DNA from: Pyxidicoccus parkwaysis | GTDB taxonomy: Bacteria > Myxococcota > Myxococcia > Myxococcales > Myxococcaceae | NCBI RefSeq assembly: GCF_017301735.1 | Contig: NZ_CP071090.1 | Span: forward strand, 8,050,001 to 8,114,000 | Reading direction: 5' to 3' | DNA: 64,000 nucleotides | In this document: positions 1 to 64,000 of the stretch, one piece after another | Numbering within the stretch: the stretch's first letter is position 1 | Layout of the letters: every line of letters begins with the position of its first letter | Position numbers and translations under genes: made by a program | The notes under the pieces: model-generated | What the model saw: the letters and a program-made list of their open reading frames with translations, nothing else | Databases searched by the model: none | What the model was told of the DNA's origin: nothing

Positions 1-1047
<1,047 letters not shown>

Positions 1048-1079
1048 TGCCATCTCCCGCGAGCGCCAGCCCCGCACGC

Positions 1080-3842
1080 CTAGCCCAGCAGCTCCAGCAC
1101 GCCCGCCTTGTCCGGCCCCGCATCGAGCACGTCCTGTGGCGTGCACACCGGACAGCCATGCGCGCATCCGCACCCGGCCAGCAGCGCGCGCACCCACTTG
1201 AAGGTGTCATCGATGAGCGACAGGTCCATCGCCTCCGCCACGCCCATGCCCTGGAGGTGGCGGTCCACCACCGCGACGCCCGCGGGCGCCCCGGCGTACA
1301 GCCCCGGCTGCACGGGGACGACCTCGATGTCCTCGTCCCCTGCGAGCAGGTGCGCCAGCAGCACGCCATCCGCCGAGCGCGCCAGGTGGAAGAGCGCGGC
1401 CGGCGTGCCTCCCGAGGGAAAGAGGAGCGCCCGCACGCGCGTGCGGTAGCGGCACGTGACTTCGCCCATGTCCACGCGGCCCGGCCGGCCCACCTGCATG
1501 AAGCCGGTGACGCGCTCCACCACCGTCGCCTCCACCGTCGTCACCTGGTACGACGCCCGCCCGACGTGCACCGTCTGCGGAGACTCGACGACGCTGGCCG
1601 ACTCCACGCGAATCTGGAGCTGGGGCCGCGTGAGGGGCCGGTCATGCGGCACCGGATGGACGCGAATCTCCCCGCGCTTGGTGTCGTAGGCATTCAGCGG
1701 GACTTCGTAGCGCGCGTCACCCACCGCGAAGACCCGGCCCGGATAGAAGCGGGTGTCCACCAGCAGCTTGTCCACCTCGAGGAGCGGCTGGCCGCCCTGC
1801 CCGTCGATGATGTGCACCACCTGCTCGCTCACGGTGCGGCGCAGCGGACCGCCATGGCCGGCCGCCGAGGGCAGCGCGGGAATGACGGGGCTGCGCACCA
1901 CCTCGTCCTGTCCCGTCGCCCGGCGCACCGCGTGGCGCTCGGCGCGGAAGTCCTGCCCCAGAGCCGCGTCCACTCGCGAGCGGCCGAAGACGGCGGCCAG
2001 GGCCGCGTAGTCCTGCGTGCCCTCGCGCAGCGCCGCCTTCAGGTGCGCGGTGGCGAGCGCGCCGTTGTGGCGCCCCACCAGCGGACGTGGCGGCGGCAGC
2101 ATGCCGTTGCGCGCCAGTCCCTCCAGGTTGCTGTCGCGCAGCAGGAAGCGCACCAGCGGAGTGTCCGGCAGGGACCACAGCGCATCGTGCGCGCCCCCGG
2201 CCGGCAGCGGAGCCAGGTGCGGCAGCGCGCGATACGCAGCCACCAGCCAGGCCTCGCCCAGGTCCGCCACGGACGCGGCGCCGGAGAGCGAGACGTCGCG
2301 CGTGAAGCGCACGTCGCGGCCCCAGAACTCGGCCGCGCTCCGGTCGAACGCGCCGCCCGGGTCTCCCACGGAGGCCGGCAGGCCCGCCGCCGTCACCGGC
2401 TCCAGCGCCCGGCGCACCCAGGGCGTCCCCGGCGCGTCGCGGAAGCCGGGAGCCACGCGCCACGCCCGCACCGGCGCGGCAGCTCGCGGCGCGTAGGGCA
2501 CCTCGCGCACCGGGAAGCCGGGGAACATGCCCTCCACCAGCGAGCGCGTGCCGACACCTCCCACGCCCGTGGCCAGCACGCCCCACCGCGCGCCCGCGCT
2601 GGAGAGCGCCAGCCCGAGCCGGCGCAGCGTGAACATGCGGTGCGTGGTGGCCAGCGGCGTGCCACGGTCCACCTGGGACAGCAGCACCAGCCCCACCGAG
2701 CGCGCCCACAGCCGGCCACAGCCATCGCTCGCTCCGCCCAGCGCGGCGATGCCCTCCGAGGACAGCCCCTCCACGTCGAGGAAGACGGCCGCGGGCATGC
2801 GGTGCCCCACCAGCGCGTCGCGCAGCTCGCCCGCCCCCGCCACCAGCGCCCCCGGCGGCCACCGCCCCAGGCGCGCGAAGGCCTCCTCCACCGCGTCGCG
2901 CAGCGCTTCCGGCGCGTCCGCCACCACGAGGCACGTCAGTCCCTCGCGCTGGAGCGCTCGCACCAGGCACGCGGCGAGGAAGTGGCGCTCCGTCGGGTCC
3001 GGCAAATCTCCCACCAGCCAGCCCTGGCGCGGCTCGCTCCAGGCGGCGCTCACGTCCTCCAGCGCGCGAGGCGCGGGCCCCGAGCCACCCGCCACCTGCC
3101 AGGCTCGCGACGCGCCATCCACGGCGCCGCCCGACGCGACGACGCCCGGCGTGGCCAGCAGCGGACGCGCCCGGCCCTCCACCGCGCCGGCGCGCTGCCA
3201 GAGCGCGGCCACCTCCACGGGAGTCACGGGCTTCGCGGCCACCGCCGTGGAAATCACCACCGGCGCGGCACGCTCCGAGCGCGTCCACACCGCCAGCGCC
3301 ACGCACACCATGGGCAGCACCGACGCGAGGTCCAGCAACACGCGGCCCGGCCGGTCCTGCAGATAGGGCCCATGCAGCGCCACCAGGGACAGCACCGGCA
3401 CGCCCACCAGCGCCACCGCCAGCGGCGAGGCCAGCGGCACGCGGAAGGGCTCGCCCCGCCGGTTGCGCTCGCGCAGCGCGAGGATGGGCGCGGCGACGAG
3501 GAACAGCACGGCGTGCGCCAGCGCCAGCATCAGAACGGCGTCCAGCGGGTACCACGTCCTCGAGGTGTGGCCGGTGAGCGCTTTGTCCAGCGCGTGGAGC
3601 CAGCCGAGCGGGCCATCCTGCATGGCACCGCTCGCCGCCTCCAGCAGGCGCGCGAGGACGACAGCGGCCAGGGTGACGCCCACCGTCCGCCCCACCGGGA
3701 GCGCGGCCCGACGCCAGCGCGTTTCGGACTCACCGCCCACCAGCAGCGCGGACAGCACCCACGCCAGCACGGGCGTGACCAGGACGAGCGCCCACAGCAC
3801 CACGATGAGGGGCAGCGGCAGCAGCGCGGGTTGCAAGCTCAT
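1080..3842 (-). CDS. Multi-pass membrane protein with YprA/MrfA-helicase-like C-terminal cysteine module
   Basis: 920 residues from ATG 3842, which overlaps the upstream stop as ATGA; an upstream in-frame start at 3893 is less likely. The first ~190 residues contain about five hydrophobic segments (near 8-34, 52-70, 100-126, 135-160, 165-188). The middle is cytosolic with no intact Walker motif. The C-terminal ~270 residues resemble the tail of YprA/MrfA-type DEAD-box helicases (DUF1998/MZB region): a strand-rich part with Tyr-Glu-Val and Val-Val-Glu-Arg-Val-Thr-Gly-Phe elements, then a cysteine cluster GCGCAHGCPVC (Cys 891, 893, 897, 900) that probably binds zinc. I infer a membrane-anchored protein that kept the accessory module but lost helicase activity. 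Its role in the tubulin-like operon is unknown; gene reality is strongly supported by operon packing. Confidence 0.85.
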   Translation of the reverse strand: MSLQPALLPLPLIVVLWALVLVTPVLAWVLSALLVGGESETRWRRAALPVGRTVGVTLAAVVLARLLEAASGAMQDGPLGWLHALDKALTGHTSRTWYPLDAVLMLALAHAVLFLVAAPILALRERNRRGEPFRVPLASPLAVALVGVPVLSLVALHGPYLQDRPGRVLLDLASVLPMVCVALAVWTRSERAAPVVISTAVAAKPVTPVEVAALWQRAGAVEGRARPLLATPGVVASGGAVDGASRAWQVAGGSGPAPRALEDVSAAWSEPRQGWLVGDLPDPTERHFLAACLVRALQREGLTCLVVADAPEALRDAVEEAFARLGRWPPGALVAGAGELRDALVGHRMPAAVFLDVEGLSSEGIAALGGASDGCGRLWARSVGLVLLSQVDRGTPLATTHRMFTLRRLGLALSSAGARWGVLATGVGGVGTRSLVEGMFPGFPVREVPYAPRAAAPVRAWRVAPGFRDAPGTPWVRRALEPVTAAGLPASVGDPGGAFDRSAAEFWGRDVRFTRDVSLSGAASVADLGEAWLVAAYRALPHLAPLPAGGAHDALWSLPDTPLVRFLLRDSNLEGLARNGMLPPPRPLVGRHNGALATAHLKAALREGTQDYAALAAVFGRSRVDAALGQDFRAERHAVRRATGQDEVVRSPVIPALPSAAGHGGPLRRTVSEQVVHIIDGQGGQPLLEVDKLLVDTRFYPGRVFAVGDARYEVPLNAYDTKRGEIRVHPVPHDRPLTRPQLQIRVESASVVESPQTVHVGRASYQVTTVEATVVERVTGFMQVGRPGRVDMGEVTCRYRTRVRALLFPSGGTPAALFHLARSADGVLLAHLLAGDEDIEVVPVQPGLYAGAPAGVAVVDRHLQGMGVAEAMDLSLIDDTFKWVRALLAGCGCAHGCPVCTPQDVLDAGPDKAGVLELLG

Positions 3843-6220
3843 GACAGCCCCCGGGCGCCGCGCGCCACGTCCTCCACCGTGAGTCCCTCCCACGTCCGCA
3901 CGAAGACGACGCGGGCCGCCGGCCGGGGCGACCAGAGCACCGGCAGCCGGAAAGGCATGTCGCGCAGCGCGTCCTGCATCACCTCACGGCCCGCCGCCGG
4001 CGCCAGCACGAAGCCCTCTCCCGGGCGTGTGCCCGCCACCGGGTCTCCCTGCGCGTCCATCGGCTGGCACGGCGCCGCGAGCACCGCGCCCACGCGCTCC
4101 CCGAAGTCCGCCAGCGAGTCCCGCATCGCCAGCGCGGCCTCGGAGTCCTCGAAGAGGCTGCGCCGGGCGAGCGGCGCCACCTGACGCCGGGCCAGCTCGC
4201 CGATGCGCGCGTCGTCACCGCACGGTGCGCCCTCGAAGAGGCCGCCCGTCGGCCACGTCCCCTCCAGCAACCGGTCCGCCCAGACGCGCTCCTCCGCCAC
4301 CTCGCGGCACGCGGCCACCTGCCGCGCCAGCTCCGGCGACGGAAGCAACGGGACGTGCAGCAGCCCACCAGCCCCGAGCAGCGGTCCCAGGTCGTCCTGC
4401 CGCGCCTCGGCGGCCGGAGTGAGTCCCAGCGTGCCCATCCTCTGGCGCGCCCTGTCCCGAGCCTCCCGCACCGTCCGACGCGCCAGCCACAACCGCTCCG
4501 CCGCGCCCTCCACCGCGAGCAGGGCCCCTCGCAGGCCGCGCAGTCGGCGGACCCTCAAGTGCGACTCCGCCTGCCGTCCCACCTCGCTCCCCTCGCGCTG
4601 GTGCGCGGCAGCGGCCAGGGCCTCACGCCGGGCCTCCAATTCGCGCCGCACCCGCCGCCGCGCCGGATAGCCGGCCAGCACCAGGCCTCCCAGTCCCGCC
4701 ACGAGCGCCAGCGCCACCGCGCCGAGCCACGGCCCCACCTCCGTCCAGTCCACCGCCGCACCCGGCGTGGGCGCCGCAGCAGCCGCGACCTGCAGCCTCG
4801 ACGGTCCCCCGCCACTCGCGGAGGCGACCGTCGGCGAGGAGAAGGCCAGGCCCGTGGCGGCGGCAGCCAGCAGCACCGCGACGAAGAGCGCCACCGCTGT
4901 CGCCAGCGCCTGCCTCCGCACGGGCAGCGCCTTCAAGGCCTGCTCCAGCGCCTCCGTGGCGGACGGAGCCGCCGCGCTCCCAGGGGAAACGGCCGTTGCC
5001 TCCGCGCCGGTGTTCGCTGCTGCCTCGCGCGCCTGGGCGTCCTTGAGCCGGGCGGCAAGCCCCTCCAGTCCCGCCTCGACGTGGCGCAGCCGCACCAGCC
5101 CCGACGTGGGGCCCAACTCCTGGTCGAAGGCGCCTCTCAGCCCGTGCTCCACCGTGGCGGCGACCTCGTACTCGGCCGCGTCCAGCGCGCGCATCAGCCC
5201 CTCGCGGCGCACGTCTCCCGCGCGCGTGGCGGGCCGCGCCGCGTCTCCCGCCTCGAAGAGCAGCGGGTAGCGGGCACGCAGCGTGTCGGCCGAGTCGAAG
5301 GGCCCTACCCGCACATCCATGGCCGGCAATTCGCGAGGCACGTTCGCCAGCGAGGCCGCCTCGCGCCTGCACCGCTGTGCGGGCTCTCCATCCACCAGCG
5401 GCGCCAGCCACTTCTCCGGTTGCAACGCCGCCACCGTCCCCTCGGCGAGCACCGCATCCACCCGGGGCGGCTCCAGCCTCGCCACCAGCGAACCCAGCCC
5501 GTCATACGCCGCGCGCGCCTCCGCGTACTCGCGCACGCGCGCCTCCGGCACCTCCGCCGAGGCCACCGAGACGAAGCCCAGCCGCCCTTCCCCCTGCGCC
5601 GGGTGGGCCATGCGCTGGGCAATGCCCTCCTCGGTGCGCAGCCCGGAGCCCACCAGGGCCACGCCGAAGGCGGCACAGGTGGCCACCAACTCCTGCGACG
5701 TCAGCGTGCCCGCCGTCGTCTGCTGGGCCACCAGCCAGATGCGCGACAGCAGCGGGTACGCGGGCCGGCCCCGAGCCCAGGCCTCCACCTCCGCCAGCCG
5801 GGACAGCGCCACCGCCGCGCGTGGATGCGACAGCGCGGGCACCTGCACCACGAGGTGCATCGCCGCGGCCCGCTGCTCCGGCGGCCGGTCCGGCGGGAAG
5901 ATGGAGCCGTAGCCCTCCGCCACCAGCCTCGCCGCGTCCTCACACGCCGTGAGCAGGTCCGTCTCGCCCACCTGGAGCGCCGCCGCGAAGACAATCACGT
6001 CCAGGCGCGGGTCTCTCCGCTCGCCGCCGCCCCGCCCGGCGCGCAGCAGGTCCTCCAGCAACGGGTGGAGCCCCGCCGCCACCGCCGAGCCCGCCTCGCA
6101 CTTGAGCGGGGCCAGCAGCGGAGCGTCCGCGTCCAGCGACAACAGCGCCCGGTCCACCACCTCGTGACCGAACCGCCCCAGTCCCACCAGCACGGTGGGG
6201 TAAGCCACGGCGCCGCTCAA
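3839..6220 (-). CDS. Membrane protein with degenerate tubulin-like or Rossmann-like N-terminus
   Basis: 793 residues from TTG 6220, one base after the stop of the tubulin-like gene; GTG four codons on is an alternative. The N-terminus PTVLVGLGRFGHEVVDRAL parallels PTLFVGLGGNGGKIVQLL of the upstream tubulin-like protein, so the first ~300 residues may be a divergent copy of that fold. The second-glycine-rich GTPase loop (GGTGSG) is absent, so GTP hydrolysis is doubtful. Two transmembrane segments lie near 438-461 and 497-519, separated by a ~35-residue Ala/Pro-rich loop, followed by a ~270-residue cytosolic region rich in Arg/Glu helices. A membrane tether or adaptor for the tubulin-like partner is a reasonable inference. 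A plain nucleotide-binding Rossmann domain is the alternative. Its stop overlaps the next gene by four bases. Confidence 0.85.
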   Translation of the reverse strand: MSGAVAYPTVLVGLGRFGHEVVDRALLSLDADAPLLAPLKCEAGSAVAAGLHPLLEDLLRAGRGGGERRDPRLDVIVFAAALQVGETDLLTACEDAARLVAEGYGSIFPPDRPPEQRAAAMHLVVQVPALSHPRAAVALSRLAEVEAWARGRPAYPLLSRIWLVAQQTTAGTLTSQELVATCAAFGVALVGSGLRTEEGIAQRMAHPAQGEGRLGFVSVASAEVPEARVREYAEARAAYDGLGSLVARLEPPRVDAVLAEGTVAALQPEKWLAPLVDGEPAQRCRREAASLANVPRELPAMDVRVGPFDSADTLRARYPLLFEAGDAARPATRAGDVRREGLMRALDAAEYEVAATVEHGLRGAFDQELGPTSGLVRLRHVEAGLEGLAARLKDAQAREAAANTGAEATAVSPGSAAAPSATEALEQALKALPVRRQALATAVALFVAVLLAAAATGLAFSSPTVASASGGGPSRLQVAAAAAPTPGAAVDWTEVGPWLGAVALALVAGLGGLVLAGYPARRRVRRELEARREALAAAAHQREGSEVGRQAESHLRVRRLRGLRGALLAVEGAAERLWLARRTVREARDRARQRMGTLGLTPAAEARQDDLGPLLGAGGLLHVPLLPSPELARQVAACREVAEERVWADRLLEGTWPTGGLFEGAPCGDDARIGELARRQVAPLARRSLFEDSEAALAMRDSLADFGERVGAVLAAPCQPMDAQGDPVAGTRPGEGFVLAPAAGREVMQDALRDMPFRLPVLWSPRPAARVVFVRTWEGLTVEDVARGARGLS

Positions 6221-6221
6221 T

Positions 6222-9200
6222 TCACGCCCTCAGCTCGGCCAGGAGCGACTCGACCACCGCGCGCTCCTCCTGGAGGAAGCGCTTCTCCGCGTCGCGTCCC
6301 TCCGCCACCGCCCGCGCGTACGTCTCGGTGAGCTTCCGCTGGTGCGCCTGCGCCTCCTCCAGCAGCCGCGTGCGCTCGGAGCGCTCCACCGTCCGGTGCC
6401 GCCACGCGTCCTGCGAGCTCGACTCCAGGTCGCTCCGCAGCGTCGGGTCCATCGCCTCGAAGGCCTCGAAGGCCTGGGCTCGCTCCGGCGCCAGCTTGTT
6501 GCGCGTGCCCGCGAAGGTCCAGTGGTAGCCCTGCTCGTCGCGGACGATGTTGCCGAACAGCATGCACAGCGTGAAGGCGCGCAGCCGCGAGTCCCGGGAC
6601 TGGCGAGCGGCCTGCGCGGCGCGCTCGGCGGTGCGGCGCTCCTCGGCGCGCTTGATTTCCACCGGGTCCAGGTCCGGCAGGCCCGGGTCGCCCTCCCACG
6701 CCGCCTCGATGTGCAGCGGGTACGTGCGGTTCGTGTCCGCCTTCACCTTCTTGTAGGCGGAGTACAGCTCCGTCTGGATGTTGCGGAACCAGTAGAGCGG
6801 CACGCCCAGCAGCGCGCGGTACAGCACCAGCGAGTCCTGCTCCTCCCAACCCGCCACGCGCTGCGTCCCCGCCACCGAGCCGCGCAGCAGGTTCCACAGC
6901 GCGCCCTCCTCGTCACTGGCGTAGCGCTCGTGCAGGCCCGCGTAGAAGACGTCCGCCGGAACCACCGTGGGGTCGTCCCGCCGCGTGGCGTCCACGTGGG
7001 CCAGCAGCACGCACTCCTCCGCCAGCCGCTTGAAGCGGTCCTCGATGCCCGTGCGCACGTCGCGCGCCGGCACCGCGCGCAATTCCTCGTCCAGCTTGCC
7101 CGTGCGCTTGAGCGCCTCCAGGTCCTTGCCCGCGCGGTGCAGGGCCACATAGCGCTGCTCGAGCTCCAGCGCGCTCGCCAGGTCCAGGCCCATGTCCTTC
7201 AGCACGCGGCCGTACACCTCCGTGGCCTGGGCCTCCAGTCGCTCCCGCACCTTCTGGACGATTTCCCCCGCGTCCCGCGCGCGCAGCCGGCCATCCGAGT
7301 CGCGCGCCGGACTGAACGCCTCCGTCACCGCGTCGAAGATGTCCGAGGCGCGGAAGTTGGAGTCGCTGTCCAGCTTGTGCAGGTACAGCTCGCGCCACAG
7401 CCGCTCGCGGCGACGGTCGTCTCGCAGCACCTCCGCGTCCAGGTAGAACTGCGCCACGTCCGAGCCCGTGTCCACCGCGGCCGGGTCCTTGCGGAAGCGC
7501 TCCGCCTGGGCCTCGGCGTCACGAGCGCGCTCGTCCGCCACCTGCGCCACCTTGCGGAAGGACTCCAGCCGCGCCTCCGCGTCCTTGCGCAGCTCGCTCT
7601 CGAAGGCGCGCCAGAACGTCCGCTTGATTTCGTCGCGGAAGTCGTTGGACCACTGCTCCACGCGCGACACCGCGCGCAGCTTGGCCGCGCTGAAGGCCTT
7701 GTTGTCGCGGTCCGTCAGGCTCTTGAGCAGGCCCGGCTGCGCGTTGCGCGCCATCTCCGCGTCCAGCCGCGAAATCTCCTGCCGCACCTCCGGGCTGTCC
7801 AAATCCGGCGGAGCCACGTCCGACTTGAGGTACGCGCCGTCCTCCGGGTCCTGGAACGGAACGAGGAAGGGCTGCTCCAGCAGGCGGATGAGGAACAGCC
7901 GCTGGGCGATGGGGTTGACCTCGTTGTCCTTGAAGAACGTCTCGAAGAAGCGCCCGATGCGCACCTCGCCGCGCTGTGCCTCCAGGTACTCGCCCACCAC
8001 GCGGGCGCGTGACTCGTCCTTCGAGCGGCGCAGCACGGCGATGGGCCGGCTCAGCGACGGGTTGCCCGGGTTGATGGACTGCTTCTCCACGTCCGGGATG
8101 TCGATTCTCTCGTCCAGCCGGCCGAACACCTCCTCCAGCCGCGCGCGGAACGCATCCGCCATGGGCCTGCCGCCCTTGCCGAGCTGCGCCTGGATGCCGA
8201 AGAACTGGCCCTTCTCGTCGCGGCGCTCCTCCTCGCCCGCGCGGAACGCGACGTAGCCCTTGAACTTCTCGTCGATGCGCCGGTTCTTCTCCAGCACGTC
8301 CAGCCGTTGGAAGGCCGGGTCGCCGTAGGGCACCTGGAAGTCCGGATGGTCCGCGCCGAAGCAGAGGAACTGCCGGAAGGCGCTCGCCACGTAGCGCAGG
8401 CCCGCGTAGCGGAGGATGTCGCGCCGGGGGAGCTGGAGCAGCGCCGTGCCGAAGGCGCCGTAGTGGACGGAGAAGTGGCCCAGGGCCAGCTTCTTCTGGT
8501 GCTTCTCGTAGTTGTCGTACTCGCCGGCCTGCGCGCCCAGCAGCGGCGAGAAGAGCTGCACGTAGCAGGCGTCCGCCACCGCGTGCTCGTACTTCTCGAT
8601 GGAAATCTGGTCCGGCCGGTCGATGAGGTACGTCAGCGCGAAGGGGCGCTCACCGACGAACTGGCGGCTCGTGTCGCGCGTGCCCGGGTCGTAGTGGAAC
8701 TCCAGCGAGTCCGTGCCGCCCGCGTAGTCGAGCTGGCGGTTGAGGAACTCCAGCTCCTTCAGCGCGGCATAGCCATTGGCCATGATGTCCGCCTGGAGCT
8801 GGGGCCGCACCTTCTCGCGGAAGGCGGTGGGCAGCGTCAGCATGGAGACGATTTGCGGCCGTCCCCAGCCCGCGTCCTGCACCATCTGCCGCAAGAGGTA
8901 GGCCATGGGCAGGAAGCCACCGGAGCCGGTGCCTCCCGCCACGGAGCCGTACAGCATCACCCGGACGACCTTGTTCTCGTTGTCACGCCACGGATTCTCG
9001 CGGCGCGTGGACTCGTCGAGCAGGCGCTGGAGCGTGCGGCGGATGCCGCGCCGGTCCTCTTCCAGGTTGTAGTAGAGCCGCAGCCGGCTCTCCATGCGGA
9101 TCTGCCCCGCGCCCGCGCCCTGGGCGGCGCGGAAGCCGTAGCTGGCGGGCACCCACTGCGTGACGAGCGGGTCTTCCGGCAGCTCGCGCTGGCCGCGCTT

Positions 9201-9473
9201 GCGCTCGATGTACGCGCGCTGGTCGAACGCGGAGATGAGGAAGCGGTTCTCGGGCGGGACGTCCCGGAGCTTGTCCAGGTCGTCCTTGTTCGTGTCGATG
9301 ACCACGAAGTGCGTCATCGACTGGATGCGCTCCCAGTTCGGATGGCGCCGCAGCCGCTGCGCCAGGAGCTGGACGATCTTCCCGCCGTTGCCGCCCAGGC
9401 CCACGAACAGGGTCGGGTTGAACTTCTCCGTAGCCAACAGCCCCAAGGCGTCGTCCCCCTTGTTCAGCTCCAC
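6222..9473 (-). CDS. Tubulin/FtsZ-like protein, large bacterial type
   Basis: 1083 residues, GTG start at 9473 overlapping the preceding gene by ten bases. The N-terminal ~400 residues carry the tubulin-superfamily signatures: a first glycine-rich loop GLGGNGG (25-31) followed by an amphipathic helix, an Asp/Asn pair after the second strand (VVIDTNKDDLD), and the nucleotide loop VAGGTGSGGF (178-187), equivalent to GGGTGTG of FtsZ and tubulin. It matches the large tubulin-like family (Pfam Tubulin_2) rather than FtsZ, which is about 400 residues. The remaining ~650 residues are charged and helical with coiled-coil character (Arg/Glu/Ala-rich near 600-680). No membrane segment. Predicted to bind GTP and possibly polymerise. 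Related FtsZ-like families linked to vWA proteins have been proposed to act in membrane remodelling. It is the centre of this operon. Confidence 0.9.
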   Translation of the reverse strand: MELNKGDDALGLLATEKFNPTLFVGLGGNGGKIVQLLAQRLRRHPNWERIQSMTHFVVIDTNKDDLDKLRDVPPENRFLISAFDQRAYIERKRGQRELPEDPLVTQWVPASYGFRAAQGAGAGQIRMESRLRLYYNLEEDRRGIRRTLQRLLDESTRRENPWRDNENKVVRVMLYGSVAGGTGSGGFLPMAYLLRQMVQDAGWGRPQIVSMLTLPTAFREKVRPQLQADIMANGYAALKELEFLNRQLDYAGGTDSLEFHYDPGTRDTSRQFVGERPFALTYLIDRPDQISIEKYEHAVADACYVQLFSPLLGAQAGEYDNYEKHQKKLALGHFSVHYGAFGTALLQLPRRDILRYAGLRYVASAFRQFLCFGADHPDFQVPYGDPAFQRLDVLEKNRRIDEKFKGYVAFRAGEEERRDEKGQFFGIQAQLGKGGRPMADAFRARLEEVFGRLDERIDIPDVEKQSINPGNPSLSRPIAVLRRSKDESRARVVGEYLEAQRGEVRIGRFFETFFKDNEVNPIAQRLFLIRLLEQPFLVPFQDPEDGAYLKSDVAPPDLDSPEVRQEISRLDAEMARNAQPGLLKSLTDRDNKAFSAAKLRAVSRVEQWSNDFRDEIKRTFWRAFESELRKDAEARLESFRKVAQVADERARDAEAQAERFRKDPAAVDTGSDVAQFYLDAEVLRDDRRRERLWRELYLHKLDSDSNFRASDIFDAVTEAFSPARDSDGRLRARDAGEIVQKVRERLEAQATEVYGRVLKDMGLDLASALELEQRYVALHRAGKDLEALKRTGKLDEELRAVPARDVRTGIEDRFKRLAEECVLLAHVDATRRDDPTVVPADVFYAGLHERYASDEEGALWNLLRGSVAGTQRVAGWEEQDSLVLYRALLGVPLYWFRNIQTELYSAYKKVKADTNRTYPLHIEAAWEGDPGLPDLDPVEIKRAEERRTAERAAQAARQSRDSRLRAFTLCMLFGNIVRDEQGYHWTFAGTRNKLAPERAQAFEAFEAMDPTLRSDLESSSQDAWRHRTVERSERTRLLEEAQAHQRKLTETYARAVAEGRDAEKRFLQEERAVVESLLAELRA

Positions 9474-11551
9474 TTAAGGTAGAGATTGCCCACGCGATAT
9501 ACCACGTGAGGAGTAAAGCCCGCCGCCAGCTCCTCGGGTGGAACCGGCTCCCACCTTCCGGTGCGCTGGACCTTCCGCTCCAGCCCGCCAGCGTTGACGA
9601 AGCGAGTGGTTCCCGCCGGACCCGCCTCCAGCGTCACCGCGGCCGCGCGCGGCGTGCGGGTGAAGTCGCCGCCCGCCGTCAGGCACATGCGTGCATTTCG
9701 ATAGAAGCCGCGCAGGCCGCCAGGCAACTCGCGCAGCACCTGAGCGCTGGCGCGCCGCAGTCCGGCCTCGGAGCCGGCGACGTAAACACAGGTGGCCGCG
9801 TCGAAGTCATGGGGCCGCACGAACCCCAGCACGAGCCAGATGGCGAAGAGGATTCCCGCCGCGGTGGCGAGCCACGGCCACCAGCAGCGCAGCCACCCGG
9901 TGGCCTCCACACGCACGCGCGCGGGCACCGTCACGGCGGAGGCGGCGTAGTGCGCGTGCGTGCCCTGGAAGGTGGCGCCCATGTCCGAGGGAGCCAGGTC
10001 CTGGCAGCAGCCGCGCGCCTCGAAGCAAACCTCGTAGCGCAGCGGCTGGCCCTTGCGGCCTCCACCCAGGTCCGCCTCCGAGCCCGGCACCGGCTCACAC
10101 GTCAGCGTGCCGCCCTCCACGCTGCCCTTCGGCGAGCAGGTGATGGGAACGCGGTCCGCGTTGGTGGAGCGCGACAGGTCGATGACCTGGCACCGGCGCG
10201 TCGCACCGCGCTCGCCCCTCCACGCGCCGAAGTCCAGCGCCGCGGGATTGGGCACCAGCGACAGGTCGAGGAAGCCCTCCACCTGCACGGCCTGCCGCGC
10301 CGTCTGCTCCATCCACGCGTTGCGGAACGTCACCTGCACGGGAGTCGGGCTCCCGTCCAGTGAGGGCTCCGACGGAATCCAGTCCGCCACGAAGCGCCCG
10401 CCGCCCGCGTGCCGCAGCGGAACGTCCTTCCCCTCGACGTGGGCCACCGCCGCGAAGCCATCCGCGCCGAAGAAGGCCTCGTCGTCGAAGGTCTTCCCCC
10501 GGAAGAGCAGCCGCGCGTCCAACTGCACCGGCTCGCCCACGCGCGTGGTGGGCGGCACGGCCAGGGTGGCCACCAGGTCGTAGCGAAGGATGAGGCCGTA
10601 GTCGACGTCGCCGGGAGCCTGCGGGAGCGCCAGCGTCCAGCGGCTCGGCGCGTCCGGATTGTTGGCCGCGCGGAAGACCTGGTAGTGCCGGTGCGGCGGC
10701 TGGCAGAGCCGGGGCGCGTTGGCGTACCGCAGGTGGGGCGGGCAGCCATTGTCACCAGATGCCTGCGCGGGCACCGCGCCCTGGGGCCCCGTCAACGTCG
10801 CGGAGTAGGCGTCACCGGGCTCGGCGGAGGCCGTCGCCACCAGCACCTCCACCACGTAGCGCCCCACGTCGAAGGTCTTGGTGCCACTCGGGGACAGCGT
10901 GCCCGTCTCCGGCCGCGAGCCCAGCACACGCGCATAGCCTCGCGTGAAGGCACCGACGACCTCGCGCGGACGTTGGACGAAGACCAGGTCCTGCGGGCCG
11001 TGCGTCAGCGGCTGGAGGAAGGCCTCGCCCACCTGACGCGCCTCATCGCTGCCATAGAGCCCGATGACGAGCGTCTCCACGTTCGGCGTCGAGCCCAGGC
11101 CGAGCGCCGTCACGCCGTCTCGCGGGTCGCTCAAATCCTGGGGCGCGCCGTCGGTGAAGAAGAGGAACAGCTTGCGCGGCAGGGACGACTCGCGCAGTCG
11201 CCGCCCGGCCTCTTCGAGGGGACGCTTGAAGAAGGTGCCCTTCGAGTAGGGCAGCGCGCGAATCTGGTCCGCGGTGAGCGCGGGCAGGGGCGGCGCATTC
11301 GCATCGTCGCCAAAGGCAATCACCGAGACACGGTCCGCGGAGCCTCGCGCGAGCCCCTCCACCAGCAGCGTGCCGAGCACCGCGGCGCGCTCCGGGTCAT
11401 TGGGAGGAATGCGCGCGCCCGTGCGCTCATCCCGGCTCTCGACGCCCATGGAACAGCTGTTGTCGAGCAGGAGCGCCACCTCGTGGCCGCTCATCTGCGC
11501 GGAGGCCGACAGCACGGGCACCAGGGCCAGCAGCAGGCTCAGCGCCTTCAT
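9464..11551 (-). CDS. Exported vWA-domain protein with C-terminal membrane anchor
   Basis: 695 residues; ATG at 11551 shares one base with the upstream stop (TGATG). The cleavable-type signal peptide ends near ASAQ (19). A von Willebrand A domain spans about 24-210 with an intact metal site: DNSCS (30-34), a candidate Thr106, and TDG (133-135). Beta-rich, cysteine-containing domains follow. One transmembrane helix lies near 553-577, rich in Trp, and the last ~115 residues are cytosolic. That cytosolic tail resembles the tail of the next protein upstream (Phe-Tyr/Phe-Arg-Asn/Asp-Ala-Arg, then Gly-Asp-Phe/Asn-Thr-Arg). I infer that it reads an envelope or periplasmic ligand and signals to the cytosolic machinery, including the tubulin-like protein whose start overlaps its stop. 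Confidence 0.9.
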   Translation of the reverse strand: MKALSLLLALVPVLSASAQMSGHEVALLLDNSCSMGVESRDERTGARIPPNDPERAAVLGTLLVEGLARGSADRVSVIAFGDDANAPPLPALTADQIRALPYSKGTFFKRPLEEAGRRLRESSLPRKLFLFFTDGAPQDLSDPRDGVTALGLGSTPNVETLVIGLYGSDEARQVGEAFLQPLTHGPQDLVFVQRPREVVGAFTRGYARVLGSRPETGTLSPSGTKTFDVGRYVVEVLVATASAEPGDAYSATLTGPQGAVPAQASGDNGCPPHLRYANAPRLCQPPHRHYQVFRAANNPDAPSRWTLALPQAPGDVDYGLILRYDLVATLAVPPTTRVGEPVQLDARLLFRGKTFDDEAFFGADGFAAVAHVEGKDVPLRHAGGGRFVADWIPSEPSLDGSPTPVQVTFRNAWMEQTARQAVQVEGFLDLSLVPNPAALDFGAWRGERGATRRCQVIDLSRSTNADRVPITCSPKGSVEGGTLTCEPVPGSEADLGGGRKGQPLRYEVCFEARGCCQDLAPSDMGATFQGTHAHYAASAVTVPARVRVEATGWLRCWWPWLATAAGILFAIWLVLGFVRPHDFDAATCVYVAGSEAGLRRASAQVLRELPGGLRGFYRNARMCLTAGGDFTRTPRAAAVTLEAGPAGTTRFVNAGGLERKVQRTGRWEPVPPEELAAGFTPHVVYRVGNLYLKWS

Positions 11552-13767
11552 CAGAGCTCCACCTGGAAGTACGTGCCGCCGGACCGGTAGAGCGCGCCCA
11601 TGGACGGCACGTGCCCCGAGGCCAGGTCATCCACCGGCTCCCACTTCAGCGTGCGGCGGTCCTGCCGCTCCACGGGCCCGGTCCCCATGAGCACCACGCC
11701 GCCGCCCTGCACCGCGCGCAGCACCACCGATGCGCCACGCACCCAGCGGGTGATGTTGCCGTCTCCCTGCATCCCCAGGCGCGCATCGCGGAAGAAGCCG
11801 GGCGAGCTGCCCGGGCACGCGCGCAGCAACACGGACGCGGCCTGGCGGATGCCGCGCTCACTGCCGGCGATGCGCACGGCCGCTCCAGGAGGGAAGCGCG
11901 CGGGCCGGGTGAAGCCCACGAGCAGCACCACCGCCCACAGGCCGCCCAGCGTGGGCAGCAGCCAGAAGCCGTGACAGTCCAGCGGGTTGCGCCCCTCCAC
12001 CTTCCAGCGCAGACGCACACTCTTTGCCTGGGAAGCGAACTCCGGAGTCAGCGGTGCGATGCGGAGCACGGCCCCGGCAGGCGAGACGTCCCCCGCGCAC
12101 CGGGGCACCTCCAGGCACACGGTCAGCGTGCGTTGCTGAGGGTCCAGGGCCTCGATGGTCAACGGCGCATCCAGCTTCCGCGTCTCCACCTGGCCCACGC
12201 GGTTGGTGAAGGAGAGCACCGGGCGCGCCTGGCACCCTTCGAGCCCCTCGGCCTGGAGCTTCCACTGGTGCTCCTCCACCGCCTGGGAGCGGCCGAAGTC
12301 CAGGCGCTGGCACGCGGAGCCCACGGCGGTGCCCGCGGCCACGGTGCCGAAGTCCAGCTCGGATGGCAGTTCCAGTCTCAACGCCGGCCGCACCTGCACC
12401 GGATGTCCGGGCATGGCGGCGACCTCCTCTCCCTGTGCCGAGAGGAGGACGATTGACCAGCTCGCCGATTTCATCTCGGTGTAGGTCCCCTCGAAGGTGT
12501 AGCGGTCATCCGAGGTGGGAGGCCCCTCGCGGACCGTGTCGCCGGTGTCCACCTGCCGCACTTTCAGTCCTGGCTCCGAGAGCTTCGCGTCCACCTGGGC
12601 GCGACCCGGGCCGGGCGCGGGACGCTTGAGCAGCACCGTTCCCCGGCACGGCAGCCCCACGTAGCAGGTGCGTGGCAGGTCAGAGGTGTCGAAGCCGAGG
12701 CCCAGCTCGCTCACGCTCGCGGTGGTCTCCGCCACGGGGCACACCACCCGGTCCCCCGCGCGGCCCGAAGCGCTGATGCGCACCTGCCGGGGCGGAGACG
12801 GTGAGAGCGAAGGAGGCTGGCGAGCAGGCGTCCACCCGGCCTCCAGCGCGCCGCTCGCGGGCAACGTCTGCGCGGCCTCCGTGTCCACCTGCACGCGGAA
12901 CTCCAGCGTGGTGCCCGGAGGCGGTGTGGCCAGCGGCACCTTGCCGGACGCATCGAAGAGCGTCGCTCGGAGGGAGACCTGCTGGCCCGCGACGAGCGGC
13001 TCGCCCTCCGCGGGCGCCACCACCCGGGCCCGCAGGCCACAGGCCTCCACCTGGAGGGACTGCGCCTCCGAAGCGGCGGAGCGCAGCACCTCGTTCTTTC
13101 CCACCGTCACGCGCGGGACGAACTCCACCTTGAGCCCCGACGTGACGGGCAGCGTGTACTCCGCCGTCACCGTGCCGTCTGGCTGCACCGAGCCCGAGAC
13201 TTCCGTCACTCCGCCCTGCGCATCCGTCACCCGGAAGGTGCCGCCCATCACCTGCCGCAGCGTGCCTCCGTCGTCGCGGACGGCGCCGACGAGGGAGATG
13301 CTGTCTCCCGCTGTGTAGGGCCCCGGGGTGATGCGCTCGACCTTCGCCTCCAGCGGGATGGGCTTGGGAGGAGGCGGTGGCGCCGCCACCTTCCGTCCAT
13401 CGATGACATGGAAGAGCACCACGTCGGAGGTGTGCTGTTCCCCCAGGCGTGCGCATTCGTACCGGTCCGCCGGGCGGAAGCGGGGTTGATTGCGAATGAG
13501 GAACACCGACTCACAGGTGTTGTCCTCTTCGTCGTAGCAGACGGAGCACGCTCCCTTCTCGGCGTCGAAGACGTAGATGTGCTCGTGCCAGTCGTCGTGC
13601 TTGCTGCGGACCTCCGGCTGCGCGCACGCGGCCTCCACGTGCGGAGGGCTCCCCTCGTAGCCTCCGACACAGTACGTCTCTCCGGCTCTTCCGAACTGAG
13701 CGGAGGCGGTGGACGGAAGCAGCGAGAGGACCAGCGCCGCGACGAGCGTGACGAGGACGCGAGCCAT
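11551..13767 (-). CDS. Large exported beta-domain protein, single-pass membrane anchor
   Basis: 738 residues from ATG 13767, which overlaps the PP2C stop as TGATG; a GTG at 13770 would add one residue. A signal peptide (residues ~1-24, ending ASAQ) is followed by a Cys-rich segment with seven cysteines between about 33 and 105 (including CSVCYDEEDNTC), then several Ig-like or carbohydrate-binding-like beta domains. A transmembrane helix near 598-620 precedes a ~115-residue cytosolic tail related to that of the vWA protein encoded next. I do not recognise the ectodomain. The pairing with the vWA protein (same topology, related tails, one-base overlap) suggests that the two form a heteromeric envelope receptor or scaffold. 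No enzyme motif is visible. Confidence 0.88.
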   Translation of the reverse strand: MARVLVTLVAALVLSLLPSTASAQFGRAGETYCVGGYEGSPPHVEAACAQPEVRSKHDDWHEHIYVFDAEKGACSVCYDEEDNTCESVFLIRNQPRFRPADRYECARLGEQHTSDVVLFHVIDGRKVAAPPPPPKPIPLEAKVERITPGPYTAGDSISLVGAVRDDGGTLRQVMGGTFRVTDAQGGVTEVSGSVQPDGTVTAEYTLPVTSGLKVEFVPRVTVGKNEVLRSAASEAQSLQVEACGLRARVVAPAEGEPLVAGQQVSLRATLFDASGKVPLATPPPGTTLEFRVQVDTEAAQTLPASGALEAGWTPARQPPSLSPSPPRQVRISASGRAGDRVVCPVAETTASVSELGLGFDTSDLPRTCYVGLPCRGTVLLKRPAPGPGRAQVDAKLSEPGLKVRQVDTGDTVREGPPTSDDRYTFEGTYTEMKSASWSIVLLSAQGEEVAAMPGHPVQVRPALRLELPSELDFGTVAAGTAVGSACQRLDFGRSQAVEEHQWKLQAEGLEGCQARPVLSFTNRVGQVETRKLDAPLTIEALDPQQRTLTVCLEVPRCAGDVSPAGAVLRIAPLTPEFASQAKSVRLRWKVEGRNPLDCHGFWLLPTLGGLWAVVLLVGFTRPARFPPGAAVRIAGSERGIRQAASVLLRACPGSSPGFFRDARLGMQGDGNITRWVRGASVVLRAVQGGGVVLMGTGPVERQDRRTLKWEPVDDLASGHVPSMGALYRSGGTYFQVEL

Positions 13768-15485
13768 CACGTCCCCTTCCCCTCCGAGGCGGAGCCCGAT
13801 GCCCGAGTCCCGGACGAGGGCGGCTTCGACGGCGAAGCCTTCTTCTTCGACTTCGGAGCCGGCGGCGCGGCGGAAGCGGGAGCGCCCACGGTGACCTCCG
13901 TCGACGAGCCCGCATCGGCGGCGATGCCACCCGCCCCGGCATCGGCTCCCACTGCTCCAGTCATCGCGGCCGAGGAGCTTCCAGCATCCACGGCGAGCAC
14001 GACACCCGCGTCCTCACTTCCCGCATCTGGAGCAGCCAGCACCGCCACCATGGGAGCCGGAGGCACGGCCGGTGGAGTCGCGAGGCTTCCGGAAGGAACG
14101 TTCGTTCCAACCAACGCCCCCGACGCCGGAGCGGAGTCCGCGGCCGCTCCGGGCCCTGTGCCTTCGGTCTTGGGGCCGCGTCCAAAAGCCCAGCCAAGCA
14201 GCCCGCCCACGAGCAGCGTTCCCGCGGCAAGACCCACCGCCCACATCATCGACACCTTGCGAGCTTCCTCAGGCGCCCCCGCGCTCCCGGCGGCAGGCTG
14301 CACCCGAGCGGAGTCGGTCGGAAGCGTCGCGGCCGACACGGGCACCAGGGGCGTCTCCGGCAGCGTCTCTCGACGGAACGAAGGCGCGGGCGCAGCCATC
14401 TGCGGAGTCTCCGGCAGCGTTTCCCGACGAGACGAAGGCGCGGGCACTGCACCGTGCGGAGTCTGCGGCAACAGCTCACCACGAGACGAAGGCGCGGAAG
14501 CAGCACCCTGTGACGCTTCCGGCTGCATCTCCCGTCGGAACGAAGACGCGGGCGCAGCACCCTGCGGAGTCTCCGCCGACGTCTCCCTTCGGAACGAAGA
14601 CGCGGACTCCTGCACGGCCTGTTGTGGAACAGCCGCGTAGGACGGCTCGGTGGACGCCACGGACGCGGCCACCTGGGGAGTCTCCGGAAGGGTGTTCCTA
14701 CGAACACCCGTTGGCGAAGCGCCCGCGGCGGGAACATCCGACTGTCCCGCGACGAGCAGAACAGCAGTGATGTTGTCTGTGCCCCCGCGCGCGTTGGCCT
14801 CGCGGATGAGCGAGTCGACGGCGCTCAGGCAATCCCGGCGCTCGATGAGCGGATACAGCTCCGTGTCCTCGATGAGGTCATAGAGCCCATCGCTGCACAG
14901 CAGCACCACGTCACCGGCCAGCAGCTCCAGCGGCTCGTTCCAGACCTCCGGCCTGAAGTCCTGCTGGACGCCAGCGCTCCCACCGAGCGCGCGCAGCAGC
15001 ACATGCGCATCCGGATGCTGCTTCGCCTGCTCGGGCGTGAGGATGCCGTGCTGGACCATCTGCTCCACGCGCGTGTGGTCTCGCGAGCGCTCGATGAGCC
15101 GTCCCTGGCGGAACTGGTACAGCCGGCTGTCCCCCACCCAGCCCACGTAGCAGCGCGCGCCCAGCACCCACGCGGCAACAGCCGTGGTGCCCATGCCGGG
15201 CGTGCCCCTCGCGAGCGCCGTCTCCACCACGGCCCGGTTCGCCTCCACGAGCGCGTCGTAGAGCGCGCGAGGCGGCTGCGCCGGTGAGCTGGAGGCGAGG
15301 ACCTCGAGGATGCGCTGGCTCGCCACCGCGCTGGCGACCTCACCCGCTTCGTGTCCGCCCATGCCGTCGCACACGACGAGCACCCACGAGCCATCCGCGC
15401 GCTGCTGCACGCGAAAGCAGTCCTCGTTCTGCTGGCGCTGCCGCCCCGTATCCGAGTGCCCCTGGATGTAGAGCGGCAGGCTCAT
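13767..15485 (-). CDS. PP2C-type Ser/Thr phosphatase with repeat linker and membrane anchor
   Basis: 572 residues. The PP2C domain (about 1-250) has all metal ligands and signatures: NED (20-22), D40GMGGHEAGE, GDSRLY, a SDGLYDL box and GTDNITAVLL. Metal-dependent dephosphorylation of Ser/Thr-phosphorylated partners is expected, opposing the kinase at the operon end. Residues ~265-395 form a low-complexity linker with about five imperfect 18-residue repeats (consensus SSFRRETLPETPQGAAPAP). One transmembrane helix follows near 411-433, then an Ala/Asp/Gly-rich tail ending in Lys/Ser-rich sequence, predicted to be outside the cytosol. ATG 15485 overlaps the upstream stop as ATGA. The threonines in the repeats are plausible phosphorylation or FHA-docking sites, which is inference. 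Confidence 0.95.
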   Translation of the reverse strand: MSLPLYIQGHSDTGRQRQQNEDCFRVQQRADGSWVLVVCDGMGGHEAGEVASAVASQRILEVLASSSPAQPPRALYDALVEANRAVVETALARGTPGMGTTAVAAWVLGARCYVGWVGDSRLYQFRQGRLIERSRDHTRVEQMVQHGILTPEQAKQHPDAHVLLRALGGSAGVQQDFRPEVWNEPLELLAGDVVLLCSDGLYDLIEDTELYPLIERRDCLSAVDSLIREANARGGTDNITAVLLVAGQSDVPAAGASPTGVRRNTLPETPQVAASVASTEPSYAAVPQQAVQESASSFRRETSAETPQGAAPASSFRREMQPEASQGAASAPSSRGELLPQTPHGAVPAPSSRRETLPETPQMAAPAPSFRRETLPETPLVPVSAATLPTDSARVQPAAGSAGAPEEARKVSMMWAVGLAAGTLLVGGLLGWAFGRGPKTEGTGPGAAADSAPASGALVGTNVPSGSLATPPAVPPAPMVAVLAAPDAGSEDAGVVLAVDAGSSSAAMTGAVGADAGAGGIAADAGSSTEVTVGAPASAAPPAPKSKKKASPSKPPSSGTRASGSASEGKGT

Positions 15486-17275
15486 GACTCATCCTCTCGT
15501 GCGGGCGCGAAGAGGGTCTTGGCCTTGGCGCGTCCGCCTTCCGGCGCGGGCGCCGGGCTCCCCTGGGCGGGCGGAGCCGCGACAGGCGCGGGAGCGGGAG
15601 CGGACGCGGAAGGCGCGGGCTCGGCGGCGCGAGGCTGGGTGCCGGGCTGCGTGAGCACCAGCTCCACGTGCTGCGACAGGCGCAGGCTCTGTCCCGGCTT
15701 GAGCTGCACGCGCTGCCCGGGCTCCAGCCTGCGCCCGTCCACCCAGGTGCCGTTCGTCGAGCGCTGGTCGACGACGAACACGTTGCCCGTCTTGTAGAGC
15801 TGCACGGTGGCGTGGTGGCCGCTGATGGCCGGATGCTCGATGGCCAGGTCCATCTCCCCCGAGCGGGCGCCGATGGTGAACTCCGCCTTGTGGACGCGGT
15901 AGTACGGCTCCAGTCCTGCGGGGCCCTGCTTCACCACCAGCCGCGTCTCGGGGAGGGTGACGAACGGGTCCTTCCATGGAGCCGCCGGAGCCATCGGTGC
16001 CGCCGTAGGCGGAGCAGGCGCCGGGGCTGGCGGAGGCTGTGGCGCGACCACCTGGGGCGCCGGAGGCTGCGGCGGCGCGGGAGTCGCGGCGGGCGCACGT
16101 CGCCGGGCGAGGAGCCCCACCAACGTGCCGGCAATCGCCAGCCCCGCGCCGACCAGCAGCAACCACCACCACGAGGGAGACGCGGGCGCGGGAGCCTGGG
16201 CCGTCGTGGCCGCCGGCTGCTGCTCCGGCGAGGGCGTCGCCGCGGGCTGGGGCGTGCACGGCTGCGTCGCGCCTCCTTCCGTGCTCTGCCGGAAGCGCAC
16301 GGGCTCGCTCCAGTGGGTGCGCTGCCCGCCCGTGACGGCCTCGATGGAGACGTTGTCGTAGACCTGCCCCGGCTTCACTCCGCACAGGGCCACGTCCAGC
16401 CAGTACAGCCGGTCGAGCGCCCCCGCGAGCTCCACCATGACCCGAGCCGGGTCCTTCACATCCTCCACCTGGAGGTAGCGCCCGCCGGAGCCGTCCGCGA
16501 GCTGCCGCATCTCATCCAACCGCTGGGCCAGCTTCCTGCCCTTCGCGGTGCGGGTGAAGCACACCACGTGAACGCGGACGCCCAGCTCGCGCGCCTCGGC
16601 CGCCACCGTCTTCACGTCCAGCGCATCCGACTCATCGCCCGCGTCGGTGAAGACGATGACCTCGCGAGAGCCACGGCTCGCCAGCGGCTGCTTCTTGACG
16701 GCCTCGCGCACGGCCTCCTGGACATAGGACTTGAGCCGCGTCACCTGCTGCGAGGCACCGAGTGACGCGAGCCCCTTCAGGCACGCGGTGAGCGCGGCGG
16801 GAGTCTTCTCCTCGCAGTGCGTGGTCCGGCTCATGCCGAAGCTCATCACCGACACGGTGTGCCTCGAACCCTTCAGCGCCCCGACATACGCGGTGGCCAG
16901 GTCCAGCGCCTGCGGCCAGTACGTGGCGAAGGAGCCGGACTGGTCGAAGGCCAGCAACGTGTAGGCATCCTGGTTCTCGTCCACCATGCGACGCACGGCG
17001 GTGACACGCCCGCCGGACTGCTCCAGCAGCGCGCGGAACCGCGAGGGGTCCAGCCCGTTGCCCTGCCGCAGACTGCCGTCCAGGTCAGGCTCCACCTCCA
17101 CCTGGAGCTGAAGCGTGCCCCCCGAGGCCGGTGGCACGGCGAGCACGCGCACCCCGTTCTCCGCCGCGGACGCGGGCAGCACCGCGCACAGCGCCGCGAG
17201 CAGTGCCAGGGACTTCACCGCGCGCGACAGGCTCCGCGCGACCTCCGAGCATGCGACAGCCCTTCGCCCTTCCAT
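15482..17275 (-). CDS. Exported vWA domain, transmembrane helix and cytosolic FHA domain
   Basis: 597 residues from ATG 17275, preceded by a strong AAGGAGG-type ribosome site. Order: signal peptide (charged N-region, hydrophobic core ~21-35, cleavage near ASAA); vWA domain ~100-300 with metal-site DQSGS (111-115) and TD (210-211); a Pro/Gln linker; transmembrane helix 369-390; a Pro/Ala-rich cytosolic linker; FHA domain ~463-542 with GAR (469-471), SGHH (485-488) and STNGT (506-510), the phosphothreonine-binding signature. The topology places ligand sensing outside and phospho-peptide binding inside. A likely receptor that couples envelope status to the kinase/phosphatase pair. A TLPET motif precedes the FHA domain and also occurs in the PP2C repeats. 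Stop and next start overlap by four bases. Confidence 0.94.
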   Translation of the reverse strand: MEGRRAVACSEVARSLSRAVKSLALLAALCAVLPASAAENGVRVLAVPPASGGTLQLQVEVEPDLDGSLRQGNGLDPSRFRALLEQSGGRVTAVRRMVDENQDAYTLLAFDQSGSFATYWPQALDLATAYVGALKGSRHTVSVMSFGMSRTTHCEEKTPAALTACLKGLASLGASQQVTRLKSYVQEAVREAVKKQPLASRGSREVIVFTDAGDESDALDVKTVAAEARELGVRVHVVCFTRTAKGRKLAQRLDEMRQLADGSGGRYLQVEDVKDPARVMVELAGALDRLYWLDVALCGVKPGQVYDNVSIEAVTGGQRTHWSEPVRFRQSTEGGATQPCTPQPAATPSPEQQPAATTAQAPAPASPSWWWLLLVGAGLAIAGTLVGLLARRRAPAATPAPPQPPAPQVVAPQPPPAPAPAPPTAAPMAPAAPWKDPFVTLPETRLVVKQGPAGLEPYYRVHKAEFTIGARSGEMDLAIEHPAISGHHATVQLYKTGNVFVVDQRSTNGTWVDGRRLEPGQRVQLKPGQSLRLSQHVELVLTQPGTQPRAAEPAPSASAPAPAPVAAPPAQGSPAPAPEGGRAKAKTLFAPAREDES

Positions 17276-17304
17276 CGTGAACCTCCCCCTCCTTGCGAAA
17301 GGCC

Positions 17305-18039
17305 TCAGCGGGTCTGCCGGGCCAGCACGCTCTCTGGAACGATGACGAGCACCAGCGTCGTCTCTCCCAGCTTCAGCACCGCGTGATTCTGGAGCACCAC
17401 CTGCTCGCCATGCACCACGCGCCCGTCCACCACGCTCCCGTTGGAGGACACGTCCATGTAGCTGGCGTCCTCGGCGCGGATGAACAAGAAGCCGTGCTGC
17501 CCGCTGACCCGGCCGTCGGTGAGGACGACCGAGTTCCCCTCGTCCCGGCCCAGCGTGTTGCGCCCGGTGTGCAGCGGGTGGACGCGTCCGACGTCCGTGG
17601 CGCCCCGGTACTCGAAGAGGGCCGCGCGCACCTTGCCCGCCATGGGCTGCGAGGCCGGAGAGGACTCGACGATGGTGCGCGACTTGGGCCGCGCGCCCGC
17701 GGGACCGGGGGCCGGAGCGGGAGCCTGGGCCTGGGCGGGTGCCTGGACGGCGCCACCGAACGGGTCTCTCGGGTCGATGGCGGGACGCGGAGGCGGCGGC
17801 CTGCCGAAGTAGTCACCGTGCTCCGCGCGGGCCGGGCCGGTGGACGCGGGCGGCGAGGCGTCGGGCTCGAAGACGGTGCGACGCTTGACGTGTGGGGTGG
17901 CCGGGGCCGGCTCTGGCGCGAGTGGGCGCTCGGGCTCCACCGTCGTGGCGCGCTTGGGCGGCGCGAGCTCCATGCCGCACATCTCGCACCAGGAAACTCC
18001 GTCCGGATTCTCGTTCTGACAGTAGGAGCAGCGCTTCAC
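17305..18039 (-). CDS. Zinc-ribbon plus FHA-domain protein, first gene of the operon
   Basis: 244 residues, GTG start at 18039. An N-terminal zinc ribbon (C4-x2-C7 and C18-x2-C21) is followed by a disordered Pro/Ala linker of about 115 residues containing two short RTV/RTI elements (KRRTVFE, KSRTIVE), then a C-terminal FHA domain (~150-238) with GRNTLGRDEGN, RVSGQHG and SSNGS. Soluble and cytosolic. FHA domains bind phosphothreonine, so it probably acts as a phospho-dependent adaptor. The Arg-Thr-Val/Ile elements are plausible kinase sites that could engage its own or another FHA domain (inference). It leads the operon, 29 bases ahead of the vWA/FHA gene, and faces a divergent monooxygenase gene, so the operon promoter should lie within 18040-18291. 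Confidence 0.93.
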   Translation of the reverse strand: MKRCSYCQNENPDGVSWCEMCGMELAPPKRATTVEPERPLAPEPAPATPHVKRRTVFEPDASPPASTGPARAEHGDYFGRPPPPRPAIDPRDPFGGAVQAPAQAQAPAPAPGPAGARPKSRTIVESSPASQPMAGKVRAALFEYRGATDVGRVHPLHTGRNTLGRDEGNSVVLTDGRVSGQHGFLFIRAEDASYMDVSSNGSVVDGRVVHGEQVVLQNHAVLKLGETTLVLVIVPESVLARQTR

Positions 18040-18291
18040 GGGGACCCCAATCTAGGCGTTGCCACGCAGGGACATCAAACCACCTCTTCCGGGGTCCTCC
18101 CCGACTTCCGCACGGGCATGCGCTCCGCGCGGGCTGCAATCACAGCCAGGTGCGTCCAGACACTGCATGGGCATACGCTTCGCGCGCCGGGTCATTGCAA
18201 TCCAACACGGAGGCCCCATGCCCGGGAGACTTCCCTTCCAGGGCCGGTAGCATGGGAGTCGTCCAAGCCGGCACGACATCCTGGGGGGGAT
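18040..18291. promoter_or_regulatory. Divergent intergenic region with imperfect direct repeat
   Basis: A 252-base gap between divergent genes, so it must hold promoters for both the nine-gene operon and the monooxygenase. I see an imperfect direct repeat: 18114-18140 and 18169-18201 both start GGGCAT(G/A)CGCT(C/T)CGCGCG and end in TGCAAT, with start points 55 bases apart and a six-base difference in length. This could be a tandem operator. I cannot place a convincing -10/-35 pair. Confidence 0.35.
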
Positions 18292-19908
18292 ATGGCGGGC
18301 AACACCGACGATGTGGACGTGGTCATCGCGGGAGGCGGCCCGGTGGGCGTGCTCACCGCCAACCTGCTCGGCCTGCATGGCGTGCGGGTGCTCGTCCTGG
18401 AGCGCGAGGCCACGCCCCATGGGCAGCCCCGGGCCTTCTCCTGTGATGACGAGGCCCTGCGCATCTACCAGTCCGCGGGCCTCATCGACGCGCTGAAGCC
18501 GGACCTGCGGCAGAGCCGCCGGGTCACGTACACGGGCGTGGGGAACAGGCCCATCGCGGAGCTCCACCTGAGCGAGGTGGACTTCGGCTTCGGCTACACG
18601 CCCATCTGGTTCTTCTACCAGCCGCTGCTGGAGAAGGTGCTGCGCGAGGGGCTCGGGCGCTTCGAGCACGCGACACTGCGCCTGGGCACCGAGGTCGAAG
18701 CGCTCGAACAGGACAACACCGGAGTGACGGTGCGGACCCGCGAGATGGCCAGCGGGAAGCGAGGCGCGGTGCGAGCTCGCTACCTCATTGGCTGCGACGG
18801 AGGCCGGAGCTCGGTGCGTGGCCTGCTCGGCATCTCCATGGAGGGGCGCAGCTACGAGGAGCCGTGGATTGCCATCTCCGGCACCGTGCCGGAGGAGGAC
18901 GCCCCGCCCGAGTGCAGCATCGTCTGCGACCCGGAGCGCCCCGGCTTCGTGGGCCGCGGCCCGGTGGGCCAGTTCCGTTGGGAGTTCCGCCTGCGGCCCG
19001 GTGAGTCGGCCGAGGAGATGGTGCAGCCCAACTCCGTCCGCCGGCTGATGGCTCCGTATGTGAATCCGGAGAAGGTGACGGTGGAGCGCGCGCAGCTCTA
19101 CACCTTCCGGTGTCTCGTGGCCCCACGCTGGCGCGAGGGCCGCACCTTCCTCGCGGGCGACGCGGCCCACATGATGCCGCCCTTCATGGGCCAGGGGCTC
19201 GTCTCCGGCCTTCGCGACGCGGCGAACCTCGCGTGGAAGCTGGCCCGCGTGATTCACGGGCGCGCTCCGGAGGCCTTGCTGGACACGTACGAACAGGAGC
19301 GCGGCCCGCACGTGCGCACCATGCTCGATGCCACCGTGCGCCTGGGCTACGTGTTCCAGGCGCGCAACACGCCCACCGCGCTGCTCCGGGATACCGTGCT
19401 GCGAGGCCTCCAGCGAATCCCGAGCGTCCGCCGCTTCGTGGAGGGCTTCCGCTTCAAGCCACCTCCGTCCATCGAAGAAGGCTGGCTGCTCGGCGGGCGC
19501 CGCTCCGGACGCCATGCGCTGGAAGGCAGCTACTTCCCCCAGCCGAGGGTGCGGCTGGCGACGGGAGAAGAGCGACTGCTCGACGACGCGCTGGGCACCG
19601 GGTTCGCCGTGCTGAGCCGGAAGAACAGCCCGGCGGCGGAGGCGGCCCAGCAGCTCGCACGGGAACTGGGGGGTACCTCCGTCACGGTGGTGCCGGCGGG
19701 CCTGAGCGTCACGGACGCACGCGGCGTGGGGGACTACACCGGCAGGCTGGCGGAGTGGTTCACCCGGCACGGCGTGGACGTGGTGGTGGTGCGGCCGGAC
19801 CGCTTCGTCTTCGGCGCGGTGCCACTGGCGCGGCTGCAGGAGCTGCGCACCGCGCTGGGCGTGGACCGCGAGCGAGACACTCACAGCGCCAGGGTCGGCG
19901 CGGCCTGA
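18292..19908 (+). CDS. FAD-dependent aromatic monooxygenase, MhpA/PheA-TfdB type
   Basis: 538 residues from ATG 18292, with GGGGGGA just upstream; longer in-frame extensions upstream lack coding character. The N-terminal dinucleotide-binding motif VVIAGGGPVG (10-19) is followed by the acidic strand end VLVLERE; the second FAD motif is GDAAHMMPPFMGQG (289-302). Length and the C-terminal thioredoxin-like tail (from ~430) fit class A flavoprotein hydroxylases that use NAD(P)H and oxygen to hydroxylate phenolic rings, such as 3-(3-hydroxyphenyl)propionate hydroxylase. No ring-cleavage genes are adjacent, so the substrate is unknown; a role in polyketide tailoring or aromatic detoxification is equally possible. 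Transcribed divergently from the tubulin-like operon. Confidence 0.88.
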   Translation: MAGNTDDVDVVIAGGGPVGVLTANLLGLHGVRVLVLEREATPHGQPRAFSCDDEALRIYQSAGLIDALKPDLRQSRRVTYTGVGNRPIAELHLSEVDFGFGYTPIWFFYQPLLEKVLREGLGRFEHATLRLGTEVEALEQDNTGVTVRTREMASGKRGAVRARYLIGCDGGRSSVRGLLGISMEGRSYEEPWIAISGTVPEEDAPPECSIVCDPERPGFVGRGPVGQFRWEFRLRPGESAEEMVQPNSVRRLMAPYVNPEKVTVERAQLYTFRCLVAPRWREGRTFLAGDAAHMMPPFMGQGLVSGLRDAANLAWKLARVIHGRAPEALLDTYEQERGPHVRTMLDATVRLGYVFQARNTPTALLRDTVLRGLQRIPSVRRFVEGFRFKPPPSIEEGWLLGGRRSGRHALEGSYFPQPRVRLATGEERLLDDALGTGFAVLSRKNSPAAEAAQQLARELGGTSVTVVPAGLSVTDARGVGDYTGRLAEWFTRHGVDVVVVRPDRFVFGAVPLARLQELRTALGVDRERDTHSARVGAA

Positions 19909-20051
19909 GGCGCTGGCGCGGCATTCTGCCCACCGGACCGCACGGCCGCGTCGAGGTTGGCCAGGCCATCCTCGAAGTTCTTCCCCAGCAGCTTGTCCAT
20001 GTCGAGGAAGGCGGAGATGGCCTTGCCCATGCGCCACCCCTTGCGTCCCAT
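19881..20051 (-). pseudogene. Remnant of an SRPBCC-family gene, C-terminal piece only
   Basis: In this reading frame the sequence translates to a segment with FLDMDKLLGKNFEDGLANL, strongly reminiscent of the C-terminal helix of SRPBCC/polyketide-cyclase-like proteins (typical form MDKMxGKDFEKGLxxL), followed by a short Ala/Pro tail and a stop at 19881. Upstream in frame there is only about 20 codons of unrelated sequence before a stop near 20117, so the ~120-residue body of such a protein is missing. It overlaps the monooxygenase 3' end by 28 bases. I read it as a decayed gene end, possibly truncated when the adjacent cassette inserted. A short functional ORF is less likely. Confidence 0.45.
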
Positions 20052-20214
20052 GGGGTCTTGGCGACCTCCCGGATGTGCGAGCGACCCGGTGCAAGGAATT
20101 GAGTCAATGATTTGTCAATACCTCCCCGGTGGCTTGCGCCGAAGCCGGCGAGAGGCGCAGGCTTCCACTCCCGCGTGACGGATTGGAGCCGCGCGCGAGG
20201 TGGGGGATGTCTGA
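20052..20214. other. Intergenic leader of the nuclease/HerA cassette
   Basis: Non-coding by inspection. It contains a locally AT-richer patch (about 20095-20120: GGAATTGAGTCAATGATTTGTCAATAC), unusual for this genome and a plausible promoter location for the downstream three-gene cassette. The short TTGAGTCAA and TTGTCAA elements there may be regulatory. Nothing else is recognisable. Confidence 0.3.
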
Positions 20215-21435
20215 TTGCTAGCGCCGGTGCACACCGCACTGCTCGACTCGCTGGACCGGCACGCCCGGCGGCGAGCGGAAGGCATTGCCACGCTGAGCAC
20301 CCTCGTGGGTCCGCCTGAACAGGGGCTCTCGGTGCTCACGGAATGGATTCACCGCCAGGGGTTGAGCGTCGTTGTCGTCGAAGCGGATGACCCTCGTGAG
20401 ATGGTCTCCGCCTGGGCCATGGCGCTCGCCCGCGAGCGGGACCTGACTTCGGACGCGGAGGCGTTCGTCGTCCTCTCGCAGACCACGAGCTCGCGGAGGG
20501 AATTGCTGCTTCGGGGGAAGACCGTCCACGAGCGCCGCATCCTCCTGGACGGGCTGACGCCGCCTCGCTCCGGGTTCGCCACCTGGGAGCTCTGCCGCCA
20601 CATCCTGGAGGCCCCTTCCCCCTCCTCACAGGGAGACCTGCCCGCGGCGGTGAAGGCATCCATCCAGCAGGCTCCACTCGTGACACTCCAGGCGCTGCTG
20701 GCGCTCGTGCCTTTCGCGAGCGCGCCCGCACTGCGCATCCGGGGTGGCCCCTCGGACTTTCGTGCGCTCCGCACCGCCGTGGCGCTGTGTGCCGCGGCCC
20801 CTTCACTCACCACCGTCTGCGTGCTCGCACCGGACTCCCTGTCCGAGCACCTGCGCAGGGGCGAGTCGCGCGTCCTCGCCATGCTTCGGGAGGGCCGGCT
20901 GGACCTGCCCGAAATCGCTCCCGAGACACCGCCTTCATCCACGGCGAGCGCGGTGGCTCCGACATTGGCCAGGCTCCGGCAGGAAGGCATCCCTGAGCCC
21001 GTCCTCGAGCGCTATGCCGAAGCAGCCCGCGCCATCACCACCGCGCGCCGCGAGGTCGAGGACCGCGCTCGCAGCGTGTACGAGCGCATGCTCTTCGAGC
21101 TGCTCGAACACTTCCCTTCGACGCGGGGACTCTTCGACCTCAACGCCCCCGTGGATGCGGGCACCGGCGGCCGTCCCCTGGTGGTGGACCTGCTGTGCCG
21201 CGAGCTGCGGTTGGCCGTGGAGCTCGACGGGCACTTCCACTTCCGCGACGACGAACGGTTCCGCAGGGACCGGCGCAAGGACATCGCGCTCCAGCGCGCG
21301 GGCTATTGGGTCGTCCGCTTCCTGGCCGAGGACGTCGTCGCCCGGCCGGACGAGCTCCTCGAATCCATTCAAACGCTGATTGCCGCCCGGAGGCAGGAGT
21401 CCTCCAGGCCGGAGGTGACACATGAACCCCACTGA
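20215..21435 (+). CDS. DUF559-type PD-(D/E)XK nuclease with degenerate P-loop N-terminus
   Basis: 406 residues, TTG start at 20215 (GGGGGA about ten bases before). The C-terminus (about 285-395) matches the DUF559/Vsr-like restriction-endonuclease fold: a Glu in the preceding helix (YERMLFELLEH), VVDLLC with Asp325, ELRLAVELDGHFHF with Glu336, Asp338 and His340, a basic RRDRRKDIAL helix, and GYWVVRFLAEDV. These give a D...ExD active site for DNA cleavage or nicking. Residues 32-39 (GPPEQGLS) look like a Walker A loop that has lost its lysine, so the N-terminal ~250 residues may be a dead ATPase or recognition domain. It overlaps the next gene by 14 bases. Predicted effector or nicking subunit of the cassette. 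Confidence 0.85.
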   Translation: MLAPVHTALLDSLDRHARRRAEGIATLSTLVGPPEQGLSVLTEWIHRQGLSVVVVEADDPREMVSAWAMALARERDLTSDAEAFVVLSQTTSSRRELLLRGKTVHERRILLDGLTPPRSGFATWELCRHILEAPSPSSQGDLPAAVKASIQQAPLVTLQALLALVPFASAPALRIRGGPSDFRALRTAVALCAAAPSLTTVCVLAPDSLSEHLRRGESRVLAMLREGRLDLPEIAPETPPSSTASAVAPTLARLRQEGIPEPVLERYAEAARAITTARREVEDRARSVYERMLFELLEHFPSTRGLFDLNAPVDAGTGGRPLVVDLLCRELRLAVELDGHFHFRDDERFRRDRRKDIALQRAGYWVVRFLAEDVVARPDELLESIQTLIAARRQESSRPEVTHEPH

Positions 21436-22429
21436 CCCCCGGCTGGCCGGGATTGCGCTGTGCTGGCTCCTCACCCGTGGCAAGAAGCCCGGCACGCGCA
21501 AGGAACTGGAGACCGCGCTCCGCCCCTTCGTGGAGCACCGCCTCAGCAGCGCCGAGTCGAAGGCCCGCTTCGACACGGTGGTGACGCGGCTCCTGGGCGA
21601 TGCGCTCGTCACGGAGCGCAAGCGCGGCGGCCTCGAACTGACGGCGGACGGACGCGCGGGAGCGCTGCGCTTCCTCCACCTGGAGCAGGCTCCGCGAGCG
21701 CTCACCTGGAAGAAGCTGAAGGCCACGTACCTGCTGGCACTCACCCTGGACCTGCCCCCCACGAAGAACGTGGTGGCCCGGTTATCGAGCGCCGATGGCG
21801 TGCGCGCCACGCTCCTGAAGCGGCAGCACGGCATGGCGGACGCGGACAACCTCTCCCTCTCCCAGGTGAGGGACCGGCTGCTGTGGCGGCAGCTTGGCGT
21901 GGAGACGGACCGTCCGTTCTCGCTGGGCGCCGTGCAGGCCCATCTGCTCGGAGAGATTCTCGAAGCCGAGGTCAAGGACCCGCGAAAGGGCGTGGAGCAG
22001 CTCGCGGCCCGCTCGGCCGGGGCCACGCGCGGAGACGCCGAGGCCGTGCGGCAGGCCCTGCTGCGCCGGTGGGCCCTGCCTGAATCCGAGCCGCACGCAC
22101 CCGCTGAGTCTCCCGCCACTCCGACGGAGCAGGACGCCGGCCCCGACGACTCGGTGGCGAGCTTCGCGGAGCGAGTCCTCGCCGTGGCTCGGGAGCTGCC
22201 GGCTACCGGCCGCTACGGGCACAACAAGGTCTTCATCTCCCACGTGTGGAAGACCCTTCAGCCCGAGTGGGGCAACCGCGAGGCCTTCGACGTGGCGCTG
22301 CTGGAAGCAAACCGCACGCGGCACCTGTCGCTCACGCGGGCGGACCTCGTGGCTGCCATGGACCCGCGCGACGTGGCCGAGTCCGAGGTGCGCTCCTACG
22401 GCGCCACCTTCCACTTCGTCGTCATCTAG
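21422..22429 (+). CDS. Winged-helix-like protein of unknown function, middle gene of cassette
   Basis: 335 residues from ATG 21422, with an excellent GGAGGTG site seven bases upstream, inside the end of the nuclease gene. I do not recognise a named family. The N-terminal ~110 residues read as a winged helix (short helices, then the wing-like VTERKRGGLELTADG and a helical stretch). A second helical block covers ~110-215. After a Pro/Ala/Glu linker (~222-245), a C-terminal ~85-residue domain (FAERVLAVARELP ... HNKVFISHVWK ... LTRADLVAAMDP) also looks winged-helix-like. No catalytic or metal motif is visible. Two DNA-binding-type domains and tight coupling to a nuclease and a translocase suggest a DNA-recognition or adaptor subunit, which is inference. 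Confidence 0.8.
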   Translation: MNPTDPRLAGIALCWLLTRGKKPGTRKELETALRPFVEHRLSSAESKARFDTVVTRLLGDALVTERKRGGLELTADGRAGALRFLHLEQAPRALTWKKLKATYLLALTLDLPPTKNVVARLSSADGVRATLLKRQHGMADADNLSLSQVRDRLLWRQLGVETDRPFSLGAVQAHLLGEILEAEVKDPRKGVEQLAARSAGATRGDAEAVRQALLRRWALPESEPHAPAESPATPTEQDAGPDDSVASFAERVLAVARELPATGRYGHNKVFISHVWKTLQPEWGNREAFDVALLEANRTRHLSLTRADLVAAMDPRDVAESEVRSYGATFHFVVI

Positions 22430-22452
22430 CCCGCTGACTCCCGGAGCGCGCC

Positions 22453-25400
22453 GTGTCCATCGATCCTCGACTCGAAGCCTTCCTCGCGGACGGCCGTGAG
22501 GTCTTCAGCAGCGTCCAGCAGGGCCAGCAACTCTGGCAGGCGGACCCGTTCGACGTGGAGGCACTCAACGCCCCCGCACGCCGGGCCTTCAAGCGACTGC
22601 TGGAGCGTGCCGCGTCCGACTCACCTCCGGACGCGGGCAAGCTGCTGCTCCTGCTCGGAGAATCCGGCAGCGGCAAGACGCACCTCGTGCGGGCCTTCCG
22701 CAACCTCGCGCATGGACAGCGAAAGGGCTTCGTCGGCTACATGCCGATGACGGTCGATGCGAGCCGCTACGACGGGTACATCCTCTCCAACCTCATCGAC
22801 TCGCTGGACCGCCCGTATGACGAGTCCAAGGGGGACGACACGGGGCTGATGCGGCTGTCGGACGCGCTGATGGAGTACTGCAAGAGCGCCTTCGCACCAC
22901 TCATTCCGGACGAGAAGGTCCTGGAGGACGACGAGCTCCACGGCACCATCCGCGCCGTGGCCGACGAGCTGCTGGAGGACCCGCGCTTCCAGAGCGTGGA
23001 GGTGGACCTGCTGCGCGCGCTCATCTACCTGCAGCGCAGGGACCCGCGCATCAACCGCCGCATCTTCCACTGGCTGCGCTGCGAGGAGCTGTCCGAGGCG
23101 GACCGGAAGGTCATCGGCGAGCTCGTGCCCCGCACGGCGGACGACTCACCGGCGCGGATGGTGGAGCACCTGGGGCGGCTGATGGGCGCGCTGGGGCAGG
23201 CACTGGTGTTGTGCGTGGACCAGGTGGAGGACTTCAACGACTTCGAGGAACGCCCGCAGATGGAGAGCTCCTTCCGGCGGGCAATGAACAGCCTCACGGC
23301 CCTCGCCGGCAAGGTCCCTCGCGCAGTGGTCGTCTTCTGCTGCCTCTCCGACTACTGGGCGAAGATGCGGCCCCACCTTCCGCGTCCGCAACTGGACCGC
23401 ATCGAGAACGACCCGGAGCCGGTGGAGCTGGAGCCCACTGTGACGGCCAGCACGGCCCGGGACATCGCGGCGCGACGGATGCAGGCGCTCTACGAACAGC
23501 GCGGCGTCGCCATCGACCCGGCGGATGCGACGTGGCCCATTCCGGCCAAGGGCTTCGAGCTGCTGGGAGGCCAGCGGGCGCGCGACGTGCTGAACGAGTG
23601 CCGTCGCTACCGCGAGCGCGCCGTCCAGGACCAGAAGTTGCCGGACACCTTCCCCCTTCTCCGCCCGGGCGAGAAGAAGCCCCTTCAGACTGGGAGCCCC
23701 ATCGCGCCCAAGGTCGACCTCGACCAGTCCTGGACCGACTTCAAGGCCACATACAGGCCGAAGCTGCCCGAGGAGGCGTCGGACATCGCCATGCTGCTGG
23801 CCTGGGCGATTCAAGTGGGGAGCGATGAGCTGGGAGGCAGCCCGCGCTTCGCCGTCGTCCCCAGGGAAGACGATGCGGAGTTGATGGACGTCAACATCCA
23901 GCCCCACGACGGAAAGCTTTTCGTCGCGCTGTGCGAGAAGGATTCGCGAGGCGGCGGGCTCGGGAGACAGATGGCCGCGGCGCTCAAGTCCGCCGCGGGC
24001 AGCACACCGGTCCTCGTGCGCACCTCCGAGTTCCCTGCGAGGCCGGGTGGCGCGGTCGCCGATAACATCAACCTGCTCATTCGAAACGGTGGGCGGCGTG
24101 TGGTGGTGGGGGACAGCGACTTGCGCGAACTGGTGATGCTGCGCGCGTTCCGCGACAAGCACGCAGGGCAGAGCGCCCTCATCGAGTGGAGCCGCACGGC
24201 CCGGCCTGTCACCCGGCTCAAGTCCGTGGGAGACATCCTCGGGCTGGAGCGGCTGGGCGCCACACCTCCGCCATCCGGTCCGCCGCCGTCCACCAAGGCT
24301 CCCTCCGAGCCTCCGGCGCGCAACACGCAGCCGAGCGCACCCGCTCGCGCCGAGCCACGCGCAACTCCTGCTTCACGCCAATCGAACCTCTTCGAGAGCA
24401 CGGCCACCACCGTCCCCAGCGACGCGCCCTCCCTCGAGCTCAAGGCCGTCGGAGACATGCTCTCCTCGTCCTCGCGCAAGGCGACGCCCCCGAAGGGCAT
24501 CACCGTTCCAGCCGGACTCCAGCCGCGCAAGCAAACCGTCACACCGGCTCCAGTTCCCACGGCTCCGCGTGAAGTGCTCACGGGTCCGGTCCGTCTGGGC
24601 GCCTCCGAAGGCATCTTCAGTCAGACCGTCTCGCTTGAACCCTCCGAGCTCACGCGTCACAGCGCCTTCCTCGGCGGCACGGGCAGCGGCAAGACGACGC
24701 TGGCGCTCAACGTGCTGGAACAGCTCCTCCTCCGGGGAGTGCCCGCCATCCTCATCGACCGCAAGGGCGACCTCGCCACATACGCGCGCGATTTCTCCTG
24801 GCTGGAGAAGCTGGAGGACCCCATCCTCAACGAGCGGCGCCGCCTGCTGCGCGAGCGCGTCGACATCGCCGTCTACACGCCGGGCCGCTCGGATGGGCGG
24901 CCCCTGGCCATCCCCATCGTGCCCCGGGGCCTCGACGCGCTCCCGGCCGAGGAGCGCGAGCAGGGCGTTCAGCAGGCGGCGGACGCCATCGCGGGGATGC
25001 TCGAGTACAAGAGCAACAACGACAAGGCGGCGCGCGCGCTGCTTGCCCAGGCATTGCGCCTGCTCGTGCAGCGTCCACTGGGCAGGGACCTCACGCTCGA
25101 AGTCGTGCAGCAGTTCGTCGCCGACCAGGATGAGGCCCTGCTCCAGGAGGCCGGCGGTCTTCCGCCCAAGACCTTCTCCAAGCTCGCGCAGGACCTCGAA
25201 GTCCTCCGCCTCAACCTCCGCCCCCTGCTCGTGGCCGGTGGCGAGAAGTTGGACCTGGAGGAGCTGCTCGGGCGTGGTCCCGCGGCTGTCCCTGGCAAGA
25301 CGCGGCTGAGCATCATCAGCACCAAGTTCCTCGGGGACAACAACCGCATCCTCTTCTGGGTGTCGCAGCTCCTGCTGGAGACGAACCGCTGGACGAGCCA

Positions 25401-25872
25401 GCACCCGTCCTCGCAGCTCCAGGCGGTGCTCCTCTTCGACGAGGCGGACATGTACCTCCCGGCGACGATGAAGCCCGCCACGAAGCAGCCCATGGAGGAC
25501 CTGCTCAAGCGGGCGCGCTCGGCGGGCGTGGGAGTGATGCTCGCCACGCAGAGTCCCGGGGACCTCGACTACAAGTGCCGCGAGAACGTCCGCACGTGGT
25601 TCGTGGGCAAGGTGAAGGAGGACAACGCCATCCGGAAGCTGCGCCCCATGTTCACCGAGGCCCGCGTGGACGCGGACGCGAAGCTCCCCTCCCAGCGGCA
25701 GGGCCAGTTCCACGTGCTGCGCGATGGACAGGTGCAGCAACTCAAGGCGGACCGCTCCGTCATGCGCACCGAGCAGCTCCCCGAGGACGAAATCCTCAAG
25801 CTCGCACGCCAGACGCTGGAGAAGAGCCGGAGCACGGCCACGGGCGCGTCCAAGGCCGGCGGCTCGCGCTGA
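22453..25872 (+). CDS. AAA/STAND-like ATPase fused to HerA/FtsK-type DNA translocase
   Basis: 1139 residues, GTG start at 22453. The N-terminal ATPase has Walker A GESGSGKT (69-76) and a Walker B-like strand LVLCVDQVED (D256, E259). A middle region of unknown fold (~425-590) is followed by a Pro/Ser-rich linker (~605-720). The C-terminal HerA/VirB4/FtsK-like motor has Walker A GGTGSGKT (741-748), then a strand with IDRKGD, Walker B LLFDEADMY (D996, E997) and sensor LATQS (1030-1034), the usual signature of DNA-pumping ATPases that assemble as hexamers. Two motors in one chain are unusual. With the nuclease and winged-helix neighbours it suggests ATP-driven DNA sensing, loading and translocation with cleavage, as in defence or DNA-repair systems. 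Confidence 0.9.
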   Translation: MSIDPRLEAFLADGREVFSSVQQGQQLWQADPFDVEALNAPARRAFKRLLERAASDSPPDAGKLLLLLGESGSGKTHLVRAFRNLAHGQRKGFVGYMPMTVDASRYDGYILSNLIDSLDRPYDESKGDDTGLMRLSDALMEYCKSAFAPLIPDEKVLEDDELHGTIRAVADELLEDPRFQSVEVDLLRALIYLQRRDPRINRRIFHWLRCEELSEADRKVIGELVPRTADDSPARMVEHLGRLMGALGQALVLCVDQVEDFNDFEERPQMESSFRRAMNSLTALAGKVPRAVVVFCCLSDYWAKMRPHLPRPQLDRIENDPEPVELEPTVTASTARDIAARRMQALYEQRGVAIDPADATWPIPAKGFELLGGQRARDVLNECRRYRERAVQDQKLPDTFPLLRPGEKKPLQTGSPIAPKVDLDQSWTDFKATYRPKLPEEASDIAMLLAWAIQVGSDELGGSPRFAVVPREDDAELMDVNIQPHDGKLFVALCEKDSRGGGLGRQMAAALKSAAGSTPVLVRTSEFPARPGGAVADNINLLIRNGGRRVVVGDSDLRELVMLRAFRDKHAGQSALIEWSRTARPVTRLKSVGDILGLERLGATPPPSGPPPSTKAPSEPPARNTQPSAPARAEPRATPASRQSNLFESTATTVPSDAPSLELKAVGDMLSSSSRKATPPKGITVPAGLQPRKQTVTPAPVPTAPREVLTGPVRLGASEGIFSQTVSLEPSELTRHSAFLGGTGSGKTTLALNVLEQLLLRGVPAILIDRKGDLATYARDFSWLEKLEDPILNERRRLLRERVDIAVYTPGRSDGRPLAIPIVPRGLDALPAEEREQGVQQAADAIAGMLEYKSNNDKAARALLAQALRLLVQRPLGRDLTLEVVQQFVADQDEALLQEAGGLPPKTFSKLAQDLEVLRLNLRPLLVAGGEKLDLEELLGRGPAAVPGKTRLSIISTKFLGDNNRILFWVSQLLLETNRWTSQHPSSQLQAVLLFDEADMYLPATMKPATKQPMEDLLKRARSAGVGVMLATQSPGDLDYKCRENVRTWFVGKVKEDNAIRKLRPMFTEARVDADAKLPSQRQGQFHVLRDGQVQQLKADRSVMRTEQLPEDEILKLARQTLEKSRSTATGASKAGGSR

Positions 25873-25977
25873 GGCTCCTGGCTCCTCACCGGGCCGGCAG
25901 TCATGCGGCCTCGTGTGGGCGGTCCGCATGAAGGACCCATCGCGAACGGGAGGTTCCTGCTAGGAAGCGCCCCCGGC

Positions 25978-27417
25978 ATGGACCTTCCGCCCCAGACCCG
26001 CTCCACTTTCGACGCGCTCGTGGCCCGTGGCTACAACCAGGTGCCCGTGGTGCGGCGACTGGCGCTGGGGGCCCTGCGTCCGACGGACCTGCTGCGCGCG
26101 CTGCCCGAAGGCCACCGCTTCCTCCTGGAGAGCACGCGGACCAGCGCGGAGGGGCGCTACTCCCTCCTCGGCAGCCGTCCCTTTCTCCGCTTCACCGCGA
26201 AGGGCGGGCAGTGCTTCCTCGATGGCGAGCCCCAGCCGGGCGCACCTCTCGACGTGCTGCGCGGCCTGCTGCGGCGCTGGCGGGGCGTGCGCCTCCCGGG
26301 CCTGCCCCTCTTCAGCGGCGGCGCGATGGGCTTCTTCTCCTACGAGGCGAGCCACTACTTCGAGTCCCTCCCCCGCCACTCCAACGACGACCTGAAGCTC
26401 CCGGACATCGCCCTGTCCTTCGTGGACACCTTCCTCGCGGTGGACCACCAGGAGGGCCAGTTGCTCGCGGTGGCCACGGGCTCGGACTGGGAGGACTGCG
26501 CGCGACGTCTGGACGCGCTGGAGGCGTGCGTACTCAAAGCCGTCCCCACGCCTCCACCCGCGCCTCCGTCACTGCCGGCGCCCACGGTGGAGTACCGCTC
26601 CAACTTCTCGCAGCCGGCCTACCTGGACGCGGTGGAGCGCGTGCGCGAGTACATCCGCGCGGGGGACACATACCAGGTCAACCTCTCGCAGCGACTGGAG
26701 GTGGACTTCACGGGCGAGCCGCTCGCGCTCTACGAGACGCTGTCCGCCACCAACCCCGTCCACTTCGCCAGCTACCTCGAAGGGGATGGCTTCCACGTGG
26801 TGAGCGCGTCGCCGGAGCGACTGGTGCGAGTGGAGGACGGCAAGGCCATCACCCGGCCCATCGCCGGCACCCGGCGGCGCGGCACGCCCGAGGAGGAGGC
26901 GCGCTTCGTCCACGAGCTGCGCACCAGCGAGAAGGAGCGCGCCGAGCACGCGATGCTCGTGGACCTGGAGCGCAATGACCTCGGCAGGGTCTGCGCCTAC
27001 GGCACGGTGGAGGTGGAGAAGCTGATGGAAATCGTCGAGTACGCCCACGTCCTCCACATCGAGTCGGAGGTGACGGGGCGGCTCGCGCCGGGCGTGGAGC
27101 CGCTGGACGTGGTGGGCGCGCTCTTTCCCGGAGGCACGATTACGGGCGTTCCGAAGATTCGCACCATGCAAATCATCACCGAGCTGGAGCCGCATGCGCG
27201 CGGCCTCTACACGGGCTCGCTCGGCTACATCTCCTTCACCGGGGATTTGGACCTGAACATCGTCATCCGCACGCTGGTGGTGAAGGACGGCCGTGCGTAC
27301 GCGCAGGTGGGCGGAGGCATCGTCCACGACTCGCAGCCGCGCCAGGAGTACAAGGAGACGCTCAACAAGGCGCGCTCACAGTTGCTCGCGCTGTCCGCGT
27401 GCGGGAGGACGGAATGA
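25978..27417 (+). CDS. pabB: Chorismate-utilising synthase component I, PabB-like
   Basis: 479 residues from ATG 25978 (AGGAAG site upstream). Would convert chorismate plus ammonia to 4-amino-4-deoxychorismate for p-aminobenzoate and folate synthesis. The C-terminal chorismate-binding domain shows the [14 protein letters not shown] and GSLGY elements and the VGGGIVHDS ending. The N-terminal FLLEST...GRYSLLGS resembles TrpE's tryptophan site, and the active-site motif reads PIAGT rather than PIKGT of classical PabB, so sequence alone leaves anthranilate synthase (TrpE) open. The immediately overlapping pabA (ATGA) and the downstream pabC favour PabB. Function in this cluster is therefore well supported, substrate outcome moderately. 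Confidence 0.85.
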
Positions 27418-27983
27418 TTGTCCTCATCGACAACTTCGACTCCTTCACCTTCAACCTCGTGCAGGCGCTCGGCGCGCTGGGGGCGGAACTGAAGGTGGTG
27501 CGCAACGACGCCGTCACCGTCGAGCAGGTGGCCGCGCTCCAGCCGAGCCACATCGTCATCTCGCCCGGCCCCTGCACTCCCGCGGAGGCAGGTGTGTCGC
27601 TGGACGTCATCCGTGCCTTCGGTGGGAAGGTGCCATTGCTCGGCGTGTGCCTGGGGCACCAGTGCCTGGGCCAGGTCTTCGGCGCGAAGGTGGTGCGCGC
27701 GCCGGTGCCCGTGCACGGGAAGACGGCGGAGGTGGAGCACGGTGGCCAGGGTGTGTTCCGAGGATTGCCCTCGCCCTTCACCGCCGCGCGCTACCACTCG
27801 CTCGTCGTCGCGCGCGAGGAACTGCCCGAGTGCCTGGAAGTGACGGCCTCGCACGACGGGCTCATCATGGGCATGCGGCACCGCGAGCTGCCGCGACTGG
27901 AGGGCGTGCAGTTCCATCCCGAGTCCTTCCTCACGCCTCACGGCCCGAGGCTGCTCGCCAACTTCCTGGAGTCGGAGCGCTGA
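27414..27983 (+). CDS. pabA: Glutamine amidotransferase component II, PabA/TrpG
   Basis: 189 residues from ATG 27414, overlapping the pabB stop by four bases. Class I glutamine amidotransferase that hydrolyses glutamine and channels ammonia to component I. Visible motifs: [11 protein letters not shown] at the N-terminus, oxyanion-loop SPGPCTP, nucleophile elbow LLGVCLGHQ with the catalytic Cys, [22 protein letters not shown] (PabA-type spacing), RYHSLVV, and the C-terminal [14 protein letters not shown] with His and Glu of the triad. Length is normal for the family. In many bacteria this subunit serves both folate and tryptophan pathways; here it sits between pabB and pabC. Confidence 0.94.
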
Positions 27984-28808
27984 ATGTTCTCGACGGTGGC
28001 GGTGGACGGAGAGGTGCGGCGCTGGGAGGACCTGCGCCTGCACGACTTCGCGCAGGGCTTCTTCTTCGGCGCGGGCTTCTTCACCACCTTCCGCATCGAC
28101 GCGGGCGCTCCGCGCTTCCTCGCCCGTCACCTCGCGCGGCTCCGGGCCAGCGTCGCGGCCTTTCCCTCCGCCGTCCGCGCGCCCACACCAGAGCAACTCT
28201 CCGCGACCACGGTGCGCGACACGCTCCACCGCTGCTTGCGCACAGATGCGGCGCTGGGCGCGGGCTTCACCGGCGTGGGCAAGCTGTCCGTGAGCGATGG
28301 ACACGTGCTGCTCACCCTGCGCCCGGCGAGCCCCGAAGCGGAGCGCCATCGCCTCGGAGGCCGCGCCCTGGACGCGGTGGAGCCGGGCGCCTACCGGCGC
28401 GGAGAGCCCACGCTGAACCACAAGGGCCTCTCCTACTTCCGCCAGTACACGCTCATGGAGCGCCTGCCCCTCCTCGGCAACGAGGCCGGCGAGGTCTGCG
28501 AGCTGCCCACCGCCAACCTCTTCTTCCTCCTCGACGGTGCGCTCGTCACGCCGCCGCTGAACGCGCCGTGCCTGCCCGGCATCATCCGCGAGGTGCTGCT
28601 GGAGGCTGGCCAGGTGGACGGGCTCGCCGTGGTGGAGCGTCCGGTGCCTCTCGCACGGCTCGGAGACGCGGCGGCCTGCTTCTTCACCAACGCCGCCGTG
28701 CTCGCCACCGGCGTGCCTCGACTGCTCGGTCGCGAGCTGCCTCGAAGCCTGTCACTCGCCGAGCAGGCCCGTGCCCTCGTCGAGGCGGTGGCACGGCGCG
28801 AGGCCTGA
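27984..28808 (+). CDS. pabC: 4-amino-4-deoxychorismate lyase-like class IV PLP enzyme
   Basis: 274 residues, start directly after the pabA stop (TGAATG). Fold-type IV PLP enzyme expected to release pyruvate from aminodeoxychorismate and yield p-aminobenzoate. Signs: N-terminal FAQGFFFGAGFFTTFR, the LNHKGLSYF segment carrying the likely Schiff-base Lys, GEVCELPTANLFFL (phosphate-cup region; E-x-x-x-x-N) and TPPLNAPCLPGIIRE, which is highly typical of the class IV family. A branched-chain or D-amino acid aminotransferase has the same fold; the pab neighbours decide the call. Confidence 0.85.
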   Translation: MFSTVAVDGEVRRWEDLRLHDFAQGFFFGAGFFTTFRIDAGAPRFLARHLARLRASVAAFPSAVRAPTPEQLSATTVRDTLHRCLRTDAALGAGFTGVGKLSVSDGHVLLTLRPASPEAERHRLGGRALDAVEPGAYRRGEPTLNHKGLSYFRQYTLMERLPLLGNEAGEVCELPTANLFFLLDGALVTPPLNAPCLPGIIREVLLEAGQVDGLAVVERPVPLARLGDAAACFFTNAAVLATGVPRLLGRELPRSLSLAEQARALVEAVARREA

Positions 28809-28822
28809 GGCACACTGCGCCC

Positions 28823-29398
28823 ATGAGCCGCTCCCTCGTCATCGTCCACCGCTGGGCGGGTCGTCCCGACACCGACTTCTACCCGTGGCTCGACGAGAAG
28901 GTCCGCCAGCCTCCGACGCGCTTCGACTCCGTCCGCACGCTCGACATGCCGACGCCGGGCACGCCCACCATCGACGGCTGGGTGTCCGCGCTGCGCGACG
29001 CGGTGGGCCCGGTGCCCTCACCATCCACCGTGTTCCTCGGGCACAGCGTGGGGTGTCAGGCGATTCTGCGCTACCTCGCCTCCCTGCCCCCGGGTCACAC
29101 CGTGGAGGGCGCCGTGCTCGTCTCCGCCTGGTTCGAGGTGGACAAGGCGTGGGACTCGCTGCGCCCGTGGCTCGACACGCCCGTGGACTTCGAGCGCGCC
29201 CGCGCCGCGCTCCGCCGCTGCGTCGTGCTGCTGTCCGACAATGACCCGTTCACCTCGGACTGGAAGCGCAACGCACGACTGTGGGAGGAGCGCCTGGGCG
29301 CCGAGGTCGTCATCGTCCCCGGCGGCCGCCACTTCAACAACCCGCGCGAGCCCGCCGTGCTGGAGCTCCTCCAGACGCGCTTCGCCGCACCGGAGTGA
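28823..29398 (+). CDS. RBBP9/YdeN-type serine hydrolase
   Basis: 191 residues from ATG 28823, 14 bases after pabC. Small alpha/beta hydrolase without a lid. The N-terminal strand and loop VIVHRWAGRPDTDFYPWL are typical of the RBBP9/YdeN family; nucleophile elbow GHSVG has Ser75; the acid is likely Asp in LLSDNDPF; the His is in GGRHFN near the C-terminus. Cytosolic, no signal peptide. The substrate is unknown for most of this family. Probably carried on the same transcript as the pab genes but not obviously related to folate synthesis. Confidence 0.88.
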   Translation: MSRSLVIVHRWAGRPDTDFYPWLDEKVRQPPTRFDSVRTLDMPTPGTPTIDGWVSALRDAVGPVPSPSTVFLGHSVGCQAILRYLASLPPGHTVEGAVLVSAWFEVDKAWDSLRPWLDTPVDFERARAALRRCVVLLSDNDPFTSDWKRNARLWEERLGAEVVIVPGGRHFNNPREPAVLELLQTRFAAPE

Positions 29399-29412
29399 AG
29401 CCCGCGCGGGCT
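29399..29412. terminator. GC-rich palindrome between convergent genes
   Basis: Perfect palindrome AGCCCGCGCGGGCT overlapping the end of one gene and adjacent to the convergent partner's stop. It could stop transcription from both sides, but it has no loop and no T-run, so a terminator role is tentative. Confidence 0.3.
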
Positions 29413-30211
29413 ACTCCGGCCTGAACCCGAGCCCCTCCGCCACCTCGTCCTCGCGCAGCATCCGCCACGCGCCCTCCGCTACGTCCAGCACCACGCCGCC
29501 CACCGCCTCGCGGTGCAGCGCGAGCACCGGATGCCCCACGGCGGCCAGCATCCGCTTCACCTGATGATGCCGTCCCTCCGTGAGCGTGAGCTCCACCACG
29601 TCCGGCGCTCTCAACCTCGCGCCCGCGGGCCGCGTGGGCCCATCCTCCAACATCAATCCCTCACGCAGCCGCGCGAGTGCGGCCTCGGCGGGCCGCCCCT
29701 CCACGCGCGCTACGTACCGCTTGGGCACGTGTGTCTCCGGAGACGTCCCGTGCCGCACCAGTCGCTCGTCGTTGGTGAAGAGGAGCAGCCCCGTGGTGTC
29801 CCGGTCCAGCCGCCCCACCGCGAGCCACTCGTAGCCGTGCAGCTCCTCCGGTAGCACCGCGCGCAGGCGCTCGAACACGGTGCCCACGCCCTCCGGGTCC
29901 GAGCCGTGCACCACCGGCCCCGAGGGCTTGTGGAACATCAGCGCCAGGAGTGGCGCCTCCAATTCGCGCACGCGGCCGTCCACGCGCACCACCATGCTGG
30001 GCCGCACCGGCGCGAAGGGCTCGCGCTCCACGCGGCCGTCCACCTCCACGCGGCCGTCTCGGATGGCGGCTTCCGCCTCGGCGCGCGGTAGCACGCCTGC
30101 TCGCCCCAGGGCGCGCGACAGCCAGTCCGCGCGTCCGTCGGGCGGCGCGTCTCCGGGCCCCCGGCGCCGGGCGGCCTCCAGCCACTTCGGGGTGCGCTGC
30201 CTGCGTGCCAT
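29411..30211 (-). CDS. RsuA/RluB-type rRNA pseudouridine synthase
   Basis: 266 residues from ATG 30211; an upstream in-frame extension to 30331 has no coding character. An S4 RNA-binding domain (about 35-90: LSRALGRAGVLPRAEAEAAIRDGRVEVDG pattern) is followed by the pseudouridine synthase domain with catalytic Asp in GRLDRDTTGLLLFTND, the KRYVARV strand, and the TEGRHHQVKRMLAAVGHPV motif typical of the RsuA/RluB/RluE group. It isomerises a uridine in ribosomal RNA; which one cannot be told from sequence alone. The short basic N-terminus (ARRQRTPKWLEAARRR) may add RNA contacts. Convergent with the hydrolase gene, nearly no spacer. Confidence 0.93.
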   Translation of the reverse strand: MARRQRTPKWLEAARRRGPGDAPPDGRADWLSRALGRAGVLPRAEAEAAIRDGRVEVDGRVEREPFAPVRPSMVVRVDGRVRELEAPLLALMFHKPSGPVVHGSDPEGVGTVFERLRAVLPEELHGYEWLAVGRLDRDTTGLLLFTNDERLVRHGTSPETHVPKRYVARVEGRPAEAALARLREGLMLEDGPTRPAGARLRAPDVVELTLTEGRHHQVKRMLAAVGHPVLALHREAVGGVVLDVAEGAWRMLREDEVAEGLGFRPE

Positions 30212-30387
30212 GGCCGCTTCCTCGCATCCCTCATTCCCCACGAGCAAGCACGGCCTCTCTCCCGCCTGCCCACCCTTCGAGAATGCCGCTGCGTCGAGTA
30301 CCTGACGTGTCGTGCCTACCTTCAGGAACAACGGGGCGCCGGGCAGCCCCCTCTCGACAGGTCAACACACGGATTGGAGGACACTGC

Positions 30388-30828
30388 ATGGGCAGCGTAT
30401 TGGAAGGGTCGAACGTTCAGGGCAGCACCTACGCCCAGCGCTCGGCGGATGGGACGGGCATCTCCAGTGACGGGCACTCACCGGGTGGCATCGCGGCGGC
30501 CAGCAAGGAGCAGGTGAAGCAGCTCAGCGGAGCGGCCAGGGGTCGGGTCTACTCGCAGGTGGACGGCCGCAAGGGTGAGCTCGTGAAGGGCATTGACGGC
30601 CTGGTGTCCACGCTGGAGTCGGCGGCGAAGAGCGATGAAGCCGCCATGGTGCGCCCGCTCCTCAATGGCGCGGTGGGCCTGCTGCGCAAGACGTCGGACC
30701 GGCTGGAGAACGAGACCACCGAGGAGCTCCTCGCGGACGTTCAGGAGCAGGTGCGCCAGCGGCCGGGCCTGTTCATCGCCAGCTGCGTGGCCGTGGGCTT
30801 CGCGCTCGGCCGGTTCCTCAAGGTCTGA
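30388..30828 (+). CDS. Small YqjD/ElaB-like membrane-anchored protein
   Basis: 146 residues from ATG 30388, with GGAGG eight bases upstream. A hydrophilic helical body (about 38-120; SKEQVKQLSGAARGR and repeated Glu/Lys heptads) is followed by a C-terminal hydrophobic helix PGLFIASCVAVGFALGRFL. This is the architecture of the YqjD/ElaB/DUF883 group, inner-membrane proteins that in E. coli associate with ribosomes in stationary phase. Homology is inferred from architecture and neighbours, not strong sequence motifs. First gene of a three-gene unit with a YqjE-like holin-family protein and a long helical protein. Confidence 0.75.
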   Translation: MGSVLEGSNVQGSTYAQRSADGTGISSDGHSPGGIAAASKEQVKQLSGAARGRVYSQVDGRKGELVKGIDGLVSTLESAAKSDEAAMVRPLLNGAVGLLRKTSDRLENETTEELLADVQEQVRQRPGLFIASCVAVGFALGRFLKV

Positions 30829-30842
30829 CGGAGGGCACGCGG

Positions 30843-31319
30843 ATGGAACCCACGACTCCACGCCATGACGGAGCCGGCTACGAGACACGCGACTTCTCTT
30901 CCGAGAGTGCTTTCGGGAGCCGCGGTTTCGGGGAGCTGTTCTCCGAGTTCATGGAGCAGGCGCGCCGCCTGGTGCGCGCCGAGGTGAGCCTGGCGCGCAC
31001 GGAGTTGCGCGACGAGGTGAAGAAGGTGTCGGCCAGCGCGAAGCTGATGGCGGCCGGCGGCGTGGTGCTGCTCCTCGGTGCGATGACCTTCGTCGCGTTC
31101 GTGGTGGCGGCACTGGCAACGGTGATTCCCACGTGGGCCTCGGCCCTCATCGTGGCGGTGCTGCTGCTGGCGGTGGGTGGCGCGGTCGCCTGGATGGGCC
31201 TTGGAAGGCTGAAGCAGGTCCACGGACCTCAACGGACGATTCAAACCCTCAAGGAGGATGGGCAATGGGCGAACAGGACCGCGCACTCCATGAAATCGCA
31301 GATGCACGGGCACGCCTGA
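30843..31319 (+). CDS. Phage-holin-superfamily (YqjE/DUF1469-like) membrane protein
   Basis: 158 residues from ATG 30843, 14 bases after the previous gene. The amphipathic N-terminal helix FSEFMEQARRLVRAEVSLARTELRDEVKK is the signature of the Phage_holin_3_6/YqjE family, followed by two transmembrane helices (~66-90 and 95-118) and a short charged tail. Despite the family name these chromosomal members are envelope-stress-associated inner-membrane proteins, not lysis holins. Its 3' end overlaps the next gene by 55 bases. Order YqjD-like, YqjE-like, helical protein matches the enterobacterial yqjD-yqjE-yqjK arrangement. Confidence 0.85.
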   Translation: MEPTTPRHDGAGYETRDFSSESAFGSRGFGELFSEFMEQARRLVRAEVSLARTELRDEVKKVSASAKLMAAGGVVLLLGAMTFVAFVVAALATVIPTWASALIVAVLLLAVGGAVAWMGLGRLKQVHGPQRTIQTLKEDGQWANRTAHSMKSQMHGHA

Positions 31320-32488
31320 GCGAGCTGGCCGACGAGCTGGCCCGCCGGGCCGAGCCGGAGCACCTGAAGGCCCTGGCCCACGAGAAGGCCGAGGAGCTGA
31401 AGGTGAAGGCGAAGGAGTTCGCCGTCGAGAAGAAGGACGAGCTCAAACAGCACGCCAGGGATATCGCCGTGGAGAAGGCCACGGAACTCAAGACACACGC
31501 CAAGGAGACGGTGATGCAGAGGACGACGGAGCTGAGAGAACGTGCCGACACCCCCAGGGGGTGGAGCCTGCTGGGGGCGCTCATCGGCGCTGGCGTGGGC
31601 TCGGCCCTGATGCGCAAGGCCTTCACCCGGCGCGAGGAGTACCGGTACGACACGTACCGGGACCGCCGCTGGCGCGACGAGGACCGCCTGCGCTACGAGC
31701 GGCTGCGCGCGAGCCACGCGTATGGCTACGGCGATGAGGATGAGCGCTTCGCCGCCGCCGCCGAGCGCACCGACATCGGCGGTTACGGCGCGGGCGTCAG
31801 CTACGGCGAGGTGGGCGGCCAGGGTGTGGCCTCCGGCGGAGAAATCGACACCGGCGACCTGAAGGCGAAGGCCTCCGAGACGGTGGACACCCTGAAGGAG
31901 CGGGCGTCCGAGGCGGCGGCCACCGTGAAGGAGCGCGCCGTCGACGTGAAGGAGCGCGCGGCGGACAAGGCCTCCGAGATGCGTGGGCGCGCCGCGGGCG
32001 CGATGGACAACCTTCGCGAGCGGGCCTCGCACCTGCGCGAGCGCATCCCCTCGCGCGACGAGGTGCAGGGCCGCACCTCCGACTGGTTCACCCGCACCCT
32101 GGACGAGCAGCCCCTGTTCCTGGCGCTGGGCGGCATCGCCCTGGGCATGCTGGCCTCCACGCTCATCCCCGTGTCGAACCGGGAGCGCCGCCTCATCGAG
32201 CCGGCCAGGCGCCGCGCCGAGGAGGAGATTTCGCACCTGGGCGACCAGCTCAACCAGCGGCTCCGCGGCCACGCGGAGGAGTCGTCCAGGGACGAGAGTC
32301 GCCAGGAGGTCTCCGACTCCGGCATGGCCTCGACGCCGTCCAGCGCCTCCGGCCTGGGCTCCATGAGCACCTCGGGAGCGAGCGTGGCGGGCACGGAGGA
32401 CAGCGCGGACGCGCTCGCCTCGTCGCCCACGGGCTCATCGCGCATCCCTCCGCTGCCGCCGCTGGACGACATCACGAAGGTGCACTGA
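31265..32488 (+). CDS. DUF3618-like helical envelope protein with long Lys/Glu repeats
   Basis: 407 residues from ATG 31265, preceded by AAGGAGG (31251-31257) inside the previous gene. The N-terminus IADARARLSELADELARRA resembles DUF3618. It contains two stretches of apolipoprotein/LEA-like 11-residue amphipathic repeats rich in Ala, Lys and Glu (AHEKAEELKVKAKE..., and SETVDTLKERASEAAATVKERAVDVKERA), a short glycine-rich hydrophobic segment LLGALIGAGVGSALM (about 102-117), a Tyr/Arg/Asp-rich region, and a second hydrophobic segment LFLALGGIALGMLASTLIP near 285-303. The tail is Ser-rich. LEA-like repeats suggest membrane or desiccation stabilisation. Third gene of the envelope trio, ending at a strong terminator. 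Confidence 0.82.
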   Translation: MGEQDRALHEIADARARLSELADELARRAEPEHLKALAHEKAEELKVKAKEFAVEKKDELKQHARDIAVEKATELKTHAKETVMQRTTELRERADTPRGWSLLGALIGAGVGSALMRKAFTRREEYRYDTYRDRRWRDEDRLRYERLRASHAYGYGDEDERFAAAAERTDIGGYGAGVSYGEVGGQGVASGGEIDTGDLKAKASETVDTLKERASEAAATVKERAVDVKERAADKASEMRGRAAGAMDNLRERASHLRERIPSRDEVQGRTSDWFTRTLDEQPLFLALGGIALGMLASTLIPVSNRERRLIEPARRRAEEEISHLGDQLNQRLRGHAEESSRDESRQEVSDSGMASTPSSASGLGSMSTSGASVAGTEDSADALASSPTGSSRIPPLPPLDDITKVH

Positions 32489-32519
32489 AAGCCGCGCAAA
32501 ACGTGACGGAGGAGTGACA

Positions 32520-32551
32520 GGGGAGCAGCGGCCGAGGGGCCGTCGCTCCCC
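32520..32551 (+). terminator. Rho-independent terminator of the envelope trio
   Basis: Stem GGGGAGC-AG-CGGCC (32520-32533) pairs with GGCCG-TC-GCTCCCC (32538-32551) around a four-base GAGG loop, with an internal two-base mismatch, followed by TTCCGTTT. It lies 32 bases after the last gene of the trio. Confidence 0.7.
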
Positions 32552-32582
32552 TTCCGTTTGACTTGGACAGGCGGCCTCTGCC

Positions 32583-33839
32583 ATGTGCGCCGCCGTGGCC
32601 GTCCCCTCCGAGCTCTTCGCGTCCCTGTCCCCTCCTCCGCCGGGCGCCGCCGTGGCCTTCACCCTCCGGCTCGCCGAGGCGCTGCACCGCTACGGCACGC
32701 CCTCGCACCGGCTGGAGGGGCTGATGCAGCGCGTGTCCGAGCGGCTGGGACTGGAGGGGCGCTTCTTCTCTACGCCCACCTCGCTCTTCGCGTCCTTCGG
32801 CCCGCCGGAGGCGCTGCGCACCAGCCTCATCCGCGTGGAGCCGGGTGACTTGGATTTGGAGCGGCTGACGCTGCTGGACGTGCTCGCGGACGACGTCATC
32901 CAGGGGCGCCTCACGCCCGCCGAGGGCGCGCGGAAGGTGGAGTCCATCCTCGCGATGCCGGCGCGCTACGGCACCGGGCTCCAGCTCTTCTGCTGGGCGC
33001 TGGCGGGCGGCGCGGCGGGACGGCTCTTCGGCGGCGGCCTGCGTGAGGTGTGCGTGGCCGCGCTGAGCAGCCTCGTCATCGGCACGCTGGGCGAGCTGAC
33101 GCAGCGGCAGCCCAACACCGCGCGCGTGCTGGAGCCGGTGGCCGCCATCCTCTCCTCGGCCTTCGCGGTGCTGGCCGCCAGCTACTTCGGTCCGCTGTCC
33201 GTGCAGGTGGCCACGGTGGCGGGCCTCATCGTCCTGCTGCCGGGGCTGTCGCTGACGGTGGCCATCAATGAGCTGGCCACGCGCCACCTCATCTCCGGCA
33301 CTTCGCGCCTCACCGCGGCGGCGCTGGTGTTCCTGCAGCTCGGCTTCGGTGTCGCGCTGGGGAGCAGGCTCGCGACGATTCTGCCTCCGCCAACCCTGGC
33401 GCCGCTGCCTCCGGCGCTGCCCATGTGGACGCAGGTGGTGGCGCTGGCGCTGTCACCGGTGGCGGTGGGCGTGCTCTTCCGCGCGGGCCCGCGCGACTGG
33501 GGCTGGATTGCGGCCGCGTGCACCTTCGCCTTCGTGGGCTCGCGGCTGGGGGCGCTGCTCCTGGGCGCGCAGCTCGGCGCCTTCGTGGGGGCCCTGCTGC
33601 TGGGAATCGCGAGCAACGCGCTGGCGCGGCTGCGCAACCGGCCCTCCGTCACCACGGTGGTGCCGGGCCTGATGCTGCTGGTGCCCGGCAGCGTGGGCTT
33701 CCGCAGCCTGTCCTCGCTGCTGGAGCGGGACGTGGTGGCCGGCGTGGACACGGCCTTCAACATGCTGATGGTGGCCGTGGCGCTGGCGGCGGGCCTCTTG
33801 TCCGCCAACGCCCTCGTGCCCCCGCGCAAGGTGCTCTGA
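32583..33839 (+). CDS. ThrE-type threonine/serine exporter, single-chain
   Basis: 418 residues. The N-terminal ~125-residue cytosolic domain (FTLRLAEALHRYGTPSHRLE...) plus the adjoining membrane part is the ThrE (PF06738) half with PGLSLTVAINELATRHLISGTSR; the C-terminal half is the ThrE_2 half with the hallmark VPGLMLLVPGSVGFRS. About ten transmembrane helices in total. In Corynebacterium the family exports threonine and serine using the proton gradient. Many bacteria split the two halves over two genes; here they are joined. Follows the terminator of the envelope trio, so probably has its own promoter. Confidence 0.9.
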   Translation: MCAAVAVPSELFASLSPPPPGAAVAFTLRLAEALHRYGTPSHRLEGLMQRVSERLGLEGRFFSTPTSLFASFGPPEALRTSLIRVEPGDLDLERLTLLDVLADDVIQGRLTPAEGARKVESILAMPARYGTGLQLFCWALAGGAAGRLFGGGLREVCVAALSSLVIGTLGELTQRQPNTARVLEPVAAILSSAFAVLAASYFGPLSVQVATVAGLIVLLPGLSLTVAINELATRHLISGTSRLTAAALVFLQLGFGVALGSRLATILPPPTLAPLPPALPMWTQVVALALSPVAVGVLFRAGPRDWGWIAAACTFAFVGSRLGALLLGAQLGAFVGALLLGIASNALARLRNRPSVTTVVPGLMLLVPGSVGFRSLSSLLERDVVAGVDTAFNMLMVAVALAAGLLSANALVPPRKVL

Positions 33840-33843
33840 CGGC

Positions 33844-34260
33844 TCAATGCAGCCGGGTGACGTACACCGCCACCAGCGACAGCAGGAAGTACGCCACCAG
33901 CACCGCGGCGCCCGCGTACTCCTTCGCCATGCGCTGGCCGAAGAAGAGGGCGATGAGCGACACCGCGGACAGGAGCGCGCCCCAGAAGGCCAGCGTCGCG
34001 CTGCCGGTGACGAAGAGGGCCACCAGGCCCGCCGCGCTGAGGGCGCCGGAGGCCAGCTCCAGCAGCGTGATGGTGGCCAGCATCAGCGGCACCACGCTCT
34101 TCAGCGGGCTCTTGGCGAAGTGGCCGGTGAGCCACCCCAGGTTGCCCTTCCAGTCGAACACCTTGTCCAGGCCGGACTGGAGGAAGAGGATGGCGAGGAA
34201 GGCCGAGCAGAGCACCTGCAGCAGCCAGAGGGTGAAGGCGGTCGATTCGAAGGACGGCAT
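33844..34260 (-). CDS. DoxX-like four-helix membrane protein
   Basis: 138 residues from ATG 34260 (a GTG at 34269 is possible). Four hydrophobic helices (about 8-30, 52-75, 78-100, 112-135), with the family-type LFLQSGLDKVFDWKGNLGWL motif after helix 1 and a helix-2 Leu-Glu-Leu-Ala-Ser-Gly. Resembles the DoxX/MauE superfamily of small redox-linked membrane proteins, for which function is generally not established. Convergent with the ThrE-type gene, four bases apart; divergent from the AI-2E-family gene. Confidence 0.75.
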   Translation of the reverse strand: MPSFESTAFTLWLLQVLCSAFLAILFLQSGLDKVFDWKGNLGWLTGHFAKSPLKSVVPLMLATITLLELASGALSAAGLVALFVTGSATLAFWGALLSAVSLIALFFGQRMAKEYAGAAVLVAYFLLSLVAVYVTRLH

Positions 34261-34379
34261 GGCGCGCACACTCTAGCCGCCTGGCGCCCGGGCCCAAGTC
34301 TTCTCGCCAGGAGGGCGTCCGGGCAGGCAGGCGCCCTGCATTCCTGCCCCGCCACCGTGGCGTTCCTACCTTGACGCCC

Positions 34380-35561
34380 ATGGCATCCGAGGTCACCGCT
34401 CGCCGGGTCTTCACCGGCCTCATCCTGCTATCCATCCTCCTGATGGCCCTGGTCATCCGCCCCTTCGCCGAGGCCTTCTTCCTCGCGGCGGTGCTGGCCG
34501 CCACCTTCTATGGGCTGCACAAGCGGCTGACGCGGCGGTTTCGCGGCAGGGCGGCCCTGTCCGCCGGGCTCCTCTGCACGGGCATCCTCCTCGCCCTGCT
34601 CCTGCCCCTGGGCGGACTCACCGCGTTCGTCGTCACCGAGGTGACGGAGGGCGCCCAGTTCGTCACCAAGACGGTGCAGCAGGAGGGCGTCACCGGCCTC
34701 GTGGACCGGCTGCCGTCGCCGGTGCGTGGCACGGTGCAGCGGCTGCTGGAGCGGCTGCCCGTCGAGGAGCAGAACCTGGACCAGACGATTCAGCAGCAGG
34801 TGACCACCCAGGGCGGCACCGCGGCCAAGGCGGTGACGGGGGCGGTGGCGGCCACGGGCTCCATCGTCTTCCAGACGGCGATGATGCTCATCGCCCTCTT
34901 CTTCTTCTTCACCGACGGCAAGCGCCTGGTGGAGTGGATTGAGAGCGTGTCCCCGCTGAAGCGCGGGCAGACGCGCGAAATCATGCGCGAGTTCCGCAAC
35001 GTGTCCGGCGCGGTGCTCCTGTCCTCGGTGGCCACCGCGGGCGTGCAGGCGGTGGCGGCGCTCATCGGCTACTTCATCGCGAAGGTGCCCGCGCCGCTGT
35101 TCTTCGCCGGCCTGACGTTCTTCCTCGCGCTCATCCCCGCGGTGGGCGCGGCCGTCGTCGTGCTCGCCGCGGCGGTGCTGATGTTCTTCAGCGGCCACCC
35201 CTGGGCGGCGCTCTTCCTCGCCATCTGGGGCACGGTGGTGGTGGGCCTGGTGGACAACGTGGTGAAGCCGCTGCTCGCCAGGAAAGGCATGCACCAGCAC
35301 GGGGCCATCGTCTTCTTCGCGCTGCTCGGCGGCCTCGCCGCGTTCGGCACGGTGGGCCTCTTGCTCGGGCCCCTCATCGTCGCCTTCTTCCTCGCGCTGG
35401 TGCGCATCTGGGAGCGCGACTACGGCCGCTCCAGCCCGCGCGCCGGAGACCCGGCCACACCGGGCCCCGGCAGCCAGGGCGAGCGCGGCCCTCCCACCGT
35501 GCGCGCGGACACGGGCGAGCGGGTGCCCCTGTCACCCACTCCGAAGCCCGAGCCGCACTGA
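34380..35561 (+). CDS. AI-2E-family (PerM/TqsA-like) membrane transporter
   Basis: 393 residues from ATG 34380; an in-frame TTG at 34371 is an alternative. About eight transmembrane helices in the characteristic order: a pair at the N-terminus, one more after the first loop, a long cytosolic/periplasmic helical loop (~90-150), then the cluster with FFFFTDGKRLVEWI, ALIPAVGAAVVVLAAAV, VVGLVDNVVKPLLA and the final GPLIVAFFLALVRIW. The DNxxKP motif is diagnostic. Members export autoinducer-2 or act as sodium/proton antiporters; substrate unknown here. The Pro/Gly-rich ~50-residue tail is cytosolic. Confidence 0.9.
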   Translation: MASEVTARRVFTGLILLSILLMALVIRPFAEAFFLAAVLAATFYGLHKRLTRRFRGRAALSAGLLCTGILLALLLPLGGLTAFVVTEVTEGAQFVTKTVQQEGVTGLVDRLPSPVRGTVQRLLERLPVEEQNLDQTIQQQVTTQGGTAAKAVTGAVAATGSIVFQTAMMLIALFFFFTDGKRLVEWIESVSPLKRGQTREIMREFRNVSGAVLLSSVATAGVQAVAALIGYFIAKVPAPLFFAGLTFFLALIPAVGAAVVVLAAAVLMFFSGHPWAALFLAIWGTVVVGLVDNVVKPLLARKGMHQHGAIVFFALLGGLAAFGTVGLLLGPLIVAFFLALVRIWERDYGRSSPRAGDPATPGPGSQGERGPPTVRADTGERVPLSPTPKPEPH

Positions 35562-35587
35562 GCCCCTCGGAAGGCGACGACAGACGA

Positions 35588-35624
35588 CGGCCCCGCCCTC
35601 CGGTACTCACGGGAGGCGGGGCCG
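35588..35624. terminator. Bidirectional terminator hairpin between convergent genes
   Basis: Perfect ten-base stem CGGCCCCGCC (35588-35597) and GGCGGGGCCG (35615-35624) with a 17-base loop, placed between the convergent transporter gene (ends 35561) and lipoprotein gene (ends 35646). No T-run, typical for very GC-rich genomes. Confidence 0.6.
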
Positions 35625-35645
35625 CGGTGCTTGCAGCGTTGTCGC

Positions 35646-37358
35646 TCAGAACGACGCGCCGCTGGCGCGCGTGCCCGGCGACGAGGTGAGGCTGGACAGG
35701 CTGGTGTGCAGCACGAAGGTGCCGCTGGCCGAGGCGTCCGGGCTGCGGTTGGCGGACACGCCGTCCGTGCCGCTCACGCCCGAGCTCAGCGTGGCGGTGT
35801 CCACCGCCGTGCCGGACGCGTTCTTCAGCGTCACCGTGTCCCCGCTGTTCGACAGGCCCAGCGTGCCGGTGGACGCCACCACCGCGCCCGGCGTGCCGGA
35901 GGGAATGCCCGCCGCGCCGCCGAACACCACCACCACGCCGCCCGCCGCCAGCGAGGTGCCGCTCGGGAAGGTGTGCCGCACGCTGGCCGCGTCCGACACC
36001 GTCCACCCGCTCAGGTCGGCGGAAGCCGTGCCGATGTTCACAATCTCCACGAACTCACCCGTCACGTCCGAGCCCGGCTCGTTGACCATCACCTCGTTGA
36101 TGATGACGCTGGCCGTGCCGCCGCCGGAGGTGGTGATGGAGAAGGCCCCGTCGCTGCTGTCGGTGACGGTGGCGTCGGACGCGTCCGTCACACGCACGCG
36201 CGCCGTGGTGCTGGCGCTGGAGGGCACCGTCCACGCGTAGCTGGTCGCCGAGGTGCTGGAGGTGAGCGTGCTCCAGGTGCTGCCGCCGTTGAGCGAGTAC
36301 TCCACCTTCACGCTCGTCACGCCGGAGGAGGTCCAGGTGACGGTGTGCGCGCTGCCACCCGCCCAGCTCTCACCGCCGTTGGGCGACGTCACGGTGACGC
36401 TGCCGGCCGTCGAGTCGCCGGGGATGAGGAAGTCCTTGATGACGGCCATGTGCTGCATGCCGGACGCGCCGCTGTCGCTGGAGAGCGCGGGGGAAATCTC
36501 GGAGATGGGCGAGTACACGCGCGTGTCCGCCACCAGGCCCGCGGAGAAGGAGCTGCCGCCAATGACGACCGCCGTCTGGTACGCGCGCAAGTCACTGTCC
36601 GGCAGCACGTGGTCATACGGCGAGTTGCGGCCCGCGTTGGTGTTGGTGTTGCCATTGCGGTCCGCCGGGTACGGGCTGGCCGTGGACACCACCTGGGACA
36701 GCGTGGTGAGGCACGACTCCGTGCGGCTGCCGGTGTTGAAGTCACCGCCGATGACCAGGTAGTCCCCCGTCGGGATGTTGGCCTTGATGCGGCTGACCAG
36801 GCTGGTGGCCTCGGTGTTGCGCACGCTGCTGCTCGTCGTCAGCAGGTGCACGCTGACCACCCACAGGTCCTTCGGACCCGGCACGTCGATGCGCGCCCAC
36901 GCGAAGTCGCGGTCGCTGACGTTCGTGTCGTCCCACTCGCCCGCGGAGATGATGGGATAGCGGCTGATGATGCCGTTGGGAATCCCACTGCCGCTCTCGC
37001 GGAAGTAGCTGAAGCCCGTGCCGAAGGTGGTGTCGACGAAGGAGCGCAGGTCCGTTGCGGAGTTCGTCTTGTAGTTGAACTCCTGCAGCATCACCACGTC
37101 CGGCTTCGTGCCCTGGAAGATGCGGATGCCGTGGCCCGGGTCATAGTCCTGGCCGGTGCCGCTGGTGATGTTGGCCGCCATCAGCCGCAGGCGCACACTC
37201 GCCAGTCCGTCCTCGCGAACGCCCACCGCGGCCTCGTCACCCGAGGGCACGGTCTCCGGCTCCACGCCACCGCACGCGGAGAGCACGAGGGGAAGCATCA
37301 CCGCCGCGTAACGCCATACCTTCTTCGAGGGGGTCTTTTCGATTCGCACGCTGGCCAT
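35646..37358 (-). CDS. Lipoprotein with endonuclease/exonuclease/phosphatase fold, Ig-like and lamin-tail domains
   Basis: 570 residues from ATG 37358 (GGAGCAGG upstream). Lipobox LSAC near residue 29 after a hydrophobic core. The EEP domain (about 55-315) keeps the catalytic set: MAANITS (Asn), VVMLQEF (Glu), VSVHLLT (His), VIGGDFNTGS (Asp/Asn), PYDHVL (Asp) and QHMAVI (His), so metal-dependent phosphodiester or phosphomonoester cleavage outside the cytoplasm is expected. It is followed by an Ig-like/Big module (~325-415, SPNGGESW...) and a lamin-tail domain (~425-540, IINEVMVNEP...EFVEIVN...LSGWTVSD). Such proteins are candidates for extracellular DNase activity, relevant to predation or DNA scavenging; substrate is inference. 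Confidence 0.9.
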   Translation of the reverse strand: MASVRIEKTPSKKVWRYAAVMLPLVLSACGGVEPETVPSGDEAAVGVREDGLASVRLRLMAANITSGTGQDYDPGHGIRIFQGTKPDVVMLQEFNYKTNSATDLRSFVDTTFGTGFSYFRESGSGIPNGIISRYPIISAGEWDDTNVSDRDFAWARIDVPGPKDLWVVSVHLLTTSSSVRNTEATSLVSRIKANIPTGDYLVIGGDFNTGSRTESCLTTLSQVVSTASPYPADRNGNTNTNAGRNSPYDHVLPDSDLRAYQTAVVIGGSSFSAGLVADTRVYSPISEISPALSSDSGASGMQHMAVIKDFLIPGDSTAGSVTVTSPNGGESWAGGSAHTVTWTSSGVTSVKVEYSLNGGSTWSTLTSSTSATSYAWTVPSSASTTARVRVTDASDATVTDSSDGAFSITTSGGGTASVIINEVMVNEPGSDVTGEFVEIVNIGTASADLSGWTVSDAASVRHTFPSGTSLAAGGVVVVFGGAAGIPSGTPGAVVASTGTLGLSNSGDTVTLKNASGTAVDTATLSSGVSGTDGVSANRSPDASASGTFVLHTSLSSLTSSPGTRASGASF

Positions 37359-37419
37359 TCCTGCTCCCGAAAAGAGGGAGCGGTTGGAGGGTCGGGGGAG
37401 ACACCTGAGACGTGTTTCA

Positions 37420-37437
37420 CGCGTGCTACAGCACGCG
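37420..37437. other. Short perfect inverted repeat upstream of the lipoprotein gene
   Basis: CGCGTGCT and AGCACGCG separated by two bases, 62 bases upstream of the lipoprotein start and 91 downstream of the DedA-like gene end. Either a terminator for the upstream gene or an operator for the lipoprotein gene; the sequence does not decide. Confidence 0.35.
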
Positions 37438-37527
37438 CGTCGCCAGCCTCGGTTATCCAACCTCTCCAGGAAAGCGTTGCGTGAAAGTCCGGTGAAAAAT
37501 GTTTGGTAATAATTCCAGCGCCACCGG

Positions 37528-37998
37528 CTACATCGCGGCGGCCGTGGACAACGCGACGAAGAGGTAGCGCAGGCCCTTGCCGAGCGTGACGAAGACGATG
37601 AAGGGCACGGGCCGCACGCCGAGCATGCCCCCGGCGATGACGAAGGCGTCACCCACCACCGGCAGCCACGACATGACCAGCGCGGGCGCGCCCCAGGTGC
37701 GCACGCGCGCCTCGATTCGTTCCATGCGCGGGCCCTCCTTCTCGCGCCGCCGCGCATACCACCGGCCCAGGGGCCCACCGCCGCCGGCCGCCACCCAGCG
37801 GCCCAGGACGTAGAGCGTCAGCGCGCCCAGCACATTGCCCACGGTGGCCACGGCGATGGCCGTCGCGGGAGGCGTGCCGCCGTAGATGAGCGCGGCGAGC
37901 GCCGCCTCCGAGGGCACCGGCACCACCGAGCCCGCGAGCACGGCGACGAAGAAGAGGCCCGGGAGCCCCCAGGTGGCGAGTGTGGACGCGTCAGGCAT
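37528..37998 (-). CDS. DedA/VTT-family membrane protein, YqaA-like
   Basis: 156 residues from ATG 37998. About four hydrophobic segments: VPSEAALAALIYGG lies in the first half (matching the family's re-entrant region), then ATVGNVLGALTLYVLGRWV, and SWLPVVGDAFVIAGGMLGV in the second, with the conserved Arg-Tyr near the C-terminus (GKGLRYLFVA). This is the short YqaA-like branch of the DedA/VTT family, whose better-known members flip polyisoprenyl phosphate or phospholipids. Function here is not determined. Same strand as the lipoprotein gene, 169 bases upstream of it. Confidence 0.85.
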   Translation of the reverse strand: MPDASTLATWGLPGLFFVAVLAGSVVPVPSEAALAALIYGGTPPATAIAVATVGNVLGALTLYVLGRWVAAGGGGPLGRWYARRREKEGPRMERIEARVRTWGAPALVMSWLPVVGDAFVIAGGMLGVRPVPFIVFVTLGKGLRYLFVALSTAAAM

Positions 37999-38173
37999 GG
38001 CACATGGGCGAAGAGGGGCCGCGAGCCTGCCACGCCCCGGCGCGCGCGGGTGGGTTTCCCATCGTCCGCTCCCGAGCAACCGTCCCATGCGCCGGGTTGC
38101 CCGGCTGCCCACACCGGTGCTCATGCTTCGCAAGAAGGCCCACACCGGGCCTCGTGTCATGGGGGGTGGGTGC

Positions 38174-38479
38174 ATGCGGTCCATGGATTCGGGAGACGCG
38201 CGGGTGGCCTCCATCCTCGTCGCGGACGACCCGGAGTTGATGCAGCAGCGGGACGGCCTGGACGTGGTGGTGCGGCTTCGAGACGGCCGGGGCTTCACCC
38301 TCACGCTGATGCCGCTGGACGCGCTCCAGCGGAAGCTGGCGGACGCGCCGTCGCTGCTCGCCACGCGTCTGGTGCTGGTGCGGCACTTCACGGACGACGC
38401 CGTGCTGCACGCGGTGCGCGCCGCGGTGGACCAGGGCATCGAGCGCTTCGGGACGCTGCAACCTCCGCTGGAGCAGTAG
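38174..38479 (+). CDS. Small hypothetical cytosolic protein
   Basis: 101 residues from ATG 38174 (G-rich GGGGGTGGG upstream; ATG 38183 is an alternative). No recognised family. It reads as a compact alpha/beta domain: strand-rich centre (LDVVVRLRDGRGFTLTLMPLDALQRKL) and C-terminal helix. Codon third positions are GC-rich, as in real genes of this window, whereas the in-frame extension upstream is not convincing. No signal peptide or metal motif. Function unknown. Confidence 0.6.
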   Translation: MRSMDSGDARVASILVADDPELMQQRDGLDVVVRLRDGRGFTLTLMPLDALQRKLADAPSLLATRLVLVRHFTDDAVLHAVRAAVDQGIERFGTLQPPLEQ

Positions 38480-38631
38480 CGGCCACGCACGGAATGCGCT
38501 GATTCGCGGAGGAACGCAGGAACTGCGCTCTCCGAGGAGGAAGTCCGTCCTGGCCGCTCGTGGTGCGGGCGGCACGGCGCTTGCCATGCGTCCCGGCGAC
38601 GTCTTCTCCCCCGCGAAGGAACGCCGAGCCC

Positions 38632-39783
38632 ATGAGCAGCACCGTTGCCCCAGTCCCGAGCCCGTCCCCCGACCTCCGTCTCGTGCCCGTGGAGATTGCC
38701 CCCGAGACGTTCTGGGTGGGCAAGCGAGAGCCCGGAGCCATCTTCTTCGCCAATCCCTATCTGCGCCGCTTCAAGGGCGCCGACACGAAGACGCAGCGGC
38801 AGACCGAGTTCAACCTCCTCATCGACCCGGGCTCCAGCAGCGACTTCGCCACCATGCACACCAAGGTGACGTCGCTGATTGGAGGCATGGACCGGCTGTC
38901 GGCCATGTTCATCAATCACCAGGACCCGGACGTGGGCTCGTCCGCGAGCATCATCTCCGCGCGCTACGCGCCGCGCGCGGGCATCCTCTGCACGGAGGAC
39001 ACGTGGCGGCTCATCGTCCACCAGAACCTGCCGCGCCATCGCTTCATCCCCACGGAGAAGTTCGCGCAGGGGCTGAGCGTGCCCACCGGACACAAGCTGG
39101 TGCCGGTGCCCTCGCCCTTCTGCCACTTCCGGGGCGCGGTGATGCTCTATGACCCGCAGACGCGGGTGCTCTTCACCGGAGACCTCTTCGGCGGGCTCAC
39201 CGACTCCAACGCGAAGGGGCTGTGGGCGGACGAGTCCGACTGGGCTGGCATCCGCGCCTTCCACCAAATCTACATGCCGGTGAATGCGGCGCTGGTGCGC
39301 GCGGTGGCGGCCATCCGCAAGCTGACGCCGGCGGTGGAGATGCTGGCGCCGCAGCACGGCCGCGTCATCCGCGGGCCGCTGGTGCATCAGTTCCTGGAGC
39401 GGATGGAGAAGCTGCAGGTGGGCCTCGACATCATGGACGAGGCGCAGGACCGCACGCACCTCCAGGCGTGGAACGTGGTGGTGGACCGGGTGCTGACGCT
39501 GGCGCGCGGCTACCTGGGTGGCTCGGTGGAGGCGAAGCTGGCGGCCAGCAAGGATTTGGCGGACACCGCGCAGTACGACGGCACGCGCTTGGTGGTGAAC
39601 CGGCTGGGCAAGTGGACGCTGGAGCACGTGGTGGACCTGCTGTGCCACGGCGAGCCGCCGGAGATTGCGGGGCCCATCATCGTCGAGGCCACCAGCGCCG
39701 CCGCCGAGTACAACCTGCCCACGCCGCACCTGGACCTCGAGGGCACGGGGGCGCCGTCCCACGTGTCGTTGCTGGACCCCTGA
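38632..39783 (+). CDS. Metallo-beta-lactamase-fold diiron protein, ODP type without flavodoxin domain
   Basis: 383 residues from ATG 38632. The metal ligands follow the flavodiiron (ODP) pattern H-x-[E/D]-x-D...H...D...H: NHQDPD (about 96-101), FCHFRG, FTGDLFGG and APQHG. Flavodiiron proteins reduce oxygen or nitric oxide at a diiron site, usually with a fused flavodoxin; here the C-terminal ~110 residues are instead an unrelated helical segment (DIMDEAQDRTHLQAW...) with no FMN motif. It may act as an oxygen or NO sensor, or use a separate flavodoxin. A Ser/Thr kinase gene follows 36 bases later, which suggests a sensor/kinase pairing. Confidence 0.82.
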   Translation: MSSTVAPVPSPSPDLRLVPVEIAPETFWVGKREPGAIFFANPYLRRFKGADTKTQRQTEFNLLIDPGSSSDFATMHTKVTSLIGGMDRLSAMFINHQDPDVGSSASIISARYAPRAGILCTEDTWRLIVHQNLPRHRFIPTEKFAQGLSVPTGHKLVPVPSPFCHFRGAVMLYDPQTRVLFTGDLFGGLTDSNAKGLWADESDWAGIRAFHQIYMPVNAALVRAVAAIRKLTPAVEMLAPQHGRVIRGPLVHQFLERMEKLQVGLDIMDEAQDRTHLQAWNVVVDRVLTLARGYLGGSVEAKLAASKDLADTAQYDGTRLVVNRLGKWTLEHVVDLLCHGEPPEIAGPIIVEATSAAAEYNLPTPHLDLEGTGAPSHVSLLDP

Positions 39784-39819
39784 GGCCGGAAGCCTCGGAG
39801 AAAGGAGACGGAGGGTCTG

Positions 39820-40989
39820 GTGCACTCGACGGATGATGAGGCCGGCGACGTGGCGTATCTCGGCGGCGCGGTGGAGCCAGTAGAGACGAAGCAGGCACCC
39901 GCCGCGCTCGGGCCGGTGCATGCTCGCGGCCCGGCCGCGGTGTCTTCCGGCGTGCCCCTCCCGCTCATACCCGGGCAGGCACCCGCGCAACCGGTCGCGA
40001 CGACACCGGAGCGCCTGCTGCGTCCGGTGACGCCACCGCCCGCAGTGTCATTGGGAGACACACTGCGTCCGCTGACGCCGGTGTCTCCTCACGGCACGCT
40101 CTTGCAGGGCATCGTGACGCCGCTCCCTCCGTCTCCTCAGGTGCGAGGACTGATGCCGGGACAGGTGGTGGCCGGACGCTACCGCGTGGAACGGTGGCTC
40201 GGCGCCGGAGGCAGCGCCACCGTGTACGAGGCCACGGACCTGCATCAAGACTTGCGCGTGGCCCTCAAGGTGCTCGCGGTGCCGTACGCCCACGACGCGC
40301 TGGTGGCGCGCTTCCACCAGGAGGTGGAGCACGTGCGAGCGTTGGAGCACGTCAACATCCTCCGCGTCTTCGACGCTGGCGTGGATGGAGACCGCCACTA
40401 CCTCACCATGGAATTGCTGGAGGGCTCGGACCTGCGGCAGCTCCTCGCTGAGCGCCGCGCCACGCGGGTAGAGGCCCTGCGCTGGATTACCCACGCCACG
40501 GTGGCGTTGGAGCACGCGCACGGGCGCGGCGTGCTGCACCGGGACGTGAAGCCCGCCAACCTCTTCATCACCCGCACCGGCGTGCTGAAGCTGATGGACT
40601 TCGGCCTCGCGAAGAGCTCGCACGTGGCCGGCGCCACGGCGCAGGGCGCGGTGCTCGGCACGCCGGAGTACATGGCGCCCGAGCAGGTGATGGGCAGTCC
40701 GAAGGTGTCACCCGCCACGGACCTCTACGCGCTGGGCGTGGTGGCGTATGAATTACTCACGGGACAGCTCCCCTTCCGCCACACCGAGCCGATGCCGCTG
40801 ATGTTCATGCACGTGCAGCAGGCTCCGGCACCGCCGCGCACGCTGTGCCCGGACCTGCCGGAGCCCTTCGAGCACGTCGTCCTGAAGCTGCTGCAGAAGC
40901 GCCCCGAGGACCGCTTCCCCGACGCGGCCTCGCTGCACGCCGCGCTGGGGAAGCTGTGGCCGTACGTGCTCGTCAAGGCGCCCGCGTGA
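39820..40989 (+). CDS. Soluble Ser/Thr protein kinase
   Basis: 389 residues, GTG start at 39820 with AAAGGAG and GGAGGG upstream. The Pro/Thr-rich N-terminal ~110 residues contain repeated TP motifs (LLRPVTPPP, LRPLTPVSP, IVTPLPPSP), plausible autophosphorylation sites. The kinase domain follows: LGAGGSATVYEAT, VALKVL with the ATP Lys, HRDVKPANLF, MDFGLAKS and GTPEYMAPEQ, ending at VLVKAPA. No transmembrane helix or sensor domain. Probably cotranscribed with the diiron protein. Its last 17 bases overlap the convergent gene downstream. Confidence 0.94.
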   Translation: MHSTDDEAGDVAYLGGAVEPVETKQAPAALGPVHARGPAAVSSGVPLPLIPGQAPAQPVATTPERLLRPVTPPPAVSLGDTLRPLTPVSPHGTLLQGIVTPLPPSPQVRGLMPGQVVAGRYRVERWLGAGGSATVYEATDLHQDLRVALKVLAVPYAHDALVARFHQEVEHVRALEHVNILRVFDAGVDGDRHYLTMELLEGSDLRQLLAERRATRVEALRWITHATVALEHAHGRGVLHRDVKPANLFITRTGVLKLMDFGLAKSSHVAGATAQGAVLGTPEYMAPEQVMGSPKVSPATDLYALGVVAYELLTGQLPFRHTEPMPLMFMHVQQAPAPPRTLCPDLPEPFEHVVLKLLQKRPEDRFPDAASLHAALGKLWPYVLVKAPA

Positions 40990-41644
40990 GCGACACCATC
41001 GACGGCGCTCCCTCCGCGGGCCAGTGCGACAGCGAGAGCATCCGCCCCGGAGCCTGGCACAGCGTGACGTAGCGCCCGCCACCCGGGTGGAGGAAGTAGA
41101 GCGAGCGCGGAGCCTTGAACGTCGCCGGCACCGAGTCCTCTCGCTCCGGCCACACGCTCCGCCCCGTGCGCCATGCACGCACCACGGGCCGCTCACGCAG
41201 GTGGTGATGCACCTCCACCACCACGCCATCCACGTCCGCCGCGTTCCAGTCCAGCACGAGCGTGTTCCCCGACTGCCGCCGCTCGCTCAGCAGCGGGAAG
41301 GTGCGTCCCTCGGCGGAGGCGGTGGCATCCACCTTCGCCCCGCGCAGCGGCTCCAGGAAGGACACCTCCAGGCGAGAGGTGCCACGCGGAAACCGGAATG
41401 TGTAGGCCATGCGCCCGGGCTTCGGGGAGCTGGCACCCACGTACGCCTTCGCATCGGACTCCACGAGGCGCACGGGCTCGCCCGCGCGGAACTGGTCCAC
41501 GTCCTCGGGAGCAGCGAGCGCGGGAGCCTCGGGCGGCAACTCCACGCGCTTCCAGCCCGCCGTCTGGTCATCGGGAAGCCAGCACGTCCCAGCCGGAGCC
41601 ATGGCCAGCCACAGCGCGCTGGTGAGCGGGAGCAGTGCGCCCAT
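40973..41644 (-). CDS. Exported protein of unknown function
   Basis: 223 residues from ATG 41644; one base separates this start from the stop of the upstream gene (TGACATG). N-terminal signal-like segment LLPLTSALWLAMAPAGTCW; the Cys near 21 is compatible with either a cleaved signal or a weak lipobox. The rest is beta-rich (LEVSFLEPLRGAKVDATASAEG; NTLVLDWNAADVDGVVVEVHHH), like a small Ig or jelly-roll domain. No enzyme motif. Probably acts in the envelope together with the membrane protein encoded just upstream. Function not recognised. Confidence 0.7.
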   Translation of the reverse strand: MGALLPLTSALWLAMAPAGTCWLPDDQTAGWKRVELPPEAPALAAPEDVDQFRAGEPVRLVESDAKAYVGASSPKPGRMAYTFRFPRGTSRLEVSFLEPLRGAKVDATASAEGRTFPLLSERRQSGNTLVLDWNAADVDGVVVEVHHHLRERPVVRAWRTGRSVWPEREDSVPATFKAPRSLYFLHPGGGRYVTLCQAPGRMLSLSHWPAEGAPSMVSLTRAP

Positions 41645-41645
41645 G

Positions 41646-42350
41646 TCACGCGCTCCGGGAAGGAGACTCGGACGTGCGCGAGGACAACAGCGCCGCGCCC
41701 ACCAGCAGCGCGCCCGCGGCGGCCAGCCCCGCCACGCGCAGCGAGCCGTGCAGATTCACGGTGTCATAGAGCAGCGCCTTGCCCACGGCGATGGCCACGA
41801 AGCCGAAGCCCGCGTCGCGCATGACGGGCGTGCCGCGCTGGCGAGCAGTGAGCACCAGGGCCACGCCCACCACGAGCCACCCCAGCGTGAGCACCAGACG
41901 GCGGGCCACGTTGTCCTCGGCGATGCCGAGGGTGAGGAAGTGGAAATAGAAGGCCCACGACGCGGCGACGGCGGCGGCGGTGAAGCCATACCAGACGACG
42001 ACGTTGCGCACGCGCTCGGAGGCCTCCGCCGCCCGCGCCCCCGCGCGCCACACGGTGATGGCCGCCACGCCGAGCGTCAGGGCCAGCCCCACGAGCAGCG
42101 CCTCCTGCTTCGTCGCCGCGTACCAGAGCCCACCCGCCGCCGAGCACGCGAGCACGGCGATGGGCCCCAGCAGGCCGCGCGTACGAGGCACGTCGACGAA
42201 CGCCAGCCCCGCGGCCCCGACCGCGGCCACCGCGAGCAGCCACTCGCGAGGCACCTGCAGGTCACTCCACAGGAACACCACCGCCAGGGCCAGCAGGCCA
42301 CCACCCACGCCTCCCAGCACCTTCACGTCCCACTTCGTCGTCGTGTGCAT
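41646..42350 (-). CDS. Polytopic membrane protein of unknown function
   Basis: 234 residues from ATG 42350 (GAGGA site). Seven or eight hydrophobic helices with very short loops, starting VLGGVGGGLLALAVVFLWSD and ending VAGLAAAGALLVGAALL. Helix ends carry DVPRTRGLLGP and DNVARRLVL charged loops. The general look resembles DUF2339-like or DUF2157-like multi-helix proteins but I cannot assign it. First gene of a two-gene unit with an exported protein. Confidence 0.7.
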   Translation of the reverse strand: MHTTTKWDVKVLGGVGGGLLALAVVFLWSDLQVPREWLLAVAAVGAAGLAFVDVPRTRGLLGPIAVLACSAAGGLWYAATKQEALLVGLALTLGVAAITVWRAGARAAEASERVRNVVVWYGFTAAAVAASWAFYFHFLTLGIAEDNVARRLVLTLGWLVVGVALVLTARQRGTPVMRDAGFGFVAIAVGKALLYDTVNLHGSLRVAGLAAAGALLVGAALLSSRTSESPSRSA

Positions 42351-42739
42351 CGGATTCCTCCCTCGCCATGTGTCGGCGCGCGGAGGAGCTGGATTGCAGC
42401 CGCCCTGCCAATGCCTGACGCGAGGCGGCACGCACACTTGCGAGCCCCCCGCGCGCAACGGTGTGCAACGCAGCGCACACCCCTGATGACGGACGTGCAC
42501 AGCCCCCGTGCATCGCGGCTCGGCCCCGGGTGCCCGGAGAGCAACTCCACCGGGCATCGACCGCACCCTCCGTGACGGACCGGCCAACCGTCACTCCTGC
42601 CGGAGCATTCCTTTCACGGTGAGCAGCACTCCCCTCGTACATTCCAATTCCACGCGGGCGGACTCTCTGTATGGTTGCGCCCTCTGGAGCCTGGAGTCAG
42701 CATCGGGGGCCGGAGTCACCGGTTGAGCCGGGGGACACC
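42351..42739. other. 389-base divergent intergenic region with several short inverted repeats
   Basis: No coding signal by inspection. It holds GTGTGC...GCACAC (42461-42480), TGCAC...GTGCA near 42497-42515, and a perfect GTGACGG-N9-CCGTCAC (42572-42594). An AT-richer patch around 42620-42675, with CTGTATGGT near 42667, is the best place for the promoter of the lipoprotein gene. Roles are guesses. Confidence 0.3.
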
Positions 42740-44422
42740 ATGCACACCTGGCAATTTCTGTCGTTGGCCGCGTTCCTGTGCCTCACCGGGACGGGCTGTG
42801 CCGAGTCCGAGTCCGCCTGGGCCGCGGAGCGCGGAGCCATGCAGGAAGAGCGGCCGGCGGAGTCGGACTCCCGCTCGGAGACGTTCGACTTCGGCAACGA
42901 GACGGGCGAGGAGCCCGCCGAGTCCGAATCCGAGAGCGACCCGTCGGAGTCGGAGGGCGAGTCCGATAGCGAGGCGCCGGGCTCGGGCCCGGTGCGCATC
43001 TCCGGCGCCATGCGGGACCTCACGAAGGAGGAAGAGGAGGACGAAGAGGCGCATCCCTGGTTCTTCCCACCGCGCTCCCTCAACCTCTTCGTCCGGCAGC
43101 AGGGCTCCTTCGTCCCCATGCACGGCGCGCCCGGCGCGGCGGGCGACTACGTCTTCGGGAAGGTGCCTGACGGCCCCTACTACCTGCGAGAGGGCGACAA
43201 CGTCCTCGTCACCCGCGCACGCAAGGTGGACCTGGGCGTCGACAAGCTGCTCCGGGACGGCATCGTGGACCTGGACACGGACTCGCTGGTGCGCGTGCGC
43301 CTCGACAGCCTGGAGCCCTGGCACGACCGTTTCGGTGACTCGGGCGAGCATGGCCCGCCCTACTCCGACGTGCAGCTCGTCTCCGAGCAGCTCGGCTTCG
43401 GCACGTCCCTGGTGCTCTACGACATGCACGAGGGTGCGACCTCGGCGGACGAGGAGTCCGTGCTCTTCGTGGCCCGCCGCATCGAGGCGGAGCGCGGCGA
43501 CACGCTGCGACTGGTGCAGCACGCGCCGCGCGAGCTGTGCCTGCTGCCCGGCGGTGGCGTCCAGCGCTACTCCACGGCGGTCCGCGCCCTCCACCTCCCG
43601 CCGCTGTCGCATGACGGCACCGAGGTCCTGAACATCGAAGGGACGCTCGCACCGCTGCCCCAGCACGAGCTCGCGCTGGACTGGAGGCTCTCCGCCTTCA
43701 CGGCCCTCGCCGCGGACGTCCACCCGGAGGCCGTGTGCGCGGCGTCCCGGCTCGCCATGCGGCCCTCCTCGCCCGAGCCCTGCACGGTGGGCTGGATGGG
43801 ATTCCTGGGCGAGCTGATGAGCATGAGCGTGGGCCACGACGCTCCCGAGCGCCTCTCGGGCACGGTGCGCTATGGCAATCCCTCTCGCACGCGCACGGGC
43901 GTGGTGGCGCGCGCCGCGACGACGTTCGCCGTCGCCGTGCAGACGCCCGACGGAGTGGCCTTCCACCTCACGGCCTCCGTCTTCGTGCAGGACCGGCCCG
44001 GAAACCTCTCGGGAAGGCCGCTGCTGCCGCGAATCCAACCGCCGCGTGGCCTCACGCTCGACGGAACCGAGGCCTACAGCTCACGTGTCGTGGATGACGG
44101 GGCGCATGTCATTGGCTGGCAGTCGCCCGAGGGCGGCGCGCCGGATGTCTATCTTCTGAGGCTCCAGCGCATCGACCTGGAGGACCCGACCCATCCCCAA
44201 CCCGTTCCCGTGGCGCAGTTCTACGTGGACGGCGACGCCACCTCCGTCCGGCTGCCGGCGGAGTTCATGGAGCCGGGCAATCATTACTCACTCACCGTCG
44301 AGGCCGTCGTCTCCGACGGGTACGCGGTGTGGAACCGGCCCCTGATGCTGAATGACCGCTACATCGTCAGCCGCGCGGCGGCGCTCTGTGGCCTGCTCAG
44401 CGTTGCGCCGCGAGCGTCTTGA
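42740..44422 (+). CDS. Lipoprotein with Ser/Glu-rich linker and C-terminal FN3-like domain (paralogue 1)
   Basis: 560 residues from ATG 42740. The signal peptide is MHTWQFLSLAAFLCLTGTGC, with the lipid-attachment Cys at 20. An acidic disordered linker (about 22-95) is made of Ser-Glu/Glu-Ser-Asp repeats (SESESDPSESEGESDSEA), a likely phosphate-free polyanion. Then come beta-rich domains with the phrases STAVRALHLPPLSHDGTEVL and LDGTEAYSSRVV, and a terminal FN3-like segment. Closely similar to the next gene in the same order of motifs but with a different linker, so the two are tandem duplicates. No enzyme motif. Surface-exposed role inferred. Confidence 0.85.
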   Translation: MHTWQFLSLAAFLCLTGTGCAESESAWAAERGAMQEERPAESDSRSETFDFGNETGEEPAESESESDPSESEGESDSEAPGSGPVRISGAMRDLTKEEEEDEEAHPWFFPPRSLNLFVRQQGSFVPMHGAPGAAGDYVFGKVPDGPYYLREGDNVLVTRARKVDLGVDKLLRDGIVDLDTDSLVRVRLDSLEPWHDRFGDSGEHGPPYSDVQLVSEQLGFGTSLVLYDMHEGATSADEESVLFVARRIEAERGDTLRLVQHAPRELCLLPGGGVQRYSTAVRALHLPPLSHDGTEVLNIEGTLAPLPQHELALDWRLSAFTALAADVHPEAVCAASRLAMRPSSPEPCTVGWMGFLGELMSMSVGHDAPERLSGTVRYGNPSRTRTGVVARAATTFAVAVQTPDGVAFHLTASVFVQDRPGNLSGRPLLPRIQPPRGLTLDGTEAYSSRVVDDGAHVIGWQSPEGGAPDVYLLRLQRIDLEDPTHPQPVPVAQFYVDGDATSVRLPAEFMEPGNHYSLTVEAVVSDGYAVWNRPLMLNDRYIVSRAAALCGLLSVAPRAS

Positions 44423-44617
44423 GTTGCCCGAACCGGCGGTAGGAGTCGCGCCCGCCGGCCCGCATGTCACGCAAGAGAGGGATTCCCGGGCAAAGCGTCT
44501 GCGATTCATGATGAGTCCATGACGCGTCAGCAGTCCGGGCGCTGTATCGTCCCCGGTGTTTGCGCCATCACCGGGGAGCGGGCATGTGGCCCGAGCGGGT
44601 GGGTGCTGGGTGGGTCT

Positions 44618-46369
44618 ATGCAGACGTGGCGTTTGATATTGCTTTCGGGGCTCCTGAGTACCTTGTCCCTCGGCTGCTCCGAGGACTCGGAGCCAACACC
44701 GGACAGTGGGACGGCGGTGGACGGTGGGGCCGTCGGGGACGCAGGCTCGGATGCGGGCCAGGCCACGGATGACGCGGGCACCGGGACGGTGGACGCGGGC
44801 GCTGACGCGGGCAGCGATTCAGATGCGGGCACGGAGCCAGCGGACTCCGGCTCCGACGCGGGCACCGATGGTGGTATCGGCTCTATCGACGGCGGCACGG
44901 ATGCGGGTCCTGCGGACGACGTGGTGCACGTGCGGCGCTTCATGCGCTACCGCACGGCCGCCGGCATCACGCAGGTGCCGGAAGACTTCACGAAGAACCC
45001 GGTGGAGCTGTTCGTCGAGGACGGCGACGCGCTCGTTCCCGTTCCGGGCCAGGCCGCTGGGCCGGGGGAGCTCGCCTTCCCCGACGTGCCCCACGTCACC
45101 TACTACCTGAAGGTCGGCACCGAATACGTCAAGACGGACGTGCGCAGCGTGGACCTGAGCATCAACAAGCTGGGCCGCCCGGACATCCAGGCCCTCCAAT
45201 ATCCCTCCACGGCCTACCTGGATCTGCGTGGGCTGGACCCCTGGCAGGAGTACCGGTTTGACTCTTCTCAGGGCCCGCTCGCGGAGACGGCCTGGTCCCA
45301 GCTTCAACTCCTCTCGGAGGAGCTCGGCCTCAACGCCGACATGACACCCGACTACGTGCAGGACGGCTGGGAATATGCGGTTGGCCCGGTGCACCTCTCT
45401 ATCGGCTCGAACCCGATGCCCCGGTTCGAGGAAGCCCGGGGTGACAGGGCGCGAGTGGTTCAGTTGTCGCCTCAACCGCTCTACAGCGCCCCGCTGCCCG
45501 ATGGAGGCATCCAGGAATACGTCTCGGCGGTCCGCGCGCTGCACCTTCCCCCGTTCTCCCACGACGGCACCCAGGAGCTGCCCGTCGCGGGAACGCTCGA
45601 GCCGCTGTCCATGCAGGAGTTCCCGCTGGACTGGAAGGTCTCCGCCTTCGCGGCCCACGTCGCCGAGGTGAACCCGGCGGCGGTGCTTCGCGGCCCCTAC
45701 TTCGATTTGTACCCGGCCGCGTACGGGCTGGCTGACGGCTGGTTCGGGTACTCGGGATTCCTGCTCGACCTCAGCCGCCCCTTCGGTCTCGGCACCGACG
45801 TTTCGGGCACCCTCGTCTACGGCAATCCCTATCCCGCGGACTGGGGCCTCGTGGCCCGGGCCTCCGTCCCCTTTGCCGTCAGGGTCCGGGCCGACAACAA
45901 CGGAGAAATCTTCCGGATGGCGACCAGCATGACCGTGAGCCGCCGGGTCACTCCCGGAGACACGCGGCCCTTCGTCCCGGGCATCCTGCCGCCTCGCGAG
46001 CTGACCCTGGATGGAACGGAGGCCTACAGCTCGCGCCACCTCTCGGCGGGCACCCACGTCCTCGAATGGAAGCCTCCACCGGGCGCGCAGGCGGACGCCT
46101 ACCTGGTGACGCTGTACCGTCGCGACTACGGCGGCCCGAATGGCCCTACCTTCGTGACGGCCGCGCGGCTCTACACGGATGGAAGCGCCACCTCCATCCG
46201 GCTCCCGGAGGGCCTCTTGCAGCCGACGACGCTGTACTTCCTGACCGTGCAGGCCTACGACGTGGAGGGGTTCTCGCCGGAGCGGCCCCTGGCGCTCCGG
46301 GACGCCGTGGACTTCAGCGACGCGGCGGCGCTCAGCGGACTGCTCAGCACGCACCCGCAGCCGCAGTGA
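44618..46369 (+). CDS. Lipoprotein with Asp/Ala/Gly-rich linker, tandem paralogue 2
   Basis: 583 residues from ATG 44618; an in-frame ATG at 44519 would spoil the signal peptide. Lipobox LSLGC after MQTWRLILLSGLLST. The linker (about 25-100) is a DAG/DSG repeat (GDAGSDAGQATDDAG and similar), typical of myxobacterial lipoproteins. The body aligns with paralogue 1: SAVRALHLPPFSHDGTQEL, EFPLDWKVSAFAAHVAEV, a GYSGF-type segment, LVYGNPYPADWGLVARA and LTLDGTEAYSSRH, then an FN3-like end. The linkers diverged completely while the body was kept, which suggests that the linkers only act as spacers. Function unknown. Confidence 0.85.
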   Translation: MQTWRLILLSGLLSTLSLGCSEDSEPTPDSGTAVDGGAVGDAGSDAGQATDDAGTGTVDAGADAGSDSDAGTEPADSGSDAGTDGGIGSIDGGTDAGPADDVVHVRRFMRYRTAAGITQVPEDFTKNPVELFVEDGDALVPVPGQAAGPGELAFPDVPHVTYYLKVGTEYVKTDVRSVDLSINKLGRPDIQALQYPSTAYLDLRGLDPWQEYRFDSSQGPLAETAWSQLQLLSEELGLNADMTPDYVQDGWEYAVGPVHLSIGSNPMPRFEEARGDRARVVQLSPQPLYSAPLPDGGIQEYVSAVRALHLPPFSHDGTQELPVAGTLEPLSMQEFPLDWKVSAFAAHVAEVNPAAVLRGPYFDLYPAAYGLADGWFGYSGFLLDLSRPFGLGTDVSGTLVYGNPYPADWGLVARASVPFAVRVRADNNGEIFRMATSMTVSRRVTPGDTRPFVPGILPPRELTLDGTEAYSSRHLSAGTHVLEWKPPPGAQADAYLVTLYRRDYGGPNGPTFVTAARLYTDGSATSIRLPEGLLQPTTLYFLTVQAYDVEGFSPERPLALRDAVDFSDAAALSGLLSTHPQPQ

Positions 46370-46378
46370 CACGGGGCG

Positions 46379-46402
46379 GGGCCGGTGGGCATCCACCGGC
46401 CC
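46379..46402. terminator. Bidirectional terminator hairpin
   Basis: Ten-base perfect stem GGGCCGGTGG (46379-46388) and CCACCGGCCC (46393-46402) with loop GCAT, followed by TTA. It lies ten bases after the lipoprotein stop and just before the end of the convergent MFS gene. Confidence 0.75.
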
Positions 46403-46409
46403 TTACGCC

Positions 46410-47780
46410 TCAAGCGTCGGAAGCGGGCTCCGTCCGGCCAGGAGCGAACACCGCCAGCACCAGCGCCGCGGTAGCAGTGAGGCCCGCGGCGATGGCGAAC
46501 TGCGAGGCGAAGTGTCCGCGAGCCAGCGCCAGCAGGGCCACCGACAGCGAGCCACCCAAAAGGCGCATCGCATAGAGGCTGCTGGTGACGATGCCCCGGT
46601 GGTGCCACGGCGCGCGGGACTGGGGACCGATGAGCGAGGTGCTCGCCGCCGGCCCCAGGCCGAGCCCGAGAATCCCCAGGCCGGTGAGCGCCGCGGGCAC
46701 GCCCCACCCGAGCGCCGCGGACAGCGAGAGGAACCCCGCGCCCACCGCCGCCACCGCGAAGCTCACGCCCGCGCTCAGCCGCATGCCGCCGCGCACCAGC
46801 AACTTCACGCCGAAGGTGGAGCCCACGGACCAGCCGAGCAGCATCGGCAGCAGCGCGAGGCCCGCGGCCACCGGCGTGTGCCCGCCCTGCTCCGTCATCC
46901 ACAGCGGCACCCACGCGGCCATGCTGTAGAGCAGCGCGCCACCGGCGATGCTGCCCGCCACGCCAGTCAGCACGGTGCGGTCCTTGAGCAACTCCGCCGG
47001 CATCAGCGGATTCATGGAGCCGCGCTGCTGGCGCACCAGCACCGAGCCCACCGTCACCGCGCCCAGCGCGCACAGCCACCGCACGTCCGCGTGCCCGGGC
47101 TCCAGCGCGAAGAGGAGCAGCGCCGCGGTGCTGCCGGCCAGCACGGGGCCCCACTTGTCCAGGCTCACGTCGGCGCGGCGCGGCGGGTCGCGGTAGGAGA
47201 GGAACAGCAGCGTCGCGGCGAACAGCCCCACGGGCAGGTTGACGAGGAACACCCAGCGCCACGACGCGTGCATCACCAGCCACCCGCCGATGAGCGGGCC
47301 CAGGCTGTTGCCCACGGCCCATGCGCCGGTGAAGAGGCCCTGCACGGCGGCGCGCTCGCGCAGCGTGTAGAGGTCCGCGCTGATGGTGAGCGTGGTGGGC
47401 TGGAGCGCGCCCGCGCCCAGGCCCTGCATCACCCGGAAGGCGATGAGCATGGGCACGGACTCGGACAGGCCGCACAGCGCCGAGCCCACGAGGAACAGGC
47501 CCATGCCGGCGAAGAAGACGGGCCTGCGGCCGAGCCGGTCCGCGAGCTTGCCGGAGATGAGCACGCCCACGGTGGAGGCGAAGAGGAAGGCGGAGAAGAC
47601 CCACGGATAGAGCTGCTGGCCGCCGAGCTCGCGGGTGATGGTGGGCATGGCGCTCGTCACCACCGTGCCCTCGAAGGCGCTGACCACCAGGGCCAGCAAC
47701 ACCGCCCCGGTGGCCAGCCGCCGAGCCGTGCCCGGACGCGCGCTGGCCAGGGGCTCCACCGTCAAGCCGCTTCCATCCAT
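46410..47780 (-). CDS. MFS multidrug exporter, DHA2 (14-helix) family
   Basis: 456 residues from ATG 47780. Helix 1 holds SAFEGTVVTSAMPTITREL (DHA2-type motif D1 region); after helix 2 the MFS motif A GKLADRLGRRPVFF; motif C in helix 5 (GAWAVGNSLGPLIGGWLV), typical of drug:proton antiporters. Fourteen hydrophobic stretches can be traced. Expected to expel drugs or secondary metabolites using the proton gradient. The divergent LysR regulator and shared 70-base spacer with two LysR operators indicate that the exporter is inducible by an unknown ligand. Confidence 0.92.
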   Translation of the reverse strand: MDGSGLTVEPLASARPGTARRLATGAVLLALVVSAFEGTVVTSAMPTITRELGGQQLYPWVFSAFLFASTVGVLISGKLADRLGRRPVFFAGMGLFLVGSALCGLSESVPMLIAFRVMQGLGAGALQPTTLTISADLYTLRERAAVQGLFTGAWAVGNSLGPLIGGWLVMHASWRWVFLVNLPVGLFAATLLFLSYRDPPRRADVSLDKWGPVLAGSTAALLLFALEPGHADVRWLCALGAVTVGSVLVRQQRGSMNPLMPAELLKDRTVLTGVAGSIAGGALLYSMAAWVPLWMTEQGGHTPVAAGLALLPMLLGWSVGSTFGVKLLVRGGMRLSAGVSFAVAAVGAGFLSLSAALGWGVPAALTGLGILGLGLGPAASTSLIGPQSRAPWHHRGIVTSSLYAMRLLGGSLSVALLALARGHFASQFAIAAGLTATAALVLAVFAPGRTEPASDA

Positions 47781-47807
47781 GCTCTACCTCTACGCCCCGG
47801 AGGGCCA

Positions 47808-47851
47808 TGCGGAAACCGCATCTTGCGCATAGACTCCTTGCGGAAAGCGCA
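47808..47851. promoter_or_regulatory. Two T-N11-A LysR operator sites between exporter and regulator
   Basis: Site 1 TGCGGAAACCGCA (47808-47820) is a perfect dyad; site 2 TGCGGAAAGCGCA (47839-47851) differs at one base. Their start points are 31 bases apart, about three helical turns, as expected for the two half-tetramer contacts of a LysR protein. Site 2 runs into the regulator's own start codon, consistent with autorepression. Confidence 0.75.
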
Positions 47852-48762
47852 TGACCACCGAACAGCTCAGGGCCTTCCTCCAGGTGGCGCACGAGGGCCG
47901 CCTGTCCATCGCCGCGCGGGGGCTGGGACTGTCCCAGTCTGGCCTGTCGCGCCAGTTGCAGTCACTGGAGGCGGAGCTGGGCACGCGCCTGCTCGTCCGC
48001 ACGCCCAACGGGGCGGTGCTCACGGACGCGGGCGAGCGCTTCCTGCCGCATGCCCAGCGCGCGCTGGAGGCGCTGTCCAAGGGCACCTCGGAGCTGGAGC
48101 GGCTGTCGAGCACGCCCCAGGGCGGAGTCTCCCTGGGCACGCTGCACACGGTGGGCGCGTACCTGATGCCGGACATCATCCCCGCCTTCGCGCAGCGCTT
48201 CCCGGAGGTGCGGCCCCGGCTGAGCGAGGGCATGGCCCCGGCGCTGGAGGAGAGCGTGGCGCGGGGCGGATTGGACCTGGCCATCATCTCGCTGCCGGTG
48301 CGGAGGGCGGACCTGGTGGCGCAGAAGCTGTGGGAGGAGCGGCTGACGCTGGTGGTGCCGCGAGGCCACCGGCTGGCGCGACAGGGCAAGCCGGTGGCGC
48401 TGGGCGAGGTGGTGGAGGAGTCGTGGGTGGTGATTCCCGGCATGAGCGGCACGCGCGCACTGGAGGCGGAGTGCGAGGCGCGCGGAGTGACGCCGAGGCT
48501 GGCGCTGGAGACGGACAACGCGGAGGGCATCCGCCGCATGGTGGAGCGCGGGCTGGGCGTGGCGCTGGTGCCGGAGCTCATGACACGAGACCACCAGGCG
48601 CGAGGCTTCGACGTGGTGCCGCTGGTGCGCAGCCCGAAGCGGCAGGTGGCGCTGGTGCACCGGGGTGAGGGCTACCTCACGGCGGCGGCGCGAGCGCTGA
48701 AGACCTTCATCGTGGACAGCGTGCGCGTGATGCCCGAGCCTTGGGGAAGAGGCCCACGATGA
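47851..48762 (+). CDS. LysR-family transcriptional regulator
   Basis: 303 residues from ATG 47851. The N-terminal winged helix-turn-helix (1-60) reads TTEQLRAFLQVAHEGRLSIAARGLGLSQSGLSRQLQSLEAELGTRLL..., with the LysR signature split here only for length; the effector-binding domain (~90-290) contains the usual GxLxxG and PGM/GLGVALVPE elements. Divergent from the MFS exporter, which it probably controls, and from which two T-N11-A boxes separate it. Its stop overlaps the next gene's start (ATGA), so the enzyme downstream may belong to the same regulon. Confidence 0.93.
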   Translation: MTTEQLRAFLQVAHEGRLSIAARGLGLSQSGLSRQLQSLEAELGTRLLVRTPNGAVLTDAGERFLPHAQRALEALSKGTSELERLSSTPQGGVSLGTLHTVGAYLMPDIIPAFAQRFPEVRPRLSEGMAPALEESVARGGLDLAIISLPVRRADLVAQKLWEERLTLVVPRGHRLARQGKPVALGEVVEESWVVIPGMSGTRALEAECEARGVTPRLALETDNAEGIRRMVERGLGVALVPELMTRDHQARGFDVVPLVRSPKRQVALVHRGEGYLTAAARALKTFIVDSVRVMPEPWGRGPR

Positions 48763-49547
48763 CGACGAAGGTGATGACGTTCAACGTGCTGCAAGGAGGC
48801 GAGGAGCGCTTCGACGACATCCTCAACTTCCTGGCGCGCGCTTCCCCGGACGTGCTGGTGCTGCAGGAGTGCGTGGGCTGGGACGACGGAGGCCGGCTGC
48901 GGCGCGTGGCGGAGGCGCTGGAGGTGCCGCAGGACGACGCGCACCTGGTGCTGGGGCAGTCGCGCTCGCGAGGCAGCGGGCGCTGCTACCACGTGGCGGT
49001 GGTGAGCCGTCCCGGGCTGCGCTCGGTGAGCGTGCACAACAACCGGCACTTCCTGGGGCACTGCATCGTCCAGTGCGAGCTGGACATGAACGGGCCGGTG
49101 ACGCTGTTCGGGACGCACTTCGACGCGCACCAGGAGAAGCTCCGGTACGTGGAGGCGCGCTTCCTGCGCTCGCTGATGGACGCGGAGGCGTTCCGCGAGG
49201 GGCAGTACCTGCTCGCGGGCGACTTGAATTCGCTGTCGCGGAAGGACCCGTACCCGGTGGATTTGGAGGACCGGCTGAGGAAGGCGGGGACGGATAAGTA
49301 CGGGCATCCGCCGCGCTTCGACGTCATCGACGACGTGGAGGAGTACGGCTGGGTGGACGCGTTGCAGGCGCGGCCGGCGACGCAGAAGTGGGTGACGGCG
49401 CGGAGGAACCGGGGCGGGGTGACGATTGATTACCGCACGGACTACGTCTTCGCGTCGCCGAGGATGGCGGAGCGGCTGGTGTCGGCGGAGGTCCTGGAGG
49501 TGGGAGACATCTCGGACCACAACCCGCTGGTGGCGACGTTCCGTTGA
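48759..49547 (+). CDS. Cytosolic endonuclease/exonuclease/phosphatase-fold enzyme
   Basis: 262 residues from ATG 48759, overlapping the LysR stop by four bases. Complete EEP catalytic set: MTFNVLQGG (Asn), VLVLQECVGW (Glu), FGTHFDAH (His), LAGDLNSLS (Asp and Asn), TDYVFAS (Asp) and ISDHNPLVATF (Asp-His). No signal peptide, so intracellular. Family members cut DNA, phosphoinositides, sphingomyelin or nucleotide cofactors; the lack of an AP-endonuclease-type insertion leaves the substrate open. The translational coupling to a LysR regulator of an exporter suggests a detoxification context. Confidence 0.88.
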   Translation: MTTKVMTFNVLQGGEERFDDILNFLARASPDVLVLQECVGWDDGGRLRRVAEALEVPQDDAHLVLGQSRSRGSGRCYHVAVVSRPGLRSVSVHNNRHFLGHCIVQCELDMNGPVTLFGTHFDAHQEKLRYVEARFLRSLMDAEAFREGQYLLAGDLNSLSRKDPYPVDLEDRLRKAGTDKYGHPPRFDVIDDVEEYGWVDALQARPATQKWVTARRNRGGVTIDYRTDYVFASPRMAERLVSAEVLEVGDISDHNPLVATFR

Positions 49548-49565
49548 GGGACACAGGAGGGAGAC

Positions 49566-50051
49566 ATGGCGAGGACGGACAGCTTCGTTGAGTACACGGT
49601 GGAGTTGCTGGAGAAGCTCGGGCCGGTGCAGTCGAGGTCGATGTTCGGCGGGTGGGGGCTGTACTTCGGCGGAAGGATGTTTGGCCTCATCGCGGAGGGT
49701 CAGCTCTTCCTGAAGGTGGATGACGTCACGAAGCCGGACTTCCAGGCGGCGGGGTGCCGGCCGTTCGTCTACGAGGGCGCGGGCAAGGCGGTGGAGATGG
49801 GCTACTGGACGCCGCCCGCGGACGCGGCGGACGACGCGTATGCACTGCTGCCGTGGGCACGCAAGGCGGTGGACGCGGCACAGCGGGCGGCGCTGAAGAA
49901 GGCGCCGAAGAAGAAGGCCGTGGCGAAAAAGGCGGCGCCCAAGAAGACGGCTGCGGTAAAGAAGGCGGCTCCTGCGCGGAAGACGGCGGCTCCGAAGAAG
50001 AAAGCGGCGAAGAAGCCCGCTTCGAAGAAGAAGGCAGCGCGCAAGTCCTGA
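49566..50051 (+). CDS. TfoX N-terminal-domain protein with histone H1-like Lys/Ala/Pro tail
   Basis: 161 residues from ATG 49566. The first ~105 residues match the TfoX_N domain (RSMFGGWGLYFGGRMFGLIAEGQLFLKVD, then GYWTPPADAADD). The last ~52 residues consist of Lys/Ala/Pro repeats (KKAPKKKAVAKKAAP and similar) with the look of histone H1 or Myxococcus-type basic nucleoid tails; net charge is strongly positive, so nonspecific DNA binding is expected. In gamma-proteobacteria TfoX/Sxy activates competence genes; here the C-terminal TfoX domain is absent. A nucleoid or DNA-uptake-related role is inference. Confidence 0.85.
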   Translation: MARTDSFVEYTVELLEKLGPVQSRSMFGGWGLYFGGRMFGLIAEGQLFLKVDDVTKPDFQAAGCRPFVYEGAGKAVEMGYWTPPADAADDAYALLPWARKAVDAAQRAALKKAPKKKAVAKKAAPKKTAAVKKAAPARKTAAPKKKAAKKPASKKKAARKS

Positions 50052-50063
50052 GCCTGAGCGAGT

Positions 50064-50387
50064 CTACTGAATGCGCAGCGCCCGGGCGCGCTTCAGCCAG
50101 TACCCCGGACGCTGGCGCACGTGGGCAATGGCCAGGACCACGACTCGGTTCTCCAGGACGACGTAGGGCAACACAAAGGGGAAACCAGGAAGCAGGAAGC
50201 GGCGGATGACCGGGCCCTTACGCACTCCGGGCCACGGAGGCCAGGTCTCCGGAGCCTCTTCGATGGCATCGAGCGCCCGGAGCACCGCAACCGCGAAGTC
50301 ATCTCCCAGCCCCGGGCTGCGTCCCTCGTACCAGGTAGCGGCGGCGGACAGCTCGCTCCGGGCCTCCTCATTCAACTCGACACGCAC
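50064..50387 (-). CDS. ParE/RelE-superfamily toxin
   Basis: 107 residues from GTG 50387, preceded by GGAGG that lies in the end of the antitoxin gene; extension further upstream would run through the antitoxin in another frame. Starts MRVELNEEARSELSAAATWYEGRSPGLGDDF, shown here only as segments ELNEEARSEL and WYEGRSPGLGDDF, typical of ParE-like toxins; the core strand pair has IRRFLLPGFPFVLPYVV and VLAIAHVRQRPGYW, with the terminal Arg/Tyr residues usual for the fold. Poisons gyrase (ParE) or cleaves mRNA (RelE); sequence does not decide, ParE slightly favoured. Partner antitoxin is directly upstream. Confidence 0.88.
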   Translation of the reverse strand: MRVELNEEARSELSAAATWYEGRSPGLGDDFAVAVLRALDAIEEAPETWPPWPGVRKGPVIRRFLLPGFPFVLPYVVLENRVVVLAIAHVRQRPGYWLKRARALRIQ

Positions 50388-50395
50388 AGACGGGC

Positions 50396-50644
50396 TCAGC
50401 CTCCGCGACGCACGCGCAACTGTGCCCGCACTTCCTCGATGACCTGGCGCGCGTCGTACGTCTTCGCCTCGCCGGAGACAACATCCTGGGCGCGGCGCTC
50501 GAGCTCCGTCGTCCACTCGGCTTCGACGTCAGCCCCAGCGTCACCCTCTTCGAGGCTGAGCAGCAACTTGTGAGCAAGCCGGGCCCGCTCCTCGGGCGGA
50601 AGCTGGAGTGCGTCGGGCAGGAGTTCGTCCGCGGAGGAGGCCAT
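50396..50644 (-). CDS. Antitoxin of the Unstab_antitox (PF09720-like) type
   Basis: 82 residues from ATG 50644. Short, acidic, helical: LPDALQLPPEERARLAHKLLLSLEE is the family core, followed by EWTTELERRAQDVVSGEAKTYDARQVIEEVRAQL, of which only the E-W...R pattern is shared. Antidote to the ParE-like toxin, eight bases downstream. The family usually autorepresses through an operator; an inverted repeat abuts its start codon. Confidence 0.87.
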   Translation of the reverse strand: MASSADELLPDALQLPPEERARLAHKLLLSLEEGDAGADVEAEWTTELERRAQDVVSGEAKTYDARQVIEEVRAQLRVRRGG

Positions 50645-50672
50645 GCATCAAGTCTAGCACCGGCATTGATGC
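50645..50672. promoter_or_regulatory. Candidate toxin-antitoxin operator
   Basis: Inverted repeat GCATCAA (50645-50651) and TTGATGC (50666-50672) separated by 14 bases, immediately next to the antitoxin start codon. On the minus strand TAGACT sits in the middle (50656-50651), a possible -10 box that would give an almost leaderless mRNA. Confidence 0.5.
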
Positions 50673-50742
50673 GCGGCTGCTCGCACGGCCAGAGAAGTCT
50701 TCGACACGGCAGTCAAGCAGCCGGGCGGATTCTCCCACCGCT

Positions 50743-52392
50743 TCACGCCGTCTTGATGCCCGCCGCGTCCTCCAGTCCCAGCTCGGGAATGGACAGCTCG
50801 CGCATGCGGAACTTCTGCACCTTCCCCGTCACCGTCATCGGGAACGCGTCCACGAACTTCCAGTAGCGCGGCACCTTGTACGTGGAAATCTTCCCCGTGC
50901 AGTGCTTCGTCAATTCCTCCGCCGTGAGCGTCACGCCGGGCTTCGCCTTCACCCAGGCCATCACCTCCTCGCCGTACTTCTTGCTCGGCACGCCGATGAC
51001 CTGCGCCTCGCTCACGCCCGGGTGCGTGTGGAGGAACTCCTCCACCTCGCGCGGGTAGATGTTCTCCCCGCCACGGATGATCATGTCCTTGATGCGGCCG
51101 ACAATCTTCACGTAGCCGTCCGCGTCCATCGTGGCCAGGTCGCCCGTGTGCATCCACCCGGCCCTGTCCACCGCCGCCTCCGTGGCCTGCGGGTTCTCCC
51201 AGTAGCCCAGCATCACGCTGTACCCGCGCGTACACAGCTCACCCGGCTGTCCACGCGGCACCACTCCGCCACTGTCCGGGTCCACAATCTTCACCTCCAG
51301 GTGCGGATGGATGCGCCCCACCGTGGACACGCGCTTGTCCAGCGGGTCATCCAGCGCGCTCTGCGTGGACACCGGCGACGTCTCCGTCATCCCGTAGCAG
51401 ATGGTGACCTCGCGCATGTTCATCCGCGACTGCACCTGCTTCATCACCTCCACCGGACACGGCGAGCCCGCCATGACGCCCGTGCGAAGTGACTTCAAGT
51501 CGAACTCGCCGAAGCGCGGGTGGTCCAGCTCCGCGATGAACATCGTCGGTACGCCGTACAGCGACGTGCACCGCTCCGCCTGCACCGTCTGCAGCACCGC
51601 CAGCGCGTCGAACGCCTCGCCCGGAATCACCATCGTCGAGCCATGTGACGTGCAGGCCAAGTTGCCAATCACCATGCCGAAGCAGTGGTAGAAGGGCACG
51701 GGGATGCACACGCGGTCCTCCGGCCCGTAGCGGAGAATCTCCCCGATGAAGAACCCGTTGTTCAGCACGTTGTGGTGAGACAGCGTGGCGCCCTTCGGAA
51801 AGCCCGTCGTCCCGGACGTGTACTGGATGTTGATGGGGTCATCGAACTGGAGCGACGCCTCGCGCTGCGCCAGCGTCGCCTCGCTCACGTGCTTCGCGTT
51901 GGAGAGCAGCAGCTGCCAGTCGTCATCCATCACCAACGTCACGCGCAGGCCGGGGCAGCGCGGGCGGACCTCCTCCACCATGGCCTTGTAGTCCGTCTGC
52001 CGGAAGCCGCGCGCCAGCAGCAGCACGCCGACGCCGGACTGGTTGAGCGCGTACTCCAGCTCGGAGCTGCGGTAGGCCGGGTTGAGGTTGACGAGGATGG
52101 CGCCGATGCGCGCGGTGGCGTACTGGGCCACCACCCACTCGAAGCGATTGGGAGACCAGATGCCCACCCGGTCCCCCTTCTCCACGCCCAGCGCCAACAG
52201 CCCCAGCGCCACCTGCGTCGTGGTGTCCCAGAGCTGCCGGTACGTGGCCCGGTAGTTCTGCGAGGCCACCACCAGCGCCTCCCGGTCTCCATGACGCTCG
52301 ACGGTGCGGCGCAGGTTCTGACCAATCGTCTCGCCGAGCATCGGGGTGGAGCTGGTGCCGTGGACGTAGGAAGGCGCCGGAGCGTGGTTCAT
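50743..52392 (-). CDS. AMP-forming acyl-CoA synthetase
   Basis: 549 residues from ATG 52392 (upstream in-frame ATG codons lack coding bias). ANL-superfamily adenylating enzyme: AMP loop [20 protein letters not shown] (acyl-pocket and dimer region), YGMTETSP, hinge [21 protein letters not shown] with the A8 turn, and C-terminal TGKVQK with the catalytic Lys. It activates a fatty or other carboxylic acid to the acyl-AMP and then the CoA thioester. The overall form fits medium- or long-chain acyl-CoA synthetases such as YngI. Monocistronic; possibly used in beta-oxidation, important in myxobacterial development. Confidence 0.93.
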
Positions 52393-52636
52393 GAGGCCAT
52401 CGTCCCGCCCCCGACCGGGGCGCGGCAAGGGCATGCCAGGGCTGGCCCACGCGGCGCCGCGAACAATGAGCACGCGTCACCCCGCCGCCTGCCCGGTCTC
52501 CAGCCGGAGCGGCCCGCCCGTGCCTCCCGCCCCGCCGCGTCCACCTGTCCCCTGTCCTACATCTCCAGGGTTGCGCGCCCGCTTCCGGCGCCGAGCCGGC
52601 ATTCAAGCCGTGCGGCGCTCGCACGCGACGCGTTAA

Positions 52637-53494
52637 ATGGGACGGCACATGGACGACTCCCACTCCCGGCTGGTCGCGGCCCTCCTCGAGGCCCGGCAGC
52701 GACACTGCTTCCCTCCCGACGTGCGCCGCGCGGCGCCCGAGTTCGTCGGACAGGTCCTCGGCCTGCTCTTCCCGCACTTCGCCGAGCGCCTGGAGTGCAC
52801 CGCCGCCGCCGTCCGCCGAGACGTCACCACCGTGGAGGCCAGCCTCCACCGCATCCGCGAGACGCTCGCGCCGCTGTACCCCGAAATCAATCCGTCCCTG
52901 CCCATGCGCTTCATGGAGCGGCTGCCCGACCTCTATGACTGGCTCCGCCAGGACGCCGAGGCCATCTTCGAGGCGGACCCCGCTGCCCGCACCGTGGACG
53001 AGGTCATCCTCACGTACCCGGGCTTCTACGCCATCGCCATCTACCGCGTGGCCAATGCGCTGCACGCGCTGGGCTTCCCGCTGCTGCCGCGCCTGCTCAC
53101 CGAGTACGCCCACCAGCGCACCGGCGTGGACATCCACCCCGGCGCCAGCATCGGCCGGCGCTTCGTCATCGACCACGGCACCGGCGTCGTCATCGGCGAG
53201 ACGACGCTCATCGGTGACAACGTGAAGCTCTACCAGGGCGTCACCCTGGGCGCGCTCATGGTGGAGAAGGCGCTGGCGGACAAGAAGCGCCACCCGACAA
53301 TTGAAGACGACGTGGTGGTGTATGCGAATGCCACCATCCTCGGCGGTGAGACGGTGGTGGGCCGGGGCAGCATCATCGCCGGCAACGCCTGGCTCACGCA
53401 GAGCGTCCCCCCGCAGTCCGTCGTCACCCGCCGCAGCGAAGTGCGTCCACGCGGCGCGGATGGAACGCTGGACGCACTCGAGTTCCACATCTGA
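52637..53494 (+). CDS. cysE: Serine O-acetyltransferase
   Basis: 285 residues from ATG 52637; ATG 52649 with a better-spaced GGGA is an equally good start. Converts serine and acetyl-CoA to O-acetylserine for cysteine synthesis. The N-terminal helical SATase domain (LPDLYDWLRQDAEAIFEADPAA...) is followed by a left-handed beta-helix with hexapeptide repeats (IHPGASIG, VIDHGTGVVIGE, YQGVTLGA, VVVYANATILGGETVVG). The catalytic His is in DHGTG. The chain ends EFHI: a C-terminal Ile is what CysK binds to form the cysteine synthase complex, and cysK follows after 18 bases. The size with an N-terminal ~110-residue extension fits EpsC-like members. Confidence 0.92.
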   Translation: MGRHMDDSHSRLVAALLEARQRHCFPPDVRRAAPEFVGQVLGLLFPHFAERLECTAAAVRRDVTTVEASLHRIRETLAPLYPEINPSLPMRFMERLPDLYDWLRQDAEAIFEADPAARTVDEVILTYPGFYAIAIYRVANALHALGFPLLPRLLTEYAHQRTGVDIHPGASIGRRFVIDHGTGVVIGETTLIGDNVKLYQGVTLGALMVEKALADKKRHPTIEDDVVVYANATILGGETVVGRGSIIAGNAWLTQSVPPQSVVTRRSEVRPRGADGTLDALEFHI

Positions 53495-53512
53495 CCTGAC
53501 GAGGCCCAAGAC

Positions 53513-54436
53513 ATGAAGGCGAACAACATCCTGGAGACCATCGGCAACACGCCGCACGTGCGCATCAACCGGTTGTTCCCCTCGCGCGTCACGGTGCACA
53601 TGAAGCTCGAGCGCGCCAACCCGGGCGGCAGCATCAAGGACCGCATCGCCCTGTCCATGATTGAGGACGCGGAGAAGCGCGGCCTCCTCAAGAAGCACAG
53701 CATCATCATCGAGCCCACCAGCGGAAACACCGGCATCGGCCTCGCCATGGTGGCCGCGGTGAAGGGCTACAAGCTGGTGCTCGTGATGCCGGACTCCATG
53801 AGCATCGAGCGCCGCCGCCTCATGGCCGCCTACGGCGCCACCTTCGAGCTCACTCCGCGAGCCCAGGGCATGAAGGGCGCCATTGCCCGCGCGCAGGAAC
53901 TGGTCTCCCAGGTGCCCGACGCGTGGATGCCGCAGCAGTTCGAGAACGAAGCCAACATCGAGGTCCACCGCCGCACCACGGTGCAGGAAATCCTCAAGGA
54001 CTTCCCGGACGGGCTCGACTACCTCATCACCGGCGTGGGCACCGGCGGCCACATCACCGCGTGCGCCGAGGAATTGAAGAAGGTCTGGCCGAAGCTGAAG
54101 GTGTTCGCGGTGGAGCCCTCCAAGTCGCCCGTCATCAGCGGCGGCGCGCCAGGCCCGCACCCCATCCAGGGCATCGGCGCGGGCTTCATCCCGAAGAACC
54201 TGCACAAGGAAGCGCTCGACGGCACGATTCAGGTGAACGAGGAGGACGCGTTCGAGTTCACCCGTCGCTCCGCGCGCGAGGAGGGCATCTTCGTGGGTAT
54301 CTCCTCGGGCGCCGCGCTGGCCGCGGTGAACCAGAAGCTGGGCGAGATGCCCGACGGCAGCCGCGTGCTGTGCTTCTGCTACGACACCGGCGAGCGCTAC
54401 CTCTCCATCGAGACGCTCTTCCCCGCCCAGCAGTAG
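53513..54436 (+). CDS. cysK: Cysteine synthase (O-acetylserine sulfhydrylase)
   Basis: 307 residues from ATG 53513. PLP enzyme that joins sulfide with O-acetylserine to make cysteine. Signatures: [11 protein letters not shown], the PLP Lys in NPGGSIKDR, substrate loop [11 protein letters not shown], phosphate-binding [10 protein letters not shown], and [13 protein letters not shown] with the Ser that contacts the PLP ring nitrogen. Length is normal. Cotranscribed with cysE, whose C-terminal Ile should dock in this active site. A cystathionine beta-synthase is excluded by the absence of CBS domains. Confidence 0.95.
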
Positions 54437-54450
54437 ACGCGCGACCCGCT

Positions 54451-54470
54451 GCCGGGCCACGCGGCCCGGC
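54451..54470. terminator. Hairpin between convergent cysK and aminotransferase genes
   Basis: Perfect stem GCCGGGCC (54451-54458) and GGCCCGGC (54463-54470) with loop ACGC, 15 bases after the cysK stop and 14 before the convergent stop. Likely bidirectional. Confidence 0.65.
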
Positions 54471-54483
54471 GATGCGGCGGCCC

Positions 54484-55620
54484 TCAGCCCAGGCGCGTCT
54501 TCACCAGCTCCACCAACCGGTCCATCTCCTCGGGCAGGTTGTAGAAGTGGGGCGACAGGCGGATGCGCCCACGGCGCACGGAGTGGGCCACGTCGCGCTC
54601 GGCGAGCCAGGCGCCCAGTGAGCGCGCCTCCGTGTTGGGCGGCAGGAAGGTGAGGATGCCCGCGCGGTGCTCCGGCGAGGGCCCCACGTCGCAGCCCAGC
54701 CCTCGCAGGCCCTCCTCCACCCGCGCCAGCAGCGCGTGGATGCGCTTCTCGATGACGTCCACGCCCACCTCGTGCAGGAGCTCCAGCGCGGCGCCCAGCG
54801 CATAGATGCCGGTGTACGCGGCGCTGCCCTCCTCCAGCTTGCCGGCGTCGGGGCGCAGCTCGAAGTGGCTGCGGTTGAAGTTCCACGCGTCGGTGGTGCT
54901 GCGCCAGCCCACCAGCACCGGGCGCAGCCGGGGCAGCACGTCCTTCGCCACGTAGAGGAAGCCGATGCCCGCGATGCCGAGCATCCACTTGTGGCTGTCC
55001 GCGCTGAGGAAGTGGATGCGGCTCTTCTTCACGTCCACGGGCACGCAGCCCACGCTCTGGATGCCGTCCACGCAGAAGAGGACACCCGCGCGCTCGCACA
55101 GCGCGCCAATCGCATCCAGGTCCGCGCGGTAGCCGGTGGCGAACTGCACGGAGGACAGGGCCACCAGCTTCGTGCGCGGAGTGAGCGCCGCGGCCACGGC
55201 CTCCGGAGTGACGCCGCCGGACGAGGCCTCGATTTCGCGCACCCCCACGCCGCGGTCCTTCAGGTGCTGCCACGGATAGACATTGGACGGGTACTCCAGC
55301 GCCGAGGCCACGGCCACCTCGTCTCCCGGCTTCCAGTCCAGCCCCTCCGCGACGAGGCCGAGTCCATGGCTGGTGTTGCGCACGAAGGCGACTTCACCGG
55401 GCTCGGCGTTGACGAGCTTCGCCGCGAGCGCGCGCACCCGCTCGCAGTGCGCCTCCCAGCCGCGCTCGTGCTTGATGCCGTGGTAGACGAGGTCGTCCAT
55501 CCAGCCGCGCACGGCCTCGGCGGCGCGCAGGCTGGTGGGGGCCACACCGGCGTGGTTGAGGTAGAGCTGCTCCTGGAGGACGGGGAAGAGGGCGCGGTAG
55601 GACTCGAGCGAGCGCGTCAT
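54484..55620 (-). CDS. Class V PLP aminotransferase, cysteine-desulfurase/IPN-epimerase-like
   Basis: 378 residues from ATG 55620. Fold type I, class V: LYLNHAGVAPTS at the N-terminus (substrate-binding region of isopenicillin-N-epimerase-like enzymes), VRNTSHGLGLVAEGL (phosphate cup), FCVDGIQSVGC with the PLP-ring Asp, and LSADSHKWMLGIAGIGFLY with the Schiff-base Lys. Near 322-337 there is RAGILTFLPPN. No catalytic Cys loop of NifS/SufS is visible, so cysteine desulfuration is unlikely; epimerase or transaminase of unknown substrate. Cytosolic and monocistronic. Confidence 0.88.
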   Translation of the reverse strand: MTRSLESYRALFPVLQEQLYLNHAGVAPTSLRAAEAVRGWMDDLVYHGIKHERGWEAHCERVRALAAKLVNAEPGEVAFVRNTSHGLGLVAEGLDWKPGDEVAVASALEYPSNVYPWQHLKDRGVGVREIEASSGGVTPEAVAAALTPRTKLVALSSVQFATGYRADLDAIGALCERAGVLFCVDGIQSVGCVPVDVKKSRIHFLSADSHKWMLGIAGIGFLYVAKDVLPRLRPVLVGWRSTTDAWNFNRSHFELRPDAGKLEEGSAAYTGIYALGAALELLHEVGVDVIEKRIHALLARVEEGLRGLGCDVGPSPEHRAGILTFLPPNTEARSLGAWLAERDVAHSVRRGRIRLSPHFYNLPEEMDRLVELVKTRLG

Positions 55621-55763
55621 GTGCGCGACTCTACCCGCCGGACTCGCGGTGAAGTGCATCTCTCGTGAGGTCGCTGTCCACCCCGTGGCACGGGCCCCCT
55701 CCCTCCCGCGTGGCGGGTGGATGCGGTTATCGTCGGGCCCTTCCCACGAGGCGAGGACACCGC

Positions 55764-57299
55764 ATGCATCGAGCTGTGAGGAACCTGCTGCTGGCGGCAC
55801 TCCCGCTGCTGGCGGGCTGCGCGGGCACGGTGCGCGCGCCCTACCCTCCCATCCGCGCGGACATGTCTCCGGCGGCGCTGGCGCGCGGCGCCACCATCTT
55901 CCATGCGAGCTGCGAGGCATGTCACCGGGGCGGTGACGCGGAGACGGTGTCCGGCGCGCCGCTGCGCGAGCTGCCCTCGTACATGGGGAGCTTCTACGCG
56001 GCCAACCTCACGTCACACCCGACGGCGGGCGTGGGCTCCGCGACGGATGAAGAGCTGGCGCGCGTCATCCGCTACGCGGTGAGCCGCGACGGGCGGTTGA
56101 TGGTGATGCCGAGCTACGCCATGGGCGACGCGGACCTCGCGGCGGTGCTGGGGTTCATGCGCTCGGGGGATCCGCTGTTCGCCCCGGATGCGCGGCCGGC
56201 GCCGAAGTCGGAGTTCAGCTTCATCGGCGGGCTGGGCTTCCGCATCGTCACCGGCAACGAGCCGGCGGAACGGCCCGCCTCGGGCATCCCCGTGCCGGCG
56301 AAGGCGGCCACGCTGGAGTACGGCCGGTACATGGCACATGACGTGTACGACTGCGCGTCGTGCCACACGGATGGCTTCAGCCCCACGAAGACGGAGGGCG
56401 ACGACGTCTACTCCGGCGGCATGTCGTTCATCGACCCGGAGGGGAACAAGGTCCGCTCCAGCAACATCACCTTCCACGAGACGGGACTGGCGAACTGGAC
56501 GCAGGAGGACTTCACGCGCGCGGTGCGGGACGGCATTGCGCCGGATGGCTCCGCGCTGCGCTCACCGATGCCGCGCTTCCGGGGCATGGACGCGGTGGAG
56601 GCGCAGGCCCTCTACGACTACCTGCGCTCCGTGCCGAAGAAGGACAACGAGGTGAAGGGGGCGCGGCCCCGACTGACGGCCACCTCCGTGCGTCCGGCCT
56701 GGGTGGTGGCGAGCACGGAGACGTCCGTGGATGAGGGCACGGACGCGGACACCGCGAGCTCCGTGGCTGAAGCCGCGGCGCTGAGCCAGAAGCAGACCTC
56801 CGTGTCCGCGAGCACACCGGCCAATGGAGGTACCGCGACGGCCGGTGCCGGCGCGTCCACGGCGAGCGGCGCCCCGGCATCCAGCACTCCTTCATCGAAG
56901 TCCGGCGCGGCAGTGGCCTCGTCAGCCGTCACAGGCGGCGGCTCCGTGGCGTCGAGCGGTGCGCCGTCGAAGACGGGCAACGCGACGGTGGCCTCCGCTG
57001 CCCCGTCGGCACCCGCGCACAAGCCGCATTCCCCCGAGCCCAAGGTGGACGCGGCGAAGCTCTTCGTGCAGCTCGGCTGCGCGAGCTGCCACGGCCCGGG
57101 GGCCCGCTACCATGACCGCCTCGCGAGGGCGTCGGGCAAGAGCGACGCGGACCTGGTGCGCTGGGTGCGCAATCCCGAGCAATTCCTCCCGGGCACACCC
57201 ATGCCCACCTACGCGGACCTGATTGATGTGCGCACCGCGCGGGCCCTGGTGCGTTGGGTGAAGGCTGGCGGTCCGGCCTCGCTTCCGTCCTCCCGGTGA
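55764..57299 (+). CDS. Triheme cytochrome c lipoprotein
   Basis: 511 residues from ATG 55764. Lipobox LLAGC (Cys 19). Three CxxCH heme sites: CEACH (50-54), CASCH (197-201) and CASCH (439-443). The first two domains resemble the alcohol/aldehyde dehydrogenase cytochrome subunit type, with MPRFRGM near 270 supplying a Met ligand. An Ala/Ser/Thr/Gly-rich linker (~335-420) connects to the third domain, which has a PTYADLID-type Met loop (GTPMPTY). It should transfer electrons at the outer face of the cell membrane or in the periplasm. No dehydrogenase partner is adjacent, so the donor is unknown. Confidence 0.9.
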   Translation: MHRAVRNLLLAALPLLAGCAGTVRAPYPPIRADMSPAALARGATIFHASCEACHRGGDAETVSGAPLRELPSYMGSFYAANLTSHPTAGVGSATDEELARVIRYAVSRDGRLMVMPSYAMGDADLAAVLGFMRSGDPLFAPDARPAPKSEFSFIGGLGFRIVTGNEPAERPASGIPVPAKAATLEYGRYMAHDVYDCASCHTDGFSPTKTEGDDVYSGGMSFIDPEGNKVRSSNITFHETGLANWTQEDFTRAVRDGIAPDGSALRSPMPRFRGMDAVEAQALYDYLRSVPKKDNEVKGARPRLTATSVRPAWVVASTETSVDEGTDADTASSVAEAAALSQKQTSVSASTPANGGTATAGAGASTASGAPASSTPSSKSGAAVASSAVTGGGSVASSGAPSKTGNATVASAAPSAPAHKPHSPEPKVDAAKLFVQLGCASCHGPGARYHDRLARASGKSDADLVRWVRNPEQFLPGTPMPTYADLIDVRTARALVRWVKAGGPASLPSSR

Positions 57300-57567
57300 G
57301 CCGTCCGCACCCGGGGTGACAGCGCCAAATCCTCCCGGCGGAAATGACGACCGAAATTGCCAGGGAAAACCCGGCGCGACGTATGCGGAGTGGAAGTTCC
57401 TCGGGAGTGGTTCTTGGTTGCACTCTCGAGGCGCGTGCCACTCCGGTGCTAACCGGCCCCTGCCCCGGGGTGGCACGTGTCACTTCCAACGGCCTCGACT
57501 GTCTCCCCGCGCCTGTCCCGAGTAGGGATGGCTGCGCCGGAGGCCCTCCTCGCATAGGGTGGGCTTC

Positions 57568-58854
57568 ATGACGGAGTGCCTCCTCAACATCGACCTCGGC
57601 GAGCTGCCCGGGGAGGATGAGCAGCTCTACGCGCTCGCCCAGGTGGCCAACATCGCCTGTGGAGGTCACGCGGGGGACGACGCGTCCATGCGCCGCGCGC
57701 TGGAGCTCTGCGCCCGCCATGGCACGTACGCCGGAGCGCATCCGTCCTTCGAGGACCGCGAGAACTTCGGCCGCAAGACGCTGGACGTCTCGGCCGAGGT
57801 GATGCGCGGTCAGGTGGCCGGACAGTGCGGCCGGCTCGCGCGGCTCGCGGCCAACCAGGGCGTGCCCGTGCGCTACGCCAAGCCGCATGGTGCCCTCTAT
57901 CACTCGGCCAACACGTCGCCGGAGCTGGCCCGCGCGGTGGTGGAGGGCGTGGTGGAGGCGCTGGGGCGCGGCATCACCTTCATCGGCCCGGGCAAGGGAG
58001 CTCTGCACGACGCAGCCCTCGCGGCGGGGCTCGCCTACGCGCGCGAGGGCTTCGCGGACCGGGGCACCCGGCCGGACGGCTCGCTCATTCCGCGCGGACA
58101 GCCCGGGGCCGTGCTCACGGACGCGGCGAAGGCCCGAGAGAACACCGTACGACTGGCGACCGGCGGCACGGTGGACACGCTCTGCGTTCACGGCGACACG
58201 CCGGGCGCGGTGGACCTGGCCCGCGAGGTACGTGCCACGCTGGATGCGCTCGCACTGCGCATGGACGCCCTCGGAGAGGGCGCGCTGCGGGTGGCACTTC
58301 CCGAAGGCCTGGAGCGCCGGGCCGCGCGCGAGGCGCTGTGCGCGGTACCTCGAGTGATGGATGCCGTCATCACCGAGGAACACGCCTGCGTGTACTTCGA
58401 CCCGGACGCGCCGCCCGAGGAGCCACGGTTGGCGCTCGCGAGGTTGCTGCACGTGCCTCCGAGTCCGGACGCGCGAGCATCCACCATCCTGCGCGTGCGC
58501 TACGACGGGCCGGACCTGGAAGCGGTGGCGACGCGCACGGGGATGACGAAGGACGCGGTGGCGAAGCTCCACTCGGCGCGCGAGTACACGGTGCGGTGCG
58601 TGGGCTTCCTGCCGGGCTTCGCGTACCTGGGCGAGGTGGACTCGCGCATCGCCGTGCCGAGGCTGGCCACGCCGCGCACCCGGGTGCCGGCGCTGGCGGT
58701 GGGAATCGCCGGTGGGCGTACGGGGGTGTATCCCTTCGCGTCGCCCGGCGGGTGGAACCTCATCGGCACCGCGCTGGACTTCACCGCCTTCTCGCCCGAG
58801 CAGGGCGCGGTGCTGCGGCTCGGTGACCGGGTGCGCTTCGAGCGGGTGGACTGA
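57568..58854 (+). CDS. 5-oxoprolinase subunits A and B fused (PxpA-PxpB)
   Basis: 428 residues from ATG 57568. Residues 1-~220 are PxpA (LamB/YcsF): LLNIDLGELPGEDEQLYAL, ACGGHAGDDASM, AHPSFEDRENFGR, RYAKPHGALYH, and LCVHGDTPGAV at the end. Residues ~230-428 are PxpB (KipI-like): ALRVALPEG..., PRVMDAVITEEHACVYFDP, VRYDGPDLEAVA, YTVRCVGFLPGFAYLGEVD and the final ASPGGWNLIGTALDF. The two are normally separate genes; here PxpA lacks a stop and is joined in frame by a short segment. With PxpC (one-base overlap downstream) it forms ATP-dependent 5-oxoprolinase, recycling pyroglutamate to glutamate. A sequencing frameshift is unlikely because the joint is in frame and coding throughout. Confidence 0.92.
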   Translation: MTECLLNIDLGELPGEDEQLYALAQVANIACGGHAGDDASMRRALELCARHGTYAGAHPSFEDRENFGRKTLDVSAEVMRGQVAGQCGRLARLAANQGVPVRYAKPHGALYHSANTSPELARAVVEGVVEALGRGITFIGPGKGALHDAALAAGLAYAREGFADRGTRPDGSLIPRGQPGAVLTDAAKARENTVRLATGGTVDTLCVHGDTPGAVDLAREVRATLDALALRMDALGEGALRVALPEGLERRAAREALCAVPRVMDAVITEEHACVYFDPDAPPEEPRLALARLLHVPPSPDARASTILRVRYDGPDLEAVATRTGMTKDAVAKLHSAREYTVRCVGFLPGFAYLGEVDSRIAVPRLATPRTRVPALAVGIAGGRTGVYPFASPGGWNLIGTALDFTAFSPEQGAVLRLGDRVRFERVD

Positions 58855-59729
58855 TGGCGGGCTGGCTGGAAGTCACGAGCATGGGAGGCCCCGCGACGGT
58901 GCAGGACGCCGGAAGGCCGGGGCAGATGCACCATGGCGTGCCACCGGGTGGAGCGCTGGTGCCGGGGCTATTGGCCCTGGCCAACCGCGCGGTGGGAAAC
59001 CCGTGGGGCGCGGCGGCGCTGGAGTCATTTGGAAGACTGGAGCTGCGAGGACGCGGGCGCGAGCTGCGCGTGTCCGTGGATGGACGCGTCTTCACGGTAG
59101 CGGAGGGAGAGAGCGTCACCGTGCCCGCACCGGAGTCCGCGAGCGTGCGCTACGTCGCGGTGGACGGAGGGCTCGCGGTACCGGAGGTGCTGGGCGGGCG
59201 AGGCACGCTGCTGGTGGCGAAGCTCGGAGGACTCGAGGGCCGGCTGCTGCGCGCGGGAGACGCACTGCCCCTGGGCGACGGTGGCGGCACACCGGAGGTG
59301 CTGGAGCTCGGAGACACGTTGGACACGGACGCGCCCATCCGCGTGACGCTCGGCCCGGACGTGGAGCGCTTCGACGAAGCGACACGGAAGGCACTGCTGA
59401 CGAACACCTTCACCGTGTCCCCCGCGAGCGACCGCGTCGGCATGCGACTGAAGGGCGCGGCGCTGGCACACGGAGACGAAGGCGCCGGCACGTCGCGTCC
59501 CATGGTGCGTGGAGCCATCCAGGTGACGCTGTCGGGCGAGCCCATCGTCCTCGGCCCGGACCACCCGACGACGGGCGGCTATCCGCTCATCGCCACCGTC
59601 ATCCGCGCGGACTGGAGCCGGCTGTGTGCACGCCGTCCGGGCACGCCCGTGCGTTTCATCGCGGTAAGTGTCGAACAGGCCCGTGAAGCGTGGCACCGGC
59701 ACGTCGAGCGCTTCCGCTTCACCCGCTGA
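58854..59729 (+). CDS. pxpC: 5-oxoprolinase subunit C
   Basis: 291 residues; ATG 58854 shares one base with the preceding stop (TGATG). PxpC/KipA (biotin-dependent-carboxyltransferase-like) subunit. Visible: TVQDAGRPGQMHHGVPPGGALVPGLLALANRAVGNP, of which the QDAGRPGxxxxGVPxGG pattern is diagnostic, and SDRVGMRLKG...DEGAGTSRPMVRGAIQVTLSGEPIVLGPDHPTTGGYPLIA near the end. Works with the fused PxpA-PxpB to hydrolyse 5-oxoproline using ATP. Length slightly below the usual ~310. Convergent with a Uma2-type gene three bases later. Confidence 0.93.
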   Translation: MAGWLEVTSMGGPATVQDAGRPGQMHHGVPPGGALVPGLLALANRAVGNPWGAAALESFGRLELRGRGRELRVSVDGRVFTVAEGESVTVPAPESASVRYVAVDGGLAVPEVLGGRGTLLVAKLGGLEGRLLRAGDALPLGDGGGTPEVLELGDTLDTDAPIRVTLGPDVERFDEATRKALLTNTFTVSPASDRVGMRLKGAALAHGDEGAGTSRPMVRGAIQVTLSGEPIVLGPDHPTTGGYPLIATVIRADWSRLCARRPGTPVRFIAVSVEQAREAWHRHVERFRFTR

Positions 59730-59732
59730 CCC

Positions 59733-60308
59733 TCAGGGCGCCTCCAGCTCCGGAGGCCACAATTCTCCGAGGTCCAGCTCCAGCGCCTCGAAGGGCTCGA
59801 CCCGCACGCGCGCTGTGCCGGAGTACGTGCCCAGCGCGACCCATTGTTCTCCCTGCCGCTGGAACGCCTCCAACGTGCGAGTGGCCGGGTCCACGAGCCA
59901 GACGTATTCCACACACTCGCGCGCATAGATTTCCCGCTTGCGCTTGCGGTCCAGCGAAGCGGTCGACGGTGAGAGCACCTCGCAGACCCAGTCCGGTGCC
60001 ACGGTGAAGAAGGGCATCCGGCGCAACTGCGGCATGCGCTCACGCCGCCAGCCACCAATGTCGGGGACCAGCACGTCCTCGCCCAAATGCAGCTCGGGTT
60101 CATCGTGAATCCACCAGCCACCCGGGGCCCGCAGTCCAATCTGGAAGGCGGTCGTCAGTAGACTCTGAATCACGGTGTGCGCCACGCCATGCGGAATCGC
60201 GGGCCTCGACATGGCGATGAGCTCGCCGTCGATGATCTGCCCGACCATGTTCTCGGGCAGCGCCTCGATGTCCGCATACGTCGCGCGCCGCTTCGTCTCG
60301 TTGCCCAT
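59733..60308 (-). CDS. Uma2-family PD-(D/E)XK-fold protein, copy A
   Basis: 191 residues from ATG 60308. Uma2/DUF820 putative endonuclease: a short N-terminal helical region (ATYADIEALPENMVGQIIDGELI), then VLVPDIGGW with the first acidic ligand, PDWVCEVLSPSTASLD with the Glu, RKRKREIYA with the catalytic Lys, and VEYVWLVDPATRTLEAF. The family is widespread in cyanobacteria and myxobacteria, with unproven biological role. Its near twin lies 2.4 kb away; the upstream 115 bases are also conserved, so both copies should be expressed alike. Confidence 0.88.
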   Translation of the reverse strand: MGNETKRRATYADIEALPENMVGQIIDGELIAMSRPAIPHGVAHTVIQSLLTTAFQIGLRAPGGWWIHDEPELHLGEDVLVPDIGGWRRERMPQLRRMPFFTVAPDWVCEVLSPSTASLDRKRKREIYARECVEYVWLVDPATRTLEAFQRQGEQWVALGTYSGTARVRVEPFEALELDLGELWPPELEAP

Positions 60309-60423
60309 CGCGATGCTCCCCTCTCCTCCAACCTCCAACCCGTCCATCATCAGCCCAGCCTCCCAGGAGTGAAACCCCACCCTCCACGGCGTGTCCACTC
60401 CTTCCTACTCGCTGGGTCTGACA
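59733..60423. repeat. 691-bp repeat, copy A
   Basis: Collinear with 62106-62796 without any visible gap. It covers a complete Uma2-type gene and its 115-base upstream region, ending in the shared ctactcgctgggtctgaca. Copies A and B point the same way and bracket a diheme cytochrome gene. Coding divergence is modest: about 23 differences over 191 residues by hand count. Confidence 0.9.
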
Positions 60424-60589
60424 GGCGCGGGATGGCACCCGAGTGCAGCGGGATGTCCAACCCGAGACGCCGCGCTTCTTTGAGTGTCGCAACCGCGACA
60501 GCCTCCCGGAGGCACGCTGGCGTGCACCGGGTCATCCCTCGTGGCGAGCGTAGCGTGCCTCACCTCCAACGTCCCCAAGGAGGTCACGC

Positions 60590-62035
60590 ATGCCTCGGAA
60601 TCCCCATCCCAAGGCGCTGACTGCAATCGCTGTCATCCTGTTCGTGGGTCATGCCTTCGCGCAGCCGGCGGAGGCCCCCCAGCCCACCAACGAAAGGAAG
60701 ACCCCCACCCCCGAGGACCTCGGGGATCAGACGTACACCATCCCCATCGTCGCCACGGAGAGCTTCCAGACCGTCATGGAGCGCGACGTCCGGGACAAGC
60801 CCGGCGTGATGCGCAAACAGCAGACACTCCTCGAGTCCCGGTATGACCTCTCCAACCTGCCCTCGAAGGTGATGATGTCGGGAGGCCGCAGGGCCGTGCA
60901 GCAGGGCGTCCGCGTCAAGCTCCCCAAGGGCGTGACGTGGGAACAGCTCGCCGCGATGAAGCCGGAGGAGATTCGCGAGAAGGGGCTCTTCCCGCAGGGC
61001 TTCCTCCCGCTGCCGCACGTGAAGCACGCCGTCGGCGGTCAGGTCTTCCCGAAGATGGAGATTGACGAGATTCGCAGGCTGGAGGCCCGCTCGCTGCAGC
61101 GCTTCGACGTGGACTTCGACATCCCCGAGCACCTGCTGCCGGAGTTCCCCCCGCCCATCTTCCTCTCGCAGCGTCCCGACCTGGGGGACGTCTCCCAGGG
61201 CAAGGTCCTCTCCGTCCGCAACTTCTTCGAGCTGATGAACGGCAAAATCACGCCCGTCCAGATGGACGGCCTGCGCCAGCTCCTCACGCCGTTTCCCCAG
61301 GCGGAGTTCAACGCGACGGACAGCCGGAAGGTGACCGAGGGCTCCTTCGGCGTCGCCTGTCTGGACTGCCACACCAACGGCCACACCAACGGGGCCATCC
61401 ACCTCAATCCGGACAACCGGCCCCAGGCCGCGCGCTTCCGCCTCGACACGGTCAGCCTGCGCGGAGTGTTCAACCAGCAGATTCACGGCTCCAAGCGCTC
61501 GCTGCGCTCCATCGAGGACTTCTCGGAGTTCGAGCAGCGCACCGCGTACTTCAACGGAGACATCGCGGACGCCGCCAAGAAGGGGGTGAACGAGCCGGAC
61601 CGCCCCACCCAGGTGGCGAACATGGCGCAGATGCAGAACATGTTCGACTTCCCGCCAGCGCCCAAGCTGCTGCCCACGGGCCGGCTCGACCCGGCGCTGG
61701 CCACCGAGCAGGAGCGGCTGGGCGAGAAGGTCTTCTTCGAGAAGGGCCAGTGCGCCGTCTGCCACGTCCCCTCGATGTCCTTCCTCGACCACCAGATGCA
61801 CGACCTGCGCGTGGAGCGCTTCTTCAAGCCGCGGACAATCAATGACCAGCTCATCCACGCGGATGGCCCCATCAAGACCTTCACGCTCCGCGGCATCAAG
61901 GACTCACCTCCGTACTTCCATGACGGACGTCTGCTGACGCTCGAGGACACGGTGGAGTTCTTCAACCTCGTGCTGGGCCTCAGGCTGGAACCCCGGGAGA
62001 AGGACGCGCTCGTCCAGTACATGCGCGTGCTCTGA
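60590..62035 (+). CDS. Diheme cytochrome c, peroxidase/MauG-like C-terminus
   Basis: 481 residues from ATG 60590 (AAGGAGGT ten bases upstream). Signal peptide ends near AFAQ (25). Two CxxCH sites: CLDCH (257-261) and CAVCH (388-392). The end SPPYFHDGRLLTLEDTVEFFNLVLGLRL is shared with the diheme peroxidase/MauG family (only SPPYFHDG and TLEDTVEFFN are cited as key elements). The N-terminal ~240 residues are unlike known peroxidases and are helical, rich in Glu/Lys. Predicted periplasmic redox protein; acts on peroxide or an unidentified protein substrate. Flanked on both sides by the 691-bp repeats. Confidence 0.86.
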   Translation: MPRNPHPKALTAIAVILFVGHAFAQPAEAPQPTNERKTPTPEDLGDQTYTIPIVATESFQTVMERDVRDKPGVMRKQQTLLESRYDLSNLPSKVMMSGGRRAVQQGVRVKLPKGVTWEQLAAMKPEEIREKGLFPQGFLPLPHVKHAVGGQVFPKMEIDEIRRLEARSLQRFDVDFDIPEHLLPEFPPPIFLSQRPDLGDVSQGKVLSVRNFFELMNGKITPVQMDGLRQLLTPFPQAEFNATDSRKVTEGSFGVACLDCHTNGHTNGAIHLNPDNRPQAARFRLDTVSLRGVFNQQIHGSKRSLRSIEDFSEFEQRTAYFNGDIADAAKKGVNEPDRPTQVANMAQMQNMFDFPPAPKLLPTGRLDPALATEQERLGEKVFFEKGQCAVCHVPSMSFLDHQMHDLRVERFFKPRTINDQLIHADGPIKTFTLRGIKDSPPYFHDGRLLTLEDTVEFFNLVLGLRLEPREKDALVQYMRVL

Positions 62036-62105
62036 TGCACGTCCGAGGGGAGGTGCATGCGCGCCTCCTCACCGCTCCACTACGAGCGGGCCTCGCGGCG
62101 GCCCC

Positions 62106-62681
62106 TCAAGGCGCCTCCAGCTCCGGAGGCCACAGTGCTCCGAGGTCCAGCTCCATCGCCTCGAAAGGCTCGGCCCGGATGCGGGCCTCGCCGGAGTACG
62201 TGCCCAGCGCGACCCATTGTTCCTCCCGCCGCCGGAACACCTCCAATGTCCTCTTGGCCGGGTCTACCAGCCAGACGTACTCCACGCCCTCTCGCGCATA
62301 GATTTCCCGCTTGCGCTTGCGGTCCAGCGACGCGGTGGATGGGGAGAGCACCTCGCAGACCCAGTCGGGCGCCAGGGTGAAGAAGGGCACCCGGCGCATC
62401 TGCGGCATGCGCTCGCGCCGCCAGCCGCCGACATCCGGAACCAACACGTCCTCGCCGAAGTGCAGTTCGGGCTCATCGACAATCCACCAGCCACCCGGAG
62501 CCCGCTGGCCTACCTGGAATGCCGTCACCAGCAAGCCCTGAATCACAGTGTGCGCAACTGAGTGCGGACTCGCGGGCCTCGACATGGCGATGAGCTCGCC
62601 GTCGATGATTTGCCCGACCATGTTCTCGGGCAGCGCCTCGATGTCCGCATACGTCGCGCGCCGCTTCGTCTCGTTGCCCAT
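62106..62681 (-). CDS. Uma2-family PD-(D/E)XK-fold protein, copy B
   Basis: 191 residues from ATG 62681, in the second 691-bp repeat. All putative catalytic residues are kept: Asp in VLVPDVGGW, Glu in CEVLSPST, Lys in RKRKREIYA. Roughly 23 residues differ from copy A (for example PHGVAH becomes PHSVAH, QLRRM becomes QMRRV, ECVEY becomes EGVEY), with no frameshift or stop, so both copies seem to be maintained by selection. Confidence 0.88.
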   Translation of the reverse strand: MGNETKRRATYADIEALPENMVGQIIDGELIAMSRPASPHSVAHTVIQGLLVTAFQVGQRAPGGWWIVDEPELHFGEDVLVPDVGGWRRERMPQMRRVPFFTLAPDWVCEVLSPSTASLDRKRKREIYAREGVEYVWLVDPAKRTLEVFRRREEQWVALGTYSGEARIRAEPFEAMELDLGALWPPELEAP

Positions 62682-62796
62682 CACGATGCTCCCCGTTCCA
62701 CCAACCTCCAACCCGTCCATCATCAGCCCAGCCTCCCCAGAGTGAAACCCCACCCTTGATGGTGTGTCCACTCCTTCCTACTCGCTGGGTCTGACA
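62106..62796. repeat. 691-bp repeat, copy B
   Basis: Second copy of the duplicated segment, same orientation and same length as 59733-60423, again carrying a full Uma2-type gene plus 115 upstream bases. Flanks differ outside the repeat (5-oxoprolinase genes on one side, ABC transporter genes on the other). Confidence 0.9.
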
Positions 62797-62809
62797 ACCG
62801 GCTGCGTCC

Positions 62810-63544
62810 CTACCGCCTCAACAGGCGAGACAGGAACTCCCGGGTCCTCGGCTGCTTCGGCTCGCGCAAAACCTGTTGAGGCGCCCCCTCCTCCACCACC
62901 TTCCCCCCGTCCATGAACAGCACGCGGTGGGCCACGTCCTCGGCGAAGCCCATCTCGTGCGTCACCACGCACATGGTCATCCCCTCGCGCGCCAGCTCGC
63001 GCATGACCTCCAGCACCTCGCCCACCAGCTCCGGGTCCAGCGCGCTGGTGGGCTCGTCGAACAGCATCACCTCGGGCTTCATCGCCAGCGCCCGCGCAAT
63101 GGCCACCCGCTGCTGCTGCCCTCCAGAAAGCTGCTCCGGCCACGCACCCGCCTTCTCTCCCAGGTGCACCATCTCCAACATCCGCCGGCCCAGCGCCTCG
63201 GCCTCCGCGTCCGGCATGCCCAGCACCTTGCGCGGCGCGAGCGTCACGTTGTCCAGCGCGCTCAAGTGGGGGAACAGATGGAAGCGCTGGAACACCATGC
63301 CCACGCGGCGGTGCAGCGCCTGGAGCGCCTTCGCCTCGTCGCGCACCGGCACGCCGCCCACCACCACCTCGCCCTCCGTCGGCATCTCCAGCCCGCACAG
63401 GCACCGCAGCAACGTGGACTTGCCACACCCGGACGGGCCCACGAAGACCACCACCTCGCCGGGCTCCACCGTGAGGTCCACGCCCCGGAGGACCTCCAGC
63501 GTCCCGAAGCGCTTGTGCAGGTTGCGGACCTCGACGAGCGACAT
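62810..63544 (-). CDS. Polar amino acid ABC transporter ATP-binding protein
   Basis: 244 residues from ATG 63544. GlnQ/HisP/ArtP-type ATPase: Walker [11 protein letters not shown]-loop [21 protein letters not shown] signature LSGGQQQR, Walker [15 protein letters not shown] and switch His in [16 protein letters not shown]. The Met-Gly-Phe-Ala sequence after the switch His is typical of amino acid importers. Powers uptake through the permease encoded eight bases upstream. The binding protein is not in the window. Confidence 0.95.
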
Positions 63545-63552
63545 GCCATGCC

Positions 63553-64000
63553 TCAGCGCTGACGGTGCAGGCGCCGCTCCAGCGCCGAGGCCAGCCGCGT
63601 CAGCGGCAGCGTGGCCAAGAGGTAGAACACCGCCACGGCGGGCCAGATGGCCAGCGGCGCCGCGAGCTGACTCGCCAGCTCCTGCCCCGCCCGCGTCAGC
63701 TCCGCCATGCCGATGATGGACACCAGCGACGAATCCTTCAGCAGCGCAATCCCCTCGTTCGTCAGCGGAGGCAGCACGTTGCGCACCGCCTGCGGGAGGA
63801 TGACGTGGCGCATGGCCTGCGCATGGCTCATGCCCAGCGCCCGCGCCGCCTCCGACTGTCCCGGGTCCACCGAGGCGATGCCCGCGCGGAAGATTTCCGC
63901 CACGTACGCCGCGCTGTTGAGCGTCAGCGCCAGCACCGCCGCCAGCATCGGCGCCAGGTCCACGCCCAACAGCTGCGGCAGCGCGTAGTAGATGAAGATG
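63553..64000 (-). CDS. Polar amino acid ABC transporter permease, N-terminus beyond window edge
   Basis: The visible 148 C-terminal residues run on past the window end. GlnP/HisM/ArtQ type: [47 protein letters not shown] is the EAA-loop region (key: EAARALGM and the ILPQA that docks the ATPase), preceded by [14 protein letters not shown] and followed by helices at [18 protein letters not shown] and [16 protein letters not shown]. Inner-membrane partner of the ATPase gene next to it. Confidence 0.92.

Follow-up and report, generated by a model that had tools for sequence, protein, structure and literature searches.

A predicted ATPase-dead, membrane-anchored relative of the MrfA helicase in a tubulin-like envelope operon: a possible scaffold or nucleic-acid sensor

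Operons built around a tubulin-like protein of the Tubulin_2 (FtsZl1) family have been known since 2010, but most of their membrane subunits are unrecognised and we found no established function for them in the literature. They bring together Tubulin_2, vWA proteins, Ser/Thr kinases and several TM proteins (PMC2875224). In the main text of Makarova & Koonin (2010; PMC2875224), a P-loop GTPase or OmpA-like gene is frequent in FtsZl1/vWA operons, though not universal, and a helicase, a phosphatase and an FHA domain are not mentioned. Helicases of the MrfA/YprA family (PDB 6ZNP, 6ZNQ, 6ZNS) have the order RecA1–(RecA2)–OB/CON–MZB. The main text of a 2025 survey of YprA proteins (PMC12458937) describes unusual fates of the OB-CON-DUF1998 module, which is a separate protein (DrmB) in DISARM and has lost its four-cysteine cluster in the YprA homologue of Dpd; neither tubulin nor transmembrane members of the family are mentioned there.

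The locus described here lies in the 13.2-Mb genome of a myxobacterium that, by its named relatives, belongs to the family of Archangium, on a window of 64,000 nucleotides (the whole stretch of DNA that was analysed), and comprises genes A to H:

15482..17275, minus strand: gene A, vWA, TM and FHA protein (VWA above the Pfam cut-off)
13767..15485, minus strand: gene B, PP2C Ser/Thr phosphatase with a TM helix (domain matches, hydropathy)
11551..13770, minus strand: gene C, secreted N-terminal part, TM, and a C-terminal domain homologous to that of gene D
9464..11551, minus strand: gene D, signal peptide, weak vWA (below cut-off), TM and cytosolic C-terminal domain
6222..9473, minus strand: gene E, tubulin-like GTPase, Tubulin_2/FtsZl1, 1083 aa (PF13809, 174 bits, E 6e-51)
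3839..6220, minus strand: gene F, 793 aa, two TM helices, N terminus PTVLVGLGRFG (ATGA overlap with G)
1080..3842, minus strand: gene G, 920 aa, predicted pseudo-helicase with a membrane anchor, descended from MrfA/YprA (8 further genomes have orthologues)
1..1053, minus strand: gene H, Ser/Thr protein kinase, running off the window (Pkinase match)

Transcription runs A, B, C, D, E, F, G and then through two Ser/Thr kinase genes directly downstream of G (13662-15197 and 11353-13800 of L018, a stretch that includes the DNA just left of the window). The order E-F-G (Tubulin_2, TM protein, pseudo-helicase) is kept in Archangium and in G162, a genome from another class. In G038, from another family of the same order, E and G are separated by an F-like frame that an assembly gap of 119 N interrupts. 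The F stop and G start codons overlap, and the shared sequence is ATGA in the window as well as in Archangium and G162, and TGATG in G038; F and G are predicted to be translationally coupled. Gene F gives a weak collinear match to tubulin-like E (E 0.0067; score 34.3 against a shuffle maximum of 22.1) and is possibly a degenerate tubulin-like partner.

The locus shares Tubulin_2, vWA, Ser/Thr kinases and several TM proteins with the described operon type (PMC2875224), but differs in that a TRAFAC-type GTPase or OmpA gene was not recognised; Pfam and NCBIfam searches of genes A-F recognised no P-loop GTPase or OmpA-like gene. On this comparison and that with the YprA literature, we assign the locus, as a variant, to the FtsZl1/vWA operon type, and class G as a pseudo-enzyme that by its sequence is derived from the MrfA family and is not a helicase of that family. 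A first-pass annotation of this DNA had placed the gene in an envelope signalling operon and considered that recruitment of a helicase accessory domain there would be new; the envelope and signalling character of the operon stands, and the operon type had already been described (PMC2875224).

The G protein divides into the following parts:

3285..3809, minus strand: N-terminal TM bundle, residues 12-186, 4-5 hydrophobic helices (Kyte-Doolittle hydropathy, six homologues)
2493..3170, minus strand: RecA1-like domain, residues 225-450 (profile comparisons, motif reading, fold search)
1863..2492, minus strand: RecA2 remnant and the helical segment after it, residues 451-660 (weak alone, collinear in profile alignments)
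1398..1862, minus strand: OB/CON-like region, residues 661-815 (window protein alone significant against the MrfA profile)
1128..1397, minus strand: MZB domain, residues 816-905 (Pfam PF09369)
1143..1172, minus strand: four-cysteine cluster C-x-C-x3-C-x2-C, residues 891-900 (invariant in six homologues)

MZB (MrfA Zn-binding, PF09369) is the sole Pfam domain in G; its match to residues 830-901 reaches 25.0 bits, where the curated cut-off is 24.2. The same domain reaches 31.9 bits in the A. lansinium orthologue, 37-42 bits in the G038 homologue and, just below the cut-off, 23.3 bits in the G162 homologue. The C terminus of G reads GCGCAHGCPVC, with cysteines at 891, 893, 897 and 900. Their spacing is that of the same genome's own MrfA (CPCEDGCPAC), which is retained as a separate, intact protein (L034), and all four are kept in each of the six aligned G homologues (four genera). 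The first-pass annotation had read a CxC-x3-C-x2-C cluster at 891-900 in a tail resembling the DUF1998/MZB region of YprA/MrfA, and had staked this reading on that similarity and on conservation of the cysteines. Both were found, the similarity through the PF09369 match and through scores against an MrfA profile that exceed those of shuffles.

G resembles MrfA/YprA in domain order and cysteine spacing, but lacks the ATPase motifs, carries an N-terminal TM bundle and lies in an envelope/tubulin-like operon. DrmB of DISARM and the YprA homologue of Dpd are, like G, cases in which the OB-CON-DUF1998 module has had an unusual fate, according to the main text of the survey (PMC12458937). DrmB, however, partners the active helicase DrmA, whereas the G operon has no active helicase, G is membrane-bound and its whole core is degenerate; the Dpd protein has lost the cysteines that G keeps.

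The proposed membrane-spanning N terminus is also borne out: hydropathy gives five TM-like segments within residues 12-186 of G, and a bundle of 4-5 such segments is present in all six homologues. The A. violaceum protein has one additional weak segment (301-319), outside the bundle, and the true MrfA of the genome studied here has no TM-like segment by hydropathy. Because the TM counts derive from hydropathy and vary between 4 and 5, we only infer that the C terminus of G is on the cytoplasmic side.

Profile comparisons relate the rest of the protein to MrfA. The MrfA profile was an alignment of ten Myxococcota MrfA proteins, the G profile one of six homologues, and scores were controlled with 12-30 column shuffles. 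The two profiles align at E 4.1e-14 over 617 columns, collinearly between the Q-motif region and the Zn cluster, and at the level of sequence the column shuffles exclude a chance match of G to the MrfA family. G residues 230-470 score 42.0 against the MrfA profile (best of 30 shuffles 25.1), residues 660-815 score 37.3 (20.7) and residues 815-920 score 54.7 (20.1); residues 470-660, the RecA2 part, score 21.4, below the best shuffle at 22.5. The window protein alone matches the MrfA profile in its OB/CON (28.0 versus 18.7 for shuffles) and MZB (43.6 versus 20.3) regions, and when the G038 homologue is left out its RecA1 region is not significant. The RecA1 homology of the window protein therefore comes through G038 as a bridge, together with a fold search using a low-confidence model. 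The RecA1 region of G038 scores 80 against that of MrfA and matches NCBIfam DECH_helic at E 3e-19, and between G038 and the remaining G homologues an alignment of 328 columns runs through RecA1-RecA2 (E 1.7e-6; shuffles score at most 17.8). Sequence search of the PDB retrieves MrfA at E 0.2 with the window protein alone and at E 6.7e-4 with the six-sequence profile.

By these comparisons the soluble part of G is a whole, collinear but degenerate MrfA/YprA helicase consisting of a RecA1-like domain, a RecA2 remnant, OB/CON and MZB. The first-pass annotation had described a helicase accessory domain without a helicase. The MZB tail stands, but the helicase is not absent, as its degenerate body is collinear with MrfA. 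A degenerate RecA pair, also considered for the middle region, is recovered in part: RecA1 by profiles and fold search, with RecA2 not significant alone.

The motor motifs have been lost. The MrfA of the genome studied here carries TPTASGKS, DELH, SATI and QRFGRAGRR. The window protein has DLPDPTER in place of Walker A, SQVD in place of DEAH and ATGVGG in place of motif III, and motif VI is absent from it; as the earlier annotation stated, the middle region contains neither a Walker A motif nor a DEAD box. The G162 homologue reads DLPGDTED at Walker A and CRPD at DEAH, and the G038 homologue has TPPGSGRA (a decayed P-loop, PPGSGRA), SGLE and RHYGSASGA. G038 keeps a Q-motif, LYRHQAQAV, and in the RecA2 region LMLRHYGSASGAG...DPLSRRL against LMQRFGRAGRRGAG...PLDQYL in MrfA. 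Each of three lineages has lost Walker A, DEAH, motif III and motif VI, with replacements of its own. The SF2 DNA-contact motifs Ia and Ib have gone together with the ATPase motifs, and their loss suggests that the G core can no longer hold DNA in the manner of MrfA.

In close Archangium pairs, dN/dS is 0.11-0.15 for the RecA1-like, 0.07-0.12 for the RecA2-like and 0.06-0.10 for the OB/CON part, and about 0.55-0.58 for the fast-evolving TM bundle. The low ratios argue against a decaying pseudogene in Archangium. Comparisons with the window protein give higher values (0.23-0.55), which carry little weight because divergence at synonymous sites is strong.

Residues 225-920 were modelled with AlphaFold2, without templates, from three myxobacterial sequences, one of them that of the window protein. 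The model has a low overall pLDDT of 42, with the RecA1 part at about 50-71 and residues ~265-364 at 52-71. In this last stretch strands and helices alternate, and the P-loop position falls between the first strand and helix. When the model was compared with 350,542 PDB chains using Foldseek, the best four matches were MrfA (6znp, 6zns, 6znq; 6znp_A at E 2.8e-10); next came DEAD RecA1 domains, among them those of DDX10 and eIF4A (TMt 0.54-0.64). VIA-align 2 aligned 377 residues of the model (model residues 14-684) with 6znp_A at Z 15.3 and an rmsd of 15 Å, so that the model captures local and not global geometry; single-domain RecA1 matches had an rmsd of ~3.4-4 Å and Z 13-14. A single-sequence AlphaFold2 prediction of full-length G was uninformative (pLDDT 39).

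A survey of 195 Myxococcota genomes in 90 genera found G in nine genomes (four genera) and Tubulin_2 in eleven (five genera); all nine G carriers also have Tubulin_2. By genus, the hypergeometric chance of this co-occurrence is 5/C(90,4), about 2e-6, with shared descent ignored. Orthologues in the Archangium-type genus are 65-68% identical to G, and the G162 and G038 homologues are distant, at 30% and 27% identity. A deeper search with the six-homologue profile added weak partial matches only, most of which look, by position and frame length, like ordinary MrfA proteins. Within the source genus G occurs in just 1 of 27 genomes, against all six of the Archangium-type genus, a patchiness that could reflect acquisition or differential loss. 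Taken as a whole, the sequence data strongly support an MZB/MrfA ancestry for G, loss of the ATPase and DNA-motor motifs, a membrane anchor, purifying selection and a consistent association with the tubulin-like gene; that G descends from MrfA and is inactive is close to certain.

No relative of the window protein was found among PLSDB plasmids. An Azospirillum ramasamyi plasmid encodes, next to a tubulin-like gene, a protein of 1118 aa (L037, 19545-22901) that by eye resembled a G relative lacking the cysteines, but its score did not exceed those of shuffles. The same plasmid carries a tubulin-like gene, two unknown TM proteins and a vWA-like protein consecutively (13986-25591). On plasmids of Thermus oshimai and Meiothermus taiwanensis (L036, L038) the order is vWA, tubulin-like, hypothetical and BrxL, which suggests that Tubulin_2 modules are linked with BREX-type genes; the Thermus hypothetical gene following the tubulin gene has no detectable similarity to F.

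The surroundings of the operon in this genome include further gene clusters. To the left of the window (L018 3611-10540; genome 8039611-8046540), a C5-cytosine methylase, a GIY-YIG/Eco29kI-like nuclease, a GHKL ATPase and an Mrr-ResIII helicase form a restriction/defence cassette beside the kinase genes. A trio at 20215-25872 of the window (plus strand) encodes a DUF559/MTES_1575-like protein, an unknown protein of 335 aa and an AAA/STAND and HerA-like ATPase of 1139 aa (mads8-like), and these are possible defence genes. The genome's second MZB protein (C1:7556094-7556402, in a 709-aa frame) resembles, by eye, DrmB of DISARM.

We propose that G is a catalytically dead MrfA/YprA-type (DUF1998/MZB) helicase that gained a membrane anchor at its N terminus and was fixed as a subunit of a Tubulin_2 (FtsZl1)/vWA envelope operon. 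E, F and G would assemble into a single complex on the cytoplasmic side of the inner membrane, which we consider somewhat probable. Within it, the RecA/OB/CON/MZB body of G would be a docking scaffold for a GTP-dependent tubulin-like assembly of E and F, the periplasmic vWA/TM proteins A, C and D would tie the complex to the envelope, and phosphorylation would switch the assembly by way of the kinases, the PP2C phosphatase and the FHA domain. We judge this proposal in its entirety to be an even bet. A purely protein-scaffolding role for G falls slightly short of that, as the OB/CON region could still bind nucleic acid.

G may instead be a nucleic-acid binder held at the membrane, whose OB/CON/MZB part would bind DNA there and pass a signal on to the tubulin-like/vWA/kinase machine, for instance as an anti-phage sensor. 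In the main text of the YprA survey (PMC12458937), YprA-type proteins have a central place in the defence systems DISARM, Dpd, Druantia and ARMADA. For tubulin/vWA/GTPase operons, a role as conflict systems has been predicted (PMC7159879). The operon adjoins the C5-methylase/Eco29kI-like/GHKL/Mrr-ResIII cassette, lies 3 kb from the DUF559/HerA-STAND cluster and is confined to one of 27 same-genus genomes, and the vWA-tubulin-BrxL order on Thermus and Meiothermus plasmids points the same way. The operon is, however, present in all six Archangium genomes, where by eye the flanking ORFs are ordinary metabolism, so that a defence-island reading suits the flanks here and not those in Archangium. 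PADLOC gave no family match for G, E or F (for the G038 homologue, DruE only, at E 0.016), no nuclease or other effector gene was recognised within the operon, and motifs Ia and Ib are lost along with the ATPase motifs. We regard such a sensor as unlikely, though it is the main rival to the scaffold.

Two other readings concern what G is. If only MZB or OB-CON-MZB had been recruited, DrmB-like, onto an unrelated membrane protein, the middle of G would not be a helicase remnant; this would fit both the separate DrmB of DISARM (PMC12458937, main text) and the fact that the window protein and three Archangium-type orthologues alone match MrfA significantly only in OB-CON-MZB. It is very improbable given that the G038 homologue, with its clear RecA1 (score 80; DECH_helic, 3e-19), aligns through the middle region of the others, and that the template-free fold search retrieves MrfA along the full length, as well as DEAD RecA1 domains. 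Hardly credible at all is a still-active ATP-driven translocase using unusual motifs. The RecA1-like part is under strong purifying selection in Archangium pairs, but G lacks the P-loop lysine, the DEAH Asp/Glu and the arginines of motif VI, and each lineage has its own replacement (DLPDPTER, DLPGDTED, PPGSGRAA).

The boldest reading, at slightly less than even confidence, is that of a DNA-repair helicase remade as a scaffold or nucleic-acid sensor, membrane-anchored and ATPase-dead, which would link a tubulin-like polymer to the envelope under control by Ser/Thr phosphorylation.

In the literature library searched, we found no published description of a pseudo-helicase subunit in an FtsZl1/vWA operon. 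The C-terminal cassette of eukaryotic Brr2 also keeps a helicase fold without activity and serves as an interaction platform, but it belongs to another SF2 branch, is not membrane-anchored and is fused to an active cassette. On the boldest reading above, G would be a pseudo-helicase serving as a cytoskeletal or envelope adaptor. A dead MrfA-type helicase as a subunit would give this little-studied tubulin-like envelope operon an unexpected part of known ancestry, and the G038 homologue would represent a preserved intermediate stage of helicase decay. The YprA family, otherwise associated with DNA repair and phage defence, would gain another fate.

Follow-up and report, generated by a model that had tools for sequence, protein, structure and literature searches.

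Duplicated Uma2 genes of a myxobacterium carry a candidate PafBC-type promoter element enriched across Myxococcaceae

RESULTS

Direct repeats with two Uma2 genes flank a cytochrome gene

We analysed a 64,000-nucleotide stretch of DNA (the window) from a myxobacterium whose 13.2-Mb genome consists of one contig and whose relatives place it in the same genus as Myxococcus and Pyxidicoccus. Two repeats on the same strand, each containing a Uma2 gene, lie on either side of a cytochrome gene (Table 1). The best ungapped segment is 694 bp long at an offset of 2373 bp; over 59731–60420, 608 of 690 bases are identical with zero indels, and BLAST of the repeat against its own genome aligned query positions 2–694 at 88% identity. 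The first-pass annotation had described gap-free direct repeats some 2.4 kb apart, each with one intact Uma2 gene, and on both points our alignment agrees; the 115 upstream bases that it counted in each repeat are correct provided that translation begins at the ATG codons given in Table 1.

Table 1. Features of the repeat locus, in window coordinates
Feature	Position	Strand	Basis or detail
Repeat copy 1 (candidate promoter, leader and Uma2 gene)	59730..60423	-	Best ungapped segment
Repeat copy 2 (candidate promoter, leader and Uma2 gene)	62103..62796	-	Best ungapped segment
Element of copy 1, TGTCAGACC-N7-TAGGAA	60402..60423	-	TGTCAGACC 60415-60423, TAGGAA 60402-60407
Element of copy 2, TGTCAGACC-N7-TAGGAA	62775..62796	-	TGTCAGACC 62788-62796, TAGGAA 62775-62780
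Leader block of copy 1, GTGG-GGTT-TCAC	60369..60380	-	43-copy alignment
Leader block of copy 2, GTGG-GGTT-TCAC	62742..62753	-	43-copy alignment
Uma2 gene 1, likely ATG at 60308, 191 aa	59733..60308	-	Pfam; start inferred
Uma2 gene 2, likely ATG at 62681, 191 aa	62106..62681	-	Pfam; start inferred; solved relatives
Di-heme MauG-like cytochrome gene, CXXCH x2	60590..62035	+	Best matches outside the genus
Carboxyltransferase (CT_A_B) gene, conserved left neighbour of the Uma2 locus	58854..59729	+	Pfam, synteny
ABC transporter ATPase (glnQ-like) gene, right neighbour	62810..63544	-	Common to G054 and G068

Both proteins score far above the gathering cut-off of Pfam Uma2 (PF05685; 90.1 and 97.5 bits versus 27), and their structurally solved relatives are 6OKH, 9Y1L, 3OT2 and 1WDJ. 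Across 42 aligned Uma2 proteins the motifs vPD, CEvlSPsT and DR..K are conserved; we take the conserved PD, E and K positions to be the acidic and lysine residues of the nuclease fold. The proteins may act as nucleases that serve repair or digest foreign or broken DNA. Most substitutions between the two copies (47/82) fall at third codon positions, a pattern expected when purifying selection acts on both genes. Our genome encodes 15 Uma2 genes, in agreement with the earlier remark that Uma2 families multiply in some genomes, and tandem or close Uma2 pairs recur in genomes G067, G057, G068 and G073.

We gathered 43 Uma2 units by their similarity to the repeat, a set that is not a sample of all Uma2 genes. 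Their gene bodies show a third-position excess of changes (0.151/0.127/0.295), while the leaders do not (0.167/0.231/0.226). Because of this difference, the GTG that opens the longest reading frame is probably not the start codon, and we rejected the leader as coding sequence. The leader contains a block, GTGG-GGTT-TCAC, that is invariant in all 43 copies save two C/T positions and can form a short hairpin. For this hairpin, 200 of 217 pairs form, compared with 102–135 when the pairing is shifted; changes are mostly one-sided.

The Uma2 pair points to local duplication and the cytochrome gene to another source

A tree of the 43 units joins the two window copies as sisters (100/99; branches of 0.054 and 0.089), and their sister group consists of the units of G068 and G054 (99/99), the nearest relatives by these genes. 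Since the window copies are sisters with G068 and G054 outside, the tree indicates that the duplication is younger than that split, yet not recent, and that the pair arose by local duplication in this lineage. At the corresponding locus G068 and G054 have CT_A_B, a single Uma2 gene and the glnQ-like gene, with no cytochrome gene; CT_A_B also stands beside Uma2 in G073, G067, G079, G077, G063, G070 and G055. Gene conversion between the copies need not be invoked, as the near-identical stretch at 150–200 of the unit is similarly conserved relative to G054 and G068. The search for further copies that the first-pass annotation had proposed found homologous units elsewhere in the genome and in the genus (BLAST), and the arrangement of the locus varies among relatives, so that the locus does not behave as an old simple duplication kept unchanged in all of them.

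The cytochrome has two CXXCH haem motifs and weak MauG-type matches. Its homologues in six genomes of three other genera are 79–83% identical, versus only 55–60% in its own genus, and at the nucleotide level the homology with other genera is limited to the gene. For these reasons the cytochrome gene is most simply seen as a horizontal arrival beside, or along with, the local duplication. Its transfer together with Uma2 was rejected: within 1.5 kb on either side of the six nearest cytochrome counterparts from other genera there is no Uma2 gene.

A promoter-like element marks the edge of Uma2 units

The 5′ edge of both repeats is formed by TGTCAGACC-N7-TAGGAA, which in its general form reads TGTCRGACC-N7-TAnnnT. 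Homology among dispersed paralogues begins at the same base (query position 1 or 2 in many matches), and in the 43-unit alignment TGTC, GACC and TAG vary little while the spacer drifts. The element occurs twice in the window, versus 0.01 expected. Genome-wide, there are 29 exact TGTCRGACC-N6/7-TA sites compared with 7 for the reversed pattern. This excess extends to 27 genus genomes (604 sites versus 132 in the reversed control, above control in 27/27) and to 96 family genomes (1399 versus 370); among the 69 family genomes outside the genus, 58 have more sites than the control, 4 the same number and 7 fewer. In our genome, eight of 15 Uma2 genes carry the element with at most one mismatch (five exactly), versus ~0.06 expected from shuffles, and its absence at the other seven counts against a damage-promoter reading. 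As judged from these alignments and counts, the element marks the 5′ edge of Uma2 units and is enriched across Myxococcaceae. A LexA box was not found in the window within 2 mismatches, and we therefore rejected LexA control of the window Uma2 genes.

The same gene set follows the element in different species

We collected all 118 exact sites from five genomes (G000, 29; G068, 29; G018, 25; G063, 20; G071, 15) and compared between genomes the open frames starting no more than 450 bases downstream. The 20 resulting gene clusters, each represented in at least two of the five genomes, account for 85 sites, 78 of which have a 7-base spacer; sharing among the nearest genomes is partly due to recent ancestry. 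Since the reversed control gave 25 sites in the same genomes, about a fifth of the 118 may be due to chance. Clusters found in all five genomes are Uma2, ddiA and three families that match nothing in Pfam. Among the clusters present in two to four genomes are SMC, a protein with a uracil-DNA glycosylase (UDG) domain, an ATP-dependent DNA ligase and a MoxR-type AAA protein, along with VWA-like (match just under the cut-off), coiled-coil, kelch and TetR-like proteins; a tail-sheath-like protein is also among the shared genes. Many of these (kelch, tail-sheath-like, TetR-like) have no known role in repair, which counts against a damage reading. Also on the negative side, the clustering of reading frames left 33 sites unshared, although five of these, one per genome, precede a single conserved stretch that leads to an mnmG-like frame in G018. 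The comparison shows that one set of genes, ddiA and DNA-repair genes included, recurs behind the element across species.

In G063 the element lies before an sbcD-like gene, and M. xanthus SbcD1 is reported to be raised by mitomycin and unchanged in a lexA mutant (PMC12288472). We did not recognise recN, recJ, uvrA or recA2 downstream of exact sites in the five genomes, which we count against the damage reading; all four are strongly damage-induced in a published M. xanthus table (PMC12288472). In a recN oligo printed elsewhere TGTCGGACC is present, and TA follows at a different spacing, just 3 bases further on (PMC9705874).

The element occupies the –26 position at the ddiA promoter

One site in our genome (locus L151) precedes an XRE protein whose orthologue in L168 adjoins frames that, from their translations, we take to encode PomX, PomZ and PomY. 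The nearest named relatives for ddiA are Pyxidicoccus caerfyrddinensis and Myxococcus dinghuensis. We checked 39 of 80 ddiA-related loci for the element. Among 22 orthologues sharing 76% identity or more, 21 have it 119–123 bases ahead of the ATG, and the remaining one has just 42 bases of upstream sequence; all 17 of the more distant paralogues checked lack it. The M. xanthus DdiA protein is raised by mitomycin C independently of both LexA and DdiA itself, and the 2025 report on it states that the way in which ddiA is induced is still to be determined (PMC12288472).

The published +1 of ddiA puts the ATG at +94 (PMC12288472, Fig. 3 legend). Relative to this +1, ddiA of M. xanthus AM003 (119 codons and a stop, versus 120 codons in PMC12288472) has TGTCAGACC at –29 to –21 and TAATCT at –13 to –8; the start site comes from the published strain and the mapped sequence from AM003. 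PafBC promoters carry a –26 element together with a –10 element (PMC10609372, PMC10936776), and the RecA-NDp promoter has the same placing of its element (PMC6789036, PMC8223512, PMC2897130). Thus, the element and the –10 in M. xanthus ddiA sit where –26 and –10 elements should; this agreement in position pertains to ddiA alone and is based on its published start site.

A PafB/PafC pair is the candidate regulator

Mycobacterial PafBC promoters follow the consensus tTGTCRgtg-N8-TAnnnT. The myxobacterial element agrees with it in TGTCR and in spacing, and differs in the next three letters. Seven WYL matches were found in our genome, and an adjacent pair of them at 8.440–8.442 Mb matches the PafB and PafC halves of the solved PafBC structure 6SJ9, and also 7P5X. 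Upstream of this pair lies a LexA-type box, CTGCTTGTCTGTTCAGC; a similar SOS box has been printed for M. xanthus pafBC (PMC9705874). PafB is present in 88 of 96 family genomes. By analogy with mycobacteria, PafBC may act on the TGTCRGACC element.

DISCUSSION

The repeat itself is ordinary, and the promoter carried on it is the part that deserves follow-up. The sharp edges of the unit can be attributed to function, as there is a promoter element at one end and a stop codon at the other. In our preferred reading, to which we give a probability of about 0.64, each repeat would be a transcription unit composed of a PafBC-type –26 promoter, an untranslated leader and Uma2, and would constitute a LexA-independent damage gene. 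For a broader version the odds appear just better than even: Myxococcaceae would possess a LexA-independent DNA-damage regulon under a PafBC-type –26 promoter (TGTCRGACC-N7-TAnnnT) that directly induces ddiA, SMC, UDG, ATP-dependent ligase and an enlarged complement of Uma2 nuclease genes with a conserved leader hairpin, and Uma2 would have multiplied as whole damage-inducible units.

From the observed element and its conservation we infer both damage induction and the regulator, and the following course of events can be imagined. DNA damage would yield single-stranded DNA and thereby activate the WYL pair PafB/PafC. Activated PafBC would bind TGTCRGACC and recruit RNA polymerase, with the housekeeping polymerase starting from TAnnnT, a step borrowed from mycobacteria. 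Uma2 nuclease, DdiA and repair proteins would then be made without LexA, and the Uma2 proteins would cut DNA, either for repair or to destroy foreign or broken DNA.

The same element and damage-linked regulon might instead be served by a regulator other than PafBC, such as another WYL protein, an alternative sigma factor or some other activator. The authors of the DdiA study set PafB/PafC homologues aside since the abundance of PafBC is LexA-controlled and the induction of ddiA is not (PMC12288472). The presence of seven WYL proteins also leaves room for such a regulator, and in genomes G089 and G094 a PafB homologue goes with zero sites, which we counted against PafBC. However, the element is spaced and placed like the –26 element of PafBC promoters, and in genus g23, whose three genomes lack PafB, sites are fewer than in the control in 3/3, so we regard a different regulator as rather unlikely. 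We likewise consider it unlikely, and somewhat more so, that the repeats are an ordinary pair of paralogues with a common housekeeping-type promoter and no link to damage, their edges reflecting purifying selection on the transcription unit. The tree, the synteny and the third-position bias all fit plain duplication, and several downstream genes lack a repair role; yet with just 29 sites in 13.2 Mb the element is not a housekeeping promoter, and the downstream set includes ddiA, with its fitting start site, and repair genes.

Two further explanations concern the repeats as such. Uma2 units could be mobile or defence cassettes, i.e. single-gene anti-phage nucleases that spread as modules of promoter and gene, an idea to which the PADLOC models of defence candidate PDC-S03, matched by both window proteins, the many Uma2 copies per genome and the recurrent tandem pairs lend some appeal. 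It is nevertheless improbable: terminal inverted repeats and target-site duplications were not found at the flanks of both copies and of the two possible inserted segments, where direct and inverted matches reached only 4–6 bases at best, and the CT_A_B-adjacent locus is kept in many members of the genus, so that copies are mostly vertical or local. On these grounds we rejected a transposon or mobile cassette. That the repeats are a recombination hot spot deleting the cytochrome gene, as their shared orientation and 88% identity might suggest, is very improbable and was rejected on tree and synteny: the single-copy relatives branch outside the sister pair, which makes an ancestral single-copy state the simplest view, and this cytochrome has no homologue at their locus. 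The first-pass interpretation was right about the multiplication of the family, and its proposals of spread as a mobile unit and of cytochrome gene deletion did not stand.

PafBC promoters in Actinobacteria, as well as PafBC homologues and a LexA-independent response in M. xanthus, are already known. In the literature searched, which covered few subscription papers, we found neither the motif in print nor a link between Uma2 and damage; as far as that literature shows, the motif, its gene set and the link to Uma2 are new. Published work on Myxococcus explicitly leaves damage induction without LexA to be explained, and here the element offers a base-level target for reporter work. If our reading is true, PafBC-type promoters, known in Actinobacteria, would occur in myxobacteria as well, and Uma2, a large family of obscure function, would gain a condition under which to search for function.

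Compared with known systems, the genes behind the element resemble the SOS regulon in being damage-linked and differ from it in that the window contains no LexA box at up to 2 mismatches. The M. xanthus DdiA branch (PMC12288472) shares the same element in the ddiA promoter, conserved in 21/22 orthologues; unlike our account, the available text of that study leaves the inducer open and names no such motif, and its main text does not mention Uma2. The window proteins are typical of the Uma2 family in their Pfam scores and conserved PD/E/K positions, and what is new is a damage-type promoter common to gene copies. Like the mycobacterial PafBC and RecA-NDp promoters, the element is non-palindromic, of the TGTCR type, and placed ~26 bases before the start together with a –10, and like the mycobacterial PafBC system it goes along with a DNA-repair regulon and with the presence of PafB and PafC. 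Unlike in mycobacteria, TGTCR is here followed by GACC, the regulon comprises Uma2, ddiA, SMC, UDG and ligase, and pafBC of Myxococcus is itself under LexA (PMC12288472, PMC9705874).

The leader block and its promoter element

The leader block GTGG-GGTT-YYAC was found in all 43 Uma2 units of the set collected by similarity to the window repeat. The block can fold into a 6-bp hairpin, for which some paired changes are seen, and it lies shortly 3′ of the putative PafBC-type promoter element (TGTCRGACC-N7-TAnnnT) in 76 of 76 copies at the loci examined (some overlap).

Leader blocks and Uma2 genes in the window
Feature	Position	Strand
Uma2 gene	59733–60308	–
Leader block	60369–60380	
Uma2 gene	62106–62681	–
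Leader block	62742–62753	

The element at other genes

In five Myxococcaceae genomes, at one site each (L154, L315, L313, L275 and L300), the element stands upstream of a common conserved stretch containing the blocks GTCGCGCACAC and GCGCCCTCACCGC, which is possibly a small RNA or a long leader; in G018 an mnmG-like frame follows it. The 147-kb contig 2 of G068 (L330, L331, L332) carries four exact elements, preceding genes for ParB, a 238-aa protein, RadC and DUF932. Similar promoters, TGTCAGACC-N7-TAGA, form a family (L148, L150 and L158, with related sites in G063 and also in G068) that precedes TetR-like proteins of ~470 aa at loci with a called gene. The own genome also holds a near-identical gene pair ~15 kb apart (L143, 4.737 Mb; L144, 4.752 Mb), both with an identical TGTCGGACC site 189 bases upstream; 803 aa were read and the frames continue beyond.

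Possible relation to phage defence

Both window Uma2 proteins match the PADLOC phage-defence candidate PDC-S03.
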